NCBI RefSeq assembly: GCF_013307435.2
Contig: NZ_CP102845.1
Span: 1,302,001-1,366,000 of the forward strand
DNA length: 64,000 nucleotides
Source: Microvirga terrae
Lineage (GTDB): Bacteria; Pseudomonadota; Alphaproteobacteria; Rhizobiales; Beijerinckiaceae
Reading direction: 5' to 3'
Position numbers and translations under genes: made by a program. Below, in pieces: positions 1-64,000 of the stretch. The notes under the pieces are model-generated. The model saw only the letters and a list, made by a program, of their open reading frames with translations. It made no database searches and had not been told where the DNA came from. Each line of letters opens with the position of its first letter. The first letter of the stretch is position 1.

Positions 1-524
1 AAGCTGGGCGCCCATGGGTCGATCCGCCATCCGAGGCCGAGACCAAGGCACCGATCTCGGCACCATCCTCCCTTCCGGCGTCGCCGCCGGCCCAAGCTGC
101 CGCGCCTTCTGCGGCCCCTCCTAGTCCACGCCCCGCCGAAGCGAAGGTCGACACCGAAGCTCAGCCGTCTGCTGAAACTTCGCCGCGGAACACAGTCGCT
201 GACACGCAGACCAAGCCAAAAACCACTGTCGAGCGCAAGACACGCCCTCGCTCGCAGCAGGCCAATGCATCAACCCGCAGCCAGAGGCGGGATGCCCAGG
301 TCGCGCGCCGACGTGCGACCGGAACCCAAATATCGCAGGCTGAACCTCGCAGCGCCATAGAGCGTCGGGCGCGGGTCACACGCTACGGGTCTGTTCGGGA
401 GGGACTGGATGCAGGTCTCCAGGTCATGAGGCTGCGGACCATTCAACTTCCGGACGGCCGTCGCATCGATATCCTGACACGGCCCGATCAGGATATCGCA
501 TCCGGATTGCCGGACGGATATTGA
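1..524 (+). CDS. 3' part of a Pro/Ala/Arg-rich protein of unknown function (5' end outside window)
   Basis: An open frame enters from the left edge (first full codon at base 3) and ends at TGA 522-524, giving 173 residues with no internal stop. The first ~55 residues are Pro/Ala/Ser-rich and the next ~60 are rich in Arg, Thr and Gln, which looks like an extended, disordered linker. The last ~50 residues look more ordered and carry the stretch RTIQLPDGRRIDILTRP. The frame has no start inside the window, so the gene is truncated by the window edge. I do not recognise a family. A tail of an envelope or DNA-associated protein is possible but unsupported. It converges with the exonuclease gene that follows. 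Confidence 0.6.
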   Translation, partial: AGRPWVDPPSEAETKAPISAPSSLPASPPAQAAAPSAAPPSPRPAEAKVDTEAQPSAETSPRNTVADTQTKPKTTVERKTRPRSQQANASTRSQRRDAQVARRRATGTQISQAEPRSAIERRARVTRYGSVREGLDAGLQVMRLRTIQLPDGRRIDILTRPDQDIASGLPDGY

Positions 525-585
525 TTGGTCAGCTCTGGGCAGAAGCCGAAGGACGCCGATACGACGCAGCACCGTTCATGCTTGA

Positions 586-1203
586 CTACCGGGCCTGTCC
601 GACTGTTTGGGGTGTGTCGATGCCGCCCTGTTGGGATCGCGCGGCGGCTTCTTCCACACGGCGGCGTATGTCGAGCCAGAGACGTTGCTCGCGCCGCGCG
701 TCCGCAAGGGCACGGTGGGCTGCAGGACCGAGTTCATCATCGCGGCGCTGAGCTTGGGCAAGAATATCTTGCATAATGCTTCGATGGAGATCCGCCGGAA
801 TCCGAGCATCCCGCAGCACCTCACGCATAATCCGTCGATGAGCCATCTCGGTATCTTCAAGACGCAAGGCGTGGCGTGGCAGTCCGGCTGTGCGCAGGAG
901 CTTGCTGAGCCACTTCCCATCCCATGATGGCGCTGTTGCATAGAGTGCACGGCCCGTCAAAACTGACACCATCCTCTGAGCAACCTCGTCGAGCGGTTCT
1001 CCTTCCGCGTTCAGTTGCTCCCTTGAAATGCCATGAACCCTTCCTGCTTTGACATCCCAGTCGGTCCACGCTTCAGCAGGCTTGATGAGGTGGCTCTCCT
1101 CCTCGCCATTTGCGAAGACCCAGGCCACCTCAATAGGATAACCCTGCTTGTCGAGAGATGAGGCCTCAAAATCGAGGAACACGGTTTTCGATAAATCCGG
1201 CAT
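586..1203 (-). CDS. DnaQ-like DEDDh 3'-5' exonuclease family protein
   Basis: A 205-residue protein of the RNase T / DnaQ fold. Exo I is the segment FLDFEASSLD (D11, E13), a plausible Exo II Asp is D95 in SWDGKW, and Exo III is the HxAxxD motif H163-RALA-D168. These are the four acidic residues and the His of DEDDh two-metal exonucleases. It lacks a polymerase or helicase domain, so it is a stand-alone enzyme that trims single-stranded DNA or RNA ends. The natural substrate cannot be told from sequence. It is transcribed alone on the - strand and converges with the gene at the left edge. Confidence 0.75.
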   Translation of the reverse strand: MPDLSKTVFLDFEASSLDKQGYPIEVAWVFANGEEESHLIKPAEAWTDWDVKAGRVHGISREQLNAEGEPLDEVAQRMVSVLTGRALYATAPSWDGKWLSKLLRTAGLPRHALRLEDTEMAHRRIMREVLRDARIPADLHRSIMQDILAQAQRRDDELGPAAHRALADARREQRLWLDIRRRVEEAAARSQQGGIDTPQTVGQAR

Positions 1204-1548
1204 CGTGGATCAACTCGCGTATGGCGTGGTTTGCTCTCGACAATCACGGACAGTATCATCGATGAGCAGCGATGGATCATACATCCATCGCATTCAGAAC
1301 GCGCAAGCGGCCACACGGCTCCACCGCAGGGGGGGGAGGTTCAGAAGCCCGTGACGGAAGAGAGCGCCGGAAATCTCTTGTGGCCTGCCGAAACCCTGAG
1401 ATGTGCTGAAACGCTGTCGCTCCAACCCGAACTTCCAAGGTGGCCAGACCATGATCCTGCACCATGCGGCGTTTCCACCGCGCAGGGGTCGGAACCTGAA
1501 TGCTGGAGACTTGCAAATGTTCGGCCCAAGTGCCGTGACGAAGAGCGC
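1204..1548. other. 345-base gap with a perfect 9-bp inverted repeat
   Basis: This lies between the exonuclease start and the transglycosylase stop, both on the - strand. At 1269-1291 there is a perfect inverted repeat: GCGATGGAT, a 5-nt spacer, then ATCCATCGC, 66 bases before the exonuclease start. It could be an operator or a transcript hairpin; no T-run follows. Short open frames in the gap have no ribosome-binding site or family resemblance. Two blocks (around 1319-1370 and 1465-1550) loosely resemble each other and may be an old duplication. Confidence 0.4.
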
Positions 1549-2031
1549 CTAACGGGAATTGGAGGATGCGAAGCCTGCCGAGGCGGTGATCGAACCTGTC
1601 GTCACGGGTTCGCTGGCGCCGGTTCGAAGGGTATGCAGCAATCCCTTGCGCTTGGCCTCGTAGTAATAGCCGCCAGCATAAAGCGCGACGGCACGGTCCG
1701 GGTTGCCGCCTGCCACTCGATAGGCGTTCGCAAGATACGGAACGGCATATGTAAGATTGGTGTTCGCGTCGAGCAGGCCCGAGACTGTTCCTCTATAACC
1801 CATTCCTCGCGCGGTGGCATAGCGGATCTGCATGAGGCCCAAATTGCCGGCACTGGACGCGCGTGGATTGTAGCCGCTTTCACGCCGGATGATTCGATGT
1901 ACCAATGTTTCGGGAATTCCGTGGGCCCGGGCGTGTTGTGCGACGAGTGTGTCGATCTGGTCTCTTTCAGATGCTGCGGCAGGCAACGTGCAGGCGAGCG
2001 CCGTACATGCGAGAACAAGACGAGAAATCAT
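1549..2031 (-). CDS. Small secreted lytic transglycosylase (SLT domain)
   Basis: 160 residues. A signal peptide occupies about residues 1-20 (MISRLVLACTALACTLPAAA). It is followed by a single SLT/goose-lysozyme-like domain with the catalytic Glu51 in RRESGYNP, the GLMQI motif and the late NLTYAVPYLANAY segment typical of family 1 transglycosylases. It should cleave the MurNAc-GlcNAc bond of peptidoglycan in the periplasm. The domain is minimal, as in transglycosylases that open the wall for secretion or conjugation machines, but no such genes are in view. The last ~25 residues are Ser/Thr/Ala-rich and probably disordered. Confidence 0.85.
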   Translation of the reverse strand: MISRLVLACTALACTLPAAASERDQIDTLVAQHARAHGIPETLVHRIIRRESGYNPRASSAGNLGLMQIRYATARGMGYRGTVSGLLDANTNLTYAVPYLANAYRVAGGNPDRAVALYAGGYYYEAKRKGLLHTLRTGASEPVTTGSITASAGFASSNSR

Positions 2032-2704
2032 GAAGGTCCCCTTGTTTGAGGAGATTTCTCGACGCCAATCGTGGCAATTGGACGTCAGCTTGACTGTAAG
2101 GATGTCATGCCGACCCGTGTATCCCTTCTGATGGCGCTTCGGATGTAAGCTCTTTGGCCGTTACTCTGACCATGCCGCTCATTGGAGACATCGTCGTCGC
2201 TTGTTCAAAGGGGGTAGAGAGGTAATCCCATGTCAAAGTGCGCGGACTCCAAACGCTCGCGCGTCCTGCAAGACTCTGGAAGGTCAATACACCTGACTTA
2301 TCGGATTGAAGCCAATGCCTGGAAAGCACGCGCTGAGATCAATCGATGACTGTCTTCCTAGAATTGGAGCGGTGAGTATTCTAGGCAGCTAAGGCCATAT
2401 TCTGAAATACATACGAATGTACGATGACATCTTGCTGAATATAGCAAACGCCGGATTGAGTTTTGAACCGGATGCGAAGAAAGAATAACTCAGACTACCG
2501 GCCTCGCTGAGCAAGGGGTATAGGCAGCACTTATGAGTTAAAGCCTCATGTTGAAAGTGGTAATGCCTTTCTTAGTTCCGAGGGGGTATCTCGCAAGCCG
2601 AAATAGTGGGGCGAAATAAAACCAAGCGGTAGTATTTATTGGGCTGTATCCGGCGCTTTCCAAAGTCTGCGCCCCTTCCACTGTGATTCAGCAGGAACAG
2701 CCCA
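2032..2704. other. 673-base A+T-richer leader region before the polysaccharide operon
   Basis: This gap separates the divergent transglycosylase and algD genes and must hold promoters for both. From about 2340 to 2640 it is visibly richer in A+T than the surrounding genes. I see a small inverted repeat ATGAG/CTCAT near 2534-2551. I found no convincing sigma-70, EcfG (GGAAC-N16-CGTT) or AlgU-type (GAACTT-N16-TCTGA) promoter. Short open frames here look spurious. Confidence 0.4.
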
Positions 2705-4015
2705 ATGCAAATCAGCGTTTTTGGGATTGGCTATGTCGGTGCCGTCTCCGCGGCCTGTTTGGCCAACGATGGCCACAACGTCATTGCAGTCGATCCAAAT
2801 CCCCAAAAAGTCGGACCTCTCAACGAGGGTATCAGCCCGATCGTCGAGCCGGGACTGAGCGAGATGATCAAAGGCGGCATCAGCAGCAAGCGCCTGATGG
2901 CGACGAGCGATGTTCGCGAGGCCGTTCACGGGACTGACTTGTCCTTCGTGTGCGTAGGAACTCCCTCTCGTTCGAACGGATCGCTCGACACGGCTTATGT
3001 GAACGCCGCAGCCGAGCAGATCGGTGCAGCCATACGCGAGAAAAATTCCTTCCATTCCGTGGTCATGCGGTCGACGATCCTGCCAGGCACGATGGAGGGC
3101 ATCGTTCTCCCTGCTCTTGAACGCGCATCGGGCCGTCAGGCAGGCGTCGGCTTCGGCGTCGCATACTACCCCGAGTTCCTGCGGGAAAGCACAGCGATCG
3201 CCGATTACTATGATCCGGGGGCCATCATCTTCGGCCGTCACGATCAGCTGACGATCGATCGGCTGATCGATCTGCACAAGATTTTCAAAGTTGATCCGAA
3301 GATCGTGTCCATTCGCACGGCCGAGGCCGTCAAATATACGAATAATGCATGGCATGCGCTGAAGATCAGCTTCGCGAACGAGATCGGCAACATCTGCAAG
3401 GAGGCCGGAATCGATGGTCATGCCGTGATGGAGGTTCTGTGTGCCGATACGCGATTGAACATCTCCAAAGCGTACCTAAAGCCGGGCTTCGCGTTCGGAG
3501 GCTCCTGCCTCCCGAAGGATCTTCGGGCTCTGCGCTTCGCGGCACGTAAGCTCGACGTCCCGACGCCCATTCTCGATGCCACGATGGAGGCGAACGAAGA
3601 GCAGTTGCGTCGTGCATACTCGATGGTCGCCGCCACCGGCAAACGTCGTATCGGCATCATTGGTCTGAGCTTCAAGCCCGAGACCGACGATCTGCGTGAA
3701 AGCCCCCTGGTCGAACTCGCGGAGCGCCTCTATGGGCGTGGCTATGATATCCGCATCTACGACCCGAACATTCAGGTCGCGAAGCTGACCGGAGCCAACC
3801 TCCAGTTCGTCAAGGCGCATCTGCCCCACCTGACCTCGCTCCTGACCGACGATATCAACGAAGTCATTGATCACGCGGAGGCTTTCGTTCTCGGCAATCG
3901 CGATGAGGCAAAGCGGCTGATGGCGACCCTGAACGACGACAGGCCGCTCATCGATCTCGTGCGCATCGATCAGACAAGGTGTTCCGGTGACCTTTATCAA
4001 GGAATCTGCTGGTAA
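2705..4015 (+). CDS. algD: GDP-mannose 6-dehydrogenase
   Basis: 436 residues, the same length as Pseudomonas AlgD. It oxidises GDP-mannose twice with NAD+ to GDP-mannuronate, the committed alginate precursor, in the cytoplasm. The N-terminal Rossmann fold starts at once with MQISVFGIGYVGAV (GxGxxG). A central dimer helix and a C-terminal nucleotide-sugar domain (IGIIGLSFKPETDDLRESP) follow. The catalytic Cys268 sits in GFAFGGSCLPKD, exactly at the Pseudomonas position. YTNNAWHALKISFANE matches GDP-mannose rather than UDP-glucose dehydrogenases. An AGGAACAG-like site precedes the ATG. It is the first gene of the operon and overlaps alg8 by 29 bases. Confidence 0.95.
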   Translation: MQISVFGIGYVGAVSAACLANDGHNVIAVDPNPQKVGPLNEGISPIVEPGLSEMIKGGISSKRLMATSDVREAVHGTDLSFVCVGTPSRSNGSLDTAYVNAAAEQIGAAIREKNSFHSVVMRSTILPGTMEGIVLPALERASGRQAGVGFGVAYYPEFLRESTAIADYYDPGAIIFGRHDQLTIDRLIDLHKIFKVDPKIVSIRTAEAVKYTNNAWHALKISFANEIGNICKEAGIDGHAVMEVLCADTRLNISKAYLKPGFAFGGSCLPKDLRALRFAARKLDVPTPILDATMEANEEQLRRAYSMVAATGKRRIGIIGLSFKPETDDLRESPLVELAERLYGRGYDIRIYDPNIQVAKLTGANLQFVKAHLPHLTSLLTDDINEVIDHAEAFVLGNRDEAKRLMATLNDDRPLIDLVRIDQTRCSGDLYQGICW

Positions 4016-5531
4016 AACCAGCAGCAACCGGCTTTCGGAGTCGGTAGGGGCACACGTGCTCTATGTGGTGGCCGTAGCAGCGTTTGCTGCTGCGATCCCG
4101 CCTCAGGCTTACGGCGCCGTGAGCGCCGGAGCCGTTGGAACCATAGGGTTTCTCGCCCTGTGGCGCTACGGATGGGGCTTCCTGCATTTCATCCGCGCTC
4201 TGGTCTTCCGCAAACAGGCATTCCCACGCATGCGGAAGGCTGCCAATGCGGCGGTGGAGCAAGCACCACCCAACGCTTTTCTGCTTGTGACGACCTTTCG
4301 CATCGACAGTGCAGTCACCGCACGGGTCTATCGCGCCGTTTTCGAGGCGGCGTTGGCAGCCCCTGGAAGAGCAACGGTCGTCGCCTCCGTCGTGGAGGCC
4401 GGCGATCAGAGACTCGTCAAGAGCCTGTTCCGAGCCGTCTGCGGAGACGCGAGCAACGTCGATCTGGTCATGGTGCGCATTGCCGGGACAGGCAAGCGGG
4501 ACGCTCTCGCCTATGGCTTTCGAGCGATCGCACGCCGCACTCCTGCCGACGACGACGTTGTCGCCGTCATCGATGGAGACAGCATCGTCCCGCCTGACCT
4601 CGTGCGGAAATGTGCTGGGTTCTTCCAGCTCGATCCGCAAGTCGGGGCATTGACGACCGATGAGCTGAGCGAAGTCCGCGGCCGCCGAATCTTCCAGGAA
4701 TGGTATTCACTCCGCTTTGCCCAGCGCCACACCCTGATGTCGTCCGTCGGACTGTCGCAGCGCGTCCTGACATTGACCGGTCGGATGGCGATGTTCCGTG
4801 CGAGCATCATCTGCAACCCCGAGTTCGTTCGCCAGGTCGAACTCGACTACATCGACCATTGGCGCCTTGGCCGGTTCAAGTTCCTGACAGGGGACGACAA
4901 GTCGAGCTGGTTCTGGCTGCTTCGGAACGGCTACAAGATGCTCTACGTGCCCGACATCGTCGTGCTGACCGTCGAGGACCCGCCCTCGGACAGCTTCATC
5001 TCCGCCGCGGCCATGCTCATGGTGCGATGGTTCGGCAATATGCTGCGCACGAACTCGCGGGCTCTCGCGCTTGGTCCACGCAGGATCGGGCTGTTCACCT
5101 GGTGGGCGATTCTCGATCAGCGGATGTCGATGTGGACGTCGCTCGTGGGCTTCGTGATCGCTCTGCTGGCAGGGATCTTCGTCAGCGGCTATGCGCTCCT
5201 GCTTTATGCCCTCTGGATTCTGACGTCGCGCTACGTCCTGACCCTGTCCCTCTTGGCGTCCAGGCCGAGGGTCTCCGTCTTCTATCCTTTCCTTCTCTAC
5301 TTCAACCAGATCTTCGGGTCCCTGATCAAAGTCCATGTGACCTTCCGTCTCGACCGGCAGAAATGGACACGCCAGAAAACCGCCTCGACAAAGGCGACGA
5401 AGCGGCCCCTCATCGCGAGCAGCTTCATGTCCGCATACATGCATAGCCTCGCGCTGGCCACATTCGTGACGGTCCTCGCCTGGAGCATGGACGTGCTTCC
5501 GACACCGAAGCCGATGCTGTTTCTCCCTTAG
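3987..5531 (+). CDS. alg8: Alginate polymerase subunit, GT2 glycosyltransferase Alg8
   Basis: 514 residues, starting GTG inside the end of algD. A processive family-2 glycosyltransferase of the inner membrane that polymerises GDP-mannuronate. Membrane segments lie near residues 22-60, with two or three more at about 375-430 and one near the C-terminus. The cytosolic domain shows VTTFRID, the metal-binding DGDS (D196, D198), the acceptor motif TGDD (301-304) with Lys and Trp after it, and an RW pair (347-348) in the QxxRW position. Sequence flow is that of Pseudomonas Alg8 (494 residues). It works with Alg44, encoded 32 bases downstream. Confidence 0.93.
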   Translation: MTFIKESAGKTSSNRLSESVGAHVLYVVAVAAFAAAIPPQAYGAVSAGAVGTIGFLALWRYGWGFLHFIRALVFRKQAFPRMRKAANAAVEQAPPNAFLLVTTFRIDSAVTARVYRAVFEAALAAPGRATVVASVVEAGDQRLVKSLFRAVCGDASNVDLVMVRIAGTGKRDALAYGFRAIARRTPADDDVVAVIDGDSIVPPDLVRKCAGFFQLDPQVGALTTDELSEVRGRRIFQEWYSLRFAQRHTLMSSVGLSQRVLTLTGRMAMFRASIICNPEFVRQVELDYIDHWRLGRFKFLTGDDKSSWFWLLRNGYKMLYVPDIVVLTVEDPPSDSFISAAAMLMVRWFGNMLRTNSRALALGPRRIGLFTWWAILDQRMSMWTSLVGFVIALLAGIFVSGYALLLYALWILTSRYVLTLSLLASRPRVSVFYPFLLYFNQIFGSLIKVHVTFRLDRQKWTRQKTASTKATKRPLIASSFMSAYMHSLALATFVTVLAWSMDVLPTPKPMLFLP

Positions 5532-5563
5532 AATGAACGATACCGATTTGGAGCTTGAGGTTC

Positions 5564-6766
5564 ATGACGAAGATCACGCACGAAGCCGAGGTTCAAAGGC
5601 AACATCCCCGATACCGGATCCCGGTGCGGTGCATCTATAACGGATCTCAGGTCTCCGTGGTCGATGTCTCGGTCGGAGGCATCGGCCTGAGGACAGGCGC
5701 GATCGACGCGAAGCCGGGCCGTGTTCTCGACCTTACCCTGGTCTTCCCGTTCAGCGGCTACGAACTGTCGCTGCCCATCAATGCGGAGGTCCGCTACATC
5801 ACCGATGAGCACAGCAGGATCGGCCTGCGCTTTGTCGATGTCTCTCCGCGTCAGCACAACCTTCTGCGCTTCATCCTCGACGCCTACCTGTCCGGCGAGG
5901 TGGTGGATGCCGGTGACATTCTGGATGTGTCATCACGCCGGAACGAGGGCAAGACCCGTGAGGTTCCCCAGCGCGCCGCGCCGCAGGGATTGAGGGCTCA
6001 TCTTTCCCATCATGGCCGCACCGTAGCGGGCTATGTCGGGATCGGCGCCTTAACCCTGTTTCTTCTCGGGTTCATCGGCATGGGCCTCTTCGAGCGGATG
6101 TACATCATACCCGCCCAGTCGGCCCTGATCACTACGGACCTCGTGACGGTTCCGGCTCCTTCGAACGGTCAGGTCACGTTCGTCGCAACCGGCAGCGAAG
6201 TGAAGGCAGGGGAGCCGCTGCTGACGATCCAGGGCCCGCAGGGCAACAGCATCGTCATCGACAGTCCCTGCAACTGCGTCGTCCAGGCTCGTTACAGCCG
6301 AGCCGCCAATTTCGTCCGCGAAGGTGCGCCCATCCTGGCTCTCCGCGAGAAGACGAGCACTCCTTATGTCACGGCAAGCATCTCTCACGATCAGCTTCTG
6401 CGGTTCTATCGTGGCGCCAGTGCCGTCATCGAGTATTCCGATGGAACCCGTGTGCGGGAGAATCGCATTGAGCGCCTGCCGACCCTCGTCGGCGAGGCCG
6501 CATCGTCCGGTCCGTTCCTCGTCAAGCTCGCACCGGGACGCGATCTCGACATGTCCACCATCGGGCAGCCCGTATCCGTGGTCTTCAACACGTTCTCAGG
6601 ATCCTCGGTCGGCGCCGCGACCGGCAAGCTGCGGGCAGCCATGAACTGGGCAGGCGAGAGGATCGCGGCTGCCTTCGGGCAAGGCAACGAGGTGGCGGCG
6701 GCACCCAAAAAGGCCAAAGAGCCTGACGTCGACAGCGGGAGACGCCTCGCGGGGCTGAAACAATAA
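5564..6766 (+). CDS. alg44: c-di-GMP-binding polymerase partner Alg44 (PilZ + HlyD-like)
   Basis: 400 residues from ATG 5564. An in-frame TTG at 5555 is possible, but GGAG at 5549-5552 fits the ATG better. The N-terminal PilZ domain has both c-di-GMP motifs: R12xxxR16 (RQHPR) and D34xSxxG39 (DVSVGG). One membrane helix (about 155-176) follows, then a periplasmic HlyD/biotinyl-lipoyl-like part (VPAPSNGQVTFVATGSEVKAGEP). This matches Pseudomonas Alg44 (389 residues), which switches Alg8 on when c-di-GMP is bound and spans the periplasm towards the exporter. Because the motifs are intact, post-translational c-di-GMP control is expected. Confidence 0.92.
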   Translation: MTKITHEAEVQRQHPRYRIPVRCIYNGSQVSVVDVSVGGIGLRTGAIDAKPGRVLDLTLVFPFSGYELSLPINAEVRYITDEHSRIGLRFVDVSPRQHNLLRFILDAYLSGEVVDAGDILDVSSRRNEGKTREVPQRAAPQGLRAHLSHHGRTVAGYVGIGALTLFLLGFIGMGLFERMYIIPAQSALITTDLVTVPAPSNGQVTFVATGSEVKAGEPLLTIQGPQGNSIVIDSPCNCVVQARYSRAANFVREGAPILALREKTSTPYVTASISHDQLLRFYRGASAVIEYSDGTRVRENRIERLPTLVGEAASSGPFLVKLAPGRDLDMSTIGQPVSVVFNTFSGSSVGAATGKLRAAMNWAGERIAAAFGQGNEVAAAPKKAKEPDVDSGRRLAGLKQ

Positions 6767-6826
6767 CAACGATCAAATCAGGGCCACGCTTCGAAGCGCA
6801 ATCTTTAAACAGTTTGGAGATTTGAA

Positions 6827-8245
6827 ATGAACAGCATCATTCCCGTTCTGATGTGCGGTGGGTCCGGAACCCGGCTGTGGCCGGTATCCCGCTCCAGCGA
6901 GCCGAAGCAGTTCCATGCCCTCGCGGGTCAGTCGAGCCTGTTCCAGCAGACGGTTCGACGGTTCCGTACGGAACAGTATGCAGAGCCCGTCATCGTGGTG
7001 AACACCAACCATCGAGATCTCGCCCTGCGTGAAATCGGCCAGCTGCATGCCGGAGCCGCAAGGTTGCTGGTGGAGCCGTGCGTGCGCAGCACAGGACCTG
7101 CGATTGCGGCTGCAGCGTCTCTGATCGCCGAGGAAGATCCGGATCGCCTGATGCTCGTCGCCCCGAGCGATCACGTCATGGAACAAGCGGAGATCTTCTC
7201 GGAGGCCGTCGCTCAGGCCGCAAAGGCTGCGCAGCAGGGGCAGATCGTGCTTTTCGGCATTCGCCCGACCCAGCCGGAGACCGGGTTCGGCTATATCGAG
7301 ATCGGCGAGGCTTTCGACGACGCAAGCTTCAAGGTGAGAGGTTTCGTCGAGAAGCCGGCGCGGGCTGTCGCCGAGACACTGGTTGCCGGAGAGCGCCACC
7401 TCTGGAACAGTGGAATCTTCATGTTCACGGCCCGGACGATCCTCGATGAACTGGAGCGGCATGCGCCGGACGTTCTGGCCTGCGCCCGGCACGCTCTCGC
7501 CCTGGCTCAACGTGGCAACGACACCATTCGTCTCGCGGCCGAGTTCGACACGGCCCCGGTCATCTCGATCGACTACGCTGTGATGGAACGCAGCGATCGC
7601 CTCGTCTGCATCCCGGTCTCGCCCGAGTGGAGGGATCTCGGCTCCTGGTCCGCGCTCTGGGATATCGGGTCAAAGGACGGGAACGGGAATGTGTCGCGCG
7701 GCGACACACTCCTTCAGGACGTGCGTGACAGCTACGTTCACGGGAATTCCCGTCTTGTCGCAGTCATGGGAGTCGAGAACGTCGTCGTCATCGATACCGC
7801 GGACGCCGTTCTCGTCAGTTCATTGGATCAGGCCCAGAACGTCGGACGTCTGGCGGCCGAGCTGGCGGCATCGAAGCGTTCGGAGGCGGCCCTGCACCGG
7901 AAGGTACGCCGTCCTTGGGGATCGTACGAGTCCTTGCGTGTCGGTGAGACCTTCCAGGTGAAGCACATCGTCGTGGACGTGGCAGGTCGTCTGTCGTTGC
8001 AGTACCACCATCACCGCTCCGAGCATTGGACGGTCGTTTCGGGAACCGCAAGGGTAACCGTCGGCGAGAAGGTGTTTGTCATGACGGCAAACGAATCCGT
8101 CTACATTCCAAAAGGCGACGTCCACAGGCTCGAGAACATCGGCGATGAGGAGTTGCATCTGATCGAGGTGCAGTGCGGAACCTATCTCGGGGAAGACGAC
8201 ATCGTGCGTCTGGAGGATCAGTATGACCGCATCGTCACGATCTGA
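6827..8245 (+). CDS. algA: Bifunctional mannose-1-phosphate guanylyltransferase / phosphomannose isomerase
   Basis: 472 residues (Pseudomonas AlgA about 481). The N-terminal nucleotidyltransferase carries the pyrophosphorylase signature GGSGTRLWPVSR (11-22) and FVEKP (FVEKPARA here). The C-terminal cupin (about 350-465) is the type II phosphomannose isomerase, with RPWGSYESL, the metal-site stretch QYHHHRSEHW and YIPKGDVHRLEN. It converts fructose-6-P to mannose-6-P and mannose-1-P plus GTP to GDP-mannose. No phosphomannomutase (algC) is in the window, as usual for such operons. GGAG lies just before the ATG. The gene sits fourth, not last as in Pseudomonas, and its end overlaps the next gene by 23 bases. 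Confidence 0.93.
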   Translation: MNSIIPVLMCGGSGTRLWPVSRSSEPKQFHALAGQSSLFQQTVRRFRTEQYAEPVIVVNTNHRDLALREIGQLHAGAARLLVEPCVRSTGPAIAAAASLIAEEDPDRLMLVAPSDHVMEQAEIFSEAVAQAAKAAQQGQIVLFGIRPTQPETGFGYIEIGEAFDDASFKVRGFVEKPARAVAETLVAGERHLWNSGIFMFTARTILDELERHAPDVLACARHALALAQRGNDTIRLAAEFDTAPVISIDYAVMERSDRLVCIPVSPEWRDLGSWSALWDIGSKDGNGNVSRGDTLLQDVRDSYVHGNSRLVAVMGVENVVVIDTADAVLVSSLDQAQNVGRLAAELAASKRSEAALHRKVRRPWGSYESLRVGETFQVKHIVVDVAGRLSLQYHHHRSEHWTVVSGTARVTVGEKVFVMTANESVYIPKGDVHRLENIGDEELHLIEVQCGTYLGEDDIVRLEDQYDRIVTI

Positions 8246-11200
8246 AGGTCGCCGCCGCCTGAGGATGGCATCCCTCCTCCTGTCCATGGCGCTGGTTTCC
8301 AGCGCCATGGCGCAGGACGGCAGCGAGGTCACGCGTCTCGCGGACGAGGCGCGTCAGGCCTTCGTTGCCGCCGAACAGGGCGGTGTCAGCGCAAAGCAGA
8401 AGGCGGCGTTCTATCAGGTCGTGAGGGCGAGGCTCAAGCTCCTGGAGAAGTTCGCCGGTCAAGGCACCTCCGGCTCGGGCGAGTTCCGAGAAGGGGCGCG
8501 CGAGCAACTCACCCGTCTGGCGGACGAGGGGCTCAACCACGACATGGTCAGCGCGATGCTGCTCCAGGCCTCCATCGGCGATCTTGTTGGAATCCAGTCC
8601 GGCCCTGATCGGGTCGAGGCCGGTGTCGCCCTCCACCAGCTTGCAGGCGAGCAGCGGTCGCCGGCTTACCGGGCCGCAGCTTTCGTCGCGATTGCCAATG
8701 CCTATGCCAGGGTGGGATTCCAGGATCGGGCCGTCAGATACGTATCCTTAGCATTGGCTACGATCGACTTGGTCTCCGAGGCCGGCCAGCGTGCCGGGAT
8801 CCTGAATGCCGTGTCGCGGATCGCCTCTGGGATCGGCGCTCCTGGGATTGCCCTGGCAAACCGCACGATCGGTTTGATGCCGGCCTCCAGCAGCCGGGCC
8901 TATGCCCGCCAGGTGATGGCACGAGACCAGCTCAAGGGCACCCCACTGGAAAAGGCGCCTGACGCGAAGCTGAAGGTCGAGGCCAAGAAGCGTACAGCAA
9001 TGGGAGATCTGTCGGCAGGGCTGTCTTTGGCACTTGCAATGCAGGATGGCCGGGAGCGCGATGATGCTCTGTCTGCGTCACTCGAGGCCGCTGTCGAGCG
9101 TCGCGACAGGGACGTCTCCCTGGCGGCGGCACAGGGCTTCTTCGACAGCTCGAGGCAGGAGGCGGCACTTGCGGTCATCGTGAAGAATGACATGGACCGT
9201 GGAACGCCGCTTAGGGCCGCAGAGCTGGTCAACAGCCTGGAGGACGGCCATGGGAAGGCGGCGCTTCAGATCATTGTCGCGGCTGCGCTGAAGAAGGCCG
9301 GTTATGACAGAATGGCTGAGCGGATCTCAACAGGAGCTTCAGCCGTCAATCCCAGTTTAGGAAGGGCGACGGAACCTGGTGACATGACGCATCAGGCCGG
9401 GCCCGGCAAGAACGACCGGCGCACAGACGAGCTTATGATCCTGTCGGAGATCAGAGGTCTCATCGAGCAGAAAAGAAGGACTCTGGTTCCCGATGCGGCG
9501 CTCGCAGCCAGCCTGCGCCGAATTGCCAATCACGACGACCGAGCGGCTATTGCCCTCGAACTCGCCACACTGCCCGACACTGGTGTCAGTGCCGCTGATT
9601 TAGTCCGCTCCCTTGAAGACGATCGCTCTCGCGCCAAGACCTTCAGGCGTCTGGCTGAGATCCGTGCCGATCATCTCATGAAACCGTTAAGCGATGAACC
9701 TGGTGAAAATGGCGATGGCGCCGGAGCGTCTGCACCTGCCCTCGACGAAGAATCTCAGGAACTCCAGACCCGCCGGGGCCTTGCCCTGATCCGACTGGAC
9801 GCGCCTCAAACGGCAAGCGCTCCCGTTCTGATTCCCAGCCAATTTGAAACGTCGGCTGCCGTGAGGTCGAACACGCCTTGGCCCGGCGGTGCGGTCGTCG
9901 GGAGCACGTTTGCCCGTCACAATCCCTATATCGCGAAGTTCCTCGATGACGACGAGAGTGGGGTTACGCGCCTCGAGCAGGCCGTCCGGTACCAGGGTTT
10001 GCCTTCGCCACGGATCGTCGTCGTCCAGAGCGGAACGGCGACCTTGGGAATGGTAGCCCGCCAGCTGCAGGGAACGGACGCCCGCGACCTGATCGTCCAG
10101 GATGGTGATGCCATCGTCGTACGAGCTCCGGTCTTCGTCGCTCCCGGCGCAACGTTGATCCTCTCGCACCTCGATGCTCCAGTCTACCGATTGAGCGCCA
10201 CGGCCGGGGCGTTCATCGCCAACGCCGGCCAAGTCGACATCGTCGATGCAGATGTTGTGGGCTATGATGAAAAGACTGGGCAGCCATCGTGGTCCGACAG
10301 CGAGAAGTCAGGCCTGTTCCGTCCGTTCCTGCTGACATGGGGTGATGGCCGCATGAATGTGGCATCATCCGTCCTGGCAGCCCTCGGCTATGACAATGTA
10401 AAATCGTTCGGGCTCACGTACTCGTCAGGTCCGGATCAAGTCGCCAATGTGCGGGATCAGGCTCGCCCTACGGGAACCATCGTCGATAACGTTTTCCGAA
10501 ATCTCTATATCGGGTTCCACTCCTATGAGGCCGAGCGCCTCCAGGTCGTCGGTAATGAATTTCGGGACAGCATCGTCTATGCGGTGGACGCGCACGACGG
10601 GTCCAAAGGCAACATCATCGCCTTCAACACCGTCTACGGAACCATGGTCAGGCACGGGATTGCCGTGTCTCGCGACGCCGAGGACAATCTGATCGTCGGC
10701 AATCTGTTATTCGACAATGCCGGATCCGGGATCGTGCTGGATCGCAACAGCACGGACAACGTCCTCAACGCCAACAGCTCGTTCCAGAACATGCAGGATG
10801 GCGTGACCGTCTTCGAGAGCTCTTGCAACGTGTTGACGAACAATCATCTTGCCGGGAACAGGCGTGACGGATTGAAGGTTCGCAACAGTTTCGACGTGGG
10901 AGCCTACGGAAACAGAATCGAGGCCAATGCCAATTCCGGCGTGAGCGCCTATATCGCGAGCCTCCCCTCCTCGAAGAGAGGAGACGGGCAGGGAGAGGGA
11001 TCCGGCCGCTACGCTCCCGTGACCAGCCTGTCCCTCAGGAACAACAGCTTCTCGTCGAACGGAGTCGGCATCAACACGCAGGGCGTATCGGGCTTGACGA
11101 TGTTCTCGAACCGTTTCGTCAAGCAGTCCCGGCGCTTGCTGGGCGGCGACATCCGCGGCCTGGAGGGCCCCGTCCTTCGTCTCGCCTTCCAATCCGATGT

Positions 11201-11381
11201 GCTCATTGCAAGCACATGCCGGCCTGCGAAGCCCGTTTCGTCCTGTCGGCTCAGGGATTTGGGCTACTTGGAAGGAGACGCTGATCGGCAGATCTTCAAC
11301 TCCCAGGCCGGATCGGACTGCACCGACATCAATGGAAGCGTTCAACATCGAGCCTTCTCCAGCTCTTCTCAAGGGACCTAG
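8223..11381 (+). CDS. algG: AlgG-type mannuronan C5-epimerase with a ~550-residue alpha-solenoid extension
   Basis: 1052 residues, about twice the length of Pseudomonas AlgG (543). A signal peptide (about 1-31, ending SSAMA-QD) leads into about 550 residues of Ala/Leu-rich helical pairs resembling TPR-type repeats. AlgG homology begins near residue 580 (DLIVQDGDAIVV) and runs through RPFLLTWGDGR, the RPTGTIVDNVF/YEAERLQVVGN segments and a right-handed beta-helix. The active-site motif DPHDRS appears as DAHDGS (789-794): the catalytic His791 and both Asp are kept, while Pro and Arg are changed. The Arg in HGIAVSR is also kept. It should convert M to G residues in the periplasm. The extension may replace part of the AlgK scaffold. 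The gene starts inside algA and ends 7 bases before algL. Confidence 0.85.
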   Translation: MTASSRSEGRRRLRMASLLLSMALVSSAMAQDGSEVTRLADEARQAFVAAEQGGVSAKQKAAFYQVVRARLKLLEKFAGQGTSGSGEFREGAREQLTRLADEGLNHDMVSAMLLQASIGDLVGIQSGPDRVEAGVALHQLAGEQRSPAYRAAAFVAIANAYARVGFQDRAVRYVSLALATIDLVSEAGQRAGILNAVSRIASGIGAPGIALANRTIGLMPASSSRAYARQVMARDQLKGTPLEKAPDAKLKVEAKKRTAMGDLSAGLSLALAMQDGRERDDALSASLEAAVERRDRDVSLAAAQGFFDSSRQEAALAVIVKNDMDRGTPLRAAELVNSLEDGHGKAALQIIVAAALKKAGYDRMAERISTGASAVNPSLGRATEPGDMTHQAGPGKNDRRTDELMILSEIRGLIEQKRRTLVPDAALAASLRRIANHDDRAAIALELATLPDTGVSAADLVRSLEDDRSRAKTFRRLAEIRADHLMKPLSDEPGENGDGAGASAPALDEESQELQTRRGLALIRLDAPQTASAPVLIPSQFETSAAVRSNTPWPGGAVVGSTFARHNPYIAKFLDDDESGVTRLEQAVRYQGLPSPRIVVVQSGTATLGMVARQLQGTDARDLIVQDGDAIVVRAPVFVAPGATLILSHLDAPVYRLSATAGAFIANAGQVDIVDADVVGYDEKTGQPSWSDSEKSGLFRPFLLTWGDGRMNVASSVLAALGYDNVKSFGLTYSSGPDQVANVRDQARPTGTIVDNVFRNLYIGFHSYEAERLQVVGNEFRDSIVYAVDAHDGSKGNIIAFNTVYGTMVRHGIAVSRDAEDNLIVGNLLFDNAGSGIVLDRNSTDNVLNANSSFQNMQDGVTVFESSCNVLTNNHLAGNRRDGLKVRNSFDVGAYGNRIEANANSGVSAYIASLPSSKRGDGQGEGSGRYAPVTSLSLRNNSFSSNGVGINTQGVSGLTMFSNRFVKQSRRLLGGDIRGLEGPVLRLAFQSDVLIASTCRPAKPVSSCRLRDLGYLEGDADRQIFNSQAGSDCTDINGSVQHRAFSSSSQGT

Positions 11382-11388
11382 GAGCAGC

Positions 11389-12486
11389 ATGAACCGAATT
11401 CTCGCCTTCTCTGTCTTGAGCCTTCTCATGACGGCGACGTGCCATGCCCAGGTGAGGGCGCAGGGCTTGTTCGATGTGGAAGCCCGCCGCGCGGCCCTTT
11501 CGCAACCGTCTCTTGCGGCCGCGCGCGCGGCCTGCCTTGCGATTGCTCGCGATCCATCCTGGGCCAGCCTCAAACCCGTTGACGGAGTCAAGGCCGCCGA
11601 TGGCCCCAACACCGATGGAGGCGTCAACACCCATTCCTGGGCCGTCATGGCCCTGACTGGGCGAGCTCTCGCCGGCGATGCAGCATCCGAGGCATCCCTG
11701 CGGGATCTCCTGCTCGCCTGGGCGAAGGCCAGAGCGTTCGAGGGCACGGGTGCCGAGAGCGAGGCCCTTTATGGACTGAAGCGCGTGCTTCTGCCGACGA
11801 TCGTGGCTTATTCCGTTCTGCATCGCAGCCTGGATGACAGCCAGCGGCAGATCGTTTCCGGATGGATCGATTCTCTCGTTCGCAGGGTCGACCGGACCTT
11901 CGGCACGGATACGGTTCGCGACAGCCAGCGCGCTCTGGCCGACAGCATCCTCATGGCCTGGGGAGCCATCACGGCGGACGATGCTCTCTATGAGAGAGGT
12001 TCCCGCGGATATCGCGCCGTCCTTGGACAGGCCCGCCCCGACGGGAGCCTCGTACTGGAGACACGACGCGGAGCCCGCGCCCTGTGGCACATGCGCCAAT
12101 CCCTGGCGAGCCTGACCGTCATGGCAGAAGTCGCCGCCACCCGTGGCGTGGATCTGTACGGACTCCGTGAGGGCGAGGCGAATTTCGACCGGATCCTCTC
12201 CTATCTCCTCAACGGAATTACAGAACCTGAAGTCGTGATGGCTTATGCCTCGGAGAACGAAAGTCCCGGCGCTGAGGCTGACTTTCGCCGCCAGGACATG
12301 AGCTTCCTGGCGAAGCGCGGTTTCGGGCGCCACCCCATGGCTTGGGTCGAGCCGGTTGCGGCCCGCGATCGGGTCGGCCTTGCGACGAAGCGGCTCAAGA
12401 CGCTGCTGGCGCGCAGCCTCCGGTCGGACCGGCCTCTCATCGATGAACTCGCTGGCGGCAATGCCACATGCTTTTGGGGGCGTTGA
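11389..12486 (+). CDS. algL: AlgL-like protein (PL5 alginate lyase family), catalytic motif lost
   Basis: 365 residues, the size of Pseudomonas AlgL (367), with a signal peptide ending at CHA-QV. Start ATG 11389 follows AGGAGCAGC; an upstream in-frame extension to 11197 only overlaps algG. The alpha/alpha-barrel pattern is retained: SWAVMALTGRAL near 83, ETRRGARAL near 224-232, TRGVDL at 251-256 and the C-terminal RPLIDELAGGNAT. By my remembered alignment the NNHSYW motif is replaced by a region around TVRDSQRALAD (175-185), and the catalytic Tyr is His234. An Arg of the RR pair remains. It may bind rather than cleave polymer, or cleave something else. Its stop overlaps the next start (TGATG). 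Confidence 0.72.
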   Translation: MNRILAFSVLSLLMTATCHAQVRAQGLFDVEARRAALSQPSLAAARAACLAIARDPSWASLKPVDGVKAADGPNTDGGVNTHSWAVMALTGRALAGDAASEASLRDLLLAWAKARAFEGTGAESEALYGLKRVLLPTIVAYSVLHRSLDDSQRQIVSGWIDSLVRRVDRTFGTDTVRDSQRALADSILMAWGAITADDALYERGSRGYRAVLGQARPDGSLVLETRRGARALWHMRQSLASLTVMAEVAATRGVDLYGLREGEANFDRILSYLLNGITEPEVVMAYASENESPGAEADFRRQDMSFLAKRGFGRHPMAWVEPVAARDRVGLATKRLKTLLARSLRSDRPLIDELAGGNATCFWGR

Positions 12487-15410
12487 TGAACCGAACTCAC
12501 CTGGGCCTGCTCGGTGCCCTCACAATTCTGACATCGCTTCCGTCCGGCCCGGCATTCTCTCAAGCTTCAACCGAGGTTGAACTGCGCGACGGGTTCCGCA
12601 GCATCCTGGCGAAGGTCGAGCAACTGAAGCAGCGCAACGATCCGGCTGCTCTCGTCGAGCGGGCTCAGGTGCTGCAGGACGGCCTTCCCGTCAGCGAAAC
12701 GAACCCGCTCAGGGTTCCGCAACCGGACGAAGCGGCTCGTCTCTACGAGCAGGCCCTGGCCCTGCCGGGAGCGCACTGGCCATCGGCGGCGCTGCGGCGT
12801 GCCAAGTTGATCCTGGCGCGTGACCGGGACCCGGCTTCCGTCGATCGGGCAGCCGAGCTGCTGCGCCGCGCTGCGGCGTTGCAGAACCATGAGGCGGCCT
12901 TCGTCCTCGCCGGCCTGATGGAAGCAGGGATTGGCGGCAAGCAGGATCCGGAAGGCGCCAGAAATCTGTATCAGATCGCTCTTCGATCCGAGCACGGCCC
13001 CGCCGGCCTCGAGCTCGCGCGTCTCGAGAGCGATCCGGCAAAGGCGAACGTCTTCGCGACCCAAGGCTTGAGAATCCTGTTCCAGGAAGCTCAAGGGGGA
13101 TCGGCTGAGGCGGCCAGGACACTGGCCGACCATTACCGTGATACGGCCAACGGATCGGACAGGATCAATGCCGCCATCGAATGGTACCAGCGGGCCACCG
13201 ACCTTGGGGATGCAGAAGCCGCCCTGCGCCTGGGGCGCTTGAGAGCCGATCCGAAATCTGCTTCGTCCCAGCCGCAGCAGGCGAAGATTGCTTTCGAGAA
13301 GGCCGCTCAACGCGGATCCGTCGAAGCAGCCATGATCCTTGCCGAGGATCCCTACAACGGTGCGGCTCTCGGTGTCGAGGCCAGTACGGCCGATCTCTGG
13401 CTCAATCGGGCCATCGAGACGAAGGCCCCGCGAGCTTTGGTTCTCGCGGCAGAAATTCGGAGCCAAAATGGTCCTGATGGACGGCAGGCCGCAAAGGATC
13501 TGCTGGTTGAGGCCGTTCGGCGCGTCGATCAGGATGTGACGGTGCTCGTCGCGCTCGGCCGCCATCTTCGCGATGGCGTTCTCATCGACCGTGACGTGGA
13601 GTTGGCACTCAAGTTGTTCGACAGGGCGGCGGCCAGCGACAATTCGGCGGCACTATACGAGTTTGCCCGCACTTCGCTTGCTCATCCGGATGTTGCGACG
13701 GAGACCATGCGCAGGACGGCGATCGAGCGGCTTCGGACGGCGGCGGAGCGTGGTCACGTGAAGGCGGCGGTGAGCATGGGAGACGCGCTGCTTCGCGGCA
13801 ATGGGGTTCCTGAATCGCAGGCCGAAGCCATGCGCTGGTACCGCCGCGCAGCCGAGAGCGGTTCTCCTGTCGCCTATATCCGTCTCGGCGATCTTTATGC
13901 GAGCCGCTTTTCCGGCATGGAAGCGCCACGCGCTCTGGAATGGTATCGCAAGGCCGCCGAGGCCGACAGCGCGATTGCCATGATCCGGCTCGGCAAGATG
14001 TTCAACGATGGAAGGGGAGTGCCGCAGGATCAGGCTCTGGCCGCGACCTGGTTCAGCCGCGCCGCAGCCGCCGGAAGCAGCACCGCCATGGTGGAGCTGA
14101 GCGCACTCTACTCTCAGGCCGGCGGGCCGGGTCATTTCAACTTGGCCCGTGAGGGACTCGAGAAGGCGATCAAGGCCGGCGACAGCCGTGCCCCGATTGC
14201 GCTGGCCAAACTCTATCTTGCGCGTGGCGAGCGCGTGCTGGCTGAGGGGACTCTCAGGAAGGCTGCCGAGGGCGGGAGTGCCGAGGCTGCCCTGCAGCTG
14301 GCTGAGATATCGCTTTCAGGCCAGCCGACGGGAGAGCAGCAGAATGCCGCCCGCCGGTGGCTGGCCATCGCCGAAAAGGCCATGGCCGCCGATGATGACC
14401 AGAATGGCAAGATTGCCTTGCTGTACCTCCGCCTCCCGGACACCGCGTCGATCGAACACGGCGCGTCCGTTCTGGAGACGTTGGTTCGAAAGAACAGTGC
14501 CGAGGCCATGACCCTTCTGGCGACGGCTCTCCTGCAGGGAACGGGGGGCAGGCAGGACCCGGCGCGGGCGGAGGCGCTGCTTCGGCGCGCCATACAGCTT
14601 GGACATGATGGAGCGCGCTTCATCCTCGCCAAAGCCTATCGCGACGGCGACGGCATCCCACGCGACCCCGCCCAGGCAATGGCGCTCTACCGGGAGATCT
14701 ACAACGAGGAGCCGGGCGACACCAAGGTACAGCTGGCTCTGGGTGATGCCTACGAGCGCGGCGTAGGCGTCGCTCAGGACCGCAGGATGGCCGCGGAGTT
14801 CTTCGCTCAGGCGGCGCGCCAGGGAGACCCGGACGGGCAGATCCGTCTTGGGCTCGCGTACCTCTACGGCGGCGGCGTGGAGCGTGACAGCCGTACTGCC
14901 GAGCAATGGCTGTCACAGGCCGGCGAGGCTGGGCAGATCGACGCGAGGCTTCAGCTCGGAAGCCTCAAACTGTCCGGCCTGAGCACAGCGGTCGACAGCG
15001 AAGGTGCGTTCGCCTCCTACCTGCGGGCCGCAGAAGGCGGATCTCCGCTCGCGATGATCGAGGTGTCGCGTGCCTTGGCGAATGGTACCGGCACACAGCT
15101 TGATCCGGGGCTTGCAAAAACCTGGCTCGAAAGAGCCGCAAGCCTTGGTTCCCCGGATGCGATGTTCGAACTCTATCGTCTGAACGACATCGCAGCGAAG
15201 CCGAACGTGCGTGAAGCCGACCGTTGGCTCAGGCAAGCAGCCGAGAAAGGTCATCCGGGCGCGATGTACCGGCTGGCGTTTCGTTACCAGCAGGGATCGT
15301 CCGACAAGGAGCGAGCCATGGCTCGGGAATGGCTTGAGAAGGCCGCGCGAGCCGGTCACTCCCAGGCCGCCAAAGCCTTGGCGAAACTGACGAACGCGAC
15401 GCCCGGCTGA
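12486..15410 (+). CDS. Large periplasmic Sel1-repeat protein, AlgK-like (first of three)
   Basis: 974 residues from ATG 12486, which overlaps the algL stop as TGATG and is preceded by GGGGG. An ATG at 12468 would add six residues. A signal peptide ends at AFS-QAS. The whole mature protein is a chain of Sel1/TPR-like helix pairs, for example AMRWYRRAAESGSPVAYIRLG and AATWFSRAAAAGSSTAMVEL, with spacer loops such as GDGIPRDPAQAM. Pseudomonas AlgK, a Sel1-type lipoprotein of about 475 residues, sits at the same functional place and assembles the export complex. This protein is twice as long, and I see no lipobox. It is most likely a scaffold for Alg44, AlgG and an outer-membrane exporter. Confidence 0.8.
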   Translation: MNRTHLGLLGALTILTSLPSGPAFSQASTEVELRDGFRSILAKVEQLKQRNDPAALVERAQVLQDGLPVSETNPLRVPQPDEAARLYEQALALPGAHWPSAALRRAKLILARDRDPASVDRAAELLRRAAALQNHEAAFVLAGLMEAGIGGKQDPEGARNLYQIALRSEHGPAGLELARLESDPAKANVFATQGLRILFQEAQGGSAEAARTLADHYRDTANGSDRINAAIEWYQRATDLGDAEAALRLGRLRADPKSASSQPQQAKIAFEKAAQRGSVEAAMILAEDPYNGAALGVEASTADLWLNRAIETKAPRALVLAAEIRSQNGPDGRQAAKDLLVEAVRRVDQDVTVLVALGRHLRDGVLIDRDVELALKLFDRAAASDNSAALYEFARTSLAHPDVATETMRRTAIERLRTAAERGHVKAAVSMGDALLRGNGVPESQAEAMRWYRRAAESGSPVAYIRLGDLYASRFSGMEAPRALEWYRKAAEADSAIAMIRLGKMFNDGRGVPQDQALAATWFSRAAAAGSSTAMVELSALYSQAGGPGHFNLAREGLEKAIKAGDSRAPIALAKLYLARGERVLAEGTLRKAAEGGSAEAALQLAEISLSGQPTGEQQNAARRWLAIAEKAMAADDDQNGKIALLYLRLPDTASIEHGASVLETLVRKNSAEAMTLLATALLQGTGGRQDPARAEALLRRAIQLGHDGARFILAKAYRDGDGIPRDPAQAMALYREIYNEEPGDTKVQLALGDAYERGVGVAQDRRMAAEFFAQAARQGDPDGQIRLGLAYLYGGGVERDSRTAEQWLSQAGEAGQIDARLQLGSLKLSGLSTAVDSEGAFASYLRAAEGGSPLAMIEVSRALANGTGTQLDPGLAKTWLERAASLGSPDAMFELYRLNDIAAKPNVREADRWLRQAAEKGHPGAMYRLAFRYQQGSSDKERAMAREWLEKAARAGHSQAAKALAKLTNATPG

Positions 15411-15421
15411 CAGGGTGAAGA

Positions 15422-18328
15422 ATGAGCGACGCAGGACAGCGGAATGCTCGGACATGTGAGAAGGGGTGGAGAGCCACAATGGTGATGTTTCGTCGGCCCG
15501 CCAGAGTATCGCTGGCCTTTCGGCCAGCCCGGATCGGCAGCGCCTCCCTGGCAGGTTTCGCCGTGTGGATGGCGCTTGCCGCCCCCGGGGCTTCCCAGAC
15601 ATCCGCACCGCGATCCCTCGCACCCAATGCCGATTTTAGCAAGATCTGCCAGCCGGCCACCAAGCCGCACCTGACGCGGGATTGGAGCACGTGGGACAGA
15701 TCGCAGCCCGTCAACAATCCCGACGAGATGTACGAGGCTGCGATCGCCTACGCCGAGGGACGTTCCGACATCAGCCGGTCGCCTCTGACGGCGCGTAAAC
15801 TTCTCGAGGATCTCGCAGACCGGCCATGGGCCGGGAGGGGCAGGGCTCATTTTCGTCTGGGCAAGCTCTTTCTCGATCCTGCCGCGGGGCCTGTCGATGC
15901 CGAGCGTGCGGCGAGCCATTTCAAGACGGCCTCTTCCATGCTGAACATGGATGCATCCGTTCTGCTCGCTCAGCTCCATGTGCAGGGTCGGATTGCCGCG
16001 GCCAATGTTCGAGACGCGGAGCAACTGCTCCGCGCCTCCGCGACGGCTGGCAATATCGACGGCATGATCGAGTTGGCGCGGCTGCAGCGCAGCGGGAAGA
16101 TCGGTTCTGTCCCGCAGGGCGCGACGGACGATCTCATCAAGCTGGCCCTCCAGACCCTCTACGCCGATCTCGGGAAAGGCAAGTGCGGCGCGCTCTTCGA
16201 GATCGGGACGATCTTGAGCGAAGACGCCCTTGTGCCCGGAGGACTGACTGAGGCCGTCAGGTGGTTCGAAGCCGCCGCACGCCAGGGCGACGCCAAGGCC
16301 GATCTGGCCCTTGCGGAAATTTACCTGCAAGGCCGTGTCGAGGCGGCCCCGGAGCAGTTTCTGTCGCATCTCACACGAGCCGCGGAGGCGGGACAGCCTC
16401 GGGCCATGACGTTGCTGGGTGAGCGTCTCCTGCTCGGCGATCGTGCGCCGAAAGATGTGCCCAAGGCGATCGCCTGGCTCGAGCGCGCCGGGTCGAATGC
16501 CGATCCCGAGGCCTACAAGCTCCTTGCCCGCCATTACCGTGGCGAGTTCGGCGCAGCCGCGGACCTGCCGAAGGCGGCGGACGTCCTCGTGAAGGCAAGT
16601 GCCTTGCCGGGGCACACCAATGGCATTCTGGTCAGCCTCGCACGGCTTTATGCCGCTGGCACGACCGGGAAGCCGGATGTGAATGCGGCCTTGAGCCTCT
16701 ATCGCCAAGCGGCGGCCCGCGGGGATGTCGGATCTCTCACGGAAATGGCGAAACTTCTGCTGGCCTATCCGGCGATGGGACGGTCCGAGGAGGCGCTTCG
16801 CCACCTGAAGGAGGCCGCCTCGCTTGGTGATGCCGATGCCATGGGTGTGCTGGCCGAACTCTACGCCTGCAGCACCGCCGTCGCTCCGGATCCGGTGCAG
16901 GCCGAGGTTTGGTTGACGCGCGCGGCGGAGGCCGGACACGTGCGCAGCATTTCGGCCATCGCGAACCAGGCAGGCGACGATCCGGCCGTCGCCCAGCGGA
17001 ACGCGAAGGCGCTCCTCCGTGCAGCCGAGCGTGGAGACCGCGAGAGCATGATCCTCCTGTCCTCCGCCTATCGCTCCGGTCTGGGCGTCACAATGGATGA
17101 GGCGGCATCGGCCCGCTGGCGCGAGATAGCTCTCGCACCAGGGGAGGGGCGGACCCGGGCCATGGTTCTCCTGGCCCGTCGAATGCTAGACGGCAAGTCC
17201 GGCGGCCGCGACGAGGCCGGGGCCCGGACGCTGCTCGAGGCTGCCGCGCAAGAGAGTGACCCGAACGCGCAACTCGAACTCGGACGCCTCTTGGTCGCCC
17301 AACGTGGGCGGAGCGAGGATGTCATGAAGGGCGTGCAGCTCCTGCGGGAGTCCGCCTCGGCGGGCAATGCTGCCGCGATGCTGGCTCTCGCCGAGCTCCC
17401 CAACGCTCAGCTTCAAGTGACCGGCAAGACAGGATTGGAGTGGAGGCAGGCGGCGGCGGCGGCCGGCAACGTGCGGGCGGCCATTACCCTTGCGGCGAGT
17501 GCCAAGGATGAGCCTGAGGCCGCGCGCTGGCTCACCCGCATTGCATCATTGCCGGTTTGTACCACACGAGACATGGTGGAGCTCGCGCAGGCCTATCACA
17601 AGGTTCCCGGTCCGGATCACAAGGAGAACGCTCGTCTTTGGATGAAGAGGGCCCTCGCGGACACCCAAGGCAGCGGCCGCGATCCATCAGCCCTGTTCCT
17701 GATCGGGCGTGCGATGGTCGAGGAAGTCGGCGGGCCTGCCAGCAAGAACGAGGCCGTCAGGTACATCCAAATCTCAGCAGAAGCAGGCCGGGTTGATGCA
17801 ATGCGTTACCTGGGTCGCGGCTATGTCTCCGGAGAGATCGGCGAGAGCAACATGCAAACAGCCGTGCAATGGCTCTCCAGAGCTTTGCAGAAAGGAGACG
17901 CCGCCGTAGCGGCCGACCTTTCGAGAGTGGCTGCAATGCCCACGGAGGCGGCCGGTCGAGCGGTGGAGACTCTCCGGGCGAGCGCCGAGAGCGGCTTTGC
18001 GCCGGCCATTCGGGAATATGGACGCAGCCTGCAGCTCGGCTTCGGTGTGCCGGCTGATCCGCGAACCGGCGCAGCTTGGCTGCTGAAGGCGGCAGAGGCC
18101 GGCGACACGATCGCCATGAAGGAGCTCTCCCGTGCCTTTGCATCGGGATACGGCGTCGAACTATCGGCGAGCGCAAGCACGGAATGGCTTCAGCGTGCGG
18201 CACGAGCCGGCGATCCAGAGGCCATGTACGGTCTCAGCCTCGCCATGACGCTCGGCTTCGGCACCGACGTGAATGCAAGCGCCGCGCAGGACTGGCTGAA
18301 GACGGCGGAGGGTGCTGCCCGGAAGTGA
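15422..18328 (+). CDS. Large periplasmic Sel1-repeat protein (second of three)
   Basis: 968 residues if the ATG at 15422 is used. The in-frame ATG at 15479 (949 residues) has a better GGAG site and gives a more normal signal peptide, with its hydrophobic core ASLAGFAVWMALAAPGASQT. Nearly the entire chain is Sel1 repeats, such as AVRWFEAAARQGDAKADLALA and AVQWLSRALQKGDAAVAADL. A few segments around 520-700 match the consensus poorly. It lies 11 bases after the first Sel1 gene, so it is co-translated in the operon. The role is inferred to be a second periplasmic scaffold in polymer modification or export. It is not a duplicate in sequence detail. Confidence 0.78.
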   Translation: MSDAGQRNARTCEKGWRATMVMFRRPARVSLAFRPARIGSASLAGFAVWMALAAPGASQTSAPRSLAPNADFSKICQPATKPHLTRDWSTWDRSQPVNNPDEMYEAAIAYAEGRSDISRSPLTARKLLEDLADRPWAGRGRAHFRLGKLFLDPAAGPVDAERAASHFKTASSMLNMDASVLLAQLHVQGRIAAANVRDAEQLLRASATAGNIDGMIELARLQRSGKIGSVPQGATDDLIKLALQTLYADLGKGKCGALFEIGTILSEDALVPGGLTEAVRWFEAAARQGDAKADLALAEIYLQGRVEAAPEQFLSHLTRAAEAGQPRAMTLLGERLLLGDRAPKDVPKAIAWLERAGSNADPEAYKLLARHYRGEFGAAADLPKAADVLVKASALPGHTNGILVSLARLYAAGTTGKPDVNAALSLYRQAAARGDVGSLTEMAKLLLAYPAMGRSEEALRHLKEAASLGDADAMGVLAELYACSTAVAPDPVQAEVWLTRAAEAGHVRSISAIANQAGDDPAVAQRNAKALLRAAERGDRESMILLSSAYRSGLGVTMDEAASARWREIALAPGEGRTRAMVLLARRMLDGKSGGRDEAGARTLLEAAAQESDPNAQLELGRLLVAQRGRSEDVMKGVQLLRESASAGNAAAMLALAELPNAQLQVTGKTGLEWRQAAAAAGNVRAAITLAASAKDEPEAARWLTRIASLPVCTTRDMVELAQAYHKVPGPDHKENARLWMKRALADTQGSGRDPSALFLIGRAMVEEVGGPASKNEAVRYIQISAEAGRVDAMRYLGRGYVSGEIGESNMQTAVQWLSRALQKGDAAVAADLSRVAAMPTEAAGRAVETLRASAESGFAPAIREYGRSLQLGFGVPADPRTGAAWLLKAAEAGDTIAMKELSRAFASGYGVELSASASTEWLQRAARAGDPEAMYGLSLAMTLGFGTDVNASAAQDWLKTAEGAARK

Positions 18329-18396
18329 TGTCCGCGTGGAGACGAAGAACCATGAAAGACGAGACGAGCGCTGACATGCGTTGTGGGAGAGGCAAG

Positions 18397-19701
18397 ATGA
18401 TCAAGATTAATGGTATCGTTCTCCTGAGCTGCCTCTTCACGAGCGCTTCTCTGGCGGGCTTGGCCGCCTCTCCGAGCGACGCGAAGGCACCGGCAGCCCA
18501 GGGGGCTGCCACGGCCAAGCCCGCATCGCCCACCCAGGCGCAGCTGCGCGCCATGTCCACGGTGAGGCTCCTCCGCCTCGGTCGGAAAGCTCTCGACGCG
18601 GAGATGGATACGCAGGACTTCGCCACCGGGCTGGATGCGGCCAAGATCGCGTCGTCCCGCGGCGACCGCGAAGCAACCCGCCTCATGGCAAAGATCATGG
18701 CCCGCCACGAGGTGGCGCTGCAGGGTGTCGATCGTGCCCGGCTCGAGCAGCGCCTCCGGTTCGAGGCTCTCAGAGGCGCCTCGAGTTCGGTGCTGGCCGT
18801 GGCCGGCATGTACGATCGCGGCGAAGGTGTTCCCGTCGACACGAAGAAGGCCGCCGAGTGGTACCTGTGGGCTGCTCGTGTCGGTCATGAGCGCGCTATG
18901 GCCTATGCCGCTTATGGCTATGGCACCGGTCGTGGCTTGGAGCGCAATGAGACGGCTGCGCTGAAATGGCTCGATAGTGTGAACGAGGGCCGTCGGCGCA
19001 GCACCCTGCTCGAGATCGGCTGGGCGCTCGCCCTGGGTAGCGAGGGAACGACGGACATGGAGTCGGCGCTTCGGTTCTTCGAGCAGGCGGCTCAACTCAA
19101 GCCTAGCATCGCCTACCAGGTCGCTGCCGAACTGGAGCGTGGAACACGAGGGATCCAGAACCGTGATGCGGCCGCCCGGTTGATCAGGATCGCGGCGGAG
19201 CGCGGCGATTCCGCTGCCGCCATGCGCATGGCGACTGCTCTCTCGAGCAGCACCGATCTCGAAGACCAGCGGCAGGTCGTGCGGTGGTACAGCCTTGCAG
19301 CCCTGGACAAGGACAATCTGGCGGCCGGGCAGACCCTCGCAAGACTTCTGACCTTGCGGCCCGCCGATGACTTGGTTGCTCTGATCATCGCAGGTCTCGA
19401 CAAGGCGGCCTCGGCCGGGAACACCGAAGCGCTCATCGGCCTGGCTCATGCCTACAACGATGGGATTGGCGTTCAAGCATTGCCGGAGAAGGCAGCAAGC
19501 CTGCTGCAGATTGCGGCCGATTCAGGCAATTCCGAAGCCAAGTACCGGCTTGGACTCATGTACAAGTCAGGATCGGGGGTCCGTGCCGACTCCGCGAAGG
19601 CGATCGAACTCATGAGCAGCGCCCGGGATAGCGGCTTTCCTCTTGCCGCCGTTGCTTTGAGTGCCATGACAGATCCTGCAACAGCCGAACCGACCAGGTA
19701 G
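18397..19701 (+). CDS. Sel1-repeat protein of AlgK-like size (third of three)
   Basis: 434 residues from ATG 18397, chosen because GGGAGAGG precedes it and a signal-like segment (MIKINGIVLLSCLFTSASLAG) follows at once. ATG 18328 overlaps the previous stop as TGATG and would give 457 residues; ATG 18376 would make the LLSC stretch usable as a lipobox. Sel1 repeats fill residues ~100-430, for example AAEWYLWAARVGHERAMAYAAYG and AASLLQIAADSGNSEAKYRLG. In length it is the closest to Pseudomonas AlgK (475). It is the last gene of the operon. A lipoprotein that seats the exporter is plausible, but the anchor is uncertain. Confidence 0.75.
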   Translation: MIKINGIVLLSCLFTSASLAGLAASPSDAKAPAAQGAATAKPASPTQAQLRAMSTVRLLRLGRKALDAEMDTQDFATGLDAAKIASSRGDREATRLMAKIMARHEVALQGVDRARLEQRLRFEALRGASSSVLAVAGMYDRGEGVPVDTKKAAEWYLWAARVGHERAMAYAAYGYGTGRGLERNETAALKWLDSVNEGRRRSTLLEIGWALALGSEGTTDMESALRFFEQAAQLKPSIAYQVAAELERGTRGIQNRDAAARLIRIAAERGDSAAAMRMATALSSSTDLEDQRQVVRWYSLAALDKDNLAAGQTLARLLTLRPADDLVALIIAGLDKAASAGNTEALIGLAHAYNDGIGVQALPEKAASLLQIAADSGNSEAKYRLGLMYKSGSGVRADSAKAIELMSSARDSGFPLAAVALSAMTDPATAEPTR

Positions 19702-20166
19702 GCCGGCGGAGCCTCTTCTGGCACGCCTAAAGCCGTTGCTCGGTAGGACTGGGAATGCCAGACGAGGTGCCGCAATCAACGGCATCTCGGATCAAGCGCG
19801 ACCGTTTATCGGCGGCACGCGATTGTCCGCATAAGAACTCTGTCCGGATGGGCTGAATGGCGTGCATGTCTCGGGCATGCGCAAGGCCTGTATTCGCGTT
19901 GCGGGCGAGGTGGGTTGCAACCCCGCCGGGCTTGGGCCTGAACGCGTCCGCGCATCAGAAAACTCGACATCAGATAAAACGTTATAAAGAAATTATTTGA
20001 GCGGATGGCCTCGTTTCGGCATTGATCCGTCTCCTCAAAACGAAGGCCTCTGAAGAGGCATTGATTTCTACCTCCTAAGCATAAAACGATACCCCTTTAT
20101 TAAGGATGGATAACGAACGGTTAATTTGTACAATTCGAGGTAATCTCTGCGGAAAGGCTCCCTCGC
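19702..20166. other. 465-base gap between the polysaccharide operon and the first LuxR gene
   Basis: No credible gene. The left half is GC-rich; the right half (from about 19970) is A+T-rich with runs such as GTTATAAAGAAATTATTTG, and should contain the promoter of the regulator starting at 20167. I see no strong terminator hairpin with a T-run behind the operon and no sigma-54 or EcfG promoter. Confidence 0.4.
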
Positions 20167-20937
20167 ATGTCACACCTTCTCCCAGTCACCACGATCTTAG
20201 GCTGCAAGAATTCGATGCTGCGCGAGGGCTTGAGGCATATCCTCTCGAGCACGCGATTCCGTCTGCACCCGGAGAACCTGACGCGCGCAGAGATCGCTCT
20301 CGATGAGACCTCGCGGGAAGGCCAGATCCTCTTCATTCTCGATGCTAACCTTTATCCAACCGGGTTGGCTGAAGGCATCTCGTCGTTGAAAGAGCAATAT
20401 GCTCAAGCTCGCATCGTCCTGCTCTCGGACAGCTTCAATCTTGAGGGGATGAAATCGGCCTTCCAATCCGGTGCGGATGGATACTGTCTCGCGACGACAG
20501 GATGCGAGGCTCTGATCAAGTACCTCGATCTGGTGATGCTGGGCGAAGTCGTCTTCCCGTCCGCAGCCTTCCTTGCCGCCATTTCCACGCACACCGAGGC
20601 GCTGGATCTCTCGAAGGAGGCTCCTGTCGTCAAAGTTTCCTCTCTTCAGGCTGCTCCGACGTCGGAAGGCCAGGATTCACCGATCCGCACCCTGTCGAGC
20701 AGAGAGGCGGAGATCCTTCAGTGTTTGATGCAGGGCGCGCCGAACAAGGTCATCGCGCGCAAGCTTGATGTTGCCGAGGCAACAGTGAAAGTTCACATCA
20801 AGGCTATTCTGCGCAAGATCCGCGTGGCAAACCGGACACAGGCTGCCATGTGGGCCGTCAACCACTTGTCGTCGGGCGCGGCTGATGCATCTTGGATGCA
20901 GGCGGAAGACACCTTGGCGGCAAACAGCTTGCGCTGA
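20167..20937 (+). CDS. LuxR/NarL-type regulator with degenerate receiver domain (paralog 1)
   Basis: 256 residues: a receiver-like N-terminal domain (about 1-135) and a LuxR HTH (about 175-235, LSSREAEILQCLMQGAPNKVIARK...ATVKVHIKAILRKI). The receiver keeps a candidate phospho-acceptor D59 (FILDANLYP), but the acidic pair near its start is missing (TTILGCKNSML) and the usual Lys after the GADGY strand is absent (CLATTG). It is therefore probably not controlled by ordinary phosphorylation. No histidine kinase is adjacent. It follows the polysaccharide operon by 465 bases and is a good candidate regulator of it. Closely related in sequence to the next gene. Confidence 0.82.
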   Translation: MSHLLPVTTILGCKNSMLREGLRHILSSTRFRLHPENLTRAEIALDETSREGQILFILDANLYPTGLAEGISSLKEQYAQARIVLLSDSFNLEGMKSAFQSGADGYCLATTGCEALIKYLDLVMLGEVVFPSAAFLAAISTHTEALDLSKEAPVVKVSSLQAAPTSEGQDSPIRTLSSREAEILQCLMQGAPNKVIARKLDVAEATVKVHIKAILRKIRVANRTQAAMWAVNHLSSGAADASWMQAEDTLAANSLR

Positions 20938-21409
20938 CAGCGTCCGTGTCGCTTCACCCGTGCCCGGAAGATGGTGGAGCGACATTTGCGGCATGCGCCG
21001 ACTTGCCAGCGATTGATTGTTTGCCATGGACTTGCTCGCGGCCGGATAACCTGCTCCCACCGACCCTGCCGGAATACATCGTGCGGAACGGCGAACTCGC
21101 AGCGGCTCTCCAGAATTCGGCCTTGGTCGAGATCAAGTCAGCTTTACGGTCGTTCGTGTTGCCGCGACAGGTACAGTCATCCTCCCAGAATTCCTAAAGG
21201 AAGTATCTTGTGCTTGGAGGTGAGGACTTATTGCTTACTAGACCACCGTCTGTGATACGGTATTACATATCATATTTGTACCTATCAATTACAGATTGTT
21301 AAAATGATTTGAATGGGTAATGATTGTCTCAAATGAGATTATAAGCTAAAGATCTTTAGGGGACCTTTACTATTTGCCTGACCGAATCAAGACCAGAAAG
21401 GCATCTGCG
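20938..21409. other. 472-base A+T-rich gap between the two LuxR genes
   Basis: The stretch 21195-21375 is strongly A+T-rich and carries a short palindrome TCTCA-AA-TGAGA near 21328-21339. It probably contains the promoter of the second regulator. The GC-rich first half (20940-21130) has open frames but no ribosome-binding site or family match. Confidence 0.4.
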
Positions 21410-22231
21410 ATGCGGAACACCTACGATCTTGATAGCCTTCCTCATCCAGGAGCCTCGTCGGCCAAGGACGTCGCGTATTCAAGATACATGGAACTGGCAC
21501 GGTCGGTTGAGCCCTCTTCCGGGGAGCATGTTGCTGGCCGCTCGACGAAGACGCTCCTCATCGAGCCGAACGCCCTCTTGAGAGAAGGTCTGCGTAGAAT
21601 TCTCGCGGAGACGGCTTACGCACCATCTGCTGCTGCGGCGAGCCTCGACGAGTTGGGATCCATGGCGGCCTTCGATGGCAGCACGATCGTCCTCATCATT
21701 GATGCAAGCCGCGACCATGAGGAAACCTGTCGGCAGGCCAAGGCATTGAAGGACACCAATTCCGGCGCGAAGATCGTCATGCTGATCGAGCAGTATGACA
21801 TCAAGCAGGTTATTGCGGCCTTCCAGGCCGGGGCGGACGCCTATCTCAAAAAGTCCATCTCCCATGAGGTCCTCGTAAAATCGCTCGACCTCGTGATGCT
21901 GGGGGAGGCGATCTTCCCAGGGGCAATCCTCGACCTTCTGCGGGAGCGTGAGGCGCCGGGCGCTCACGCGAATGAGGTGCCGGCTGCCGAGGATCCCCAT
22001 GACATGGGCCCTCCGGCCAAGGGTCTCTCGGTTCGCGAGACGGTGATCCTGCGCTGCCTCATGGATGGAGACTCGAACAAGATCATCGCTCGAAAGTTCG
22101 ACATCACGGAAGCAACCGTCAAGGTTCACGTCAAAGCGATCCTGCGCAAGATCCAGGCAAAGAATCGGACGCAGGCCGCGATCTGGGCCGCGAGCCATCT
22201 CCCGGCAAGCCGCGGGACGCCGACGAGCTGA
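21410..22231 (+). CDS. LuxR/NarL-type regulator with atypical receiver domain (paralog 2)
   Basis: 273 residues from ATG 21410, preceded by AGAAAGG; a TTG at 21374 could add 12 residues. After a ~45-residue disordered leader comes a receiver domain in which the first acidic pair is reduced to E52 (LLIEPNALLREGL). D98 (LIIDASRD) and a Lys pair (YLKKSIS) are kept. The C-terminal LuxR HTH (LSVRETVILRCLMDGDSNKIIARKF...) is nearly the same as in paralog 1, and both share the odd stretch LDLVMLGE-IFP at the receiver end. This one may still be phosphorylated. A perfect hairpin terminator follows. Confidence 0.83.
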   Translation: MRNTYDLDSLPHPGASSAKDVAYSRYMELARSVEPSSGEHVAGRSTKTLLIEPNALLREGLRRILAETAYAPSAAAASLDELGSMAAFDGSTIVLIIDASRDHEETCRQAKALKDTNSGAKIVMLIEQYDIKQVIAAFQAGADAYLKKSISHEVLVKSLDLVMLGEAIFPGAILDLLREREAPGAHANEVPAAEDPHDMGPPAKGLSVRETVILRCLMDGDSNKIIARKFDITEATVKVHVKAILRKIQAKNRTQAAIWAASHLPASRGTPTS

Positions 22232-22257
22232 GTGCGTCGACTTCGGAGCACCTCTTT

Positions 22258-22280
22258 AATGGGAGCCGCTGGCTCCCATT
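22258..22280. terminator. Perfect 10-bp hairpin, probably bidirectional terminator
   Basis: AATGGGAGCC, a 3-nt loop, then GGCTCCCATT. It lies between the converging LuxR gene and GMC oxidoreductase gene; A/T residues flank both sides, so it can stop transcripts from either direction. Confidence 0.75.
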
Positions 22281-22317
22281 CGTCTTTCAAAGGGTCGAAG
22301 AGAGCCCCCGGCTCAGG

Positions 22318-23976
22318 TTACGCGGAGCGTCGGGCCGGTACTGCGCTTCGCGACTGATCCTCCAGGATCATCGCGGCTCCCTTCTCGGCAATCATCAACG
22401 TTGGCGAATTCGTGTTTCCGCTCGTAATGGTCGGCATGACGGACGCGTCGATGACGCGCAGGCCTTCAAGGCCGCGGACCCGCAGGCGCGCATCCGTGAC
22501 GGCCATCGGGTCGCCGTCGATCCCCATCTTGGCGGTCCCGACAGGATGGAAGATCGTGGTTCCGATCTCCCGCGCACCGTTCAGAAGCTCGTCGTCCGTC
22601 GAGAGTTGGGCTCCAGGCCTGTACTCCTCGGGCCGGTACTTCTGAAGGGCCGGCATCGAGACGACGCGCCGGACCAGGCGCAGGGCATCCACGGCCACTC
22701 TCTGATCCTCAACGGTCGACAGGTAGTTCGGGCGAATGGCAGGCGCCTCGCCAGGGCTGTTGCTGCGAAGCTTGACGCTCCCCCGGCTGGTCGGCCGGAG
22801 ATTGCAGACGCTCGCCGTGAAGGCCGGGAACGGATGCGGGGCGTCCCCGAACTTGTCCAGCGACAGAGGCTGGATGTGGAATTGCAGGTTCGGAGTCGCA
22901 TAATCCTCCGATGAACGGGTGAAGGCCCCCAGTTGGGAGGGAGCCATCGTGAGCGGTCCCTTGCGGAAGAGGGCGTATTCGAGCGCCATCCGGCCCTTCT
23001 TGACCAGGGACCGATAATCCTCGTTGAGCGTCCGCACCCCGTGCACCCTATAGATCGGGCGCAGCTGGAGATGATCCTGCAGGTTCTCGCCGACGCCCGG
23101 CAGGTGGTGAACCACGTCGATCCCGCACTGCCGGAGGAAGGCGCCGTCCCCGATTCCGGACAGCTGCAGGAGCTGCGGGGACGCGATGGCACCTGCCGAG
23201 AGTATGACCTCCTTGCGCGCGAGAAGGCGCCTCAGAGCGCCGTTCTGAAGGATCTCGACACCGATCGCGCGGCTGCCTTCGAAAAGGATGCGCGTGGCAT
23301 GAGCCTTCGTCTCCACCTTGAGATTGGGACGGGAGAGAGCCGGTTTGAGGAAACCGCGTGCCGCGGACCAGCGCCGGCCACTCTTCTGGTTGACGTGGAA
23401 ATACGAGATACCCTCGTTGCTGCCGGTATTGAAATCGCTGACCCGGGGGATTCCTGCTTCGACCGCGGCTTCGACGAAGGCATCCAGAAGGTCCCAGCGC
23501 ATGCGAGGAGCCTCGACGCGCCATTCGCCGCCCACCCCGTGGTGGTCGCCTTCTCCGAGGTAGTGATCGAGATGCTGACGGAAGATGGGCCTGACGTCGT
23601 CCCAGCCCCAGCCGGCGAGACCCATCTGGCGCCAGTTGTCGTAATCCTCCCGCTGGCCGCGCATGTAGATCATGGCGTTGATGGCCGAGCAGCCGCCCAG
23701 GACCTTGCCGCGGGGATAGCTCAGGATGCGGCCGTTCAGGCCGGGCTCCGCCTCGGTCTTGAACATCCAGTCTGCGCGCGGATTGCCGATGGCGAAAAGA
23801 TAGCCGACCGGAATGTGGAACCAGATCCAGTTGTCCTTGCCGCCGGCCTCGAGCACGCAAACCGAATTGCCGGGATCCCTGGACAGGCGGTTCGCCAGGA
23901 CGCAGCCGGCGGATCCAGCGCCGACAATCACGTAATCGAATGTATCGCTGCCTGACATGGTATGGCTCAATCGCAT
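22318..23976 (-). CDS. GMC-family FAD-dependent oxidoreductase (choline/alcohol dehydrogenase-like)
   Basis: 552 residues; translation may start at the second Met (23958), which gives the usual N-terminus MSGSDTFDYVIVGAGSAG. The FAD-binding GxGxxG is followed by the GMC signature regions (YPRGKVLGGCSAINAMIYMRG and a GAIASPQLLQLSGIG segment). The C-terminus has the active-site FHPVGTAKMG His and the SGNTNSPT Asn. It oxidises a primary alcohol or choline-like substrate to an aldehyde and passes electrons to an acceptor. Substrate is not determinable; BetA and AlkJ are the nearest types I know. It lies downstream of, and on the same strand as, the liv transporter genes, so it may handle what they import. 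Confidence 0.88.
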   Translation of the reverse strand: MRLSHTMSGSDTFDYVIVGAGSAGCVLANRLSRDPGNSVCVLEAGGKDNWIWFHIPVGYLFAIGNPRADWMFKTEAEPGLNGRILSYPRGKVLGGCSAINAMIYMRGQREDYDNWRQMGLAGWGWDDVRPIFRQHLDHYLGEGDHHGVGGEWRVEAPRMRWDLLDAFVEAAVEAGIPRVSDFNTGSNEGISYFHVNQKSGRRWSAARGFLKPALSRPNLKVETKAHATRILFEGSRAIGVEILQNGALRRLLARKEVILSAGAIASPQLLQLSGIGDGAFLRQCGIDVVHHLPGVGENLQDHLQLRPIYRVHGVRTLNEDYRSLVKKGRMALEYALFRKGPLTMAPSQLGAFTRSSEDYATPNLQFHIQPLSLDKFGDAPHPFPAFTASVCNLRPTSRGSVKLRSNSPGEAPAIRPNYLSTVEDQRVAVDALRLVRRVVSMPALQKYRPEEYRPGAQLSTDDELLNGAREIGTTIFHPVGTAKMGIDGDPMAVTDARLRVRGLEGLRVIDASVMPTITSGNTNSPTLMIAEKGAAMILEDQSRSAVPARRSA

Positions 23977-24027
23977 GAGCCGGCGCTCAACCGCATGGGC
24001 ACCGGCAGAGTTTGCGACATTTGTCGC

Positions 24028-25002
24028 CTAGACGGCCCCTTTGGACCTGCGTCTCATCAGCTCGAGGATCTCTCCGACGATGCCTCGGCGGAACAGAAGC
24101 ACGCATATTACGAAGATGATGCCGATCAGCACCGTGACGGGGAAGTCGGATGCCGCCAGGTAGTTCTGCAGGGCGATCACGAGGCCGGCGCCGACGATGG
24201 GGCCGATCAACGTGCCGATGCCGCCGAGCAGGGTCATGAGAATGACCTCGCCGGACATCTGCCACTGCACGTCCGTGAGCGTTGCAAACTGAAACACGAT
24301 AGCCTTCGTTCCGCCGGCCAGACCTGCCAGAGCGGCCGACATGACGAAGGCGCCGAGCTTATACCGGTCCACCCGGTAGCCGAGCGAGACCGCCCGGCGC
24401 TCGTTCTCGCGGATCGCCTTGAGGATGTTGCCGAACGGCGAGTTCACGATGCGCCAGATCGCGAAGAAGCCGAACAGGAAGATGGCCAGCGTGACGTAGT
24501 ACATGGCCAGAGGCTGGTTCAGGTCGACGACGCCGAGCAGATGGCCGCGCGGCACGCCCTGGATTCCGTCTTCACCGTGGGTGAAGGGCACCTGCAGGCA
24601 GATGAAGGCGAACATCTGCGACAGGGCAAGGGTGATCATGGAGAAGTAGATGCCCTGGCGGCGGATGGCGACGAAACCGATCACGGCACCCATTACGGCC
24701 GCGCCGCCGACGCCGAGCAGGATGGCGGTCAGGGGCTCCAGGCCCCACACCTTGGCCGCATGGGCGGTGACATAGGCCGCCCCGCCGAAGAAGGCCGCAT
24801 GGCCGAAGGAGAGGAGCCCCACATAGCCGATGAGCAGGTTGAACGCGCAGGCGAAGAGCGCGAAGCAGAGCACGCTCATCAGCATGACGGGATAGAAGAA
24901 GAAGGGGGCCGCCGCCAGGGCTGCGACCGCGATGGTCCCGAGGACCATGGAGGACGTCCGCAGCCTGGGCTGTTCTGTGAGATACTGGGTTCCGACAGCC
25001 AT
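24028..25002 (-). CDS. livM: Branched-chain amino-acid-type ABC permease, LivM family
   Basis: 324 residues with about nine hydrophobic segments and the conserved LivM stretches LLIGYVGLLSFGHAAFFGGAAY and VGGIGTLIGPIVGA-like (LLGGIGTLIGPIVGAGLV). One of two inner-membrane channel subunits of a HAAT-family importer. It starts 4 bases after livH ends and is the last liv gene on the transcript. The substrate class (Leu/Ile/Val, amides, urea, aromatic acids) cannot be fixed from the permease. Confidence 0.92.
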   Translation of the reverse strand: MAVGTQYLTEQPRLRTSSMVLGTIAVAALAAAPFFFYPVMLMSVLCFALFACAFNLLIGYVGLLSFGHAAFFGGAAYVTAHAAKVWGLEPLTAILLGVGGAAVMGAVIGFVAIRRQGIYFSMITLALSQMFAFICLQVPFTHGEDGIQGVPRGHLLGVVDLNQPLAMYYVTLAIFLFGFFAIWRIVNSPFGNILKAIRENERRAVSLGYRVDRYKLGAFVMSAALAGLAGGTKAIVFQFATLTDVQWQMSGEVILMTLLGGIGTLIGPIVGAGLVIALQNYLAASDFPVTVLIGIIFVICVLLFRRGIVGEILELMRRRSKGAV

Positions 25003-25006
25003 GATA

Positions 25007-25894
25007 TCACTCCTCCCGCCCGAAGAGACCTGCCGGCCTGACGAGCAGAACGATGGCCATGATCACAAAGATAACGATGCTCGAGGCTTCTGGATAGAAG
25101 ACCTTCGTCAGCCCCTCGAGGACGCCGAGCACGTAGCCGGTCACGATGGCGCCCAGGATCGACCCCATGCCGCCGACGACGACCACTGCGAACACGATGA
25201 TGATGAGGTTCGAGCCCATCAGCGGGCTCACCTGGTAGATCGGGGCTGCCAGCACGCCGGCCAGAGCCGCGAGGGCGGCGCCGAGGCCGTAGGTGAGCGT
25301 GAGCAGCAGGGGCACGTTCACGCCGAAGGCCTGGACCAGCGTGGCGTTTTCCGTGGCCGCTCTCAGATAGGCGCCAAGCCGCGTCTTCTCGATGAGGAGC
25401 CACGTGCCGAGGCAGACGACCAGGGAGGCGATGACCACCCAGCCGCGGTAGATCGGCAGGAACATGAAGCCGAGATTGACGGCGCCCGTCAGCTGCGGCG
25501 GTGGCGCATAGGGCTGTCCGGCAGCGCCGAACCAGTAGCGGAACGCGCCTTCGAGAATGAGCGCGAGGCCGAAGGTCAGAAGAAGGCCGTAGAGCGGATC
25601 CACGCCGTAGAGACGGCTCAGCATCGTCCTCTCGATCACGACCGCGACCGCCCCGACGATCAGAGGGGCCAGAATGAGCGCCGGCCAGTAGCCGATTCCC
25701 AGCCAGTTCAGGAGCAGGTAGGCGGCGAAGGCGCCCAGCATGTACTGCGCGCCATGGGCGAAGTTGATGACCCGCAGCAGGCCAAAGATCACGGCGAGGC
25801 CGAGGCTCAGCATGGCGTAGAACGAGCCGTTGATCAGGCCGATGAGGATCTGGCCGTAGAGGGCAGGGGCGGGAATGCCGAAAATCGTGCTCAT
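25007..25894 (-). CDS. livH: Branched-chain amino-acid-type ABC permease, LivH family
   Basis: 295 residues, eight or so membrane segments. Family stretches include GLINGSFYAMLSLGLAVIFGLLRVINFAHGAQYMLGAF near the start and VVVGGMGSILGAIVTGYVLG in the loop that contacts the ATPase. It pairs with LivM to form the membrane pore. The gap to livF is six bases, so livG-F-H-M are one transcription unit. Confidence 0.93.
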   Translation of the reverse strand: MSTIFGIPAPALYGQILIGLINGSFYAMLSLGLAVIFGLLRVINFAHGAQYMLGAFAAYLLLNWLGIGYWPALILAPLIVGAVAVVIERTMLSRLYGVDPLYGLLLTFGLALILEGAFRYWFGAAGQPYAPPPQLTGAVNLGFMFLPIYRGWVVIASLVVCLGTWLLIEKTRLGAYLRAATENATLVQAFGVNVPLLLTLTYGLGAALAALAGVLAAPIYQVSPLMGSNLIIIVFAVVVVGGMGSILGAIVTGYVLGVLEGLTKVFYPEASSIVIFVIMAIVLLVRPAGLFGREE

Positions 25895-25900
25895 GATGCT

Positions 25901-26608
25901 CTACACCCCAAGAACTTCGTGGAGCTCGTCCATGCGCGCATCGAGCTCGTGGCCGGGGAACGAGTTCACCATACGCCCGTCCTCCATGAGGTAGAAGCGA
26001 TCGGCCACCTTCTTCGCGAAGCGGAAGTTCTGCTCCACGAGCAGGATGGTCATGCCGCGCTTTTTCAGGGCGACCAGAACGTCGCCGATACGCTGGACGA
26101 TCACCGGCGCCAGACCCTCCGTCGGTTCGTCGAGAAGGATGATCCGCGCGCCGGTGCGCAGCACGCGGGCGATGGCGAGCATCTGCTGCTCGCCGCCGGA
26201 CAGCTTCGTCCCCTGGCTCGAGCGGCGTTCATGGAGATTGGGGAAGAGGCTGTAGATCTCCTCCACGCTCATCCCGCCCTCCGCGACTGTCGGCGGCAGC
26301 ATCAGGTTCTCGGAAACGTTCAGGCTCGCGAAGATCCCGCGCTCCTCGGGCACGTAACCGAGGCCGGTCTGCGCGACCTTGTGGAGCGGCAATCCCAGGA
26401 GATCCTTGCCGCGCAGGCGGATCACGCCCTCGCGGCGGCGCAGGATTCCCATGATGGCCCGCAGGGTGGTCGTCTTGCCGGCGCCGTTGCGGCCGAGCAG
26501 GGTGACGGTTTCGCCCTCGCGGATGTCGAGATCGACCCCGTGGAGAACATGGCTCTCGCCATACCAGGCGTTGAGCCCGCGGACTTCGAGGAGGGGAGCG
26601 CTACTCAT
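25901..26608 (-). CDS. livF: ABC transporter ATPase, LivF family
   Basis: 235 residues from ATG 26608; the open frame extends further upstream, but MSSAPLLEVRGLNAWYG is the normal family start. Walker A is GRNGAGKTT, the signature is LSGGEQQM, Walker B is IILLDEPTEGLAP, and the H-loop region is LLVEQNF (Gln-Asn as in LivF). Its start codon overlaps the livG stop by eight bases, so translation is coupled. It drives uptake with LivG. Confidence 0.93.
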   Translation of the reverse strand: MSSAPLLEVRGLNAWYGESHVLHGVDLDIREGETVTLLGRNGAGKTTTLRAIMGILRRREGVIRLRGKDLLGLPLHKVAQTGLGYVPEERGIFASLNVSENLMLPPTVAEGGMSVEEIYSLFPNLHERRSSQGTKLSGGEQQMLAIARVLRTGARIILLDEPTEGLAPVIVQRIGDVLVALKKRGMTILLVEQNFRFAKKVADRFYLMEDGRMVNSFPGHELDARMDELHEVLGV

Positions 26609-27359
26609 GCTCTGTTCCCATATAGGCTTCGCGGACGCGCGGATCCTGACTGACCTTGTCATAGGACCCGTCGGAGAGAATCTCACCGCGTGCCAGAACG
26701 GTGACGCGATCGCAGAGATCGGCCACCACATTCAGGTTGTGCTCGACCATCAGCACCGTCCGGTTCTTCGCGATGCGCCGGATCAGATCGGAGATGCGGC
26801 CGATATCCTCGTGACCCATGCCGGCCATGGGCTCATCGAGCAGCAGCATGGCAGGATCGAGCGCCAGGGTCGTGGCGATTTCCAGCGCGCGCTTGCGACC
26901 GTAGGAGAGTTCGACGGCCGGCAGATGCGCATAGGCCCTGAGGCCGACCGCATCGATGAGTTCCATGGCGCGGTCGTTGAGGGTCGAAAGGGCCGAGGCG
27001 GGGCGCCAGAACTGCGTCGCGAGGCCGGACGGCCGCTGCAGGGCCACACGCACGTTGTCGAGCACGGTCAGATGCGGGAACACCGCCGAGATCTGGAAGG
27101 AGCGGACGAGTCCGAGACGGGCGACCTCGGCCGGTTTCATGCTCGTGATGTTCGCGCCCTTGAAGGTGATCTGCCCGCGGGTCGGCGTGAGGAACTTCGT
27201 GAGCAGGTTGAAGACCGTCGTCTTGCCGGCGCCGTTCGGTCCGATCAGGGCATGGATCGTGCCCTCGTTGACGGACAGCGTCACGTCCTTCACGGCGACG
27301 AAGCCGCGGAACTCCATGGTGAGCCCGGTGGCGCTCAGGATTGGTTGCGTACTGACCAT
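26601..27359 (-). CDS. livG: ABC transporter ATPase, LivG family
   Basis: 252 residues from ATG 27359; a GTG at 27422 would add 21 residues, and neither has a clear Shine-Dalgarno. Walker A GPNGAGKTT, an extended LivG loop (QITFKGANITSMKPAEVARLGLVRSFQ), a degenerate signature (ELSYGRKRALEIA in place of LSxGxQ) and Walker B MLLLDEPMAGMG. The MVEHNLNVV H-loop is present. It lies 124 bases downstream of livK on the same strand. Confidence 0.92.
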   Translation of the reverse strand: MVSTQPILSATGLTMEFRGFVAVKDVTLSVNEGTIHALIGPNGAGKTTVFNLLTKFLTPTRGQITFKGANITSMKPAEVARLGLVRSFQISAVFPHLTVLDNVRVALQRPSGLATQFWRPASALSTLNDRAMELIDAVGLRAYAHLPAVELSYGRKRALEIATTLALDPAMLLLDEPMAGMGHEDIGRISDLIRRIAKNRTVLMVEHNLNVVADLCDRVTVLARGEILSDGSYDKVSQDPRVREAYMGTEHE

Positions 27360-27483
27360 AGGGACCGGCCGATACTCTCTCGGTAAGGTGGCAACGGCCG
27401 GGTCGGGCACAAAGCTCGACACCAGCCGTTGCGAGACGATGAAGAAGCGGGACAGCCTGGGCCGTCCCGCCTCGGCCTGTGGA

Positions 27484-28692
27484 TTACTGCGTGAGCTGGC
27501 AGCCGCTCTCGGCCATCGACAGGTAGGCCTGGTCGCCGGGTACCTTGGCGAGCTGCTTGTACATGTCCCACTCGCTCTTGCTCTCTTCCGGCTTCTTCAC
27601 CTGGAAGAGATACATGTCATAGACCATGCGGCCGTTGGGCAGCACCTTGCCGTTCTTCGCGAAAACGTCCTCGACCGGCATCTCGTGCAGGAGCTTGGCG
27701 ACCGGCTCCGTCGAGTCCGTACCGGCTTTCTGGACGGCCTTCAGGTACTGCGTCACGGCCGAATAGGTTCCCATATGGATCATGTTCGGCATGCGGCCGG
27801 TCTTCTCCTGGACTTTCTTCGCGAAGGCGCGGTTCTCGTCGCTCTGATCCCAGTACCAGCCCTCCGTCAGGGTCAAGCCCTGAGCGGCCTTGAGGCCCAG
27901 GCCCTTCACCTCAGCGAGGGTGAAGAGCAGCGCCGCGAGGCGCGTGCCGCCCTGGGTGATGCCGAACTCGGCCGCCTGCTTGATGGCGTTGGCCGTGTCG
28001 AGACCGGCATTAGCCAGGCCGATCACGTTGGCGCCGGAGCTCTGGGCCTGCAGCAGGAAGGACGAATAATCGGTCGCAGCCAGCGGATGTCGGACCGAAC
28101 CGAGGACTTGACCGCCCTTCGACTTCACGAATTTCGAAGTCTCTCCTTCGAGGGAATAGCCGAAGGCGTAGTCGGCCGTGAGGAAGAACCACTTGTTGCC
28201 GCCGTTTTCCACGAGCGCGCCGCCGGTGCCGACCGCGAGAGCATGGGTGTCGTAGGCCCAGTGGAAGCCGTAGGGCGTGCACTGCTTGCCGGTGAGATCG
28301 GCCGTCGCGGCGCCGGTCGTGATGGTGATCTTCTTCTTGTCCTTGGACAGGCCCTGGACTGCGAGGGCGACGGAGGACGTGGTCAGTTCCATGATGGAAT
28401 CGACCTTGTCGGTGTCGTACCACTGGCGGGCGATGCTGGCTGCAACGTCAGGCTTGTTCTGGTGATCCGCGCTGACGATCTCGACCGGCACGCCGAGAAC
28501 CTTGCCGCCGAAATCCTGCACGGCCATGCGGGCGGCCTCGACGGAGGACTTGCCGCCGAAATCCGCGTAAACGCCGGATTGGTCGTTCAGGATGCCGATC
28601 TTGACCACGCCGTCGGAAGCCTGCTGAGCATAGGCCGACTGGGCCATGACGGTGCAGCTGAGGGCGAACAGGATCTTATTGAGAACGCGCAT
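27484..28692 (-). CDS. livK: Periplasmic substrate-binding protein, LivK/Peripla_BP_6 family
   Basis: 402 residues from ATG 28692, chosen because GGGAAGG precedes it and a clean signal peptide follows (MRVLNKILFALSCTVMAQSAYA-QQ). The type I binding-protein fold opens with VVKIGILNDQSGVYADFGGKSSVEAARMAVQDF-type sequence and has a late disulfide-like pair of Cys. It captures the ligand for LivGFHM. Proteins of this subgroup are often called amino-acid, aromatic-acid or short-chain-amide binders; the ligand is open. First gene of the liv unit. Confidence 0.92.
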   Translation of the reverse strand: MRVLNKILFALSCTVMAQSAYAQQASDGVVKIGILNDQSGVYADFGGKSSVEAARMAVQDFGGKVLGVPVEIVSADHQNKPDVAASIARQWYDTDKVDSIMELTTSSVALAVQGLSKDKKKITITTGAATADLTGKQCTPYGFHWAYDTHALAVGTGGALVENGGNKWFFLTADYAFGYSLEGETSKFVKSKGGQVLGSVRHPLAATDYSSFLLQAQSSGANVIGLANAGLDTANAIKQAAEFGITQGGTRLAALLFTLAEVKGLGLKAAQGLTLTEGWYWDQSDENRAFAKKVQEKTGRMPNMIHMGTYSAVTQYLKAVQKAGTDSTEPVAKLLHEMPVEDVFAKNGKVLPNGRMVYDMYLFQVKKPEESKSEWDMYKQLAKVPGDQAYLSMAESGCQLTQ

Positions 28693-29012
28693 CGGTTTCC
28701 TTCCCTTCATTCCGAGGCCGGTTGGTCCAGCCGTTGTTCAGGCCGCGGTGTGACGCCACGCCCGGCGATGGTCAGAAAGGTACAGTCCCTGACGTCTTGT
28801 GCAATGCGAGAAAGGGTCATCCTTAAGTCGCAGGTCTCTTTAAGCTTCAAGTTTCTGCCTCATTTTCAGGCATAGGCGCGGCTGGTCTGTCTGGCGCCTG
28901 AACCGCTTTGCCGGAAACCCTGCTCCGCTCCTCCTGCGGTTCACAGAACCGAGGACGGCACCTATATCTCCATCATCTTTCCCGTGCCCGTCTTCGAGGC
29001 TGGAGCTCTGCC
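28693..29012. other. 320-base divergent promoter region (livK / SSADH)
   Basis: It separates the two divergent genes and must carry both promoters. The centre (28780-28870) is less GC-rich, with CTTTAAGCTTCAAGTTTC. No operator palindrome or EcfG box was recognised. Confidence 0.35.
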
Positions 29013-30500
29013 ATGACCGTTCATGCGAACCCTGTTGCGCGTCGTGTTGTTGATCTGAAGGACCCGTCGCTTCTGGTGAGCCAGGCCTATGTGGCGGGCG
29101 AGTGGGTGGACGCGCCCGACGGCCGGACGATCCCGGTCACCGATCCCTATGACGGGGCGCTGATCCTGGCGGTGCCCGATCTCGGCCCCGAGGCCGCCCG
29201 CCGGGCCATCGATGCGGCGCACGCGGTGCAGACGGACTGGGCGAAGCGCACCGCCAAGGAGCGCAGCGCCGTCCTGCGGCGCTGGTACGACCTGATCGTG
29301 GCCAACGCCGACGACCTGGCGCTGATCCTCACCACCGAGCAGGGCAAGCCGCTGGCCGAGGCCAAGGGTGAGGTGATCTCGAACGCCGCCTACATCGAGT
29401 GGTTCGCCGAGGAAGCCAAGCGCATCGACGGCGACGTCATTCCCGGCGCCCATCCCTCCCAGCGCATCGTGGTGCTGAAACAGCCGGTGGGCGTGTGCGC
29501 GGCGATCACGCCCTGGAACTTTCCCAACGGCATGATCACCCGCAAGGTGGGCCCGGCGCTGGCGGCCGGCTGCACCATGGTGCTCAAGCCCGCCGCCCAG
29601 ACGCCGCTTTCGGCCCTGGCGCTGGCGGTGCTGGCCGAGCGGGCCGGGGTGCCGAAAGGCGCGTTCTCGGTGATCACCGGCGAGGCCCGGCCGATCGGCG
29701 AGGAGTTCTGCCGCAACCCGAAGGTGGCCAAGATCACGTTCACCGGCTCGACGAATGTGGGCCGGTGGCTGATGAAGGAGGCGGCGGACGGGATCAAGCG
29801 GCTGTCGCTGGAACTGGGCGGCAACGCGCCGTTCATCGTGTTCGACGATGCGGATCTGGATGCGGCCGTGGAGGGCGCGCTGGCGTCGAAGTTCCGCAAT
29901 GCCGGCCAGACCTGCGTGTGCGCCAACCGGATCTACGTGCAGGCGGGCGTCGTGGAGGCGTTTGCCGCGAAGCTGGCCGACAAGGCGAAACAGCTCAAGC
30001 TCGGGCGGGGCACGGAGGCGGGCGTGACCATGGGGCCTTTGATCGACGAGCGGGCGGTGGCCAAGATGGAGGAGCACGTGGCCGACGCGCTGGACAAGGG
30101 CGGCCGGGTTCTGGTGGGCGGCCGGCGCTCGGATCTTGGCAGCACGTTCTTCGAGCCGACGGTGATGACCGGGGTGACTCAAGGCATGAAGGTGACCAAG
30201 GAGGAGACGTTTGCGCCTCTGGCGCCGATCATCGCGTTTGCCGACGAGGCGGAGGTGATCGCGATGGCCAACGACTCGGAGTTTGGTCTGGCGTCGTACT
30301 TCTACGCGAAGGACATGGCCCGGGTGTGGCGGGTGGCGGAGGCGCTGGAGAGCGGCATGGTGGGGGTGAACACGCCGGCTTTGGCCAACGAGATGGCGCC
30401 GTTTGGGGGCGTGAAGCAGTCGGGGCTGGGGCGGGAGGGCTCCAGGTACGGCATCGAGGGCTTCCTCGAAATCAAGTACATCGCTCTCGCAGGTCTGTGA
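29013..30500 (+). CDS. gabD: NAD(P)-dependent succinate-semialdehyde dehydrogenase
   Basis: 495 residues from ATG 29013, with GGAG upstream. An aldehyde dehydrogenase of the GabD subgroup: KQPVGVCAAITPWNFPNGMI, the catalytic-base motif LELGGNAPFIVFDDADLDAA, the nucleophile in FRNAGQTCVCANRIYV, and the C-terminal PFGGVKQSGLGREGS. It oxidises succinate semialdehyde to succinate, closing the GABA shunt, and may accept glutarate semialdehyde. Third codon positions are unusually G-rich in the second half (30,000-30,430), unlike its neighbours, which leaves long open frames on both strands. It has no partner gene (gabT) here. A strong terminator follows. Confidence 0.92.
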   Translation: MTVHANPVARRVVDLKDPSLLVSQAYVAGEWVDAPDGRTIPVTDPYDGALILAVPDLGPEAARRAIDAAHAVQTDWAKRTAKERSAVLRRWYDLIVANADDLALILTTEQGKPLAEAKGEVISNAAYIEWFAEEAKRIDGDVIPGAHPSQRIVVLKQPVGVCAAITPWNFPNGMITRKVGPALAAGCTMVLKPAAQTPLSALALAVLAERAGVPKGAFSVITGEARPIGEEFCRNPKVAKITFTGSTNVGRWLMKEAADGIKRLSLELGGNAPFIVFDDADLDAAVEGALASKFRNAGQTCVCANRIYVQAGVVEAFAAKLADKAKQLKLGRGTEAGVTMGPLIDERAVAKMEEHVADALDKGGRVLVGGRRSDLGSTFFEPTVMTGVTQGMKVTKEETFAPLAPIIAFADEAEVIAMANDSEFGLASYFYAKDMARVWRVAEALESGMVGVNTPALANEMAPFGGVKQSGLGREGSRYGIEGFLEIKYIALAGL

Positions 30501-30510
30501 GCACGGAAAA

Positions 30511-30533
30511 GCCCGGCATCGCCGGGCATTTTT
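30511..30533 (+). terminator. Rho-independent terminator after the SSADH gene
   Basis: Stem GCCCGGC, loop ATC, stem GCCGGGC, then ATTTTTG. It lies 10 bases after the stop codon. Confidence 0.9.
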
Positions 30534-30564
30534 GTCGGCGGAGCTGAGGACAAAAACCGCTCTC

Positions 30565-31446
30565 CTATGCGCCCTTCGCCCTGAGCAGCAACTCGGCCAG
30601 TTGCACGAACCCTTCTCCCGAATGGCCGCTCGCCACATAGGCGGGCTTGCTGATGAGGCGATGCGCGAAGGCCTGGATGTTGGCGACGCCGACGCTCACG
30701 GGAAAGGCTGCGAACATGGGCTCGTCGTTCGGGGAATCGCCCGCGTAGATCACGGTCTTCCTTGCCTCGTCCCATGCCATGCCGAACACGTCGGCGAGCA
30801 GAGTCCGGGCCATGGTCAGCTTGTTGTAGTCGCCGAACCAGCCGTTCACATGAATGGAGCTGACCTTGGCCTGCGCGCCTGCGCGCTCGAAGGCGGCAAC
30901 GATCCGGTCGACCTCGGATTCCGGTAGGGGAGGGACATCCTCGCAGAAGTCGATGGCGAGATCCGCCAGGCGGTACGCCTGATCGCTGGCGAGCGCGGTG
31001 CCGGGAACGCTCGCGAGCACTTCCGCCTCGATGGCGTCAAGCTTCGCGCGGTTCCGCGCCAACTCTTCCGAACTCGCCCAGAACCGCTGCTCCATCGTCC
31101 TGCGCTCGCGATCGTAGCGGAAATAGAAGGCGCCGTTTTCTCCCACCACGGCATCGACGGGCCACATGCGGGCGATGTGATCGCACCATCCGGCCGGACG
31201 GCCCGTCACGGGGATCACGATGAAGCCTGCGCGGTGCAGCCGCTCAAGGGCCCCATAGGCTGAGGCCGTCAGCATTCCCTCCGTGGTGATGGTGTCGTCG
31301 ATGTCGGTCAGCACCACGCGGATGGAGCGCGCCGTCTCCAGCGGCATCTCGGACAGGGGCTTCATGCCGTGCTCGTCCGAGGACAGAGGCAGGGAAGCGG
31401 AAAACGGCTGGGACATCGGTGCGTCATCCTCGGGCGTGACAATCAT
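30565..31446 (-). CDS. HAD-superfamily (class IIB) phosphatase
   Basis: 293 residues; start 31446, or Met 31416 (MSQPFSASLPL). HAD motif I is VLTDIDDTIT (nucleophile and acid Asp), motif II lies in VIPVTGRPAG, and motif IV is YAGDSPNDEPMFA. A Cof/SPP-like cap sits between. This class dephosphorylates sugar phosphates or phosphoglycerates (sucrose-phosphate and mannosyl-3-phosphoglycerate phosphatases are relatives). It converges with gabD and diverges from the glycerate kinase gene. The substrate is not known. Confidence 0.82.
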   Translation of the reverse strand: MIVTPEDDAPMSQPFSASLPLSSDEHGMKPLSEMPLETARSIRVVLTDIDDTITTEGMLTASAYGALERLHRAGFIVIPVTGRPAGWCDHIARMWPVDAVVGENGAFYFRYDRERRTMEQRFWASSEELARNRAKLDAIEAEVLASVPGTALASDQAYRLADLAIDFCEDVPPLPESEVDRIVAAFERAGAQAKVSSIHVNGWFGDYNKLTMARTLLADVFGMAWDEARKTVIYAGDSPNDEPMFAAFPVSVGVANIQAFAHRLISKPAYVASGHSGEGFVQLAELLLRAKGA

Positions 31447-31591
31447 GAGACGGCTAACGGACCGCCTTTAAGCATGATCCTCCTGCGTGTGCCAGGGTCG
31501 ATGCCGGATCAATGACGGGCAGGCACGCCGCCCTGTGTGCAATCGTCAACGGATGACTTCACGAAGGGGATTTCTGACGTAAAGTGACGCC

Positions 31592-32845
31592 ATGCCAAAC
31601 GATGCCGAAATCCTCTATGCCCTGTTCGATGCCGCCCTGAAGGCGGCGCTTCCCGATGGTCAGTTCGACGGCCGGCTCCCGCCCAGGCCGAAAGGGCGGA
31701 CGATCGTCCTCGGCGCCGGCAAGGCCTCGGCCCGCATGGCGGCGGCATTCGAGGAAGCCTGGGCCCGCGCGGGGGGGGCTTGCGAGGGGCTCGTGGTCAC
31801 CCGTTATGGGCATGCGGTGCCGACGCGCTCCATCGAGATCGTCGAGGCCGCCCATCCGGTTCCCGACGAGGCCGGCCTCCAGGCCGCAGGGCGGATCCTG
31901 GCCCTGGCCCAGCAGGCCGGCCCCGACGATCTCGTGGTCTGCCTCATGTCCGGCGGCGCCTCCTCGCTGCTGTCGCTCCCGGCGGACGGGGTGACGCTGG
32001 CCGACAAGCAGGATCTCAACAGGGCCCTGCTGAAATCGGGCGCGCCGATCGGGGAGATGAACCTGGTGCGCAAGTCGCTCTCCGCCATCAAGGGCGGGCG
32101 CCTCGCGGCGGCGGTCGGGAAGGCGCCGCTCGTCACCTACCTGATCTCGGATGTTCCGGGTGACGATCCCGGCAGCATCGGGTCGGGTCCGACGATCCCC
32201 GAGCGCGTCGAACCGGACGTCGCGTTCGGCATCCTGCGCAAATATGGCATCGACGTGCCGGACCATGTCCGCGCGACCATCCGTTCCAACGCCGTGACCG
32301 AGCCCGTCGCCGGCGGCGTGGTGCATATGCTCTCGACGCCCAAGATGGCGCTCGATGCCGCCGCCGCGAAAGCCCGCGAGCTGGGTCTGACCCCGCTCGT
32401 GCTCGGTGATGCGCTCGAGGGGGAGGCCCGGGAGGTTGGGCGCGTCATGGCGGGGATCGCCCGCTCGGCCCTGATGCACGGGGAGCCGGCCGGTGCGCCG
32501 TGCGTTCTGCTCTCCGGCGGCGAGACCACGGTGACGGTGCGCGGGCAGGGACGGGGCGGGCGCAATGCCGAGTTCCTGCTGTCTCTCGCCCTGTCCCTGA
32601 AGGACGAGCGAAAAATCTCCGCGATCGCCTGCGATACGGACGGGATTGACGGCTCGGAGGACAACGCCGGCGCCTGGTTCGACGGAAGCCTCTTCGAGAA
32701 TGCCCGCAAGGCCGGAATCGACCTGGCGGCTCACCTCGACAGGAACGATGCCTACACGGCCTTCGCGCAGCTCGACAGGCTCGTGGTGACGGGTCCCACC
32801 CTGACCAACGTGAACGACTTCCGCTGCATCCTCATCCGTCCCTGA
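31592..32845 (+). CDS. Glycerate 2-kinase (MOFRL family)
   Basis: 417 residues. The N-terminal GCK domain has VLGAGKASARMAAAFE and the phosphate-binding GGASSLLSLP. The C-terminal MOFRL part has VLLSGGETTVTVRGQGRGGRNAEF and ACDTDGIDGSEDNAGA. Enzymes of this family phosphorylate D-glycerate to 2-phosphoglycerate (serine cycle, tartrate or glyoxylate breakdown). Older annotations call them hydroxypyruvate reductase TtuD, which the sequence does not support. Serine-cycle methylotrophs use this type, but no other cycle gene is in view. It is a single gene between divergent and convergent neighbours. Confidence 0.9.
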   Translation: MPNDAEILYALFDAALKAALPDGQFDGRLPPRPKGRTIVLGAGKASARMAAAFEEAWARAGGACEGLVVTRYGHAVPTRSIEIVEAAHPVPDEAGLQAAGRILALAQQAGPDDLVVCLMSGGASSLLSLPADGVTLADKQDLNRALLKSGAPIGEMNLVRKSLSAIKGGRLAAAVGKAPLVTYLISDVPGDDPGSIGSGPTIPERVEPDVAFGILRKYGIDVPDHVRATIRSNAVTEPVAGGVVHMLSTPKMALDAAAAKARELGLTPLVLGDALEGEAREVGRVMAGIARSALMHGEPAGAPCVLLSGGETTVTVRGQGRGGRNAEFLLSLALSLKDERKISAIACDTDGIDGSEDNAGAWFDGSLFENARKAGIDLAAHLDRNDAYTAFAQLDRLVVTGPTLTNVNDFRCILIRP

Positions 32846-32863
32846 GAGGATCGGCTTAGGGCT

Positions 32864-33727
32864 TCAGATGGAATAGCTGAGTCCCGTCGCGTTGGTTTGC
32901 GGCACCACCATCGCGACCTTGGTTCCGCGGCCCTCCTGGCTGTCGATCTCCAGGTCGCCGCCGTGGAGCTTGAGGATGTACCAGGCGAGGCTGAGGCCTA
33001 ATCCCGTGCCGGGCAACGTCTTCGCGTTGCGGCCCCGGAAGAAGGGCTGCATGATGAAGGGCATGTCCCGTTCGGGGATCCCGATCCCGCGATCCTTGAC
33101 GACGATCCGGATCATGCCGCCCTTCCTGGATGCCACGATGTCGATCGGCCGTTCCGGCAGGGAATATTTCATGGCGTTCGACAGAACGATGACGAGGGCC
33201 TGCTCCAGCAGAATGGGATCGCCGATGACGATCTCGGGCAAGCCGCGGATCTGGACCTGAAACGGGCGGGACGGCTCCTGTCCGCCTTGCTCCCGGCACA
33301 CCCGACGGATGAGTTCGTCCGGGTTGAATTCGCTTGGATTGAGCACGATTCCGCCGGCAGTGGCCCGGGTGTAGGACAGGATCGTGTCAATCAGCTCGTC
33401 CAGGCGCAAACTGGCGCGCCAGATCTTCTCGGCCTTGGCCTGGATGTCGGTGGTGCCGAGCCGGTCCGCACGTCGGATCAAGCCCTGCGCCAGAGCATTG
33501 ATGGCCGAGAGCGGGGTTCTCAGCTGATGGGCCAGAAGGGCGACCCGGTCGAGCGAATGGGCCGGACCTCTGAGGGCGGCGCGGCTGTGAGTGCGGCGCG
33601 GGGCGGTCTGGGTCGACCGGGGGGGACGTCGGTTGGCTGCGGACACGGACGCGACACCTGTTAACTTTATAACGTTAAATCCGGTTCGTTGCGAATTAGT
33701 GCGCCTCCATCCGTTGTCCATACCCAC
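32864..33727 (-). CDS. Orphan soluble sensor histidine kinase
   Basis: 287 residues with no membrane segment and no PAS or GAF domain. The first ~60 residues are basic and disordered. HisKA follows with H67 in LLAHQLRTPLSAIN, then a HATPase domain with N184 (NAMKYSL), G1 DRGIGI (212-217) and G2 GTGLGL (240-245). It should autophosphorylate in the cytoplasm. No response regulator is adjacent, so its partner is elsewhere, and a signal-sensing domain is lacking. The N-terminal start is uncertain because the first 20 residues have weak coding character and sit in A+T-rich DNA. Confidence 0.8.
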   Translation of the reverse strand: MGMDNGWRRTNSQRTGFNVIKLTGVASVSAANRRPPRSTQTAPRRTHSRAALRGPAHSLDRVALLAHQLRTPLSAINALAQGLIRRADRLGTTDIQAKAEKIWRASLRLDELIDTILSYTRATAGGIVLNPSEFNPDELIRRVCREQGGQEPSRPFQVQIRGLPEIVIGDPILLEQALVIVLSNAMKYSLPERPIDIVASRKGGMIRIVVKDRGIGIPERDMPFIMQPFFRGRNAKTLPGTGLGLSLAWYILKLHGGDLEIDSQEGRGTKVAMVVPQTNATGLSYSI

Positions 33728-33950
33728 CCTCGCAGGACGCTGCAGAGCCGCCGCAAACCAAATCGTGCAGGTAAATTAACTGAAATTGCCGAGCACTATG
33801 AGAGATGAAAGCCAGTCATGGCGGAAGCAGAGTGACAGCCGCACGAATAGACAAGAAGTGTCTCCAGATTTCGGGAGATTGAATACTGTCCCGCGATCAC
33901 CGGGACGTGAGGTCGGAAGCGTCACAATTGCCGCACTTGGCACTTTCGTT

Positions 33951-33975
33951 GAAACCGGCTGTCAGAAACGGCGTT
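33951..33975 (+). promoter_or_regulatory. EcfG-type general stress promoter (near-consensus) before csbD
   Basis: GAAAC, exactly 16 bases, then CGTT; the alphaproteobacterial consensus is GGAAC-N16/17-CGTT, so one base differs. It lies 35 bases before the CsbD start codon, a normal distance. CsbD-like genes belong to the general stress regulon in many relatives, which supports the call. Confidence 0.6.
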
Positions 33976-34009
33976 TCCATGTCTGGAAGCCAGTTTCAGG
34001 AGTTACACC

Positions 34010-34186
34010 ATGGATAACGATCGCACCGAAGGCAGCATGAAGAACATCAAGGGCCGCCTCAAGGAAGGTCTCGGCAAGGCTCTGGGCGATTCGAAGATGG
34101 AAACCGAAGGCAAGATGGATAAGGCCGAGGGCAAGATCCAGAACACCGTCGGCGGCATCAAGGACTCGCTGCGCAAGAGCACCTGA
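34010..34186 (+). CDS. CsbD-family stress response protein
   Basis: 58 residues, hydrophilic and Lys/Glu/Gly-rich: MDNDRTEGSMKNIKGRLKEG at the start and repeated short KGxxKE/GK motifs throughout, as in the CsbD family. AGGAG lies seven bases before the ATG. The biochemical function of CsbD proteins is unknown; they accumulate in general stress and stationary phase. Regulation by EcfG is indicated by the promoter-like element just upstream. Single-gene unit ended by a GC-rich hairpin. Confidence 0.9.
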   Translation: MDNDRTEGSMKNIKGRLKEGLGKALGDSKMETEGKMDKAEGKIQNTVGGIKDSLRKST

Positions 34187-34208
34187 TTACTGCACAGGCA
34201 TTTCGGTC

Positions 34209-34229
34209 GGCCCGGCGTCTCGCCGGGCC
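34209..34229. terminator. GC-rich hairpin between csbD and tusA
   Basis: Perfect 9-bp stem GGCCCGGCG/CGCCGGGCC with a TCT loop, 22 bases after the csbD stop and just before the convergent tusA stop. It lacks a long T-run, so it is a weaker terminator or a shared 3' end structure. Confidence 0.6.
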
Positions 34230-34232
34230 GCC

Positions 34233-34463
34233 TCATTCAGGATGACCCGCCTTGCGGATCAGAAATCTGATCCGGGAGGCGTCCTGCGTTTGCTCCTCCA
34301 GAATGTCGCCGGTCTCGCGGATCAGATTGGGGACGTCGATACCAGCCAACGGGTCGGTGCAGACCACACGCAGCTTTTCGCCGGGCGCCATGCCGAGCAG
34401 AGCCTTTCGCGTGCGCAGGACCGGCAGCGGGCATTTCAGTCCGGAAAGATCGAGTTCGGTCAT
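34233..34463 (-). CDS. TusA-family sulfur carrier protein
   Basis: 76 residues from ATG 34463, with GGAGGCG upstream. The SirA/TusA signature DLSGLKCPLPVL places the persulfide-carrying Cys at residue 11, and the C-terminal half (IRFLIRKAG) completes the two-layer fold. Such proteins pass sulfur for tRNA thiolation or molybdenum cofactor work. Its start overlaps the mobA stop (ATGA), and mobA follows mrp in the same way, so the three are co-translated. A role in Mo-cofactor or Fe-S metabolism is therefore the likely one. Confidence 0.88.
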   Translation of the reverse strand: MTELDLSGLKCPLPVLRTRKALLGMAPGEKLRVVCTDPLAGIDVPNLIRETGDILEEQTQDASRIRFLIRKAGHPE

Positions 34464-35098
34464 CGCCTCCGCTCCTGCTGCAGCAAAACCTTCGCGGTTA
34501 CCCAATCATCCGGCGTGTTGATGTTGAAGAAGGGATCGCGCGGCTCGGTGTGCCAGGAGGCTTCGGCATATCCATGACGCTTCGCCCAATCTCGGATGCT
34601 GCGTATGTCGCTTTTCACAAGCATCTCGCGCAGGTCTTGCCGGAGGGAGATCGGCCAGAGCCCGACGGCGAAATGCAGCTGTTCGCCCGATGACGCGCAA
34701 GCCAGAGTATGCCTGGATTCGCCGCGCGCCTCATGCAGGCGCCCCACGAGATCGGACGGGACGAAGGGCGTATCGGCCGGAACGCTGACTACCCATTCGA
34801 CGCCCGGGCGGTGGGCCTGGGTCCATTCGAGAGCCGTCAGGATGCCTGCCAGGGGCCCGAGATGCCCGGCTACCGAATCCGTCACGACAGGGAAGGGCAG
34901 GGTTCCGAAGCGCCGGGGTTCGCCATTCGCGTTGACGATGAGGCTCTCGCATTGCGGGGCGAGGCGCTGCGCCACGTATTCGAGGAGCGTGAGACCCTCG
35001 AACGCTAGCAGAACCTTGTCCTGGCCGCCCATGCGCCGCGAAAGGCCTCCCGCGAGAACGACCCCGACAGTCGGCGGCATCGTGGCGGCCCCGCTCAT
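34460..35098 (-). CDS. mobA: Molybdenum cofactor guanylyltransferase
   Basis: 212 residues. The nucleotidyltransferase signature is VVLAGGLSRRMGGQDKVLL; the PADTPFVP metal-site Asp and the C-terminal FFNINTPDDW are also typical of MobA. It attaches GMP to molybdopterin to form the bis-MGD cofactor in the cytoplasm. Sequence can hardly separate MobA from MocA-like cytidylyltransferases, but the PADTPF and NINTP motifs favour MobA. It overlaps both neighbours by the four-base ATGA. Confidence 0.88.
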   Translation of the reverse strand: MSGAATMPPTVGVVLAGGLSRRMGGQDKVLLAFEGLTLLEYVAQRLAPQCESLIVNANGEPRRFGTLPFPVVTDSVAGHLGPLAGILTALEWTQAHRPGVEWVVSVPADTPFVPSDLVGRLHEARGESRHTLACASSGEQLHFAVGLWPISLRQDLREMLVKSDIRSIRDWAKRHGYAEASWHTEPRDPFFNINTPDDWVTAKVLLQQERRR

Positions 35099-36219
35099 TC
35101 GATCACGATGCGGGGAGCCGGCCTGGCTGTGGCGCCCCCCGTGAGCGCAGTCCAGATCTGCCGTGCCATGTCCTTGTAGATACCGGCATGCGGACCATCC
35201 GGATCGGCCACGACGACGGGCCGGCCCGAATCGGACAACTCGCGGATCGTCATGGTCAGTGGAACTTCGCCGAGGAAGGGGACGTCCAGACGCCTGGCCT
35301 CCTCACGCGCTCCGCCATGGCCGAAGATGTGGGAGCTCTGGCCGCAATGCGGACAGATGAAGGTCGCCATGTTCTCGACGATGCCGAGGATCGGGATCTC
35401 CACCCGCTTGAACATCGACACCCCGCGTCGGGCATCGATGAGGGCGAGGTCCTGCGGCGTCGACACAATTACGGCGCCGGCCAGCGGCGTAGCCTGCGCC
35501 ATGGTGAGCTGCGCATCGCCGGTGCCCGGGGGCATGTCGACCACGAGCACGTCGAGATCACCCCAGGCGACCTCCCGCAGCATCTGGGTAATGGCCGACA
35601 TCACCATCGGTCCGCGCCAGATCATGGCCGCTTCCTCCTCGACCAGGAAGCCGATCGACATGACCTTCAGCCCAAAGGCTTCCATCGGTTCGAGAACGCG
35701 GTTCTCGAGCAGGCGCGGCTTGCCGTGGATGCCGAGGAGCTTCGGCACCGAGGGGCCGTAGATGTCCGCATCGAGCAGGCCGACCTTCAGCCCGAGGGCC
35801 TTCAGGCCGAGAGCCAGGTTGCAGGCCGTCGTGGACTTGCCGACGCCACCCTTGCCGGACGCGACCGCGATCACATGCTGCACGCCGGGAATGCGCTGAT
35901 TCCTGGGCTGGGCCGCCGCTCGCGGCCGCTGCGGGGCGGCCGGGGAAGGAGATGCGCCGGAACCGGAGGGCCGGTCGGCTGTGAGGCTAGCGAAGACGCC
36001 CTTCACGGACGGCAGGCCCTGCACGGCCGTGACGGCGGCCTGCCGCACCTGCTCCATGGCGGCGGCTTCCGATGGATCGATGGTGATGGAGAACATGACG
36101 CGGCTCGCATCGTCCACCACCACGTCCGACAGCCGTCCCGAGGCGACGAGGTTGGTTCCGCCGGCGTCGACCATGACGGTCGACAGGGCCTGCAGCACAT
36201 GCTCACGGGTAATGGCCAC
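35095..36219 (-). CDS. mrp: Mrp/ApbC-type Fe-S cluster carrier ATPase
   Basis: 374 residues. An N-terminal MIP18/DUF59 domain (1-85) is followed by a Pro/Ala-rich linker (about 95-125). Then comes a ParA/MinD-type ATPase with deviant Walker A (VASGKGGVGKSTTACNLALG), LLDADIYGPSVPKLLG, MPPGTGDAQLT and the CxxC pair in FICPHCGQ, which holds a bridging [4Fe-4S] cluster at the dimer interface. It delivers Fe-S clusters to apoproteins. It is first in the mrp-mobA-tusA unit, a logical grouping because molybdoenzymes also need Fe-S clusters. Confidence 0.93.
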   Translation of the reverse strand: MAITREHVLQALSTVMVDAGGTNLVASGRLSDVVVDDASRVMFSITIDPSEAAAMEQVRQAAVTAVQGLPSVKGVFASLTADRPSGSGASPSPAAPQRPRAAAQPRNQRIPGVQHVIAVASGKGGVGKSTTACNLALGLKALGLKVGLLDADIYGPSVPKLLGIHGKPRLLENRVLEPMEAFGLKVMSIGFLVEEEAAMIWRGPMVMSAITQMLREVAWGDLDVLVVDMPPGTGDAQLTMAQATPLAGAVIVSTPQDLALIDARRGVSMFKRVEIPILGIVENMATFICPHCGQSSHIFGHGGAREEARRLDVPFLGEVPLTMTIRELSDSGRPVVVADPDGPHAGIYKDMARQIWTALTGGATARPAPRIVIE

Positions 36220-36315
36220 GATGTCGTCTCCTGATGGCTCCGAGGATTCTGCCCTTCATGTATAGGTCCGGAGCCTGCGCGTTAAGGCCATCGATGGCGG
36301 CCAGGGTGCATATCC

Positions 36316-36340
36316 CGAACCAAACTGCACCTTGTCCGTT
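36316..36340 (+). promoter_or_regulatory. EcfG-type promoter (near-consensus) before the stress flavoprotein gene
   Basis: CGAAC, 16 bases, CGTT: one mismatch to GGAAC-N16-CGTT. It lies 97 bases before the start codon of a general-stress-protein-26-like gene, which fits the regulon. Confidence 0.55.
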
Positions 36341-36436
36341 GTTCACCCGATCCCTCGGGAGCCGGCCCGGCCGGCCGCGTCACTGCCTTGGCTGATCAAT
36401 CCCGAGTGCCTGCCACATACGATCGAGGAGACGACG

Positions 36437-36940
36437 ATGCACCAACACGGCCATAACGATCCGAATGCCGGGAAGCTCTATGACCTGATCAAGGACGTGA
36501 AGATCGCCATGATGACCACCGTCGACACGGACGGTACCTTGCACAGCAGGCCCATGCACAGCCAGGAGGCGGACGAGCACGGGGATCTCTGGTTCTTCAC
36601 CCAGATCCAATCGCCCAAGACGACGGAACTCTCCCGCGACAACGAGGTCAACCTCGCCTATGCCGATCCGAGCAGCCAGACCTATGTGTCGGTGACAGGA
36701 CGGGCCGAGATCGTGCGCGACAAGGCGACGATCGAGGAGAAATGGTCGGAGCCTCTGCGGGCGTGGTTCCCGAAGGGCGTGGACGATCCGCAGATCGCCC
36801 TGATCCGCGTTCACCCGGCCAAGGGCGAATACTGGGACAGTCCCTCGTCGACCCTGGTGCATCTCTACGGCTATGCGAAGGCTGCCATCACCGGTCAGCC
36901 GCCCCATCCTGGCGATCAGGCGAAGGTCAATCTGAGCTGA
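36437..36940 (+). CDS. Pyridoxamine-5'-phosphate oxidase-fold protein, general stress protein 26 type
   Basis: 167 residues from ATG 36437 (GAGG upstream; longer frames to 36332 have no site). The split-barrel flavin fold shows IAMMTTVDTDGTLHSRPM, DLWFFTQIQSPKTTEL and VNLAYADPSSQTYVSVTGRAE, the pattern of the bacterial general stress protein 26 / Pyridox_ox_2 group. Members bind FMN, FAD or F420. The reaction is not known. Cytoplasmic. The upstream EcfG-like element and the terminator behind it make it a single-gene stress unit. Confidence 0.88.
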   Translation: MHQHGHNDPNAGKLYDLIKDVKIAMMTTVDTDGTLHSRPMHSQEADEHGDLWFFTQIQSPKTTELSRDNEVNLAYADPSSQTYVSVTGRAEIVRDKATIEEKWSEPLRAWFPKGVDDPQIALIRVHPAKGEYWDSPSSTLVHLYGYAKAAITGQPPHPGDQAKVNLS

Positions 36941-36965
36941 GGTTTCGCTGCAGCGCGACAGTCTC

Positions 36966-36990
36966 GGGGCCGCACGCGGCCCCTTTTCTT
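36966..36990 (+). terminator. Rho-independent terminator after the stress flavoprotein gene
   Basis: GGGGCCGC/GCGGCCCC stem around AC, followed by TTTTCTT, 25 bases after the stop codon. Confidence 0.88.
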
Positions 36991-37113
36991 TGGCTTGATT
37001 CTATCTACCTTTACGGAAGAAGCTTAGGTATGTTTGAGCAACGAAGACAATACGGAAAAAACCGTTCGTCGTAATCAAGAACAGGCCTTGGGGGCGGTCT
37101 TAGGGAGGAAACA

Positions 37114-38379
37114 ATGAAGTTCGTCCTGCTTGCCGCAGTTTCGATTGTTGCTTTCGCGTCCTCGAGTTTCGCTCAGCCTGCCACCCAATCGCCGACAGGC
37201 AATCTCGAGAAGCTGACGTCGTTCCAGAGCACGGGAACCACCGAGCCGCGACCCATCGCGCAGGAGGGGCGTCGCGCCGATGCCATTCGGAAGAACCTCG
37301 AGAAAATCCAGTTGCCGGCCGGTTTCAAGATCGATCTTTATGCGATCGTGCCCGATGCGCGCCACATGGCGGTCGGCCCCAATGCCGGCGTGGTCTTCGT
37401 CGGAACCCGCAAGAACAACGTCTATGTCGTGACAGATCGCGACAAGGATCGCGTCGCCGACGAGGTCAAGCAGTTCGCCCCGTCCGTCGCGTTCAAGATT
37501 CCCAACGGCGTCTGCTTCTCGCGTGACGGGATGCTTTATGTCGCCGAGCAGAACCGAGTGCTGCAATTCCCGGCCGCCGAGTTCTTCTATGAAGGACCGG
37601 ATGTCGCGGCCTTCGTGGTCGCCAAGCAGGGAGACCTCATCCCGCCGTCGGAGGAAAGCTTCAACCATACGGCCCGCGTCTGCCGGGTCGGGCCCGACAA
37701 CAAGCTCTATATCGCGCTCGGCCAGCCCTTCAACGTACCGGCGAAAGACAAGCTCGACCTCTACAAGCGGACAGGCATCGGCGGCATCATCCGCATGGAT
37801 CAGGACGGCAAGAACCGCGAGGTCTATGCGACGGGCATCCGCAACTCGGTCGGCATCGACTTCAACCCCGCTGACAAGTCGCTGTGGTTCACCGACAACC
37901 AGGTCGACGGAATGGGCGACGATCAGCCTCCCGGCGAGCTGAACCGCATCGCCAGTATGGGACAGAATTTCGGCTTCCCGTATTATGGCGGCGGCACCGT
38001 CCGCACGGTCGAGTACAAGGACGATCAGGTTCCGGCCGGCGTCGTCGGGCCGCAGGCCGAAATGGATCCTCATGCGGCGGATCTCGGCATGATGTTCTAC
38101 ACGGGCAAGATGTTCCCGCAGACCTATCAAGGCGGCATCTTCTCGGCCCAGCACGGCTCCTGGAACCGCACCAAACCGGTCGGCGCGAGGATCATGTTCA
38201 CGCCGATCAAGCAGGACGGGACAGCCGACAAGCCGCAGATCTTCGCGGAAGGATGGCTGACAGACAACGGCGAGTATCTCGGGCGGCCGGTGGACGTCGC
38301 CATGCTGCCCGATGGCTCCCTGCTGGTGTCGGACGATACGGCCGGCGCGGTCTACCGCATCTCCTACGAAGGCCGGTAA
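37114..38379 (+). CDS. Periplasmic PQQ-dependent sugar dehydrogenase-like beta-propeller (sorbosone dehydrogenase type)
   Basis: 421 residues; signal peptide about 1-20 (ending SSFA-QP) and GGGAGGAAACA before the ATG. The six-bladed propeller of the soluble glucose/sorbosone dehydrogenase group is indicated by GFKIDLYAIVPDARHMAVGPN, VTDRDKDRVADEV, IPNGVCFSRDGMLYVAEQNRV, YATGIRNSVGIDFNP and the late FSAQHGSWNR. It would oxidise a sugar or aldose in the periplasm with PQQ and pass electrons to a cytochrome, which the next gene encodes 56 bases later. Calcium and PQQ sites cannot be verified by eye. Confidence 0.85.
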   Translation: MKFVLLAAVSIVAFASSSFAQPATQSPTGNLEKLTSFQSTGTTEPRPIAQEGRRADAIRKNLEKIQLPAGFKIDLYAIVPDARHMAVGPNAGVVFVGTRKNNVYVVTDRDKDRVADEVKQFAPSVAFKIPNGVCFSRDGMLYVAEQNRVLQFPAAEFFYEGPDVAAFVVAKQGDLIPPSEESFNHTARVCRVGPDNKLYIALGQPFNVPAKDKLDLYKRTGIGGIIRMDQDGKNREVYATGIRNSVGIDFNPADKSLWFTDNQVDGMGDDQPPGELNRIASMGQNFGFPYYGGGTVRTVEYKDDQVPAGVVGPQAEMDPHAADLGMMFYTGKMFPQTYQGGIFSAQHGSWNRTKPVGARIMFTPIKQDGTADKPQIFAEGWLTDNGEYLGRPVDVAMLPDGSLLVSDDTAGAVYRISYEGR

Positions 38380-38435
38380 CGATCTCCCGACGGGCGCGCC
38401 ACGCGGCGCGCCCGCTTCCCATGGGACCATCACGC

Positions 38436-38765
38436 ATGAAGACGAGCCATTTCCTCGCATTCACGGCCATGCTGCTGGGCAGCCTTGCTTGCGGTCCGAG
38501 CCAGGCAGGAGACGCCAGGGCCGGGCGCCAGAAGCTCACCACATGTCAGGGCTGCCACGGCCTCGACGGGCTGTCGAAGAACCCCGAGGCGCCGAACCTC
38601 GCCGGTCAGGTCGAGACCTATCTCACCAGGAGCCTCGAGGCCTATCGGTCCGGCGAGCGCAAGAACGAGTCCATGAACATTGTAGCGAAGGAGTTGTCCG
38701 ACGAGGACATCGCCGACGTGGCGGCCTATTACGCGTCGATCCAGGTGGATGTCCTGCCTCCGTGA
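38436..38765 (+). CDS. Periplasmic class I cytochrome c
   Basis: 109 residues from ATG 38436; ATG 38421 is in frame but lacks a ribosome-binding site. Signal peptide to about residue 24 (PSQA-GD). One heme site CQGCH (37-41) and a likely axial Met in SESMNIV-like ESMNIVAKEL near residue 80, then the C-terminal helix DEDIADVAAYYASI, as in the cytochrome c553/c4-half group. It most likely accepts electrons from the dehydrogenase encoded just upstream and hands them to a terminal oxidase. Confidence 0.88.
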   Translation: MKTSHFLAFTAMLLGSLACGPSQAGDARAGRQKLTTCQGCHGLDGLSKNPEAPNLAGQVETYLTRSLEAYRSGERKNESMNIVAKELSDEDIADVAAYYASIQVDVLPP

Positions 38766-38856
38766 GAGGCCTCACAAAGTCTCGTAGCCGGCACTCTTTC
38801 ATCCCGGGCGCCCCTTCGCTATTGTCTCGCCTCCCTCGAGTGGCATGGAGCAGGCG

Positions 38857-40149
38857 ATGGTGGACATCGCGACCCGGGTCTACAACCATACCTGGAAGAT
38901 CGACCCGATCGTCCGGTCCGTCCTGGATACGGATTTCTACAAGCTTCTGATGGCGCAGACGATCTTTCGCCGCCATCGGGACGTGCAGGTCACGTTCGGC
39001 ATTCATAACCGCACCACCCGCATCCGACTGGCCGACATCATCGATGCCGGGGAGCTGCGCGAGCAGCTCGACCACGTGCGCAGCCTCTCCCTGACGCGGG
39101 GCGAGTCCACCTGGCTTCGCGGCAACACGTTCTACGGCAAGCGGCAGATGTTCTCGCCGGAGTTCATGGACTGGCTCGAAACCTTCCGCTTCCCGGAATA
39201 CCTGCTCGAGAAGGAGGACGGCCAATATGTGCTGACCTTCCATGGGCCCTGGATCGAAACCACCATGTGGGAGATCCCGGCGCTCGCGATCCTCAACGAG
39301 CTGCGCTCCCGCGGCGTGCTCAAGGGCATGGCGAAGTTCGAGCTTCAGGTGCTCTATGCCCGGGCGATGACGCGGGTCTGGGAGAAGATCGAGCGCCTGA
39401 GAAAGCTCCCGGATCTGTCCATCTCCGATTTCGGCACGCGGCGGCGGCACGGCTTCCTCTGGCAGGACTGGTGCGTTCAGGCGATGATGGAGGGACTCGG
39501 CTCCTCGTTTCTCGGCACCTCCAACTGTCTCATCGCCATGCGCCAGGAGGTCGAGGCCGTAGGCACGAACGCCCATGAGTTGCCGATGGTCTACGCGGCC
39601 CTGACCGACAGCGACGAGGAACTGGCGGAATCGCCCTATCGGGTGCTGGCGGATTGGCAGCAGGATTACGAGGGGAACCTGCGCGTCATCTTGCCGGATA
39701 CCTACGGCACCACGAACTTCCTGCGCAACGCGCCCAACTGGGTGGCGTCCTGGACGGGCATCCGCGTCGACTCGAAGGATCCGATCGAGGGGGGCGAGGA
39801 AGCCATCGCGTGGTGGAACGAGCGCGGGCAGAACCCGAAGGACAAGCTCGCGATCTTCTCCGACGGGCTCGACGTGGACGTGATCGAGCGCATCCACCGG
39901 CATTTCCGCGGTCGCATGCGCATCGGCTACGGCTGGGGCACGCTGCTCACCAACGATTTCCGCGGCCTTGCGCCCGAGGGAGCCCTCGACCCGATCTCCA
40001 TCGTGTGCAAGGTGATCTCGGCCGACAGCCGGCCGACGGTGAAGCTCTCCGACAATCCGACCAAGGCCATGGGGCCGAGGGCGGAGGTCGAGCGCTACAA
40101 GCGCATCTTCCATGTGGGGCAGCAAACGGCCCAGCCGGTTCTAGTGTGA
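38857..40149 (+). CDS. pncB: Nicotinate phosphoribosyltransferase
   Basis: 430 residues from ATG 38857 (GGAGCAGGCG directly upstream); ATG 38845 would add four. Hallmarks: [13 protein letters not shown] at the N-terminus, [20 protein letters not shown], and [10 protein letters not shown] holding the His that is phosphorylated in the ATP-coupled reaction. SDGLDVD and [10 protein letters not shown] form the PRPP site. It makes nicotinate mononucleotide from nicotinate and PRPP for NAD salvage. It lies five bases before pxpA on the same strand, with no obvious functional link. Confidence 0.94.
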
Positions 40150-40154
40150 CGGAC

Positions 40155-40913
40155 ATGACGATCGATCTCAATTGCGACATGGGTGAAGGATACGGCCCCT
40201 GGCCGATGGGCGACGACGAAGCGATGCTCGACATCGTCTCGTCGGCCAACATCGCCTGCGGGTATCACGCGGGCGATCCGTCGATCATGTTCCGCACGGC
40301 GGAGATCGCGAAGCGCAAGGGTGTCGCCATCGGGGCGCATCCGGGCTTCAATGACCTTCACGGCTTCGGACGCCGCATGATCCGCGGCGACTCGCCGGCC
40401 GAGATCGAGCGCATGGTGGCCTATCAGATCGGCGCCATGCAGGCTCTCGCGGCGCTGGCCGGGCACAAGGTCACCTACGTGAAGGCGCACGGCGCGCTCA
40501 ACAACATGGCCAACGAGGACATGGAGCTCGCGCTTGCCATCGCCCGGGCCATCAAGGGCGTCGATCGGAGCCTGGTCAATGTCTGCATGCCGGGCCTTCC
40601 CATGGAAAAGGCATCCGAGCAGATTGGCGTGAAGGTCGCCCGCGAGATCTTTGCCGACCGCACCTACGAGGACGATGGCACGCTCACCAGCCGGAAGAAG
40701 CCGGGTTCCGTGCTGCACGATGCGGAATTCGCCGCCGAGCGCATTCTCCGCGCCGTGCAGGACAGGGCGATCACGACAGTGTCCGGAAAGCGGATCCCGG
40801 TCGAGATCGACACGATCTGCGTGCATGGCGACGAGCCGAGCGCCGTCGCCATGGCCCGGACGGTCCGCGCGAATCTGGAGGCAAACGGGATCGCGATCGC
40901 GCCGTTCGCATAG
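40155..40913 (+). CDS. pxpA: 5-oxoprolinase subunit A (LamB/YcsF family)
   Basis: 252 residues. Family signatures [11 protein letters not shown] at the start, [36 protein letters not shown] and the C-terminal ICVHGDEP. With PxpB and PxpC it opens 5-oxoproline to glutamate using ATP. pxpB/pxpC are not in the window, so they lie elsewhere or this copy acts alone on another lactam. A GTG at 40146 is an alternative start. It ends before a palindromic repeat element. Confidence 0.9.
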
Positions 40914-40968
40914 GCCCGTTCGACCTTGCGACCTCCGCCTGACACGGTGTCGGAGTGCTCACCTTCGT

Positions 40969-41058
40969 CGTCATCACCGGCCTTGTGCCGGTGATTCCGA
41001 TCTCCGGAGACGCCGCACCTTTCGCATCGGGTTGGCCGGGTCAAGCCCGGCCATGACG
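40969..41058. repeat. BIME-like palindromic element (copy A)
   Basis: About 90 bases made of two ~33-base half-units in inverted orientation. The left half contains ATCACCGG..CCGGTGAT and the right half GGCCGGG..CCCGGCC. It sits between the convergent pxpA and hydrolase genes and probably forms the shared 3' end hairpin. Related copies occur at 43721, 47261, 53907 and 63970. Confidence 0.8.
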
Positions 41059-41065
41059 TCTGAGA

Positions 41066-41938
41066 TTAGTCTTTGAACGCCCTCTCCAGGAAGGGCTCCA
41101 GAGCCGCCAGCGTTTCCTCGGGGGCCTCCTCGGCGAGATAATGGCCGCAATCGATGCCGTGGCCTTCCACTCTGCCGGCCCAGTCGCGCCAGACCCCGAC
41201 GACGTCGTACCACCGCTCGAGCCCGTTCTTCAGGCCCCAGAGCGCCTGCACCGGACAGGCGATGCGGCGGCCGGCCTTCTGGTCTTCCTCGTCGAGGCGC
41301 ATGTCGATGGTGGCGCCGGCCCGGTAATCCTCGCACATGGCGTGGATCGTCGTCGGATCCGTGTAGCAGCGGCGATATTCCGCGAGCGCCGCCTCGTCGA
41401 ACAGCGAGCGCCCGCGGCGCAGATAGAACACGTCCGGATCCGACGCGATCAGGCGCTCGGGGATCGGGTGCGGCTGGGCGAGGAAAAACCAGTGCCAGTA
41501 GCCCATGGCGAAGGCCATGTCGGTGCGCTGGAAATGCTCGGCCGTCGGGATGATGTCGAGGACGGACAGCGACACGATCCGGTCCGGATGATCGAGCGCC
41601 ATGCGGTAGGCGCAGCGCCCGCCGCGATCATGCCCGACGACGGCGAAACGCTCGAAGCCGAGAGCCTGCATCGCCTCGACCTGGTCGCGCGCCATGGCGC
41701 GCTTGGAATAGGGCTCGTGGTCCGGGGTCGTCGCGGGCTTCGAACTGTCGCCGTATCCGCGCAGATCGGCGCACACGACCGTGTAGGTCTCGGCGAGCTT
41801 CGGCGCCACCTTGTGCCACATGACATGGGTTTGCGGATGCCCGTGCAGCAGGAGGACCGGCGGTCCGCTTCCGCCATGGCGGAGGTTGATGACGGCGCCG
41901 GAGGTTTCGATCTGTCGGTGTGTGAAGGTCTCGAACAT
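41066..41938 (-). CDS. Alpha/beta hydrolase of the fluoroacetate dehalogenase group
   Basis: 290 residues. Compared from memory with fluoroacetate dehalogenase of Burkholderia FA1, the residues line up at the same numbers: nucleophile D104, R105 and R108 (GHDRGGR), D128, and the halide-pocket H149-W150. Further on are Tyr205 and the base His266. The cap region and DLRGYGDSSKP are also typical. The pocket Phe of HGFPQ is His34 here (HGHPQ). It would hydrolyse 2-haloacetates by an ester intermediate, or be a close relative with another acid. Cytoplasmic, single gene, ending next to repeat copy A. Confidence 0.82.
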   Translation of the reverse strand: MFETFTHRQIETSGAVINLRHGGSGPPVLLLHGHPQTHVMWHKVAPKLAETYTVVCADLRGYGDSSKPATTPDHEPYSKRAMARDQVEAMQALGFERFAVVGHDRGGRCAYRMALDHPDRIVSLSVLDIIPTAEHFQRTDMAFAMGYWHWFFLAQPHPIPERLIASDPDVFYLRRGRSLFDEAALAEYRRCYTDPTTIHAMCEDYRAGATIDMRLDEEDQKAGRRIACPVQALWGLKNGLERWYDVVGVWRDWAGRVEGHGIDCGHYLAEEAPEETLAALEPFLERAFKD

Positions 41939-41969
41939 CCCGCCGTTGTATCGGAGCCGGCCCGGATCG

Positions 41970-42512
41970 TCACCAGGAACGGCGCTCGCCGTTGTCGATA
42001 TGGATGATCCCGTTGCGATAGATCTTGAGGCCGCCGACCTGGGGATGCGCCCGCAGGTAGGCCATCACGCCCCGCGCCTTCGCCCGCACGCGGAAATCGA
42101 CCGCGCGGCAGGAGAGGTGCAGGGAGTGGCGGGCGCCGCCGGCGCGCCAATTGCGGCCGCTGCTGCGATGGGTCGACTCGATGCTCACGGGGCCGAACGT
42201 CGCGGCGACGGACGCCACCACGTCGCGCAGGTTGCCCGGAATGCAGTGGGTGGGGGCGCTGGCGCGCAGGGTGATCGTTCCCAGGGACACCAGCGACGAG
42301 AAACCAGAAATTCCCTTCGCGTCCGGCAGGCTTCCGGTGGCGGCGGGGTCGTCGAGGCGCTCCTGGGACGGCAGGCTGGCGTATTGCGCCGAAGGAATGA
42401 TCCCGGCGTCCTCATCGCCGGCCTTGAGCGGACCCGGCGACAGTCCCGCCAGAAAGGCCCCGGCCATGACGGCCACCTTCGAGGTCCAGCGAACGCGGCA
42501 AACGATGCTCAT
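41970..42512 (-). CDS. Secreted M15-type peptidase (YcbK/DUF882 family)
   Basis: 180 residues from ATG 42512, with GGGAG upstream. Signal or anchor segment about residues 10-30 (VAVMAGAFLAGLSPGPLKA). The C-terminal zinc-peptidase fold shows SIESTHRSS, then SLHLSCRAVDFRV (HxxxxxxD) and a final HIDNG, the three metal ligands of the D-Ala-D-Ala carboxypeptidase group. It probably trims peptidoglycan peptides in the periplasm. Residues 35-85 are a low-similarity linker. It starts 31 bases upstream of, and is on the same strand as, the hydrolase gene. Confidence 0.8.
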   Translation of the reverse strand: MSIVCRVRWTSKVAVMAGAFLAGLSPGPLKAGDEDAGIIPSAQYASLPSQERLDDPAATGSLPDAKGISGFSSLVSLGTITLRASAPTHCIPGNLRDVVASVAATFGPVSIESTHRSSGRNWRAGGARHSLHLSCRAVDFRVRAKARGVMAYLRAHPQVGGLKIYRNGIIHIDNGERRSW

Positions 42513-42847
42513 CGGGTTCTCCCGTACTGAGCCCCTACTTGAGGTCCTGCGCCGGCTCGGTCCCCCCACCGGCTTTCGCTGCTTGTGGATCAGCCACCAA
42601 GGGTTGATGTCGCAGCGTTAGGCACGGCTACCTAAGGTTAAGCTTGCCCTAGGCAAGAACACCTAGGGGCGATCAGAGGCGCAAAGGCCACGCTTGGCCG
42701 GCAAAGCTTTGCCCTGCAAGGAATCCCGCCACGGGAAATTTCGGGTGAGTTACGGAATAACGGGCTGGAATCTTGCAAAAGCGAGCCGGAATGCACACAT
42801 CCAGATCCGTTGTGCCGATCATCGGGATCGGCCGCACGGAGACAGGA
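42513..42847. other. 335-base divergent region with three palindromes
   Basis: Between the M15-type gene (-) and the DUF4112 gene (+). It contains TTAGG..CCTAA (about 42619-42635), CTTGCC-CTA-GGCAAG (42643-42657) and a perfect 14-base palindrome GGCAAAGCTTTGCC (42700-42713). The density suggests regulator sites or an RNA structure. No gene is visible. Confidence 0.45.
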
Positions 42848-43285
42848 ATGAACACTGCTCGGACCGCCGTTTTCGACGCGATCAAGACCGCCGGACCGAC
42901 CCGGGCCGATGCGCTCGCGCGCGTCACGCTCGTCGCGAAGTTTCTCGACAACGCCGTGATGATCCCGGGCCTGAACCGGCGCGTCGGCTTCGATGCCGTG
43001 CTCGGTCTCGTGCCGGGCGTGGGCGACGCGATCTCGGCCGCGCTCGCCAGCTACATCATCTGGGAGGCGCGCCAGCTCGGCCTGCCGCGCTGGAAGATCG
43101 CCCGCATGATCGGCAACGTGGTGGTCGACACGGCGATCGGCGCGATCCCGCTGGCGGGTGACGTATTCGACGTGTTCTTCAAGGCCAACCAGCGCAACCT
43201 GCGGATCATCCACGAGCATCTGGGCACGCCCAAGCGCGGACCGCTCGAGATCGACGGCACGGCCGTCCGGGTGGACGAGCGCTGA
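42848..43285 (+). CDS. DUF4112 family membrane-associated protein
   Basis: 145 residues from ATG 42848, preceded by GGAGACAGG; the frame opens earlier (ATG 42791) but those residues are not family-like. Core of DUF4112: FLDNAVMIPGLNRRVGFDAVLGLVPGVGDAISAAL, a hydrophobic GDxI-type segment, and a second one (VVVDTAIGAIPLAGDVFDVFFKANQRN). Function is unknown. Its stop overlaps the next start as TGATG, so the two small membrane proteins are made together. Confidence 0.85.
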   Translation: MNTARTAVFDAIKTAGPTRADALARVTLVAKFLDNAVMIPGLNRRVGFDAVLGLVPGVGDAISAALASYIIWEARQLGLPRWKIARMIGNVVVDTAIGAIPLAGDVFDVFFKANQRNLRIIHEHLGTPKRGPLEIDGTAVRVDER

Positions 43286-43746
43286 TGAAGCGCTTCCTTT
43301 GGATCCTCGCCTGGTTCGCCGTGGCTGTGTGGTCGCTCTTCGCCTGGGGTGCGTACGGTCTCGTCGACTTCTTCGGCGGCGTGGCGGCGCGCCATGCAGA
43401 CGTCGTGACGGGCCATCCGGAGACGGTCGAGTGGCTGTCCTGGGCGCTCATGACCCTGCGCGGCCTGGGCCTCGGCGCCATCGTGGTGGTGTGGGGCCTC
43501 GTCTGCCTGGTGATCCTGGCGGTTCCGGCCGTGCTCGGCCTGTTCTTCGGTGGAGCGCCCCGTGAGCCGCGCGTCGAGGAATGGCGCGGGCCGCGGATCG
43601 ATCCGCGCCCCAGGACCGTTCCCGCCGGCGCAGCCTCCGATCCGGCGCATCGAGAAGCGATGACGAGAAAGGGCGCAGCGGATGCCGCTTCGCCCTTCGT
43701 GTTTGTCGTTGCCGTCTTCCCGTCATCACCGGCCTTGTGCCGGTGA
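43285..43746 (+). CDS. Small membrane protein of unknown function, C-terminus encoded by a repeat
   Basis: 153 residues with two hydrophobic helices (about 3-30 and 52-90) joined by a short loop, then a Pro/Arg-rich tail (about 92-125). The last residues (SSPALCR) are encoded by repeat copy B, which supplies the stop codon. Coupled to the DUF4112 gene by a TGATG overlap. I do not recognise a family. Either the frame once ended earlier, or the repeat inserted near the natural end. Confidence 0.65.
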   Translation: MKRFLWILAWFAVAVWSLFAWGAYGLVDFFGGVAARHADVVTGHPETVEWLSWALMTLRGLGLGAIVVVWGLVCLVILAVPAVLGLFFGGAPREPRVEEWRGPRIDPRPRTVPAGAASDPAHREAMTRKGAADAASPFVFVVAVFPSSPALCR

Positions 43747-43756
43747 TCCCGATCGG
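43721..43756. repeat. BIME-like half element (copy B)
   Basis: A single ~35-base unit with the same core as copy A's left half, CGTCATCACCGGCCTTGTGC, ending CCCGATCGG. It overlaps the end of the small membrane protein gene, between convergent genes. Confidence 0.78.
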
Positions 43757-43777
43757 TAGAAATCATGGAGCCGACGC

Positions 43778-44572
43778 TCAGCGGTGGCTCGAGATGAACT
43801 GCTTGAAGCGCTCGGATTTCGGAGCGCCGAACACCTGGGCCGGCGCGCCTTCCTCCTCGACCACGCCCTTGTGCAGGAACACGACCCGGTTCGACACGTC
43901 GCGGGCGAAACCCATCTCGTGGGTCACCACCAGCATGGTGCGGCCTTCCTCGGCGAGGGAGCGCATGACGCGCAGGACCTCGCCGACGAGTTCCGGATCG
44001 AGCGCCGAGGTCGGCTCGTCGAACAGCATCACCTTGGGATGCATGGCGAGCGCCCGGGCGATCGCCGCGCGCTGCTGCTGGCCGCCTGAGAGGTGGGAGG
44101 GATACTGGTTGCGCTTGTCGACGATGCCGACCTTCTTCAGCAGTTCCTCGGCCTCGGCGATGCACTCGGCCTTCGGGCGCTTCTGCACGTGAACGGGCGC
44201 CTCGATCACGTTCTCCAGGATGGTCATGTGGGACCAGAGGTTGAAGCTCTGGAACACCATGGCGACCCGCGAGCGGATGCGGTCCACCTGCCGCTGGTCG
44301 GCCGGCTCCATGCCCTTGCGGCCCTTCCTGAGGCCGATCGTCTCGCCGCCGATGCGGATCTCGCCGGAATCCGGCACCTCCAGCATGTTGATGCAGCGGA
44401 GCATGGTGGACTTGCCGGAGCCCGACGCGCCGAGGATCGAGATGACGTCGCCTTCCCGGGCGCTGAGCGACACGCCCTTGAGCACCTCGAGGCTCCCGAA
44501 GCTTTTGCGGAGATCGTTGACGGAGACGGCAGCAGCGGACTCGGAAGACAAGGATGCAACTCCGTTAGACAT
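43778..44572 (-). CDS. Polar amino-acid ABC transporter ATPase (HisP/GlnQ type)
   Basis: 264 residues. Walker [19 protein letters not shown], signature [16 protein letters not shown], Walker [17 protein letters not shown] and H-loop [12 protein letters not shown] are those of the PAAT ATPases for histidine, arginine and opine uptake (HisP, OccP). It carries the HisP-like insertion [20 protein letters not shown]. Its start overlaps the permease stop by eight bases. It is last in a unit with two permeases. Confidence 0.93.
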
Positions 44573-45290
44573 GGGCGGCCTCCAGGCGCGGCTCGATGGC
44601 CGGTGGGCGGCGCAGATGGGGCGAGAGCCACCACTCGATGGCCATGATGATGCGCGTGATGATGAAGTTGAGGATCAGGTAGATCAGGCCTGCCACGATG
44701 AAGACCTCGACGGCCCGGAAGGTCTGCGAGATCAGCTTTGCGGCGAGTCCCGTCACCTCCATCATGGTGATGATCGAGGCCAGCGACGTGGCCTTGACCA
44801 TGAGGATGATCTCGCTGCCGTAGGCCGGGAGCGCCTGCCGGACCGCGATCGGGAAGACGATGCGGCGGAAGAGCAGGAAGCCCGACATGCCGCAGGCCCG
44901 CGCGGCCTCGACCTGGTTGTGCGGCACCGATTGCAGGCCGCCGCGGAAGATCTCGCTGGCATAGGCGGCCGTGTTGAGGGTGAGTGCCAGCACCGCGCAC
45001 CAGTAGGGCTCGCGGAAGAAGGTCCACAATCCCCATTCCTGCAAGGTCGGCCGGAACTGGCCGAGGCCGTAATAGATCAGGAAGATCTGCACGAGCAGGG
45101 GCGTCCCGCGGAACACGAAGACATAGGCCTGCGCCGGCCAGTCGAGCACCTTGACGCGCGACATGCGCATGAGCGCGAGCAGCATCGCGAAGACGGCCCC
45201 GAACGCGACCGCCGTGAACGCCAGGTTCAGGGTGAGGGGCACGCCTCCCATCAGGGTCAGGAAGGTATCCCGCATGAAGGCGAAGTCCAT
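44565..45290 (-). CDS. Polar amino-acid ABC permease (HisM type)
   Basis: 241 residues from ATG 45290, which overlaps the stop of the other permease as TGATG. Five membrane segments; the PAAT loop motif is [20 protein letters not shown] followed by [15 protein letters not shown]. It forms the pore with the HisQ-type subunit. A longer in-frame reading that continues upstream is only a shadow inside the neighbouring permease. Confidence 0.9.
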
Positions 45291-46021
45291 CAGGAAGCCC
45301 TCCGCATGCCACGCATCGAATGAGCCTCCGCGCGCTGGAACAGATAGGTCGAAACCCAGGTGATGAGCAGATAGAGGACCGCCGCCGTGATGTAGAAGTC
45401 GAACGGGCGGCGGGTGGAGCCGGCCGCGATGTGCGACTGCCGCAGCAGCTCGACGAGGCCCGTCACCGAAATCAGGGCCGATTCCTTCAAGACCAGCTGC
45501 CAGGTGTTGCCGAGGCCGGGAATGGCATAGCGCAGGACCTGCGGGGCGATGATGCGGCGGAACATCAGCCAGCGATGCATGCCCACGGACCGCGCCGCCT
45601 CGAGTTCGCCGCGGCTCACGACCTGGAAGGCCCCGCGGAACACCTCCGCCTGATAGGCGCCCGACACGATGCCGATGGCCATGGCGCCGGTGGCGAAGGC
45701 CGGCACGCCGATGAAGCCCTCGGCCCCGAACAGGCTGCCGATGGCGCCGAGCGCCGCGCTGCCGCCGAAGTAGAAGAGGTAGATCACGAGAAGATCGGGA
45801 ATGCCGCGCAGGACGGTGGTGTAGCCATCCGCCAGGCTGCGGATCACGACGTTGCCCCCGATCTTCCCCCAGGCCACCAGGGTGCCGACGATGGAGCCTG
45901 CGAGAAAGCCGCATGTGGCGACGGCGATCGTCATCCCGGTCGCGGTGAGAAGAGCCCATCCCCAACCGTTGGGGCCGAACCCGACGAGCTCGAAATAGCT
46001 CAGCTGCTGCACGCGTCTCAA
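45290..46021 (-). CDS. Polar amino-acid ABC permease (HisQ type)
   Basis: 243 residues with five membrane segments (first near 24-46) and the loop motif VVSRGELEAARSVGMHRWLMFRRIIAPQ. VLRGIPDLLVIYLFYFGG at about 70-87 is typical of HisQ/OccQ. It is the first gene of the permease-permease-ATPase unit, 173 bases downstream of the nearer binding-protein gene, on the same strand. Confidence 0.9.
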   Translation of the reverse strand: MRRVQQLSYFELVGFGPNGWGWALLTATGMTIAVATCGFLAGSIVGTLVAWGKIGGNVVIRSLADGYTTVLRGIPDLLVIYLFYFGGSAALGAIGSLFGAEGFIGVPAFATGAMAIGIVSGAYQAEVFRGAFQVVSRGELEAARSVGMHRWLMFRRIIAPQVLRYAIPGLGNTWQLVLKESALISVTGLVELLRQSHIAAGSTRRPFDFYITAAVLYLLITWVSTYLFQRAEAHSMRGMRRAS

Positions 46022-46194
46022 CTTTCTTGAATACGTCTCCCCTCACCGAGAGGCAGGAGGTGAGACAAGATCTGTCACATCGGACCTTCGACCCGAGCGA
46101 GTCCCGGGTCCGTGTAGCAGGATCCGGGACTTATTTTCCAGTACGCTCAAGCATCGGGTCCGAAAGCGGCTCCTTCCGGGTCCGGTTCCTCGCG

Positions 46195-47244
<1,050 letters not shown>

Positions 47245-47260
47245 TCATGGTTGCCTGCCA

Positions 47261-47349
47261 CGTCATGGCCGGGCTCGTGCCGGCCATCTCGGTTGTTTGA
47301 AGCGCGTCGCTTCTCCGATCGGGATCACCGGGACAAGGCCGATGATGAC
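47261..47349. repeat. BIME-like palindromic element (copy C)
   Basis: Two inverted half-units (left ATGGCCGGG..CCGGCCAT-like, right ATCACCGGGACAAGGCCGAT) around a linker containing TTGTTTGAA and CGCTTCT. The linker is shared with copy D in inverse orientation, so the unit is a defined ~90-base element and not just two hairpins. It lies 33 bases after the stop of binding-protein copy 2. Confidence 0.8.
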
Positions 47350-47382
47350 ACGGGGCGGAAACTCCAACCCGATGCCGGAAGA

Positions 47383-48228
47383 TCAGCCCTTGGGGGAGAT
47401 GTCCACCTTGAACCACTTCATGGACAGGGTCTTGACCGTGCCGTCCTTGACCGCCGCGTTGATCGCCTCGTTGAAGCTCTTCTTCAACTCGTCATCACCC
47501 TTCCGCAGGCCGACACCGACACCGGCACCCAGGAGGCCGCCGGTGATGGACGGGCCGACCATGACGTAATCCTTGAATTCCGGCTTATCGAGGGTGCCCA
47601 TGATGGCCGTGGAATCCGCCAGGACGGCGTCGATACGCCCGGCCGCGAGGTCGAGGTCGTGCTGTTCGGTGGTCTTGTACTCGCGGATTTCCGCAGTGCC
47701 CTTCAGGTACTTGTCCGCGAAGTTGGCGTGGATCGTCGAGCCCTGGACGCCGACGGTCTTGCCCTTGAGGATCTCCTTCGAAGCGTCGATGGCCTTCTCG
47801 GCGGCGGCCTGCTGGGTGCCGAGGTTAAAGGCTTGGCCCGTGCCCACCATCTTGGCGAGGGGCGATGACTTGGCGACCATGTAGCCGTTGGGGCCGTTCA
47901 CGTAGGGGCCGGCGAAGTCGATGGTCTTCTTGCGCTCGTCGGTGATGCTCATGCCGGCCATGATGGCGTCGTACTTCTTGGCGGTCAGGGCCGGGATGAT
48001 GCCGTCCCAGTCCTGGGCCACGATCTCGCACTTGACGTTCATGCGCTTGCAGAGGTCGTTGGCGAGGTCGATCTCGAAGCCTTCGAGCTTGCCGCCCGCG
48101 CCGGTGAAGTTCCACGGGGCATAGGCGCCTTCGGTTGCGATCTTTACCGTCTTCTGCTGGGCGGCCGCTCCGCCGATCGCAAGCGCGGAACCGAGAAGAG
48201 CCAGGCCGACGGTCTTAACGAAATTCAT
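47383..48228 (-). CDS. Periplasmic polar amino-acid-binding protein (copy 2)
   Basis: 281 residues from ATG 48228; signal peptide ends GGAAA-QQ. The same SBP family 3 blocks as copy 1, with nearly identical first 80 mature residues and C-terminus (DGTVKTLSMKWFKVD). It differs in the hinge and ligand lobes. Both copies probably share the single HisQMP-type transporter downstream, as with HisJ/LAO in enteric bacteria. It is the most upstream gene of the locus. Confidence 0.9.
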   Translation of the reverse strand: MNFVKTVGLALLGSALAIGGAAAQQKTVKIATEGAYAPWNFTGAGGKLEGFEIDLANDLCKRMNVKCEIVAQDWDGIIPALTAKKYDAIMAGMSITDERKKTIDFAGPYVNGPNGYMVAKSSPLAKMVGTGQAFNLGTQQAAAEKAIDASKEILKGKTVGVQGSTIHANFADKYLKGTAEIREYKTTEQHDLDLAAGRIDAVLADSTAIMGTLDKPEFKDYVMVGPSITGGLLGAGVGVGLRKGDDELKKSFNEAINAAVKDGTVKTLSMKWFKVDISPKG

Positions 48229-48357
48229 AGTCGTTCCCTTATTTATGGGCCCCGGCTTCGCGCCGAGGCCTGACGTGCCCGCGGCCCCCGAGAGGGCCGC
48301 GCCGTGACGCAGTAACAGACAAACTCGACCAAAACGCAAGGGGGGAGCGCTCGGCCC

Positions 48358-49056
48358 TCACACGACCCGGAGCCGGATCTCGCCGAGGCCTTCGACCGCG
48401 CCGACCATGGTCTGTCCCTGGGTTACGGCGCCGACTCCGTCCGGCGTGCCGGAGAAGATCACGTCCCCGGGCGCGAGCTCGAAATAGGAGGACAGGTAGG
48501 CGATCTGCTCGGCGACCGACCAGATCATGTCGGAGAGGTCCGCCGTCTGCTTCGTCGCTCCGTCCACGGACAGGGAGATCGTGCCGCCGGCCGGGTGTCC
48601 AACCTGCGAGACCGGATGGATCGGGCCGACCGGGCCCGAATGATCGGCCGCCTTGCCGAGTTCCCAGGGGCGGCGAAGCTGCTTCGCCTCGTCCTGGAGG
48701 TCGCGGCGGGTCATGTCGAGGCCGATCGCATAGCCGAAGACGTGGTCGAGGGCCTGCTCGACGGGGATGTCGCGCCCGCCCTTGCCCAGGGCCACGACCA
48801 TCTCGATCTCGAAGTGGTAGTTCCCGGTCTTCGGGGGATAGGAATGGTCTGCCGTTTCGCCCTCCGTGACCGGCTGGAGGGCATCGGCCGGTTTCATGAA
48901 GAAGAAGGGCGGTTCGCGGGTCGGATCGCCACCCATTTCCCGGGCATGGGCCGCATAGTTGCGGCCGACGCAATAGACCCGGCGGACCGGAAAGAGGTCG
49001 GCGCTGCCGGCCACGGGGAGGGCGGGAGTCGAAGGTGCGGGAATGACGTAGGCCAT
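48358..49056 (-). CDS. Fumarylacetoacetate hydrolase family protein
   Basis: 232 residues from ATG 49056 (MAYVIPAPSTP). FAH fold: YCVGRNYAAHAREMG, FFFMKPADAL, the metal triad E-x-E...D in NYHFEIEMVVALGKGG and FGYAIGLDMTRRDLQ, and VIFSGTPDGVGAV near the end. The closest type known to me is fumarylpyruvate hydrolase of the gentisate pathway, but acylpyruvases and decarboxylases look alike. No aromatic-ring gene is nearby, so the substrate stays open. Single gene on the - strand. Confidence 0.87.
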   Translation of the reverse strand: MAYVIPAPSTPALPVAGSADLFPVRRVYCVGRNYAAHAREMGGDPTREPPFFFMKPADALQPVTEGETADHSYPPKTGNYHFEIEMVVALGKGGRDIPVEQALDHVFGYAIGLDMTRRDLQDEAKQLRRPWELGKAADHSGPVGPIHPVSQVGHPAGGTISLSVDGATKQTADLSDMIWSVAEQIAYLSSYFELAPGDVIFSGTPDGVGAVTQGQTMVGAVEGLGEIRLRVV

Positions 49057-49235
49057 GGAAGCTCGCGGGATGTCGGGAGTGATCGAGGGATCCGGAAGGC
49101 CGGACCGCTGTTCCCTTCCTACACCCTGGAAGGGGCACCGCAAGCCGTGGCGAACAGGTTTGGACTACGGCTTTGGGCGAACAGGCAAACGGCGGGCCAA
49201 GGGCCCGCCGCAAAGGTCGTTCGATCTGAAGCCGC

Positions 49236-50057
49236 TTAGCGGCGACGGGCCGTGGCGCCCGGGAGGCGCTGGGCATCCGCGAGGTGGTGCTCGATATGCG
49301 GAACCACCGAGGCTGCGAACTGGCGCAGGCCTGGATCGTTGCCGGCCTGGGCATAGCCCGAATGCAGGGCGAGGGCCTCCTGGTGGCCCATGCGCTGAGC
49401 CTGGCCGTACAGGCGGTCGAACTGCGGGCCCGAGGTCGAGGCGAGCTGGTTCAGCATGGCGGTCTTCTCAGGGGAGAGCGGCACGCCGAGGCGGATCGGG
49501 GTCACCGAGCCCGTCGCCTGCACGTCGGCCGCGCGGCCGGCCGCAGCACCGGTCGTCGCGCCGACGCCGGCGCCGACCGCGGCACCCACCGGGCCACCCA
49601 CCAGGGCACCGACGCCGGCACCCGTCAGAGCGCCCGTCGCCGTGCCGCCGGCCGTGCCCGGGGCGCCGCTGGCCGCCGCACCCGCGGTCGCGCCGGCCGT
49701 CGCGCCGACGCCCGCGCCCACCGCCGCGCCGACCGGACCGCCCACGAGGGCGCCGATGCCGGCGCCCGCGAGGGTGCCGCCCAGAGATCCGCCGATGAAC
49801 TCACCGGACGCGGAATAGACCGGGCGGCCGCCATTCAGGGCCTGGCTGGTCATGCTGTGGTCCTTGATCATGTTCTGGGCGTAGCGGCGCACGGCCGGAT
49901 TGCGCGAGCGCTCAAGGGCGAGCTGGCTCGAGGCGATCTCGAAAGCATCCGATTGAGCCGCCATCGTGCGGTAGGTCTGGCTGTCCATGATTTGGGCAGA
50001 GGCCGGGACGGCCGAAACGGATGCAAGCAAGGCTGCGACGGGAAGGTATTTCTTCAT
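49236..50057 (-). CDS. DUF4142 protein interrupted by a glycine-zipper insert
   Basis: 273 residues from ATG 50057; signal peptide ends ASA-QI. DUF4142 is split: its first helices at about 22-75 (SDAFEIASSQLALERSRNPAVRRYAQNMIKDHS) and its second half at 190-270. Between them lie about 85 residues of Gly/Ala glycine zipper with an 18-residue unit, ALVGGPVGAAVGAGVGAT, occurring twice (103-120 and 151-168). The insert should enter or pack in a membrane. A perfect EcfG promoter stands upstream, so this is a stress-induced envelope protein. Confidence 0.82.
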   Translation of the reverse strand: MKKYLPVAALLASVSAVPASAQIMDSQTYRTMAAQSDAFEIASSQLALERSRNPAVRRYAQNMIKDHSMTSQALNGGRPVYSASGEFIGGSLGGTLAGAGIGALVGGPVGAAVGAGVGATAGATAGAAASGAPGTAGGTATGALTGAGVGALVGGPVGAAVGAGVGATTGAAAGRAADVQATGSVTPIRLGVPLSPEKTAMLNQLASTSGPQFDRLYGQAQRMGHQEALALHSGYAQAGNDPGLRQFAASVVPHIEHHLADAQRLPGATARRR

Positions 50058-50144
50058 GGGGTGAACTCCTGTTACCGGGATCGCAGAACACCGTGCAAAG
50101 CCCATCAGGCTCGCGGAGGTCATGGGTTGCTGCTGCACCCCTTC

Positions 50145-50169
50145 AACGGCAATCGATCTAAGCGGTTCC
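50145..50169 (-). promoter_or_regulatory. EcfG-type promoter (perfect consensus) before the DUF4142 gene
   Basis: Read on the - strand: GGAAC, 16 bases, CGTT, with no mismatch. It ends 88 bases before the start codon. Confidence 0.78.
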
Positions 50170-50340
50170 AGGAAAGTCAGGTTCCGTTCAGCATAAATTC
50201 CGGTCCAGCTGTCAAAGCTTGGCCACGGCTACGCTGAACGCCAATAGAGATGACTCGCGCGACAGTGGAAGACGCGTCTATTCTTCGAACCTTGGCGTTT
50301 CAGCTGGGCCTTATGCTTTGGTGCGGCCTCGGAGGTTTAC

Positions 50341-51255
50341 TCAAGACTTCGCCTCGGGCTGACGAATGCGCGCGAGGGAGAGCATGCCCATCCCCCCGAC
50401 CGTGCCGTCGGGCTTCAGGCCCCGCAATTCGGCCATGAGGAGAAATCCGGTCTCGTCCCGGCCGATGGTGAAGAGATGGTAGCCCGCCTTGTGGGTCAGC
50501 GTTCCGCCCCGCGCCGAGGCCGAGGGCGCGCCGATCACCGGGATGGGGCCGCGCGGGCCGTCGAGATGGGCGAGTGAGCCCACATGGTTGTGCCCGTGCA
50601 GCACGAGCTCCGCGCCGACCCGGCACAGCATCTTCTCGAACCGGGAGGCATCCGTGAGGTTGCGGCCCGCCTCCGCGCCGCCGATATGGGGCGGGTGGTG
50701 GATCAGGACGATCCGGAAGCAGCCCGGTTCCCGCCCCAGCTCGCCGAGGATCTGCTCGACGGCCTTCATCTGCCGCGATCCGACCCGTCCGCTCGCCACG
50801 AACGGCAGGGTCGGGATGGCGGAGGACAGGCCGACCATGGCGATGGACCCATAGCGGCGCAGGTAGGGGAACGCGCCTTCGCGGCCGTCGTCGCCGCGGG
50901 TCCAGGGCGAGATCTCCCGCAGCAGGCCCTCGAGCGAGCCGCGCACATAGGCGTCGTGGTTGCCCGGCACGAAGGTCACGCGGGACGGGTCGCCCAGGCT
51001 TTCGAGGAAGACCCGGGACGTCTTCCATTCGTCCGGCAGGCCGATGTTGCAGGTGTCGCCCGTGCAGGTGATGTGGTCGGGCTTCTGCGCGTGGATGTCG
51101 GCGACGAGTTCTGCCAGGAGCTCCATGTCATGGAGGTCGTGCCGGCTGCGGTGCCAGTTGTACCAGCCGGTCAGGCGCTTGCTCAGAAGCTGCTTGAGAC
51201 GCGGCCGGGGCAGGGGACCCACATGGGGGTCGGTCAGGTGAGCGATGCGGAACAT
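50341..51255 (-). CDS. Calcineurin-like metallophosphoesterase
   Basis: 304 residues with the five metal motifs in order: HLTDPHVG (D-x-H), ITCTGDTCN (GD), VPGNHDAYV (GNHD), LIHHPPH and LHGHNHVG (GHxH). No signal peptide. The family hydrolyses phosphodiesters or monoesters (cAMP, lipid or nucleotide substrates); the segment FRIAHLTDPHVGPLPRPRLKQLLSKR resembles rhizobial members annotated only as phosphoesterases. It lies 54 bases downstream of mbfA on the same strand and may share its Irr-controlled transcript. Confidence 0.87.
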   Translation of the reverse strand: MFRIAHLTDPHVGPLPRPRLKQLLSKRLTGWYNWHRSRHDLHDMELLAELVADIHAQKPDHITCTGDTCNIGLPDEWKTSRVFLESLGDPSRVTFVPGNHDAYVRGSLEGLLREISPWTRGDDGREGAFPYLRRYGSIAMVGLSSAIPTLPFVASGRVGSRQMKAVEQILGELGREPGCFRIVLIHHPPHIGGAEAGRNLTDASRFEKMLCRVGAELVLHGHNHVGSLAHLDGPRGPIPVIGAPSASARGGTLTHKAGYHLFTIGRDETGFLLMAELRGLKPDGTVGGMGMLSLARIRQPEAKS

Positions 51256-51309
51256 GGCGGCCGGATTGATGCGTCGGGAAGCGAGAGTTCGCGCGCGGTA
51301 CCCCTCCCG

Positions 51310-52281
51310 TCAAGCGCTGCCGATGAAGATCCCGGCGAGAAGCACCAGAACGCCCCCCACGACGACCTGGAGGGTCGCGCTCCAGAACGGCGTGTCCATG
51401 AACCGCGTGCGGATCCACGAGATCGCTACGAGCTCGACCGCCACCACGAGGGCCGCGATGCCGGTGGCGAGGAGGAAGGCGTTGGGCCAGGAATCCGGCA
51501 CCAGGTAGGGCAGGGTGTGGCCGAGGCCGCCGGCCGCCGTCATGACGCCGCAGACCAGCCCGCGCAGCCAGGGCGAGCCGCGGCCCGTGATCTCGCCGTC
51601 GTCGGAGAGGGCTTCCGTCAGGCCCATGCTGATGCCGGCGCCGACCGAGGCCGCGAGCCCGACCAGGAAGGTCTCCCAGTTGTTCTGGGTCGCGAAGGCG
51701 GCGGCGAACAGGGGGGCGAGGGTGGAGACCGAGCCGTCGATCAGCCCGGCCAGCCCCGGCTGCACGTATTGCAGCACGAAGAGCCGGCGACGGGCATGCT
51801 CCTCGGCGGCCTCGGCACTGTCGGTCAGGTGGGCGGCGTGCAGCTCGCCGGCCTTGCGCTCGTGGCCGCGCTCGACCTCCGCGAGCCGCGTGAACAGCTC
51901 GCGCACGGACACGTCGAGGGTCTGCCGGGCGGCCTTTTCGTAGAAATTTGCCGCCTGCAGCTCCATGACCTCCGCCTCGCGGCGCACGCGGTCGAGGTCG
52001 AGATGGGGGCTCCACCACACGGCACGGCGCTTCAGGAAGCCACGCACGTCCTCGCGGCGGATCGGCGGCAGGTGCTCGCCGAAGCGGTCACGATAGAAGC
52101 CGTAGAGGGCGTTGCGATGGGCGCGCTCCTCCTCGGCCATGCCGTCGAAGATCTCGGCCGAGGCGGGGAAATCACCCCGGAGGCAATCCGCGAAATGCTG
52201 GTAGATCCGCGAATCTTCCTCTTCGCTGCCGATGGCGAGCGCGATGACCTCGCGCTCGGACAATTGGGACAGAGACTTCAT
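51310..52281 (-). CDS. mbfA: Membrane-bound ferritin-like iron exporter
   Basis: 323 residues. The N-terminal ferritin-like di-iron domain (1-150) has four Glu-rich helices: REVIALAIGSEEEDSRIYQHF, MAEEERAHRNALY, REAEVMELQAANFYEKA and AEVERGHERKA. A VIT1/CCC1-like membrane part follows (about 175-320) with QPGLAGLIDGSVSTLAPLFAAAF and GAGISMGLTEALSDDGE. This is the domain order of MbfA, which exports iron and protects against peroxide in Agrobacterium and Bradyrhizobium. An Irr box 11 bases upstream supports induction under high iron. Confidence 0.93.
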   Translation of the reverse strand: MKSLSQLSEREVIALAIGSEEEDSRIYQHFADCLRGDFPASAEIFDGMAEEERAHRNALYGFYRDRFGEHLPPIRREDVRGFLKRRAVWWSPHLDLDRVRREAEVMELQAANFYEKAARQTLDVSVRELFTRLAEVERGHERKAGELHAAHLTDSAEAAEEHARRRLFVLQYVQPGLAGLIDGSVSTLAPLFAAAFATQNNWETFLVGLAASVGAGISMGLTEALSDDGEITGRGSPWLRGLVCGVMTAAGGLGHTLPYLVPDSWPNAFLLATGIAALVVAVELVAISWIRTRFMDTPFWSATLQVVVGGVLVLLAGIFIGSA

Positions 52282-52291
52282 GCCTGCTCCT

Positions 52292-52310
52292 GTTTAGAAG
52301 AATTCTAAAC
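52292..52310 (-). promoter_or_regulatory. Irr box / iron control element in front of mbfA
   Basis: GTTTAGAA, three bases, TTCTAAAC: a perfect inverted repeat that fits the ICE motif TTTAGAA-N3-TTCTAAA bound by the haem-responsive regulator Irr. It ends 11 bases before the mbfA start, so binding would block transcription at low iron. Confidence 0.85.
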
Positions 52311-52365
52311 AAGAAGCCGGGCGGTTGCCAAGCCTCCCTGCGTCAGCAGAGGGGTGGCCTCGAAC

Positions 52366-52485
52366 TCAGTACTGGGCGCCCGGGATCAGGGTCGAGTAGA
52401 TCGAGCGGTCCTCGAGGTTGAGGGCCGGGGACCAGGAGAAGCGGGCGGAACGGTTGAGACGGGACAGGATCAGGGCGAGAAACAT
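52366..52485 (-). CDS. Possible 39-residue small protein
   Basis: ATG at 52483-52485 to TGA at 52366-52368. The product begins MFLALILSRLNRSARFSWSP and ends in STLIPGAQY. AGGTG lies six bases before the start and a palindrome 26 bases upstream. The composition is amphipathic, with no clear membrane helix. I do not know a family. It is not an extension of either neighbour, and its placement behind its own palindromic site makes it more credible than a chance frame. Confidence 0.4.
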   Translation of the reverse strand: MFLALILSRLNRSARFSWSPALNLEDRSIYSTLIPGAQY

Positions 52486-52510
52486 TGGAACACCTTTGGT
52501 TGGCCCTGTC

Positions 52511-52526
52511 TTAGACCTTTGTCTAA
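52511..52526. promoter_or_regulatory. Palindrome TTAGAC-N4-GTCTAA
   Basis: Two perfect 6-base arms, between the possible small gene (-) and the Nudix gene (+). It resembles a dimeric repressor site; it is not a match to the Irr box. Confidence 0.45.
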
Positions 52527-52618
52527 TCCCGGTCACGCGCCAAATTGCCGGAACAGCTATGCAATTGATGAATGACTACATTCATCCTCCGGTAATCTTA
52601 TCGTGATGGGGTGGTTCG

Positions 52619-53098
52619 ATGTCCGATCCTCAGCCTCGCCGGTCTGCGCGCCTCGTCTCCCGGGCGCTCCATACCTATTGGCGCTTCTCCCGGGGCATGA
52701 CGCTCGGCGTCCGGGCCGTGGTCCTCGACGACCGGAACCGGGTCTTCCTCATCCGGCACACCTATGTGCCCGGCTGGCACCTGCCGGGAGGCGGCGTCGA
52801 GACCGGCGAGACCGCCCTCGAGGCGCTGGGCCGCGAGCTCCGGGAGGAAGCGTGCATCGCCATGGACGAAACGCCCCGGCTGTTCGGTGTCTTCTTCAAC
52901 AACCGGATCTCCCGGCGCGACCACGTGCTGGTCTACGTCATCCGACGGTTCACGGTGCTGTCGGTCAAGCAGCCGGACCGGGAGATCGCCGAGGCGGGCT
53001 TCTTCTCGCTCGACCGACTGCCCGAGGGAACGACCGCCGCGACCCGCAGCCGTTTGGCCGAGATCCTGGACGGGCAGCCCCCCTCGGCCATCTGGTGA
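52619..53098 (+). CDS. Nudix hydrolase
   Basis: 159 residues. The Nudix box runs from GGGVETGETALEALGRELRE into EEACI; the Gly of the consensus EExGU is Cys here, a tolerated change. The N-terminal helix region (SRALHTYWRFSRGMTLGVRAVV) is typical of the small Nudix group found in alphaproteobacteria. It hydrolyses a nucleoside-diphosphate-linked substrate, unidentified. Transcribed alone; a dispersed repeat follows. Confidence 0.87.
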   Translation: MSDPQPRRSARLVSRALHTYWRFSRGMTLGVRAVVLDDRNRVFLIRHTYVPGWHLPGGGVETGETALEALGRELREEACIAMDETPRLFGVFFNNRISRRDHVLVYVIRRFTVLSVKQPDREIAEAGFFSLDRLPEGTTAATRSRLAEILDGQPPSAIW

Positions 53099-53136
53099 GA
53101 GAGGGTTTGCGCCGCGTTCCCGGCGCTGCTATGGCC

Positions 53137-53254
53137 TAGAGCATCGGACCCAAAAGTGGATTCCACTTTTGGAATCTCATCCGATGCTCCACTCTTTGAA
53201 GAGCGCATCGTTCTTCGCGGAAAACCGGGTCCACTTTTCCGCACAATGCGCTAG
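53137..53254. repeat. ~115-base dispersed element with two hairpins (copy 1)
   Basis: Starts GCATCGGACCCAAAAGTGG, folds back through CCACTTTTGG..TCCGATGC, then a second hairpin GCGGAAAA..TTTTCCGC ending near CAATGCGCT. It matches the element at 60997-61112 along its whole length in the same orientation. It lies between the Nudix and GNAT genes. Confidence 0.85.
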
Positions 53255-53368
53255 CACCGTTGAGGAAATGCCGAGCCCCATGAGCATCACACGGATTGCG
53301 CGACGACGACACGGCTGACGTTCAGTTCCGCCGCCTTCTCGTTCTCTTTCTCGTCTCCGAGTCCGTCC

Positions 53369-53881
53369 ATGACCGAGCTCTCGCTCCAGATCCGCACCGA
53401 GCAACCCATCGATTCAGAGGCCATCGAGCGCCTGCACGAGCGCGCCTTCGGCCCGGGCCGCTTCGCCCGCACCGCCTCGCGCCTGAGGGAAGGGGCGTCC
53501 CATCGGCTCGACCTGTCGTTCACGGCCCTGGTCGGCACGCTGCTGGTCGGCTCGGTGCGCATGACCCCGGTGAAGGCCGGCGACGTGCCGGCCCTGATGC
53601 TGGGCCCGCTCACCGTCGAGCCGGCCTTCGAGAGCCGCGGCATCGGGGCGGCCCTCATGCGCCGCTCCCTCGATGCCGCCAAGGCTGGGGGCCATACCCT
53701 GGTGCTGCTCGTGGGCGACGAGCCCTATTACAGCCGCTTCGGCTTCAAGCGCATCCCGCCGCAGCAGCTGCAGCTTCCGGGCCCGGTCAATCCGGCCCGC
53801 TTCCTGGCCCTGGAGCTGGGCGAAGGCGCCATGGCCGGCGCCAGGGGTTTGGTGAGCCCGCTCCCTGACGCGGACGGGTAG
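53369..53881 (+). CDS. GNAT-family N-acetyltransferase
   Basis: 170 residues. The acetyl-CoA-binding motif A is LTVEPAFESRGIGAALMRRSLDAAK (R-G-I-G-A), and motif B is LLVGDEPYYSRFGFKR. This subgroup (YhbS-like) is usually annotated as a predicted acetyltransferase without known substrate. It ends 25 bases before repeat copy D, in a convergent gap. Confidence 0.87.
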   Translation: MTELSLQIRTEQPIDSEAIERLHERAFGPGRFARTASRLREGASHRLDLSFTALVGTLLVGSVRMTPVKAGDVPALMLGPLTVEPAFESRGIGAALMRRSLDAAKAGGHTLVLLVGDEPYYSRFGFKRIPPQQLQLPGPVNPARFLALELGEGAMAGARGLVSPLPDADG

Positions 53882-53906
53882 TCCGCATCCGTTGTTCACC
53901 ACTCGA

Positions 53907-53997
53907 CGTCATGGCCGGCCTTGTGCCGGCCATCCCAATACAGAAAAGCGCAGTGTTTCAAACAATCGAGATCACTGGCACAAGGCCGGTGATGACG
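53907..53997. repeat. BIME-like palindromic element (copy D)
   Basis: Left half CGTCATGGCCGGCCTTGTGC.., right half the inverted ATCACCGG type, with a linker whose complement reads TTGTTTGAAACACTGCGCTT, like copy C. It fills the convergent gap between the GNAT and GATase-like genes. Confidence 0.82.
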
Positions 53998-54019
53998 CAG
54001 GAGCGGATTGCCGCCTCGC

Positions 54020-56092
54020 TTACGCCCGGCGCCGTCCCTCGATCAGCCAGGCCGCGAGGGTCGAGCCGATCAGGAGCACGAGGCCCACGAAGCCGAGCGC
54101 CATCGGGAACACGGACACCCCGCGCACGATGGCGCTGTCGCTCGGCTTGATTCCGATCCAGTCGCCGCCGGAGAAGCGCGTGCCCGAATGCACCGCGAGA
54201 ACGCGCGGCACTGTGATGCTCTGATCGCCCGCCACCGCGACGCGGCGGACCGATCCGCCGGTCGCCTCGGCGATCGCGCTCAGCGCTTCCGTGTTGCTGA
54301 ACACGTCCATGAGCTCGCGCGGATTGGCCGGGCCGATGCTGACGAAGGTGATGAGATCGCCCGAGCGGACCGTGTGCAGGCCGAGCTCGCGGCTCGCCAC
54401 CTGGGCCGTGAAGAGACCGGGGCGCGACTCGGTGAGCGGGACGCTGCTCTCCTGGCCGCTCGGCGCCACGATGGTCACCGGGTCGGCGGTTTCCGCCATG
54501 GTCTGGCGCTCGACCCGGATGTCGCGGCCCTGCGCGCTCGCCCGCAGGGCCTCCTCCTCGAGAGCCGGCTCCTTCATGAGCCAATGGGCGAGGCGGCGCA
54601 GGAGATCGAGATGCGGGCCGCCGTCCTGATAGCCGCGGGCCCAGAGCCAGGCATGGTCCGAGAGCAGCAGCGCGACGCGGCCTTTGTCCTCCCGGCGCAG
54701 GACGAGGAGCGGCAGGTCGTTCGCTCCCGACATGAGCGTATCGCCCGACTGCACCTGCGAGCCGATGATCCGCAGCCACTCGCCCCAGGCCGGCGGCGAC
54801 TGCTCCGAGCCCGGAAGGTCGCGGGTGACGGGGTGACGGTCGCCCGTATCGGTGATCTGCGCCTTGTAGGGCTGCTCGACGATGCTGCCGTTGGGCTGGC
54901 CCGGGATGATCGGCGCGAGCCGGGTCTGCGCGAGGCTGCCGTAGCTCGCGAATTCGGGGCCCGCCGCCACCAGGATCGCCCCGCCCTCGCGCACATAGCG
55001 CACGATGTTCTCGAAATAGCTCGACGGCAGGATGCTCTGGTTGGCGTAGCGGTCGAAGATGATCAGGTCGAATTCCTTGATCTTCTGCTGGAACAGCTCG
55101 CGGGTCGGGAAGGCGATCAGCGAGAGCTCGTTGATCGGCGTGCCGTCCTGCTTCTCCGGCGGGCGAAGGATCGTGAAGTGGACGAGATCCACATTGGCGT
55201 CGGATTTCAGGAGATTGCGCCAGGTGCGCTCGCCCGCATGCGGCTCGCCGGAGACCAGCAGCACGCGCAGCTTCTCGCGGATGCCCTCGATGGGAATCAC
55301 CGCCCGGTTGTTGGCCTGCGTCAGCTCGTTGGGCAGGCCTTCCACTTCGAGCTCGACCACGTTGGTGCCGCCATGCTCAATGCGTACATCGAGGGAGAAG
55401 GGCGTGTCGGCCCGCACCTGCTGGCGGGTGAGAACCTGTCCGTCGCGGCGAACGGTGACGAGCGCCGAGCCGGTGCCGCCGCGCTCCATGATCTGTGCGC
55501 GGATCGTCTGGTCCTTGCCGACGATGCCGAACCGGGGTGCCTCCAGGAGCTTGATCTGCCGGTCGCGCTCATCGGGGCGACCGGTGATGAGCGCGTGAAG
55601 AGGCGCCCGGAAGCCGAGACCCTCCACGGAGGACGGGATGTCGTGCACCACGCCGTCGGTGACGAAGACGACGCCGGCGAGCCGGTCCGGCGGCACGTCG
55701 GCCAACCCGTTGGAGAGGGCGGCGAACAGGCGCGTGCCGTCGTCGCCGCTGCCGTCATCCGCCTCGATGAAGCGCGGGTCCACGTCGGCCAGGGAGCCGA
55801 AGCGCCGCTCCAGCTCGGCCCGCACCTGATCGGTCATGGCCGGACGGTCGCCCAGGGTCTGCGAGGTGGAGCGGTCGACCACGACCGCCACGATGTCCTT
55901 CACCTTCTCCCGATCCTCCTGCACGAGCGCCGGGTTGGCGAGCGCCAGGAGCACGAGTCCGAGGGCGACGGCCCGGAGGATCGCCACGGGTCCACGGGAG
56001 ACCAGCGCGAGGACCGCGAGCAGCGCGACGACCGCGCCGAGGGCCCAGAGGCCGTAGGCCGGGATGAGCGGGGAGAAGCTGATCGAGAGCAA
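54020..56092 (-). CDS. Membrane protein with VWA-like and glutamine-amidotransferase-like regions
   Basis: 690 residues. Two membrane helices at 10-60, then a VWA-like segment (VAVVVDRSTSQTLGDR and VVFVTDGVVHD), a long beta-rich middle, and a class I GATase-like fold (about 330-450, YVREGGAILVAAGPEFASYG) without an obvious catalytic triad. A last membrane helix lies near 655-680 before a basic tail. Function unknown. It closes a conserved moxR / DUF58 / BatA-like set; such sets are thought to assemble or chaperone envelope complexes. It starts 12 bases after the DUF4159 gene. Confidence 0.8.
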   Translation of the reverse strand: MLSISFSPLIPAYGLWALGAVVALLAVLALVSRGPVAILRAVALGLVLLALANPALVQEDREKVKDIVAVVVDRSTSQTLGDRPAMTDQVRAELERRFGSLADVDPRFIEADDGSGDDGTRLFAALSNGLADVPPDRLAGVVFVTDGVVHDIPSSVEGLGFRAPLHALITGRPDERDRQIKLLEAPRFGIVGKDQTIRAQIMERGGTGSALVTVRRDGQVLTRQQVRADTPFSLDVRIEHGGTNVVELEVEGLPNELTQANNRAVIPIEGIREKLRVLLVSGEPHAGERTWRNLLKSDANVDLVHFTILRPPEKQDGTPINELSLIAFPTRELFQQKIKEFDLIIFDRYANQSILPSSYFENIVRYVREGGAILVAAGPEFASYGSLAQTRLAPIIPGQPNGSIVEQPYKAQITDTGDRHPVTRDLPGSEQSPPAWGEWLRIIGSQVQSGDTLMSGANDLPLLVLRREDKGRVALLLSDHAWLWARGYQDGGPHLDLLRRLAHWLMKEPALEEEALRASAQGRDIRVERQTMAETADPVTIVAPSGQESSVPLTESRPGLFTAQVASRELGLHTVRSGDLITFVSIGPANPRELMDVFSNTEALSAIAEATGGSVRRVAVAGDQSITVPRVLAVHSGTRFSGGDWIGIKPSDSAIVRGVSVFPMALGFVGLVLLIGSTLAAWLIEGRRRA

Positions 56093-56104
56093 GCTGGTTC
56101 CCTC

Positions 56105-58909
56105 TTACTGCCCGAGGCGTTCGAGCAGGGCCGGCACGTGCACCTGGTCGGCCTTGTAGTTGCCGGTCAGCGCGTACATGACGATGTTGACGCCGCTGCG
56201 GTACGAGAATTCCCGCTGGCGCTGGTCGCTGCCCACGATCGGGTAGATGAATTCGCCCCTGGCCCCGACCGCCCAGGCGGCCGCGAGATCGTTGGACGTG
56301 ATGATGATCGGCGAGACGCCGTCGCCGGAGCGGGCCGGGCGGCTCGCCTCGCCTTCGGGCGCGGGCGGCAGGGCCTCGACCCAGGTCTGCCCGGTGGCGT
56401 AGCGGCCCGGGAAGGTGTCCAGGATGTAGAAGGTCTTGGTCAGCACGTGGTCGGCGGGCACCGGCTCGAGCTCCGGGATGTCGAGGCTCGCCAGCATCCG
56501 GCGCAGATACTGCCCCTCGGCCGTGGGGGCGCCGTCCGGACGGTTGCCGAAGGCGTCGCGGGTGTCGAAGATCACGGTGCCGCCGCCCTTCATGAAGGCA
56601 TCGAGGCGCCGGATCGCCGCTTCGGACGGCATGGGCCGCGACGCCACGACGGGCCAGTAGATCAGTGGATAGAACGCCACTTCGTCCCGCGAGAGATCGA
56701 TCCCGATGGGCTCTCCGGGCGACAGGGCGGTCCGCTGACTCAGCACCTGCGTCAGCCCGGTCAGGCCCGCCTTGCTCGTTTCATCGACCTGGGAATCGCC
56801 CGTGACCACATAGGCGAGCCGCGTCACGAGGGCGGGGCTGGCGCTCTCCATCGACATGGAGGAGCGGCGCTCCTGCGCGCTCGCGTCCGAGGCCGGGTTG
56901 AGGAGAAGGGACGCGCCGAGCACGATGGCGGCCGCGGCGCCGGCCCGGCGCAGACGCGAGGCGACGTTCGACAGATGGCCCCCGAGCCAGAGCGACGCGA
57001 GGGTGTCGATCAGCAGGAGCACCAGGGCGAGCATGAAGAGCGGCATGCGCAGATCGATGGTCTGCGCCCCGGCGAGCGGGGCGACCCGGGCGTTGAGGGG
57101 AGCGTAGTCGAGAGGCGCGAGACGGTCGCCCTGCAGGAGCGCGTTCACCGCGAGACTCGAATCCACCGGCCCGTAGAAGCCCGGCGGATGCTCTCCGGTC
57201 GCGCGCTCGGCGTAGTTGCGCGCCACGGCGCGAGCGTTGGCCGGGGGCGACGTGTAGATGCCGTAGCCGTCGAGGGTCAGTCGTGGGGCCACCGTGTCGT
57301 TCTCCGCATTGCGCGCCTCCGCGTTGGCATCGCTCGGCGCCCCCGCGAGCGCCGTGGTCCGGCGCAGCATGTCGACGAAGAGGCCCGACAGGGGCAGGTT
57401 CGACCAGGTGGTGTCGGCCGTCACGTGAAAGAGCACGATCATGCCGTCGCCGCGCTTGTCCGCCGTCACGATGGGCGTGCCGTCGACGAGCGACGCCCAG
57501 GTCTTCGCCGGCAGGTCGCCGTCCGGTTCCGCGAGGATCTGGCGTCGGATGCCGATCTCCTCCGGCACGGTCAGGCCGAAATAGGGGCTTTCTCGGGTAA
57601 AGGGCGCGAAGGTCTTGGGCGTGTCCCAGGACAGGGTGCCGCCGAGGCTGCGCCCGCCCCGGCGCAGGCGCACCGGCACGAGCTCGTCGTTGCCGGCCGC
57701 CAGGCGGGAGCCGGCGAAGCGCAGGAGCATCCCGCCCTTCTCGACGAAGGCCGTGACCCGGCCCAGGGTCTCCCGGTCGAGCCCGCCCACATCGGCCAGC
57801 ACGAGAACGGATACCTGCTCGTCGATGAGCTGGTTCACCGCGTCGGCCACCGCGCCGCGTCCGTTGCGGATCTCCGAATAGGGCGCGAGCGCGCGCTCGA
57901 TGTAGTAGAGCGGCGAGAGCAGGGGCTGGGCCTGATCGGAGGTGCCGCCGAACACGAGGCCGACACGGCGGCGCTTGCCGCGCTCGTCGAGGAGATGCAC
58001 GGCGCCGGCCGAGCCTTCGCCGAGGATTTCGATGCGCGCGATGGCGTTGCGGATTTCGGTGGGCAGATCGAACGCGACGTTGGTCTCGGTGGCGTTCGGA
58101 TCGAAGGAGAAGCGCATGTCCGCAAGCGGCAGGCTCTTCAGGTCGAGGGCGCGCACGGTGCCGGCATCGCGTCCGTTCGGCTCGGGACGCACGAGCCTGA
58201 CATTGAGCTGGCCGCTGGCATTCTCTGCGCCGGCAACGGCCAGGGCCGGAGCGCGCTCCGCTTTCAGAACGGTGATCCGCTGCCCGTTCGCCATCTTGGC
58301 CAAACCGTCGATGAAGCCCTGTCCGTCAACGCCCGCCACCCCGTCGCTGATCCAGACGATGTTGGCCTCGGGCGTGGATTCCATGAAACGCCTGATGGAA
58401 TCGAGCGCGGCCTGGCGGTCCTGGAGATGCGGCAGGGGCTTGAGGGAGCGCAGTCGTTCCAGGGCGGTGGCCGGGCTCGCCAGCTCGATGGCCGCGGGAG
58501 CCTCGGCGGTCGCCACGAGCGCGACCGTGCGCCCGTCGCGGCCTGCCGCCTCGATGCGCTCCGCCGCGAGGTTCATGCGCTCGCGCCAGTCGTGCGCGGC
58601 GGCAAAGCCGTTGTCGAGCACGATCAGGAGCGGCGAGCGGTTGTCGTCCTCCGCGAGCGGGTTCCAGATCGGGCCCGCGGCCGCCAGGATCAGGAAGGCG
58701 GCGAGCAGCAGCCGCAGCAGAAGGAGCCACCAGGGCGTGCGCGCCGGCATCTCCTGCTCGGGCCGCAGATCCGCGAGAATCTTGAGGGGCGGGAAGTCGA
58801 CCCGCCGCGGTTGCGGCGGTGTGATGCGCAGGAGCAGCCAGATCGCCGGCAGGGCCGCGAGCGCCGTCAGGACGAGCGGAACCGCGAAGGTGAGGGGGAG
58901 GCCCAGCAT
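56105..58909 (-). CDS. BatA-like membrane protein with C-terminal DUF4159
   Basis: 934 residues. An N-terminal BatA domain (MLGLPLTFAVPLVLTALAALPAIWLLLRITPP, two helices to ~80) leads to a VWA-like region (LLIVLDNGFAAAHDW, VWISDGVAGVDGQ), a middle domain and a third helix pair (about 615-655). DUF4159 (about 700-934) has LTRLAYVVTGDSQVDE, FYPLIYWPV and GGTVIFDTRD. The metal-site Asp residues of a true VWA are only partly present. Function unknown, inner membrane, one unit with its neighbours (gap 3 bases to DUF58). Confidence 0.85.
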   Translation of the reverse strand: MLGLPLTFAVPLVLTALAALPAIWLLLRITPPQPRRVDFPPLKILADLRPEQEMPARTPWWLLLLRLLLAAFLILAAAGPIWNPLAEDDNRSPLLIVLDNGFAAAHDWRERMNLAAERIEAAGRDGRTVALVATAEAPAAIELASPATALERLRSLKPLPHLQDRQAALDSIRRFMESTPEANIVWISDGVAGVDGQGFIDGLAKMANGQRITVLKAERAPALAVAGAENASGQLNVRLVRPEPNGRDAGTVRALDLKSLPLADMRFSFDPNATETNVAFDLPTEIRNAIARIEILGEGSAGAVHLLDERGKRRRVGLVFGGTSDQAQPLLSPLYYIERALAPYSEIRNGRGAVADAVNQLIDEQVSVLVLADVGGLDRETLGRVTAFVEKGGMLLRFAGSRLAAGNDELVPVRLRRGGRSLGGTLSWDTPKTFAPFTRESPYFGLTVPEEIGIRRQILAEPDGDLPAKTWASLVDGTPIVTADKRGDGMIVLFHVTADTTWSNLPLSGLFVDMLRRTTALAGAPSDANAEARNAENDTVAPRLTLDGYGIYTSPPANARAVARNYAERATGEHPPGFYGPVDSSLAVNALLQGDRLAPLDYAPLNARVAPLAGAQTIDLRMPLFMLALVLLLIDTLASLWLGGHLSNVASRLRRAGAAAAIVLGASLLLNPASDASAQERRSSMSMESASPALVTRLAYVVTGDSQVDETSKAGLTGLTQVLSQRTALSPGEPIGIDLSRDEVAFYPLIYWPVVASRPMPSEAAIRRLDAFMKGGGTVIFDTRDAFGNRPDGAPTAEGQYLRRMLASLDIPELEPVPADHVLTKTFYILDTFPGRYATGQTWVEALPPAPEGEASRPARSGDGVSPIIITSNDLAAAWAVGARGEFIYPIVGSDQRQREFSYRSGVNIVMYALTGNYKADQVHVPALLERLGQ

Positions 58910-58912
58910 CGC

Positions 58913-59839
58913 TCAGCGCCCTCCGGGCCCGGTGCCGCGCGCCGTCGACACGAGCGTCATGATGCGGAGCGCGGCTTCGCTGGCCGGGCGGTCGGTGCGG
59001 TGGATGGTCAGTGTCCAGCCGCGGCGGCGGGCCAGTTGCTGAAGCGCTTCCCGGTGCTCCTCGATCCGCAGGCGATAGGCTCGGCCCCAGGAGACCGCAT
59101 CGCCGATCCGCAGCGACAGCCCGTCCTCGAGATCGTGCAGGACGGCCTGCCCCTGGAACGGAAAGGTCTCCTCGACGGGATCGACGATCATCACGAGATG
59201 ACCGCGCGCCCCGCGCGACGAGATGCCTTCGACCATGGCGGTGACGTCGTGCAGGGGCGACAGGAAATCGCTGATCAGAACGGCTTCGTGCTGCGGCGCC
59301 ACGGGAGCCTGCGGGGGCAGGTCCTCCTCCAGGGAAAATCGGTCCGTCACCAACGTCTGGGCCATGGTCTCGGCGATGCGCCGGGTTGCCCGCGGCGGCA
59401 TGAGGCCGAGCATGCCGACCCGCTCGCCGGCCTCGACGAAGGTATCGGCGAGCGCGAGGCCCAGCACGATGGCGCGCTCGATCTTGGGCGCCTGCGCCAG
59501 CTCCGAGACGTAGCCCATGGAGGCGGAGCGGTCGATCCAGAACCAGACGGTCTGGGCGGTCTCCCATTCGCGCTCGCGCACATAGAGGCGGTCGTCGCGG
59601 GCCGAGCGGCGCCAGTCGACGCGCTGCGCCGCCTCGCCGGCCACGAAGGGCCGGAACTGCCAGAAGGTTTCGCCGGTGCCGGCGCGCCGGCGGCCGTGGA
59701 TGCCGTGGGCCAGGTTGGCGGCGACCCGCCGGGACTCGAGCACGAGGTGCGGCATGCGGTCTGCGAGGGAGAGAGCGCTCTCCGTTTCGCGGCGGCCCGG
59801 CGAGCGGGCGCTTTCGGGGAGGACCCGGACACGGGCCAT
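58913..59839 (-). CDS. DUF58 protein
   Basis: 308 residues from ATG 59839. Typical DUF58 block GIHGRRRAGTGETFWQFRPFVAGEAAQRVDWR-SAR and the VWA-like continuation FWIDRSASMGYVSE (D-x-S-x-S) with LISDFLSP. DUF58 proteins act beside MoxR ATPases in maturing secreted or membrane complexes; the exact client is unknown here. It follows moxR by 10 bases and is co-transcribed. Confidence 0.9.
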   Translation of the reverse strand: MARVRVLPESARSPGRRETESALSLADRMPHLVLESRRVAANLAHGIHGRRRAGTGETFWQFRPFVAGEAAQRVDWRRSARDDRLYVREREWETAQTVWFWIDRSASMGYVSELAQAPKIERAIVLGLALADTFVEAGERVGMLGLMPPRATRRIAETMAQTLVTDRFSLEEDLPPQAPVAPQHEAVLISDFLSPLHDVTAMVEGISSRGARGHLVMIVDPVEETFPFQGQAVLHDLEDGLSLRIGDAVSWGRAYRLRIEEHREALQQLARRRGWTLTIHRTDRPASEAALRIMTLVSTARGTGPGGR

Positions 59840-59849
59840 GACGGTGTTC

Positions 59850-60866
<1,017 letters not shown>

Positions 60867-60996
60867 GAGGTCACTCTCTCGATCGCAGTTGCCCCCGGTA
60901 GGTAGTCTGCCTTCGATCCGCGTCGAGATGCAAGGGTCGTTGCGCCGCAGCAAGGAACGGGATGGAGTGGACGAGACAGCCGGGGGCTCTATGCTC

Positions 60997-61112
60997 TTAA
61001 GCATCGGACCCAAAAGTGGACCCACTTTTGGGATCGGATCCGATGCTTCGTCATTGATGTGTGCATCGTTGATGCGGAAAACCGGGTCCACTTTTCCGCA
61101 CGATGCACTAAG
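60997..61112. repeat. ~115-base dispersed element with two hairpins (copy 2)
   Basis: Closely matches copy 1 at 53137: GCATCGGACCCAAAAGTGG, complement CCACTTTTGGGATCGGATCC.., then GCGGAAAACCGGGTCCACTT and a terminal GCACGATGCA. It lies in the divergent gap between moxR (-) and the DUF1285 gene (+), so it can influence both transcripts' 5' ends. Confidence 0.85.
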
Positions 61113-61174
61113 AAGTAACAATCGGCGGCCATTCGTCGATCCATAAAGTTCAAAATCCTGTTCACGCTTGCGTC

Positions 61175-61774
61175 ATGATCGATCCCTCCGCCTCCGCTCC
61201 CGGGAATGCCCTGGCCCGCCTGACAGAGGCTCTGGGCTCCGATGGCACGCGCAAGGGACCACCGCCGGTCGAGCGCTGGAACCCGGCCTATTGCGGCGAG
61301 ATCGATATGCGCATCGCGGCCGACGGGACGTGGCACTACATGGGCACGCCCATCAACCGCCCCGCTCTCGTGAGGCTGTTCTCGACGGTGCTGCGCAAGG
61401 ATCCGGAGCGCTACGTGCTCGTCACGCCGGTCGAACGGGTCGGCATCACCGTTGAAGATGCGCCGTTCCTCGCCGTCGAGATGGCCGTGGACGGCGATGG
61501 GGAAAGCCGCCAGATCGCATTCCGGACCAATGTGGACGATCTCGTGCAGGTCGGGCCCGAGCATCCCCTGCGCTTCGAGCAGGACGCCAACGGCGGAGTC
61601 AAACCTTACGTGAAGATCCGAGGGGATCTGTGGGCGCGGGTGACGCGCTCCCTGGCGCTGGATCTGGTCGCCATGGGCGAAGAACGGGATGTGGCGGACG
61701 TTGCCACCTTCGGTGTCATGGCCAATGGCATGTTCTTCCCCATCGCTCCCCTCAGCGCTCTGGATGCCTCCTGA
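61175..61774 (+). CDS. DUF1285 family protein
   Basis: 199 residues. Family blocks WNPAYCGEIDMRIAADGTWHYMGTPINRPALVRLFSTVLRKD and YVLVTPVERVGITVEDAPF. The domain is a small two-part beta fold that is widespread in proteobacteria. Biochemical function is unknown. It opens a four-gene unit in which each start overlaps the previous stop (TGATG, ATGA, TGATG). Confidence 0.9.
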   Translation: MIDPSASAPGNALARLTEALGSDGTRKGPPPVERWNPAYCGEIDMRIAADGTWHYMGTPINRPALVRLFSTVLRKDPERYVLVTPVERVGITVEDAPFLAVEMAVDGDGESRQIAFRTNVDDLVQVGPEHPLRFEQDANGGVKPYVKIRGDLWARVTRSLALDLVAMGEERDVADVATFGVMANGMFFPIAPLSALDAS

Positions 61775-62412
61775 TGCGGCTTGCTCCCCACGACGCGCCG
61801 GACTTCCTGACGCTGGCGGCCGAGCGCCTGCGGGCCGAGCCGCCGCATCCCGAGGAGGCGCTCGCCAATCCGCGCGGCGACCACAGCCTCGACAACGTGC
61901 CCCTGGCCCACCCCCTGACCCCGAAGCCTGCCGCGGTCCTCGTCCCGGTCGTCATGCGCGCGGAGCCGATGCTCCTCCTGACCGAGCGCTCGGCGCAGCT
62001 GCGGCAGCATTCCGGGCAGATCGCCTTTCCGGGCGGGCGGGTCGACCCCGAGGACGCGTCGGTCCTTGCGGCGGCCTGCCGCGAGGCCATGGAGGAGATC
62101 GGCCTCGACAGCCGCTTCATCAGCCCGCTCGGCTACCTGGACGCCTACCTGTCCACCACCAACTATCTCGTCATGCCCGTGGTGGCGCGGGTCTCCCCCT
62201 CCTACAGCCTCAACCTCAATCACGACGAGGTGGCCGATACCTTCGAGGTGCCGCTCGGCTTCCTCATGGATCCCGCCCGCCACGAGCTCCATTCCCGCGA
62301 ATGGAAGGGGAGGGTGCGGCGCTACTATGCAATGCCCTACGAGGGACGCTACATCTGGGGCGTGACGGCGGGCATCATCCGCAATCTGTATGAGAGGCTC
62401 TACGGTTCATGA
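61774..62412 (+). CDS. CoA pyrophosphatase-type Nudix hydrolase
   Basis: 212 residues. The CoA-type motif LLLTERSAQLRQHSGQIAFPGG precedes the Nudix box (GGRVDPEDASVLAAACREAMEEIGL); the combination marks the NudL/PCD1 group that splits CoA or oxidised CoA into phosphopantetheine and ADP. The C-terminal half (YAMPYEGRYIWGVTAGIIRN) is also typical. Coupled to its neighbours by start/stop overlaps. Confidence 0.92.
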   Translation: MRLAPHDAPDFLTLAAERLRAEPPHPEEALANPRGDHSLDNVPLAHPLTPKPAAVLVPVVMRAEPMLLLTERSAQLRQHSGQIAFPGGRVDPEDASVLAAACREAMEEIGLDSRFISPLGYLDAYLSTTNYLVMPVVARVSPSYSLNLNHDEVADTFEVPLGFLMDPARHELHSREWKGRVRRYYAMPYEGRYIWGVTAGIIRNLYERLYGS

Positions 62413-62666
62413 CGCGGGCGGTTGTCCAGGGCTTGGTTCTGTTCCTCCTGCCCTTCGTTCTCTTCGGCGTCTACCTCGTCGTCCGCCGCCGCAATCCGCT
62501 CATCTGGTCGCACTGGAGCGACCAGTCTCTCTGGCTCGCCATCGCGGGCTTGAGCTTCGTGATCGCCTCGCTGGTTGCGACCGGCCTGCTGGCCGAACGC
62601 GAGACGGGCACCTATGTGCCGACCCACGTCGAGAACGGACGGGTCGTCCCAGGACATTTCGAGTGA
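62409..62666 (+). CDS. Small DUF6111-like membrane protein
   Basis: 85 residues with two membrane helices (about 5-25 and 42-63), loop VRRRNPLIWSHWSDQS, and a short tail (YVPTHVENGRVVPGHFE). The gene sits between the CoA-Nudix and cca genes in many alphaproteobacteria. Function unknown. Overlaps the preceding stop (ATGA) and the next start (TGATG). Confidence 0.82.
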   Translation: MTRAVVQGLVLFLLPFVLFGVYLVVRRRNPLIWSHWSDQSLWLAIAGLSFVIASLVATGLLAERETGTYVPTHVENGRVVPGHFE

Positions 62667-63910
62667 TGGAAACCCTCGATCGACAGGCCTTGCTGAGCCT
62701 TCTTAAGCGCCCACCCCTGCGCCGTCTCCTGGAAGTCTTTAATGACGGCACCGAGGAGACCCGCATCGTCGGCGGGGCCGTGCGCAATGCCCTTCTCGGG
62801 CGGCCCGTGACGGAAGTGGACTGCGCCACGACCATGCTGCCCGAAGCCATCGTCGAGCGCGCGAAGGATGCCGGGTTCAAAGCGGTGCCGACCGGGATCG
62901 AGCACGGCACGATCACCGTGATCGTCGCCGGCGAGCCTTACGAGATCACGACTCTGCGCGAGGATGTGGAAACCGACGGGCGCCACGCGGTCGTGCATTT
63001 CGGACGCGATTTCGTGCTCGATGCCAGGCGCCGCGACTTCACCATCAACGCGCTCTCGCTCGGCCTCGACGGGCGGCTCCACGACTACACGGACGGCGTG
63101 TCCGATCTGGCGGCCCGGCGGGTCCGGTTCATCGGCGATCCCCACACCCGCATCCGCGAGGATTATCTGAGGATCATGCGCTTCTTCCGCTTCCACGCGG
63201 AATACGCGCAGGCCGATCCGGACCCAGAGGGGCTCGCGGCCGCGGGTGCCGAGCGGCAGGGCCTGGACATCCTCTCCAAGGAGCGGATCCGGCACGAACT
63301 GCTCAAGCTCCTGGTCGCCCGGCGGGCGCAGGACACGATCGGCGTCCTGGCGGAGCACGGCTTCCTCCCGTGGCTCCTGGGCGGCGCCGCCGAGTTCGGC
63401 CGCTTCAGCCGGGTGGCGGCCTCCGACGCGGCGAACCCCGTCCCGGTCTGGCGCCTGGCCGCGCTCGCGGTGATGGTCGAAGAGGATTCCGACCGCCTGC
63501 GGGAGCGCCTGCGTCTCTCCAACGACGAGCACCGGAAGCTCGTCGCCTATGCGCGGCTTCTGAGCCTTGTGAAGACCTGGGCCCTGCCCCTGGACGCGGC
63601 TTCCATCCGCCGCCTGGCGGCGGATCACGATGTCGCGGCCCTCGACACCGTCCTGACGGCGACCGCCGGCGAGCCGTTCCCGATCGTGCATCCTGGCGGC
63701 CGCGAGGCACTGGAACGCTACCGCACCGGGGCGGAACCCGTGCCGGTCTTCCCCTTGCGGGGGGGCGACCTCGTGGATGGCGGCATCCCGAAAGGGCCGA
63801 GGATCGGTGAACTGCTCGCGCAGGCCCGCCAAGCCTGGCTGGCGGAAGGCTGCCGGACCGACGAGGTCTACGCGAAGGATCTGCTCAGGCGGGTGCTGGA
63901 GCAGGCCTAG
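62666..63910 (+). CDS. cca: CCA-adding tRNA nucleotidyltransferase / poly(A) polymerase family
   Basis: 414 residues from ATG 62666. The class II nucleotidyltransferase head has IVGGAVRNALLGR, then TEVDCATTMLPE; the usual Asp-x-Asp reads Glu-x-Asp here, while the last metal ligand is in ARRRDFTINALSLG. The RNA-binding part follows (RIREDYLRIMRFFRFHAEYA). It adds or repairs the 3' CCA of tRNA. The Pro/Gly-rich C-terminal third has the alphaproteobacterial form. Last gene of the four-gene unit; a repeat element begins 59 bases later. Confidence 0.9.
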   Translation: METLDRQALLSLLKRPPLRRLLEVFNDGTEETRIVGGAVRNALLGRPVTEVDCATTMLPEAIVERAKDAGFKAVPTGIEHGTITVIVAGEPYEITTLREDVETDGRHAVVHFGRDFVLDARRRDFTINALSLGLDGRLHDYTDGVSDLAARRVRFIGDPHTRIREDYLRIMRFFRFHAEYAQADPDPEGLAAAGAERQGLDILSKERIRHELLKLLVARRAQDTIGVLAEHGFLPWLLGGAAEFGRFSRVAASDAANPVPVWRLAALAVMVEEDSDRLRERLRLSNDEHRKLVAYARLLSLVKTWALPLDAASIRRLAADHDVAALDTVLTATAGEPFPIVHPGGREALERYRTGAEPVPVFPLRGGDLVDGGIPKGPRIGELLAQARQAWLAEGCRTDEVYAKDLLRRVLEQA

Positions 63911-63969
63911 AACGGTTCCCGTCCACCCACCGCGTCGTGGCCACCCTCCGTCCGTCCTGACACCCTCCC

Positions 63970-64000
63970 CGTCATGGCCGGGCCTGTCCCGGCCATCCCG
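63970..64000. repeat. BIME-like element (copy E), cut by the window end
   Basis: CGTCATGGCCGGGCCTGTCC continuing to the last base matches the left half of copies C and D. It lies downstream of cca. Confidence 0.75.

Follow-up and report, generated by a model that had tools for sequence, protein, structure and literature searches.

The window, that is, the whole 64,000-nucleotide stretch of DNA that was analysed, belongs to a Microvirga chromosome (a 5.3-Mb contig), in which nine genes, all on the + strand, run from 2705 to 19701: algD, alg8, alg44, algA, a fused algG, algL and then three genes for Sel1-repeat proteins. The nine frames are all open, and neighbouring genes either overlap, by 29, 23 or 19 bases, or instead are separated by gaps of 23, 60, 7, 11 and, before the last gene, 68 bases, as measured with algL starting at 11389 and sel1c at 18397. 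A sequence-only reading of this DNA had described just such a closely spaced, co-directional set, and all of its frames and junctions were re-found. Its supposition of a Hyphomicrobiales host was right as well, the Alg8 of this genome being 97% identical to that of M. sesbaniae. The nine genes, along with two lying 3' of them, are as follows.

2705..4015, + strand: algD, GDP-mannose 6-dehydrogenase; best PDB match 1mfz, over residues 1-436; Cys268
3987..5531, + strand: alg8, GT2 mannuronan synthase; Glyco_tranf_2_3 match; relatives named Alg8 or mannuronan synthase; DGDS (196) and TGDDK (301)
5555..6766, + strand: alg44, PilZ c-di-GMP receptor and HlyD-like co-polymerase; PilZ and HlyD_3 Pfam matches
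6827..8245, + strand: algA, mannose-1-phosphate guanylyltransferase / mannose-6-phosphate isomerase; TIGR01479 at 595 bits, cut-off 373
8223..11381, + strand: algG fusion, N-terminal TPR-like alpha-solenoid (about residues 30-486) and AlgG mannuronan C5-epimerase (531-967)
11389..12486, + strand: algL, PL5 alginate lyase homologue with NNH motif and catalytic Tyr replaced and Arg kept
12468..15410, + strand: sel1a, Sel1-repeat protein with signal-peptide-like start (N-terminus judged by eye); PF08238 at 230 bits
15422..18328, + strand: sel1b, Sel1-repeat protein, most AlgK-like of the three; PF08238; NF038194 (AlgK) at 105 bits, below the cut-off of 700
18397..19701, + strand: sel1c, Sel1-repeat protein with lipobox-like Cys (LLSC); Sel1 Pfam match
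20167..20937, + strand: LuxR-type regulator, candidate operon controller; GerE domain
21374..22231, + strand: response regulator with LuxR output domain, candidate operon controller; Response_reg and GerE

Profile matches (Pfam/NCBIfam) agree with the family labels assigned earlier, i.e., nucleotide-sugar dehydrogenase, GT2, PilZ plus HlyD, GMP_PMI, AlgG beta-helix, PL5 alginate lyase and, three times, Sel1. The AlgD cysteine and the two Alg8 motifs that had been called canonical are present. Compared with proteins of the PDB, AlgD scores 472 bits against the GDP-mannose dehydrogenase 1mfz versus 262 bits against the best UDP-glucose dehydrogenase. Alg44 has three PDB matches, each of them a Pseudomonas Alg44 PilZ domain, and its RxxxR and DxSxxG motifs, described previously as intact, line up with those of the Pseudomonas structure 4rt0. 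The Alg8 synthase gene, furthermore, adjoins that of the Alg44 PilZ co-polymerase, as in alginate operons. The gene content and order are those of an alginate-type operon with algA in fourth place, as had been proposed, and on this basis the product is most likely a c-di-GMP-controlled mannuronate polymer, i.e., alginate.

The two LuxR-type regulators are found in all 13 of the operon-bearing Microvirga stretches read, with unrelated genes further downstream being equally constant. The segment that they occupy (20167-22231) is low in G+C, 0.57 versus 0.66 for 22-64 kb. Elsewhere in the window, on the minus strand at 54020-59905, DUF58, BatA/DUF4159 and DUF7408-like genes are consecutive, resembling an ordinary BatA/DUF58 cluster.

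In Pseudomonas and Marinobacter, operon order is algD-alg8-alg44-algK-algE-algG and onward, and both AlgA and a PL5 AlgL are known in Pseudomonas, as they are found in the Microvirga operon. AlgD, Alg8 (53% identity in a Marinobacter locus), Alg44 and the AlgG fold are alike, and the Microvirga repeat proteins match AlgK weakly. What differs is the position of algA, the fusion of AlgG to a solenoid, the three long Sel1 proteins, the loss of AlgL catalytic residues and an operon without AlgE, AlgX or AlgIJ-type genes, the AlgE and AlgX families going undetected genome-wide.

In place of a single AlgK outer-membrane lipoprotein, there are indeed three Sel1 proteins, with AlgK-model scores of 35-105 bits (cut-off 700), along with the fused solenoid; the earlier proposal of that substitution is supported. 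AlgK is absent from the fold-match lists of the solenoid, with a relation to AlgK still being compatible. We did not adopt sel1c as a lipoprotein equivalent of AlgK because, of 16 Microvirga proteins (that of the window included), only 8 retain the lipobox-like Cys. The C-terminal portion of the fused protein has the AlgG fold, and its D-x-H-D motif with the following Ser-Arg is invariant in 35/35 aligned homologues. The Pro of the DPHD motif is replaced, however, in 14 of 18 Microvirga proteins, again including that of the window, and AlgG epimerase activity therefore may be changed.

A scan based on Alg8 alignments returned at least 80 loci. Among the Alg8 matches listed, 17 of 17 Microvirga loci have algD, alg8, alg44, algA and a long algG in that order, with algL next, followed by sel1a, in 16 of them (algL being absent in one). 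A number of loci from Rhizobium, Devosia, Fulvimarina and relatives share the core, in the order alg8-alg44-long algG-algL-Sel1, with or without algA and algD, which in several of these loci stand in the same places. Recurrence of the gene set in the same order across loci therefore is far beyond chance. The separate-branch architecture suggested earlier holds insofar as the layout is not that of Pseudomonas, but it is not peculiar to this genome, recurring as it does in Microvirga and, in part, in other Hyphomicrobiales. Across that order, 397 genomes were sampled, and Alg8 homologues (E 1e-60 or better) occur in 36 of them, with scores above 600 bits in 11 (the present genome included).

Among the Alg8 matches listed, AlgG is clear in 59 operons, namely those of 58 loci and that of the window, and in 50 of these it has at least 1000 residues. 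Among these 50, single-sequence searches reaching up to 10 kb to each side of alg8 found an AlgE-like porin in none, a BBP2-like porin in three, AlgI in five and an ALGX protein in seven. Some of the other Hyphomicrobiales loci differ from the window, that is, in having AlgI (5/50) or ALGX (7/50) within 10 kb. Operon counts exclude a distant, 39%-identical Alg8 of one Microvirga genome (G066), Alg44 counts exclude weak matches outside of the genus as well as fragments in G004, and the locus of G064 was read twice (L040, L157). The excluded Alg8 (L156, G066:C284) has a PL7 lyase nearby, together with a frame of 599 residues that matches Alg44 weakly. Another alg8-like sequence, likewise distant at 39%, has one internal stop codon (G061:C360:117391-118755).

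None of 19 genomes sampled from the family's other genera has Alg8, and Rhizobium accounts for 9 of 14 plasmid records with a relative; together these do no more than suggest horizontal transfer. Some database entries for Alg8 of this branch already bear the name 'glycosyltransferase Alg8' or 'mannuronan synthase', and atypical alginate operons in which outer-membrane (algKE) or acetylation loci are missing have been published, according to the available portion of PMC7112194. The branch therefore is not new, and the operon is a variant of the known alginate system rather than a new kind of system. In that available portion, the atypical operons are those of named deep-sea bacteria, with Microvirga absent from the main text and neither AlgL decay nor a solenoid fusion mentioned. 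Among the literature titles and abstract openings listed, none mentions this operon.

The strongest sequence-based indication of mannuronan as the polymer comes from lyase and epimerase neighbours. This genome has a second PL5 gene (C1:2083200-2084357, minus strand), closest to poly(beta-D-mannuronate) lyases, which keeps the NNHRYW and R...Y motifs. Over 48 Microvirga genomes, such an unlinked PL5, i.e., one at a distance from the operon or on a different contig, is found in 21/21 operon-bearing genomes versus 1/27 others (Fisher 1e-12), and PL7 lyases, counting a weak fragment in G004, are found in 20/21 versus 3/27 (Fisher 3e-9), values which overstate independence because genomes of one genus are related. 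NNHRYW is kept in 29/29 unlinked copies read, of 30, with one (G033:C209) left out of the motif reading. Of the 21 operon-bearing genomes, 10 have PL7 no more than 10 kb away from alg8, and PL7 genes are near alg8 also in one Devosia and one Rhizobium locus. In the window's own genome PL7 is not that close; two PL7 genes, with RTX-like repeats as judged by eye, are instead found elsewhere. One operon-positive genome, G068, is without PL7.

Adjoining the unlinked PL5, upstream, is a gene with a Tlde1 (L,D-transpeptidase-like) domain (L117:1306-3711; C1 ~2083200-2085605). A homologue of this neighbour is present at 20 of 30 PL5 loci, that is, in 19 of 21 operon-bearing genomes plus G032, these 30 loci including one operon AlgL (L153) and the domain having been scanned in two.

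In four sister species an AlgE4/AlgE6-like mannuronan epimerase gene adjoins the operon: M. solisilvae (L036), M. vignae (L038), Microvirga sp. KLBC 81 (L039) and M. makkahensis (L040). Another stands beside the operon at a Rhizobiaceae locus (L061). The M. vignae and Rhizobiaceae epimerases (L038:5117-8029 and L061:3697-8118) were compared with solved structures, the rest being assigned by similarity to the former, and in both the DPHE motif of AlgE reads NPHE. The likeness is to the secreted AlgE epimerases of Azotobacter, that is, AlgE4/AlgE6 A-module homologues with RTX repeats. No AlgE-type epimerase gene was seen in the operon neighbourhood within the window.

PL5 and PL7 might instead serve in feeding on environmental alginate, with any link to the operon one of shared ancestry only. 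Co-occurrence within a genus is not independent, the RTX-type PL7 look secreted, and both lyases occur in G032, a genome without the operon. The closeness of PL7 to alg8 in nearly half of the operon-bearing genomes, and in Devosia and Rhizobium as well, argues against feeding, as does the absence of PL5 from 26/27 operon-negative genomes, leaving this explanation unlikely. We favour instead that the unlinked lyases act upon the operon's own product.

The operon's AlgL presents a different picture. It is a PL5 family member by profile (PF05426, 64 bits), with the NNH motif reading D-S-Q, i.e., with Gln at the His site (Arg in one pairwise alignment), and with His in place of the catalytic Tyr; the catalytic Arg is retained. 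In PL5 lyases Asn-His, Arg and Tyr are used in catalysis, and the available part of PMC8829089 reports that P. aeruginosa AlgL variants H202A, R249A and Y256F are without measurable activity in vitro, that growth of cells making alginate suffers with Y256F and R249A but not with H202A, and that P. aeruginosa requires active AlgL for viability while producing alginate. Among the 21 operon-bearing Microvirga genomes, with loci matched to genomes by coordinates, AlgL is intact (NNH plus Tyr) in 14, degenerate in five (that of the window, G009/L024, G020/L025, G027/L154 and G014/L034), absent in one (M. flocculans, G023/L027, with no algL frame) and reduced to a short remnant-like frame in one (G068/L155). 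By contrast, all 21 AlgL read from outside of Microvirga, i.e., from other Hyphomicrobiales, keep NNH and Tyr.

The five degenerate genomes carry differing substitutions, as expected of relaxed constraint, with the Arg changed too in L154. Among the window, L024 and L025, algL dN/dS is approximately 0.25, versus 0.12-0.16 in four species pairs with intact AlgL, while algD, alg8, alg44 and algA give 0.02-0.10 in seven pairs, these being pairwise Nei-Gojobori values with some dS above 1. Constraint on algL in the window's clade is relaxed, yet not free, and because it is still under purifying selection the protein should have some function. Decay was considered as the property of a single clade, and the window, L024, L025 and L154 do form one (support 100), but L034 lies outside of it. 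The tree places L027 weakly, with support of 65 inside a group that has 81.

AlgL of this clade could still be an active lyase with a re-arranged site, with the polymer an ordinary alginate. The Arg is kept in the window, a His in the place of Tyr could act as a base, and the gene is both open and under purifying selection. On the other side, stabilising His and catalytic Tyr are both changed, to Gln and to His, where non-Microvirga proteins retain them, the substitutions differ among the degenerate genomes, one further genome has no algL and another has a remnant. An active site of this sort consequently seems rather improbable; judged by its residues, the operon AlgL looks catalytically dead.

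AlgG of the window's clade, in addition, has lost approximately 190-200 residues of its solenoid; that of M. aerilata is undeleted. AlgL is non-catalytic or missing in 5/5 genomes with this deletion versus 2/15 without it, as counted with G034 left out and with some deletions scored by AlgG length alone. There is a hint here that solenoid deletion and AlgL loss are linked, on the tree perhaps as just one or two events. A separate solenoid gene was looked for as well: The profile matched a 770-residue frame 5' of a short AlgG in L089, but a run of N lies at the break, and lone solenoid frames in L080, L081 and L088 each run to the sequence end, from which nothing was concluded. As a tentative proposal, possible rather than probable, AlgL of the clade would be a non-cutting structural or polymer-guiding part, with activity handed to the unlinked PL5, with the solenoid portion that had served an active lyase lost, and with export being via neither AlgE nor BBP2_2.

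The sequence-only reading had spoken of a complete precursor, polymerase and epimerase set, but the alginate gene set is incomplete: Besides the state of the operon lyase, genome searches detected neither AlgE nor AlgX nor a BBP2_2 porin. That reading had noticed neither the lost catalytic residues of AlgL nor the undetected AlgE and AlgX families. AlgX/AlgJ (PF16822) gave no matches genome-wide in a search that did detect it in 4/4 positive-control genomes. The AlgE porin family (PF13372) likewise gave none, with the control matched in just 1/14, such that a divergent porin is possible; BBP2_2 (PF10082) was not found either in the whole genome. Indeed, the undetected export genes may be merely divergent. 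A single match to MBOAT, the AlgI-type family, is unlinked to the operon. This sole MBOAT gene is followed by an SGNH-like gene, as judged by eye (L124:8243-10640), possibly forming an unrelated acyltransferase pair. BBP2_2 porins are found near alg8 in L073, L086 and L089, and some other Alphaproteobacteria therefore seem to export by another way. At these loci a BBP2_2 porin and a Sel1 gene, paired, are divergent from alg8 (L073:5998-9683, L086:3826-6908, L089:539-3243), a candidate non-AlgE alginate export pair. In P. aeruginosa, AlgK-AlgX interaction is required for alginate production (PMC9734138, available portion).

Might the polymer then be some different uronate homopolymer or heteropolymer? 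The AlgX, AlgE and BBP2_2 families are undetected, and the literature titles and abstract openings listed mention neither alginate production by Microvirga or Rhizobiales nor any chemistry of this branch. A GDP-mannose dehydrogenase, an AlgG fold, PL5 together with PL7, and an AlgE-type epimerase in sister species nevertheless all point to mannuronan, and a non-alginate product is less probable still than a re-arranged lyase. An operon silent or decaying in this strain, which AlgL decay, the shortened solenoid and undetected AlgE and AlgX might suggest, is the least probable alternative, given nine open frames and the low dN/dS of algD, alg8, alg44 and algA.

The explanation preferred, to which we give a probability of roughly 0.72, is of a synthase-dependent mannuronan system with a non-cutting AlgL, clean-up by an unlinked PL5 and a non-AlgE exit. 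It is supported because AlgD is far closer to GDP-mannose dehydrogenase, and by the AlgG fold, lyase co-occurrence and neighbouring epimerases. From the observed gene content, residues, folds and co-occurrence we infer the activities and the polymer's route. By their families, AlgA and AlgD would supply GDP-mannuronate, which Alg8 would polymerise and extrude, controlled, as conserved motifs suggest, by c-di-GMP upon the PilZ domain of Alg44. The AlgG-fused solenoid and three Sel1 proteins would form a periplasmic helical scaffold, with polymer handed along it, replacing AlgK/AlgX, and AlgG would epimerise part of the mannuronate. The operon AlgL presumably no longer cuts, with the PL5 encoded elsewhere doing the clean-up and RTX-type PL7 lyases trimming polymer outside. 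The polymer, finally, would not be acetylated by AlgIJX-type enzymes, and probably would exit via an outer-membrane protein of a non-recognised family.

What is new here is the loss of catalytic residues in AlgL, the co-occurrence of unlinked PL5 and of PL7 with the operon, the solenoid-fused AlgG with its clade-specific deletion, the undetected AlgE, BBP2_2 and AlgX, and the epimerase genes of four sister species. This is a natural lineage, that is, in which the operon apparently has lost its lyase activity, in which AlgX and AlgE are undetectable, and for which a candidate replacement lyase can be named. The Microvirga case opens two questions beyond Pseudomonas, i.e., how alginate can cross the outer membrane without AlgE, and by which periplasmic lyase the cell is protected. 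With an Alg8 homologue in the 36 Hyphomicrobiales genomes noted above, it suggests too that quite a few soil and root members of this order have alginate as a matrix polymer.
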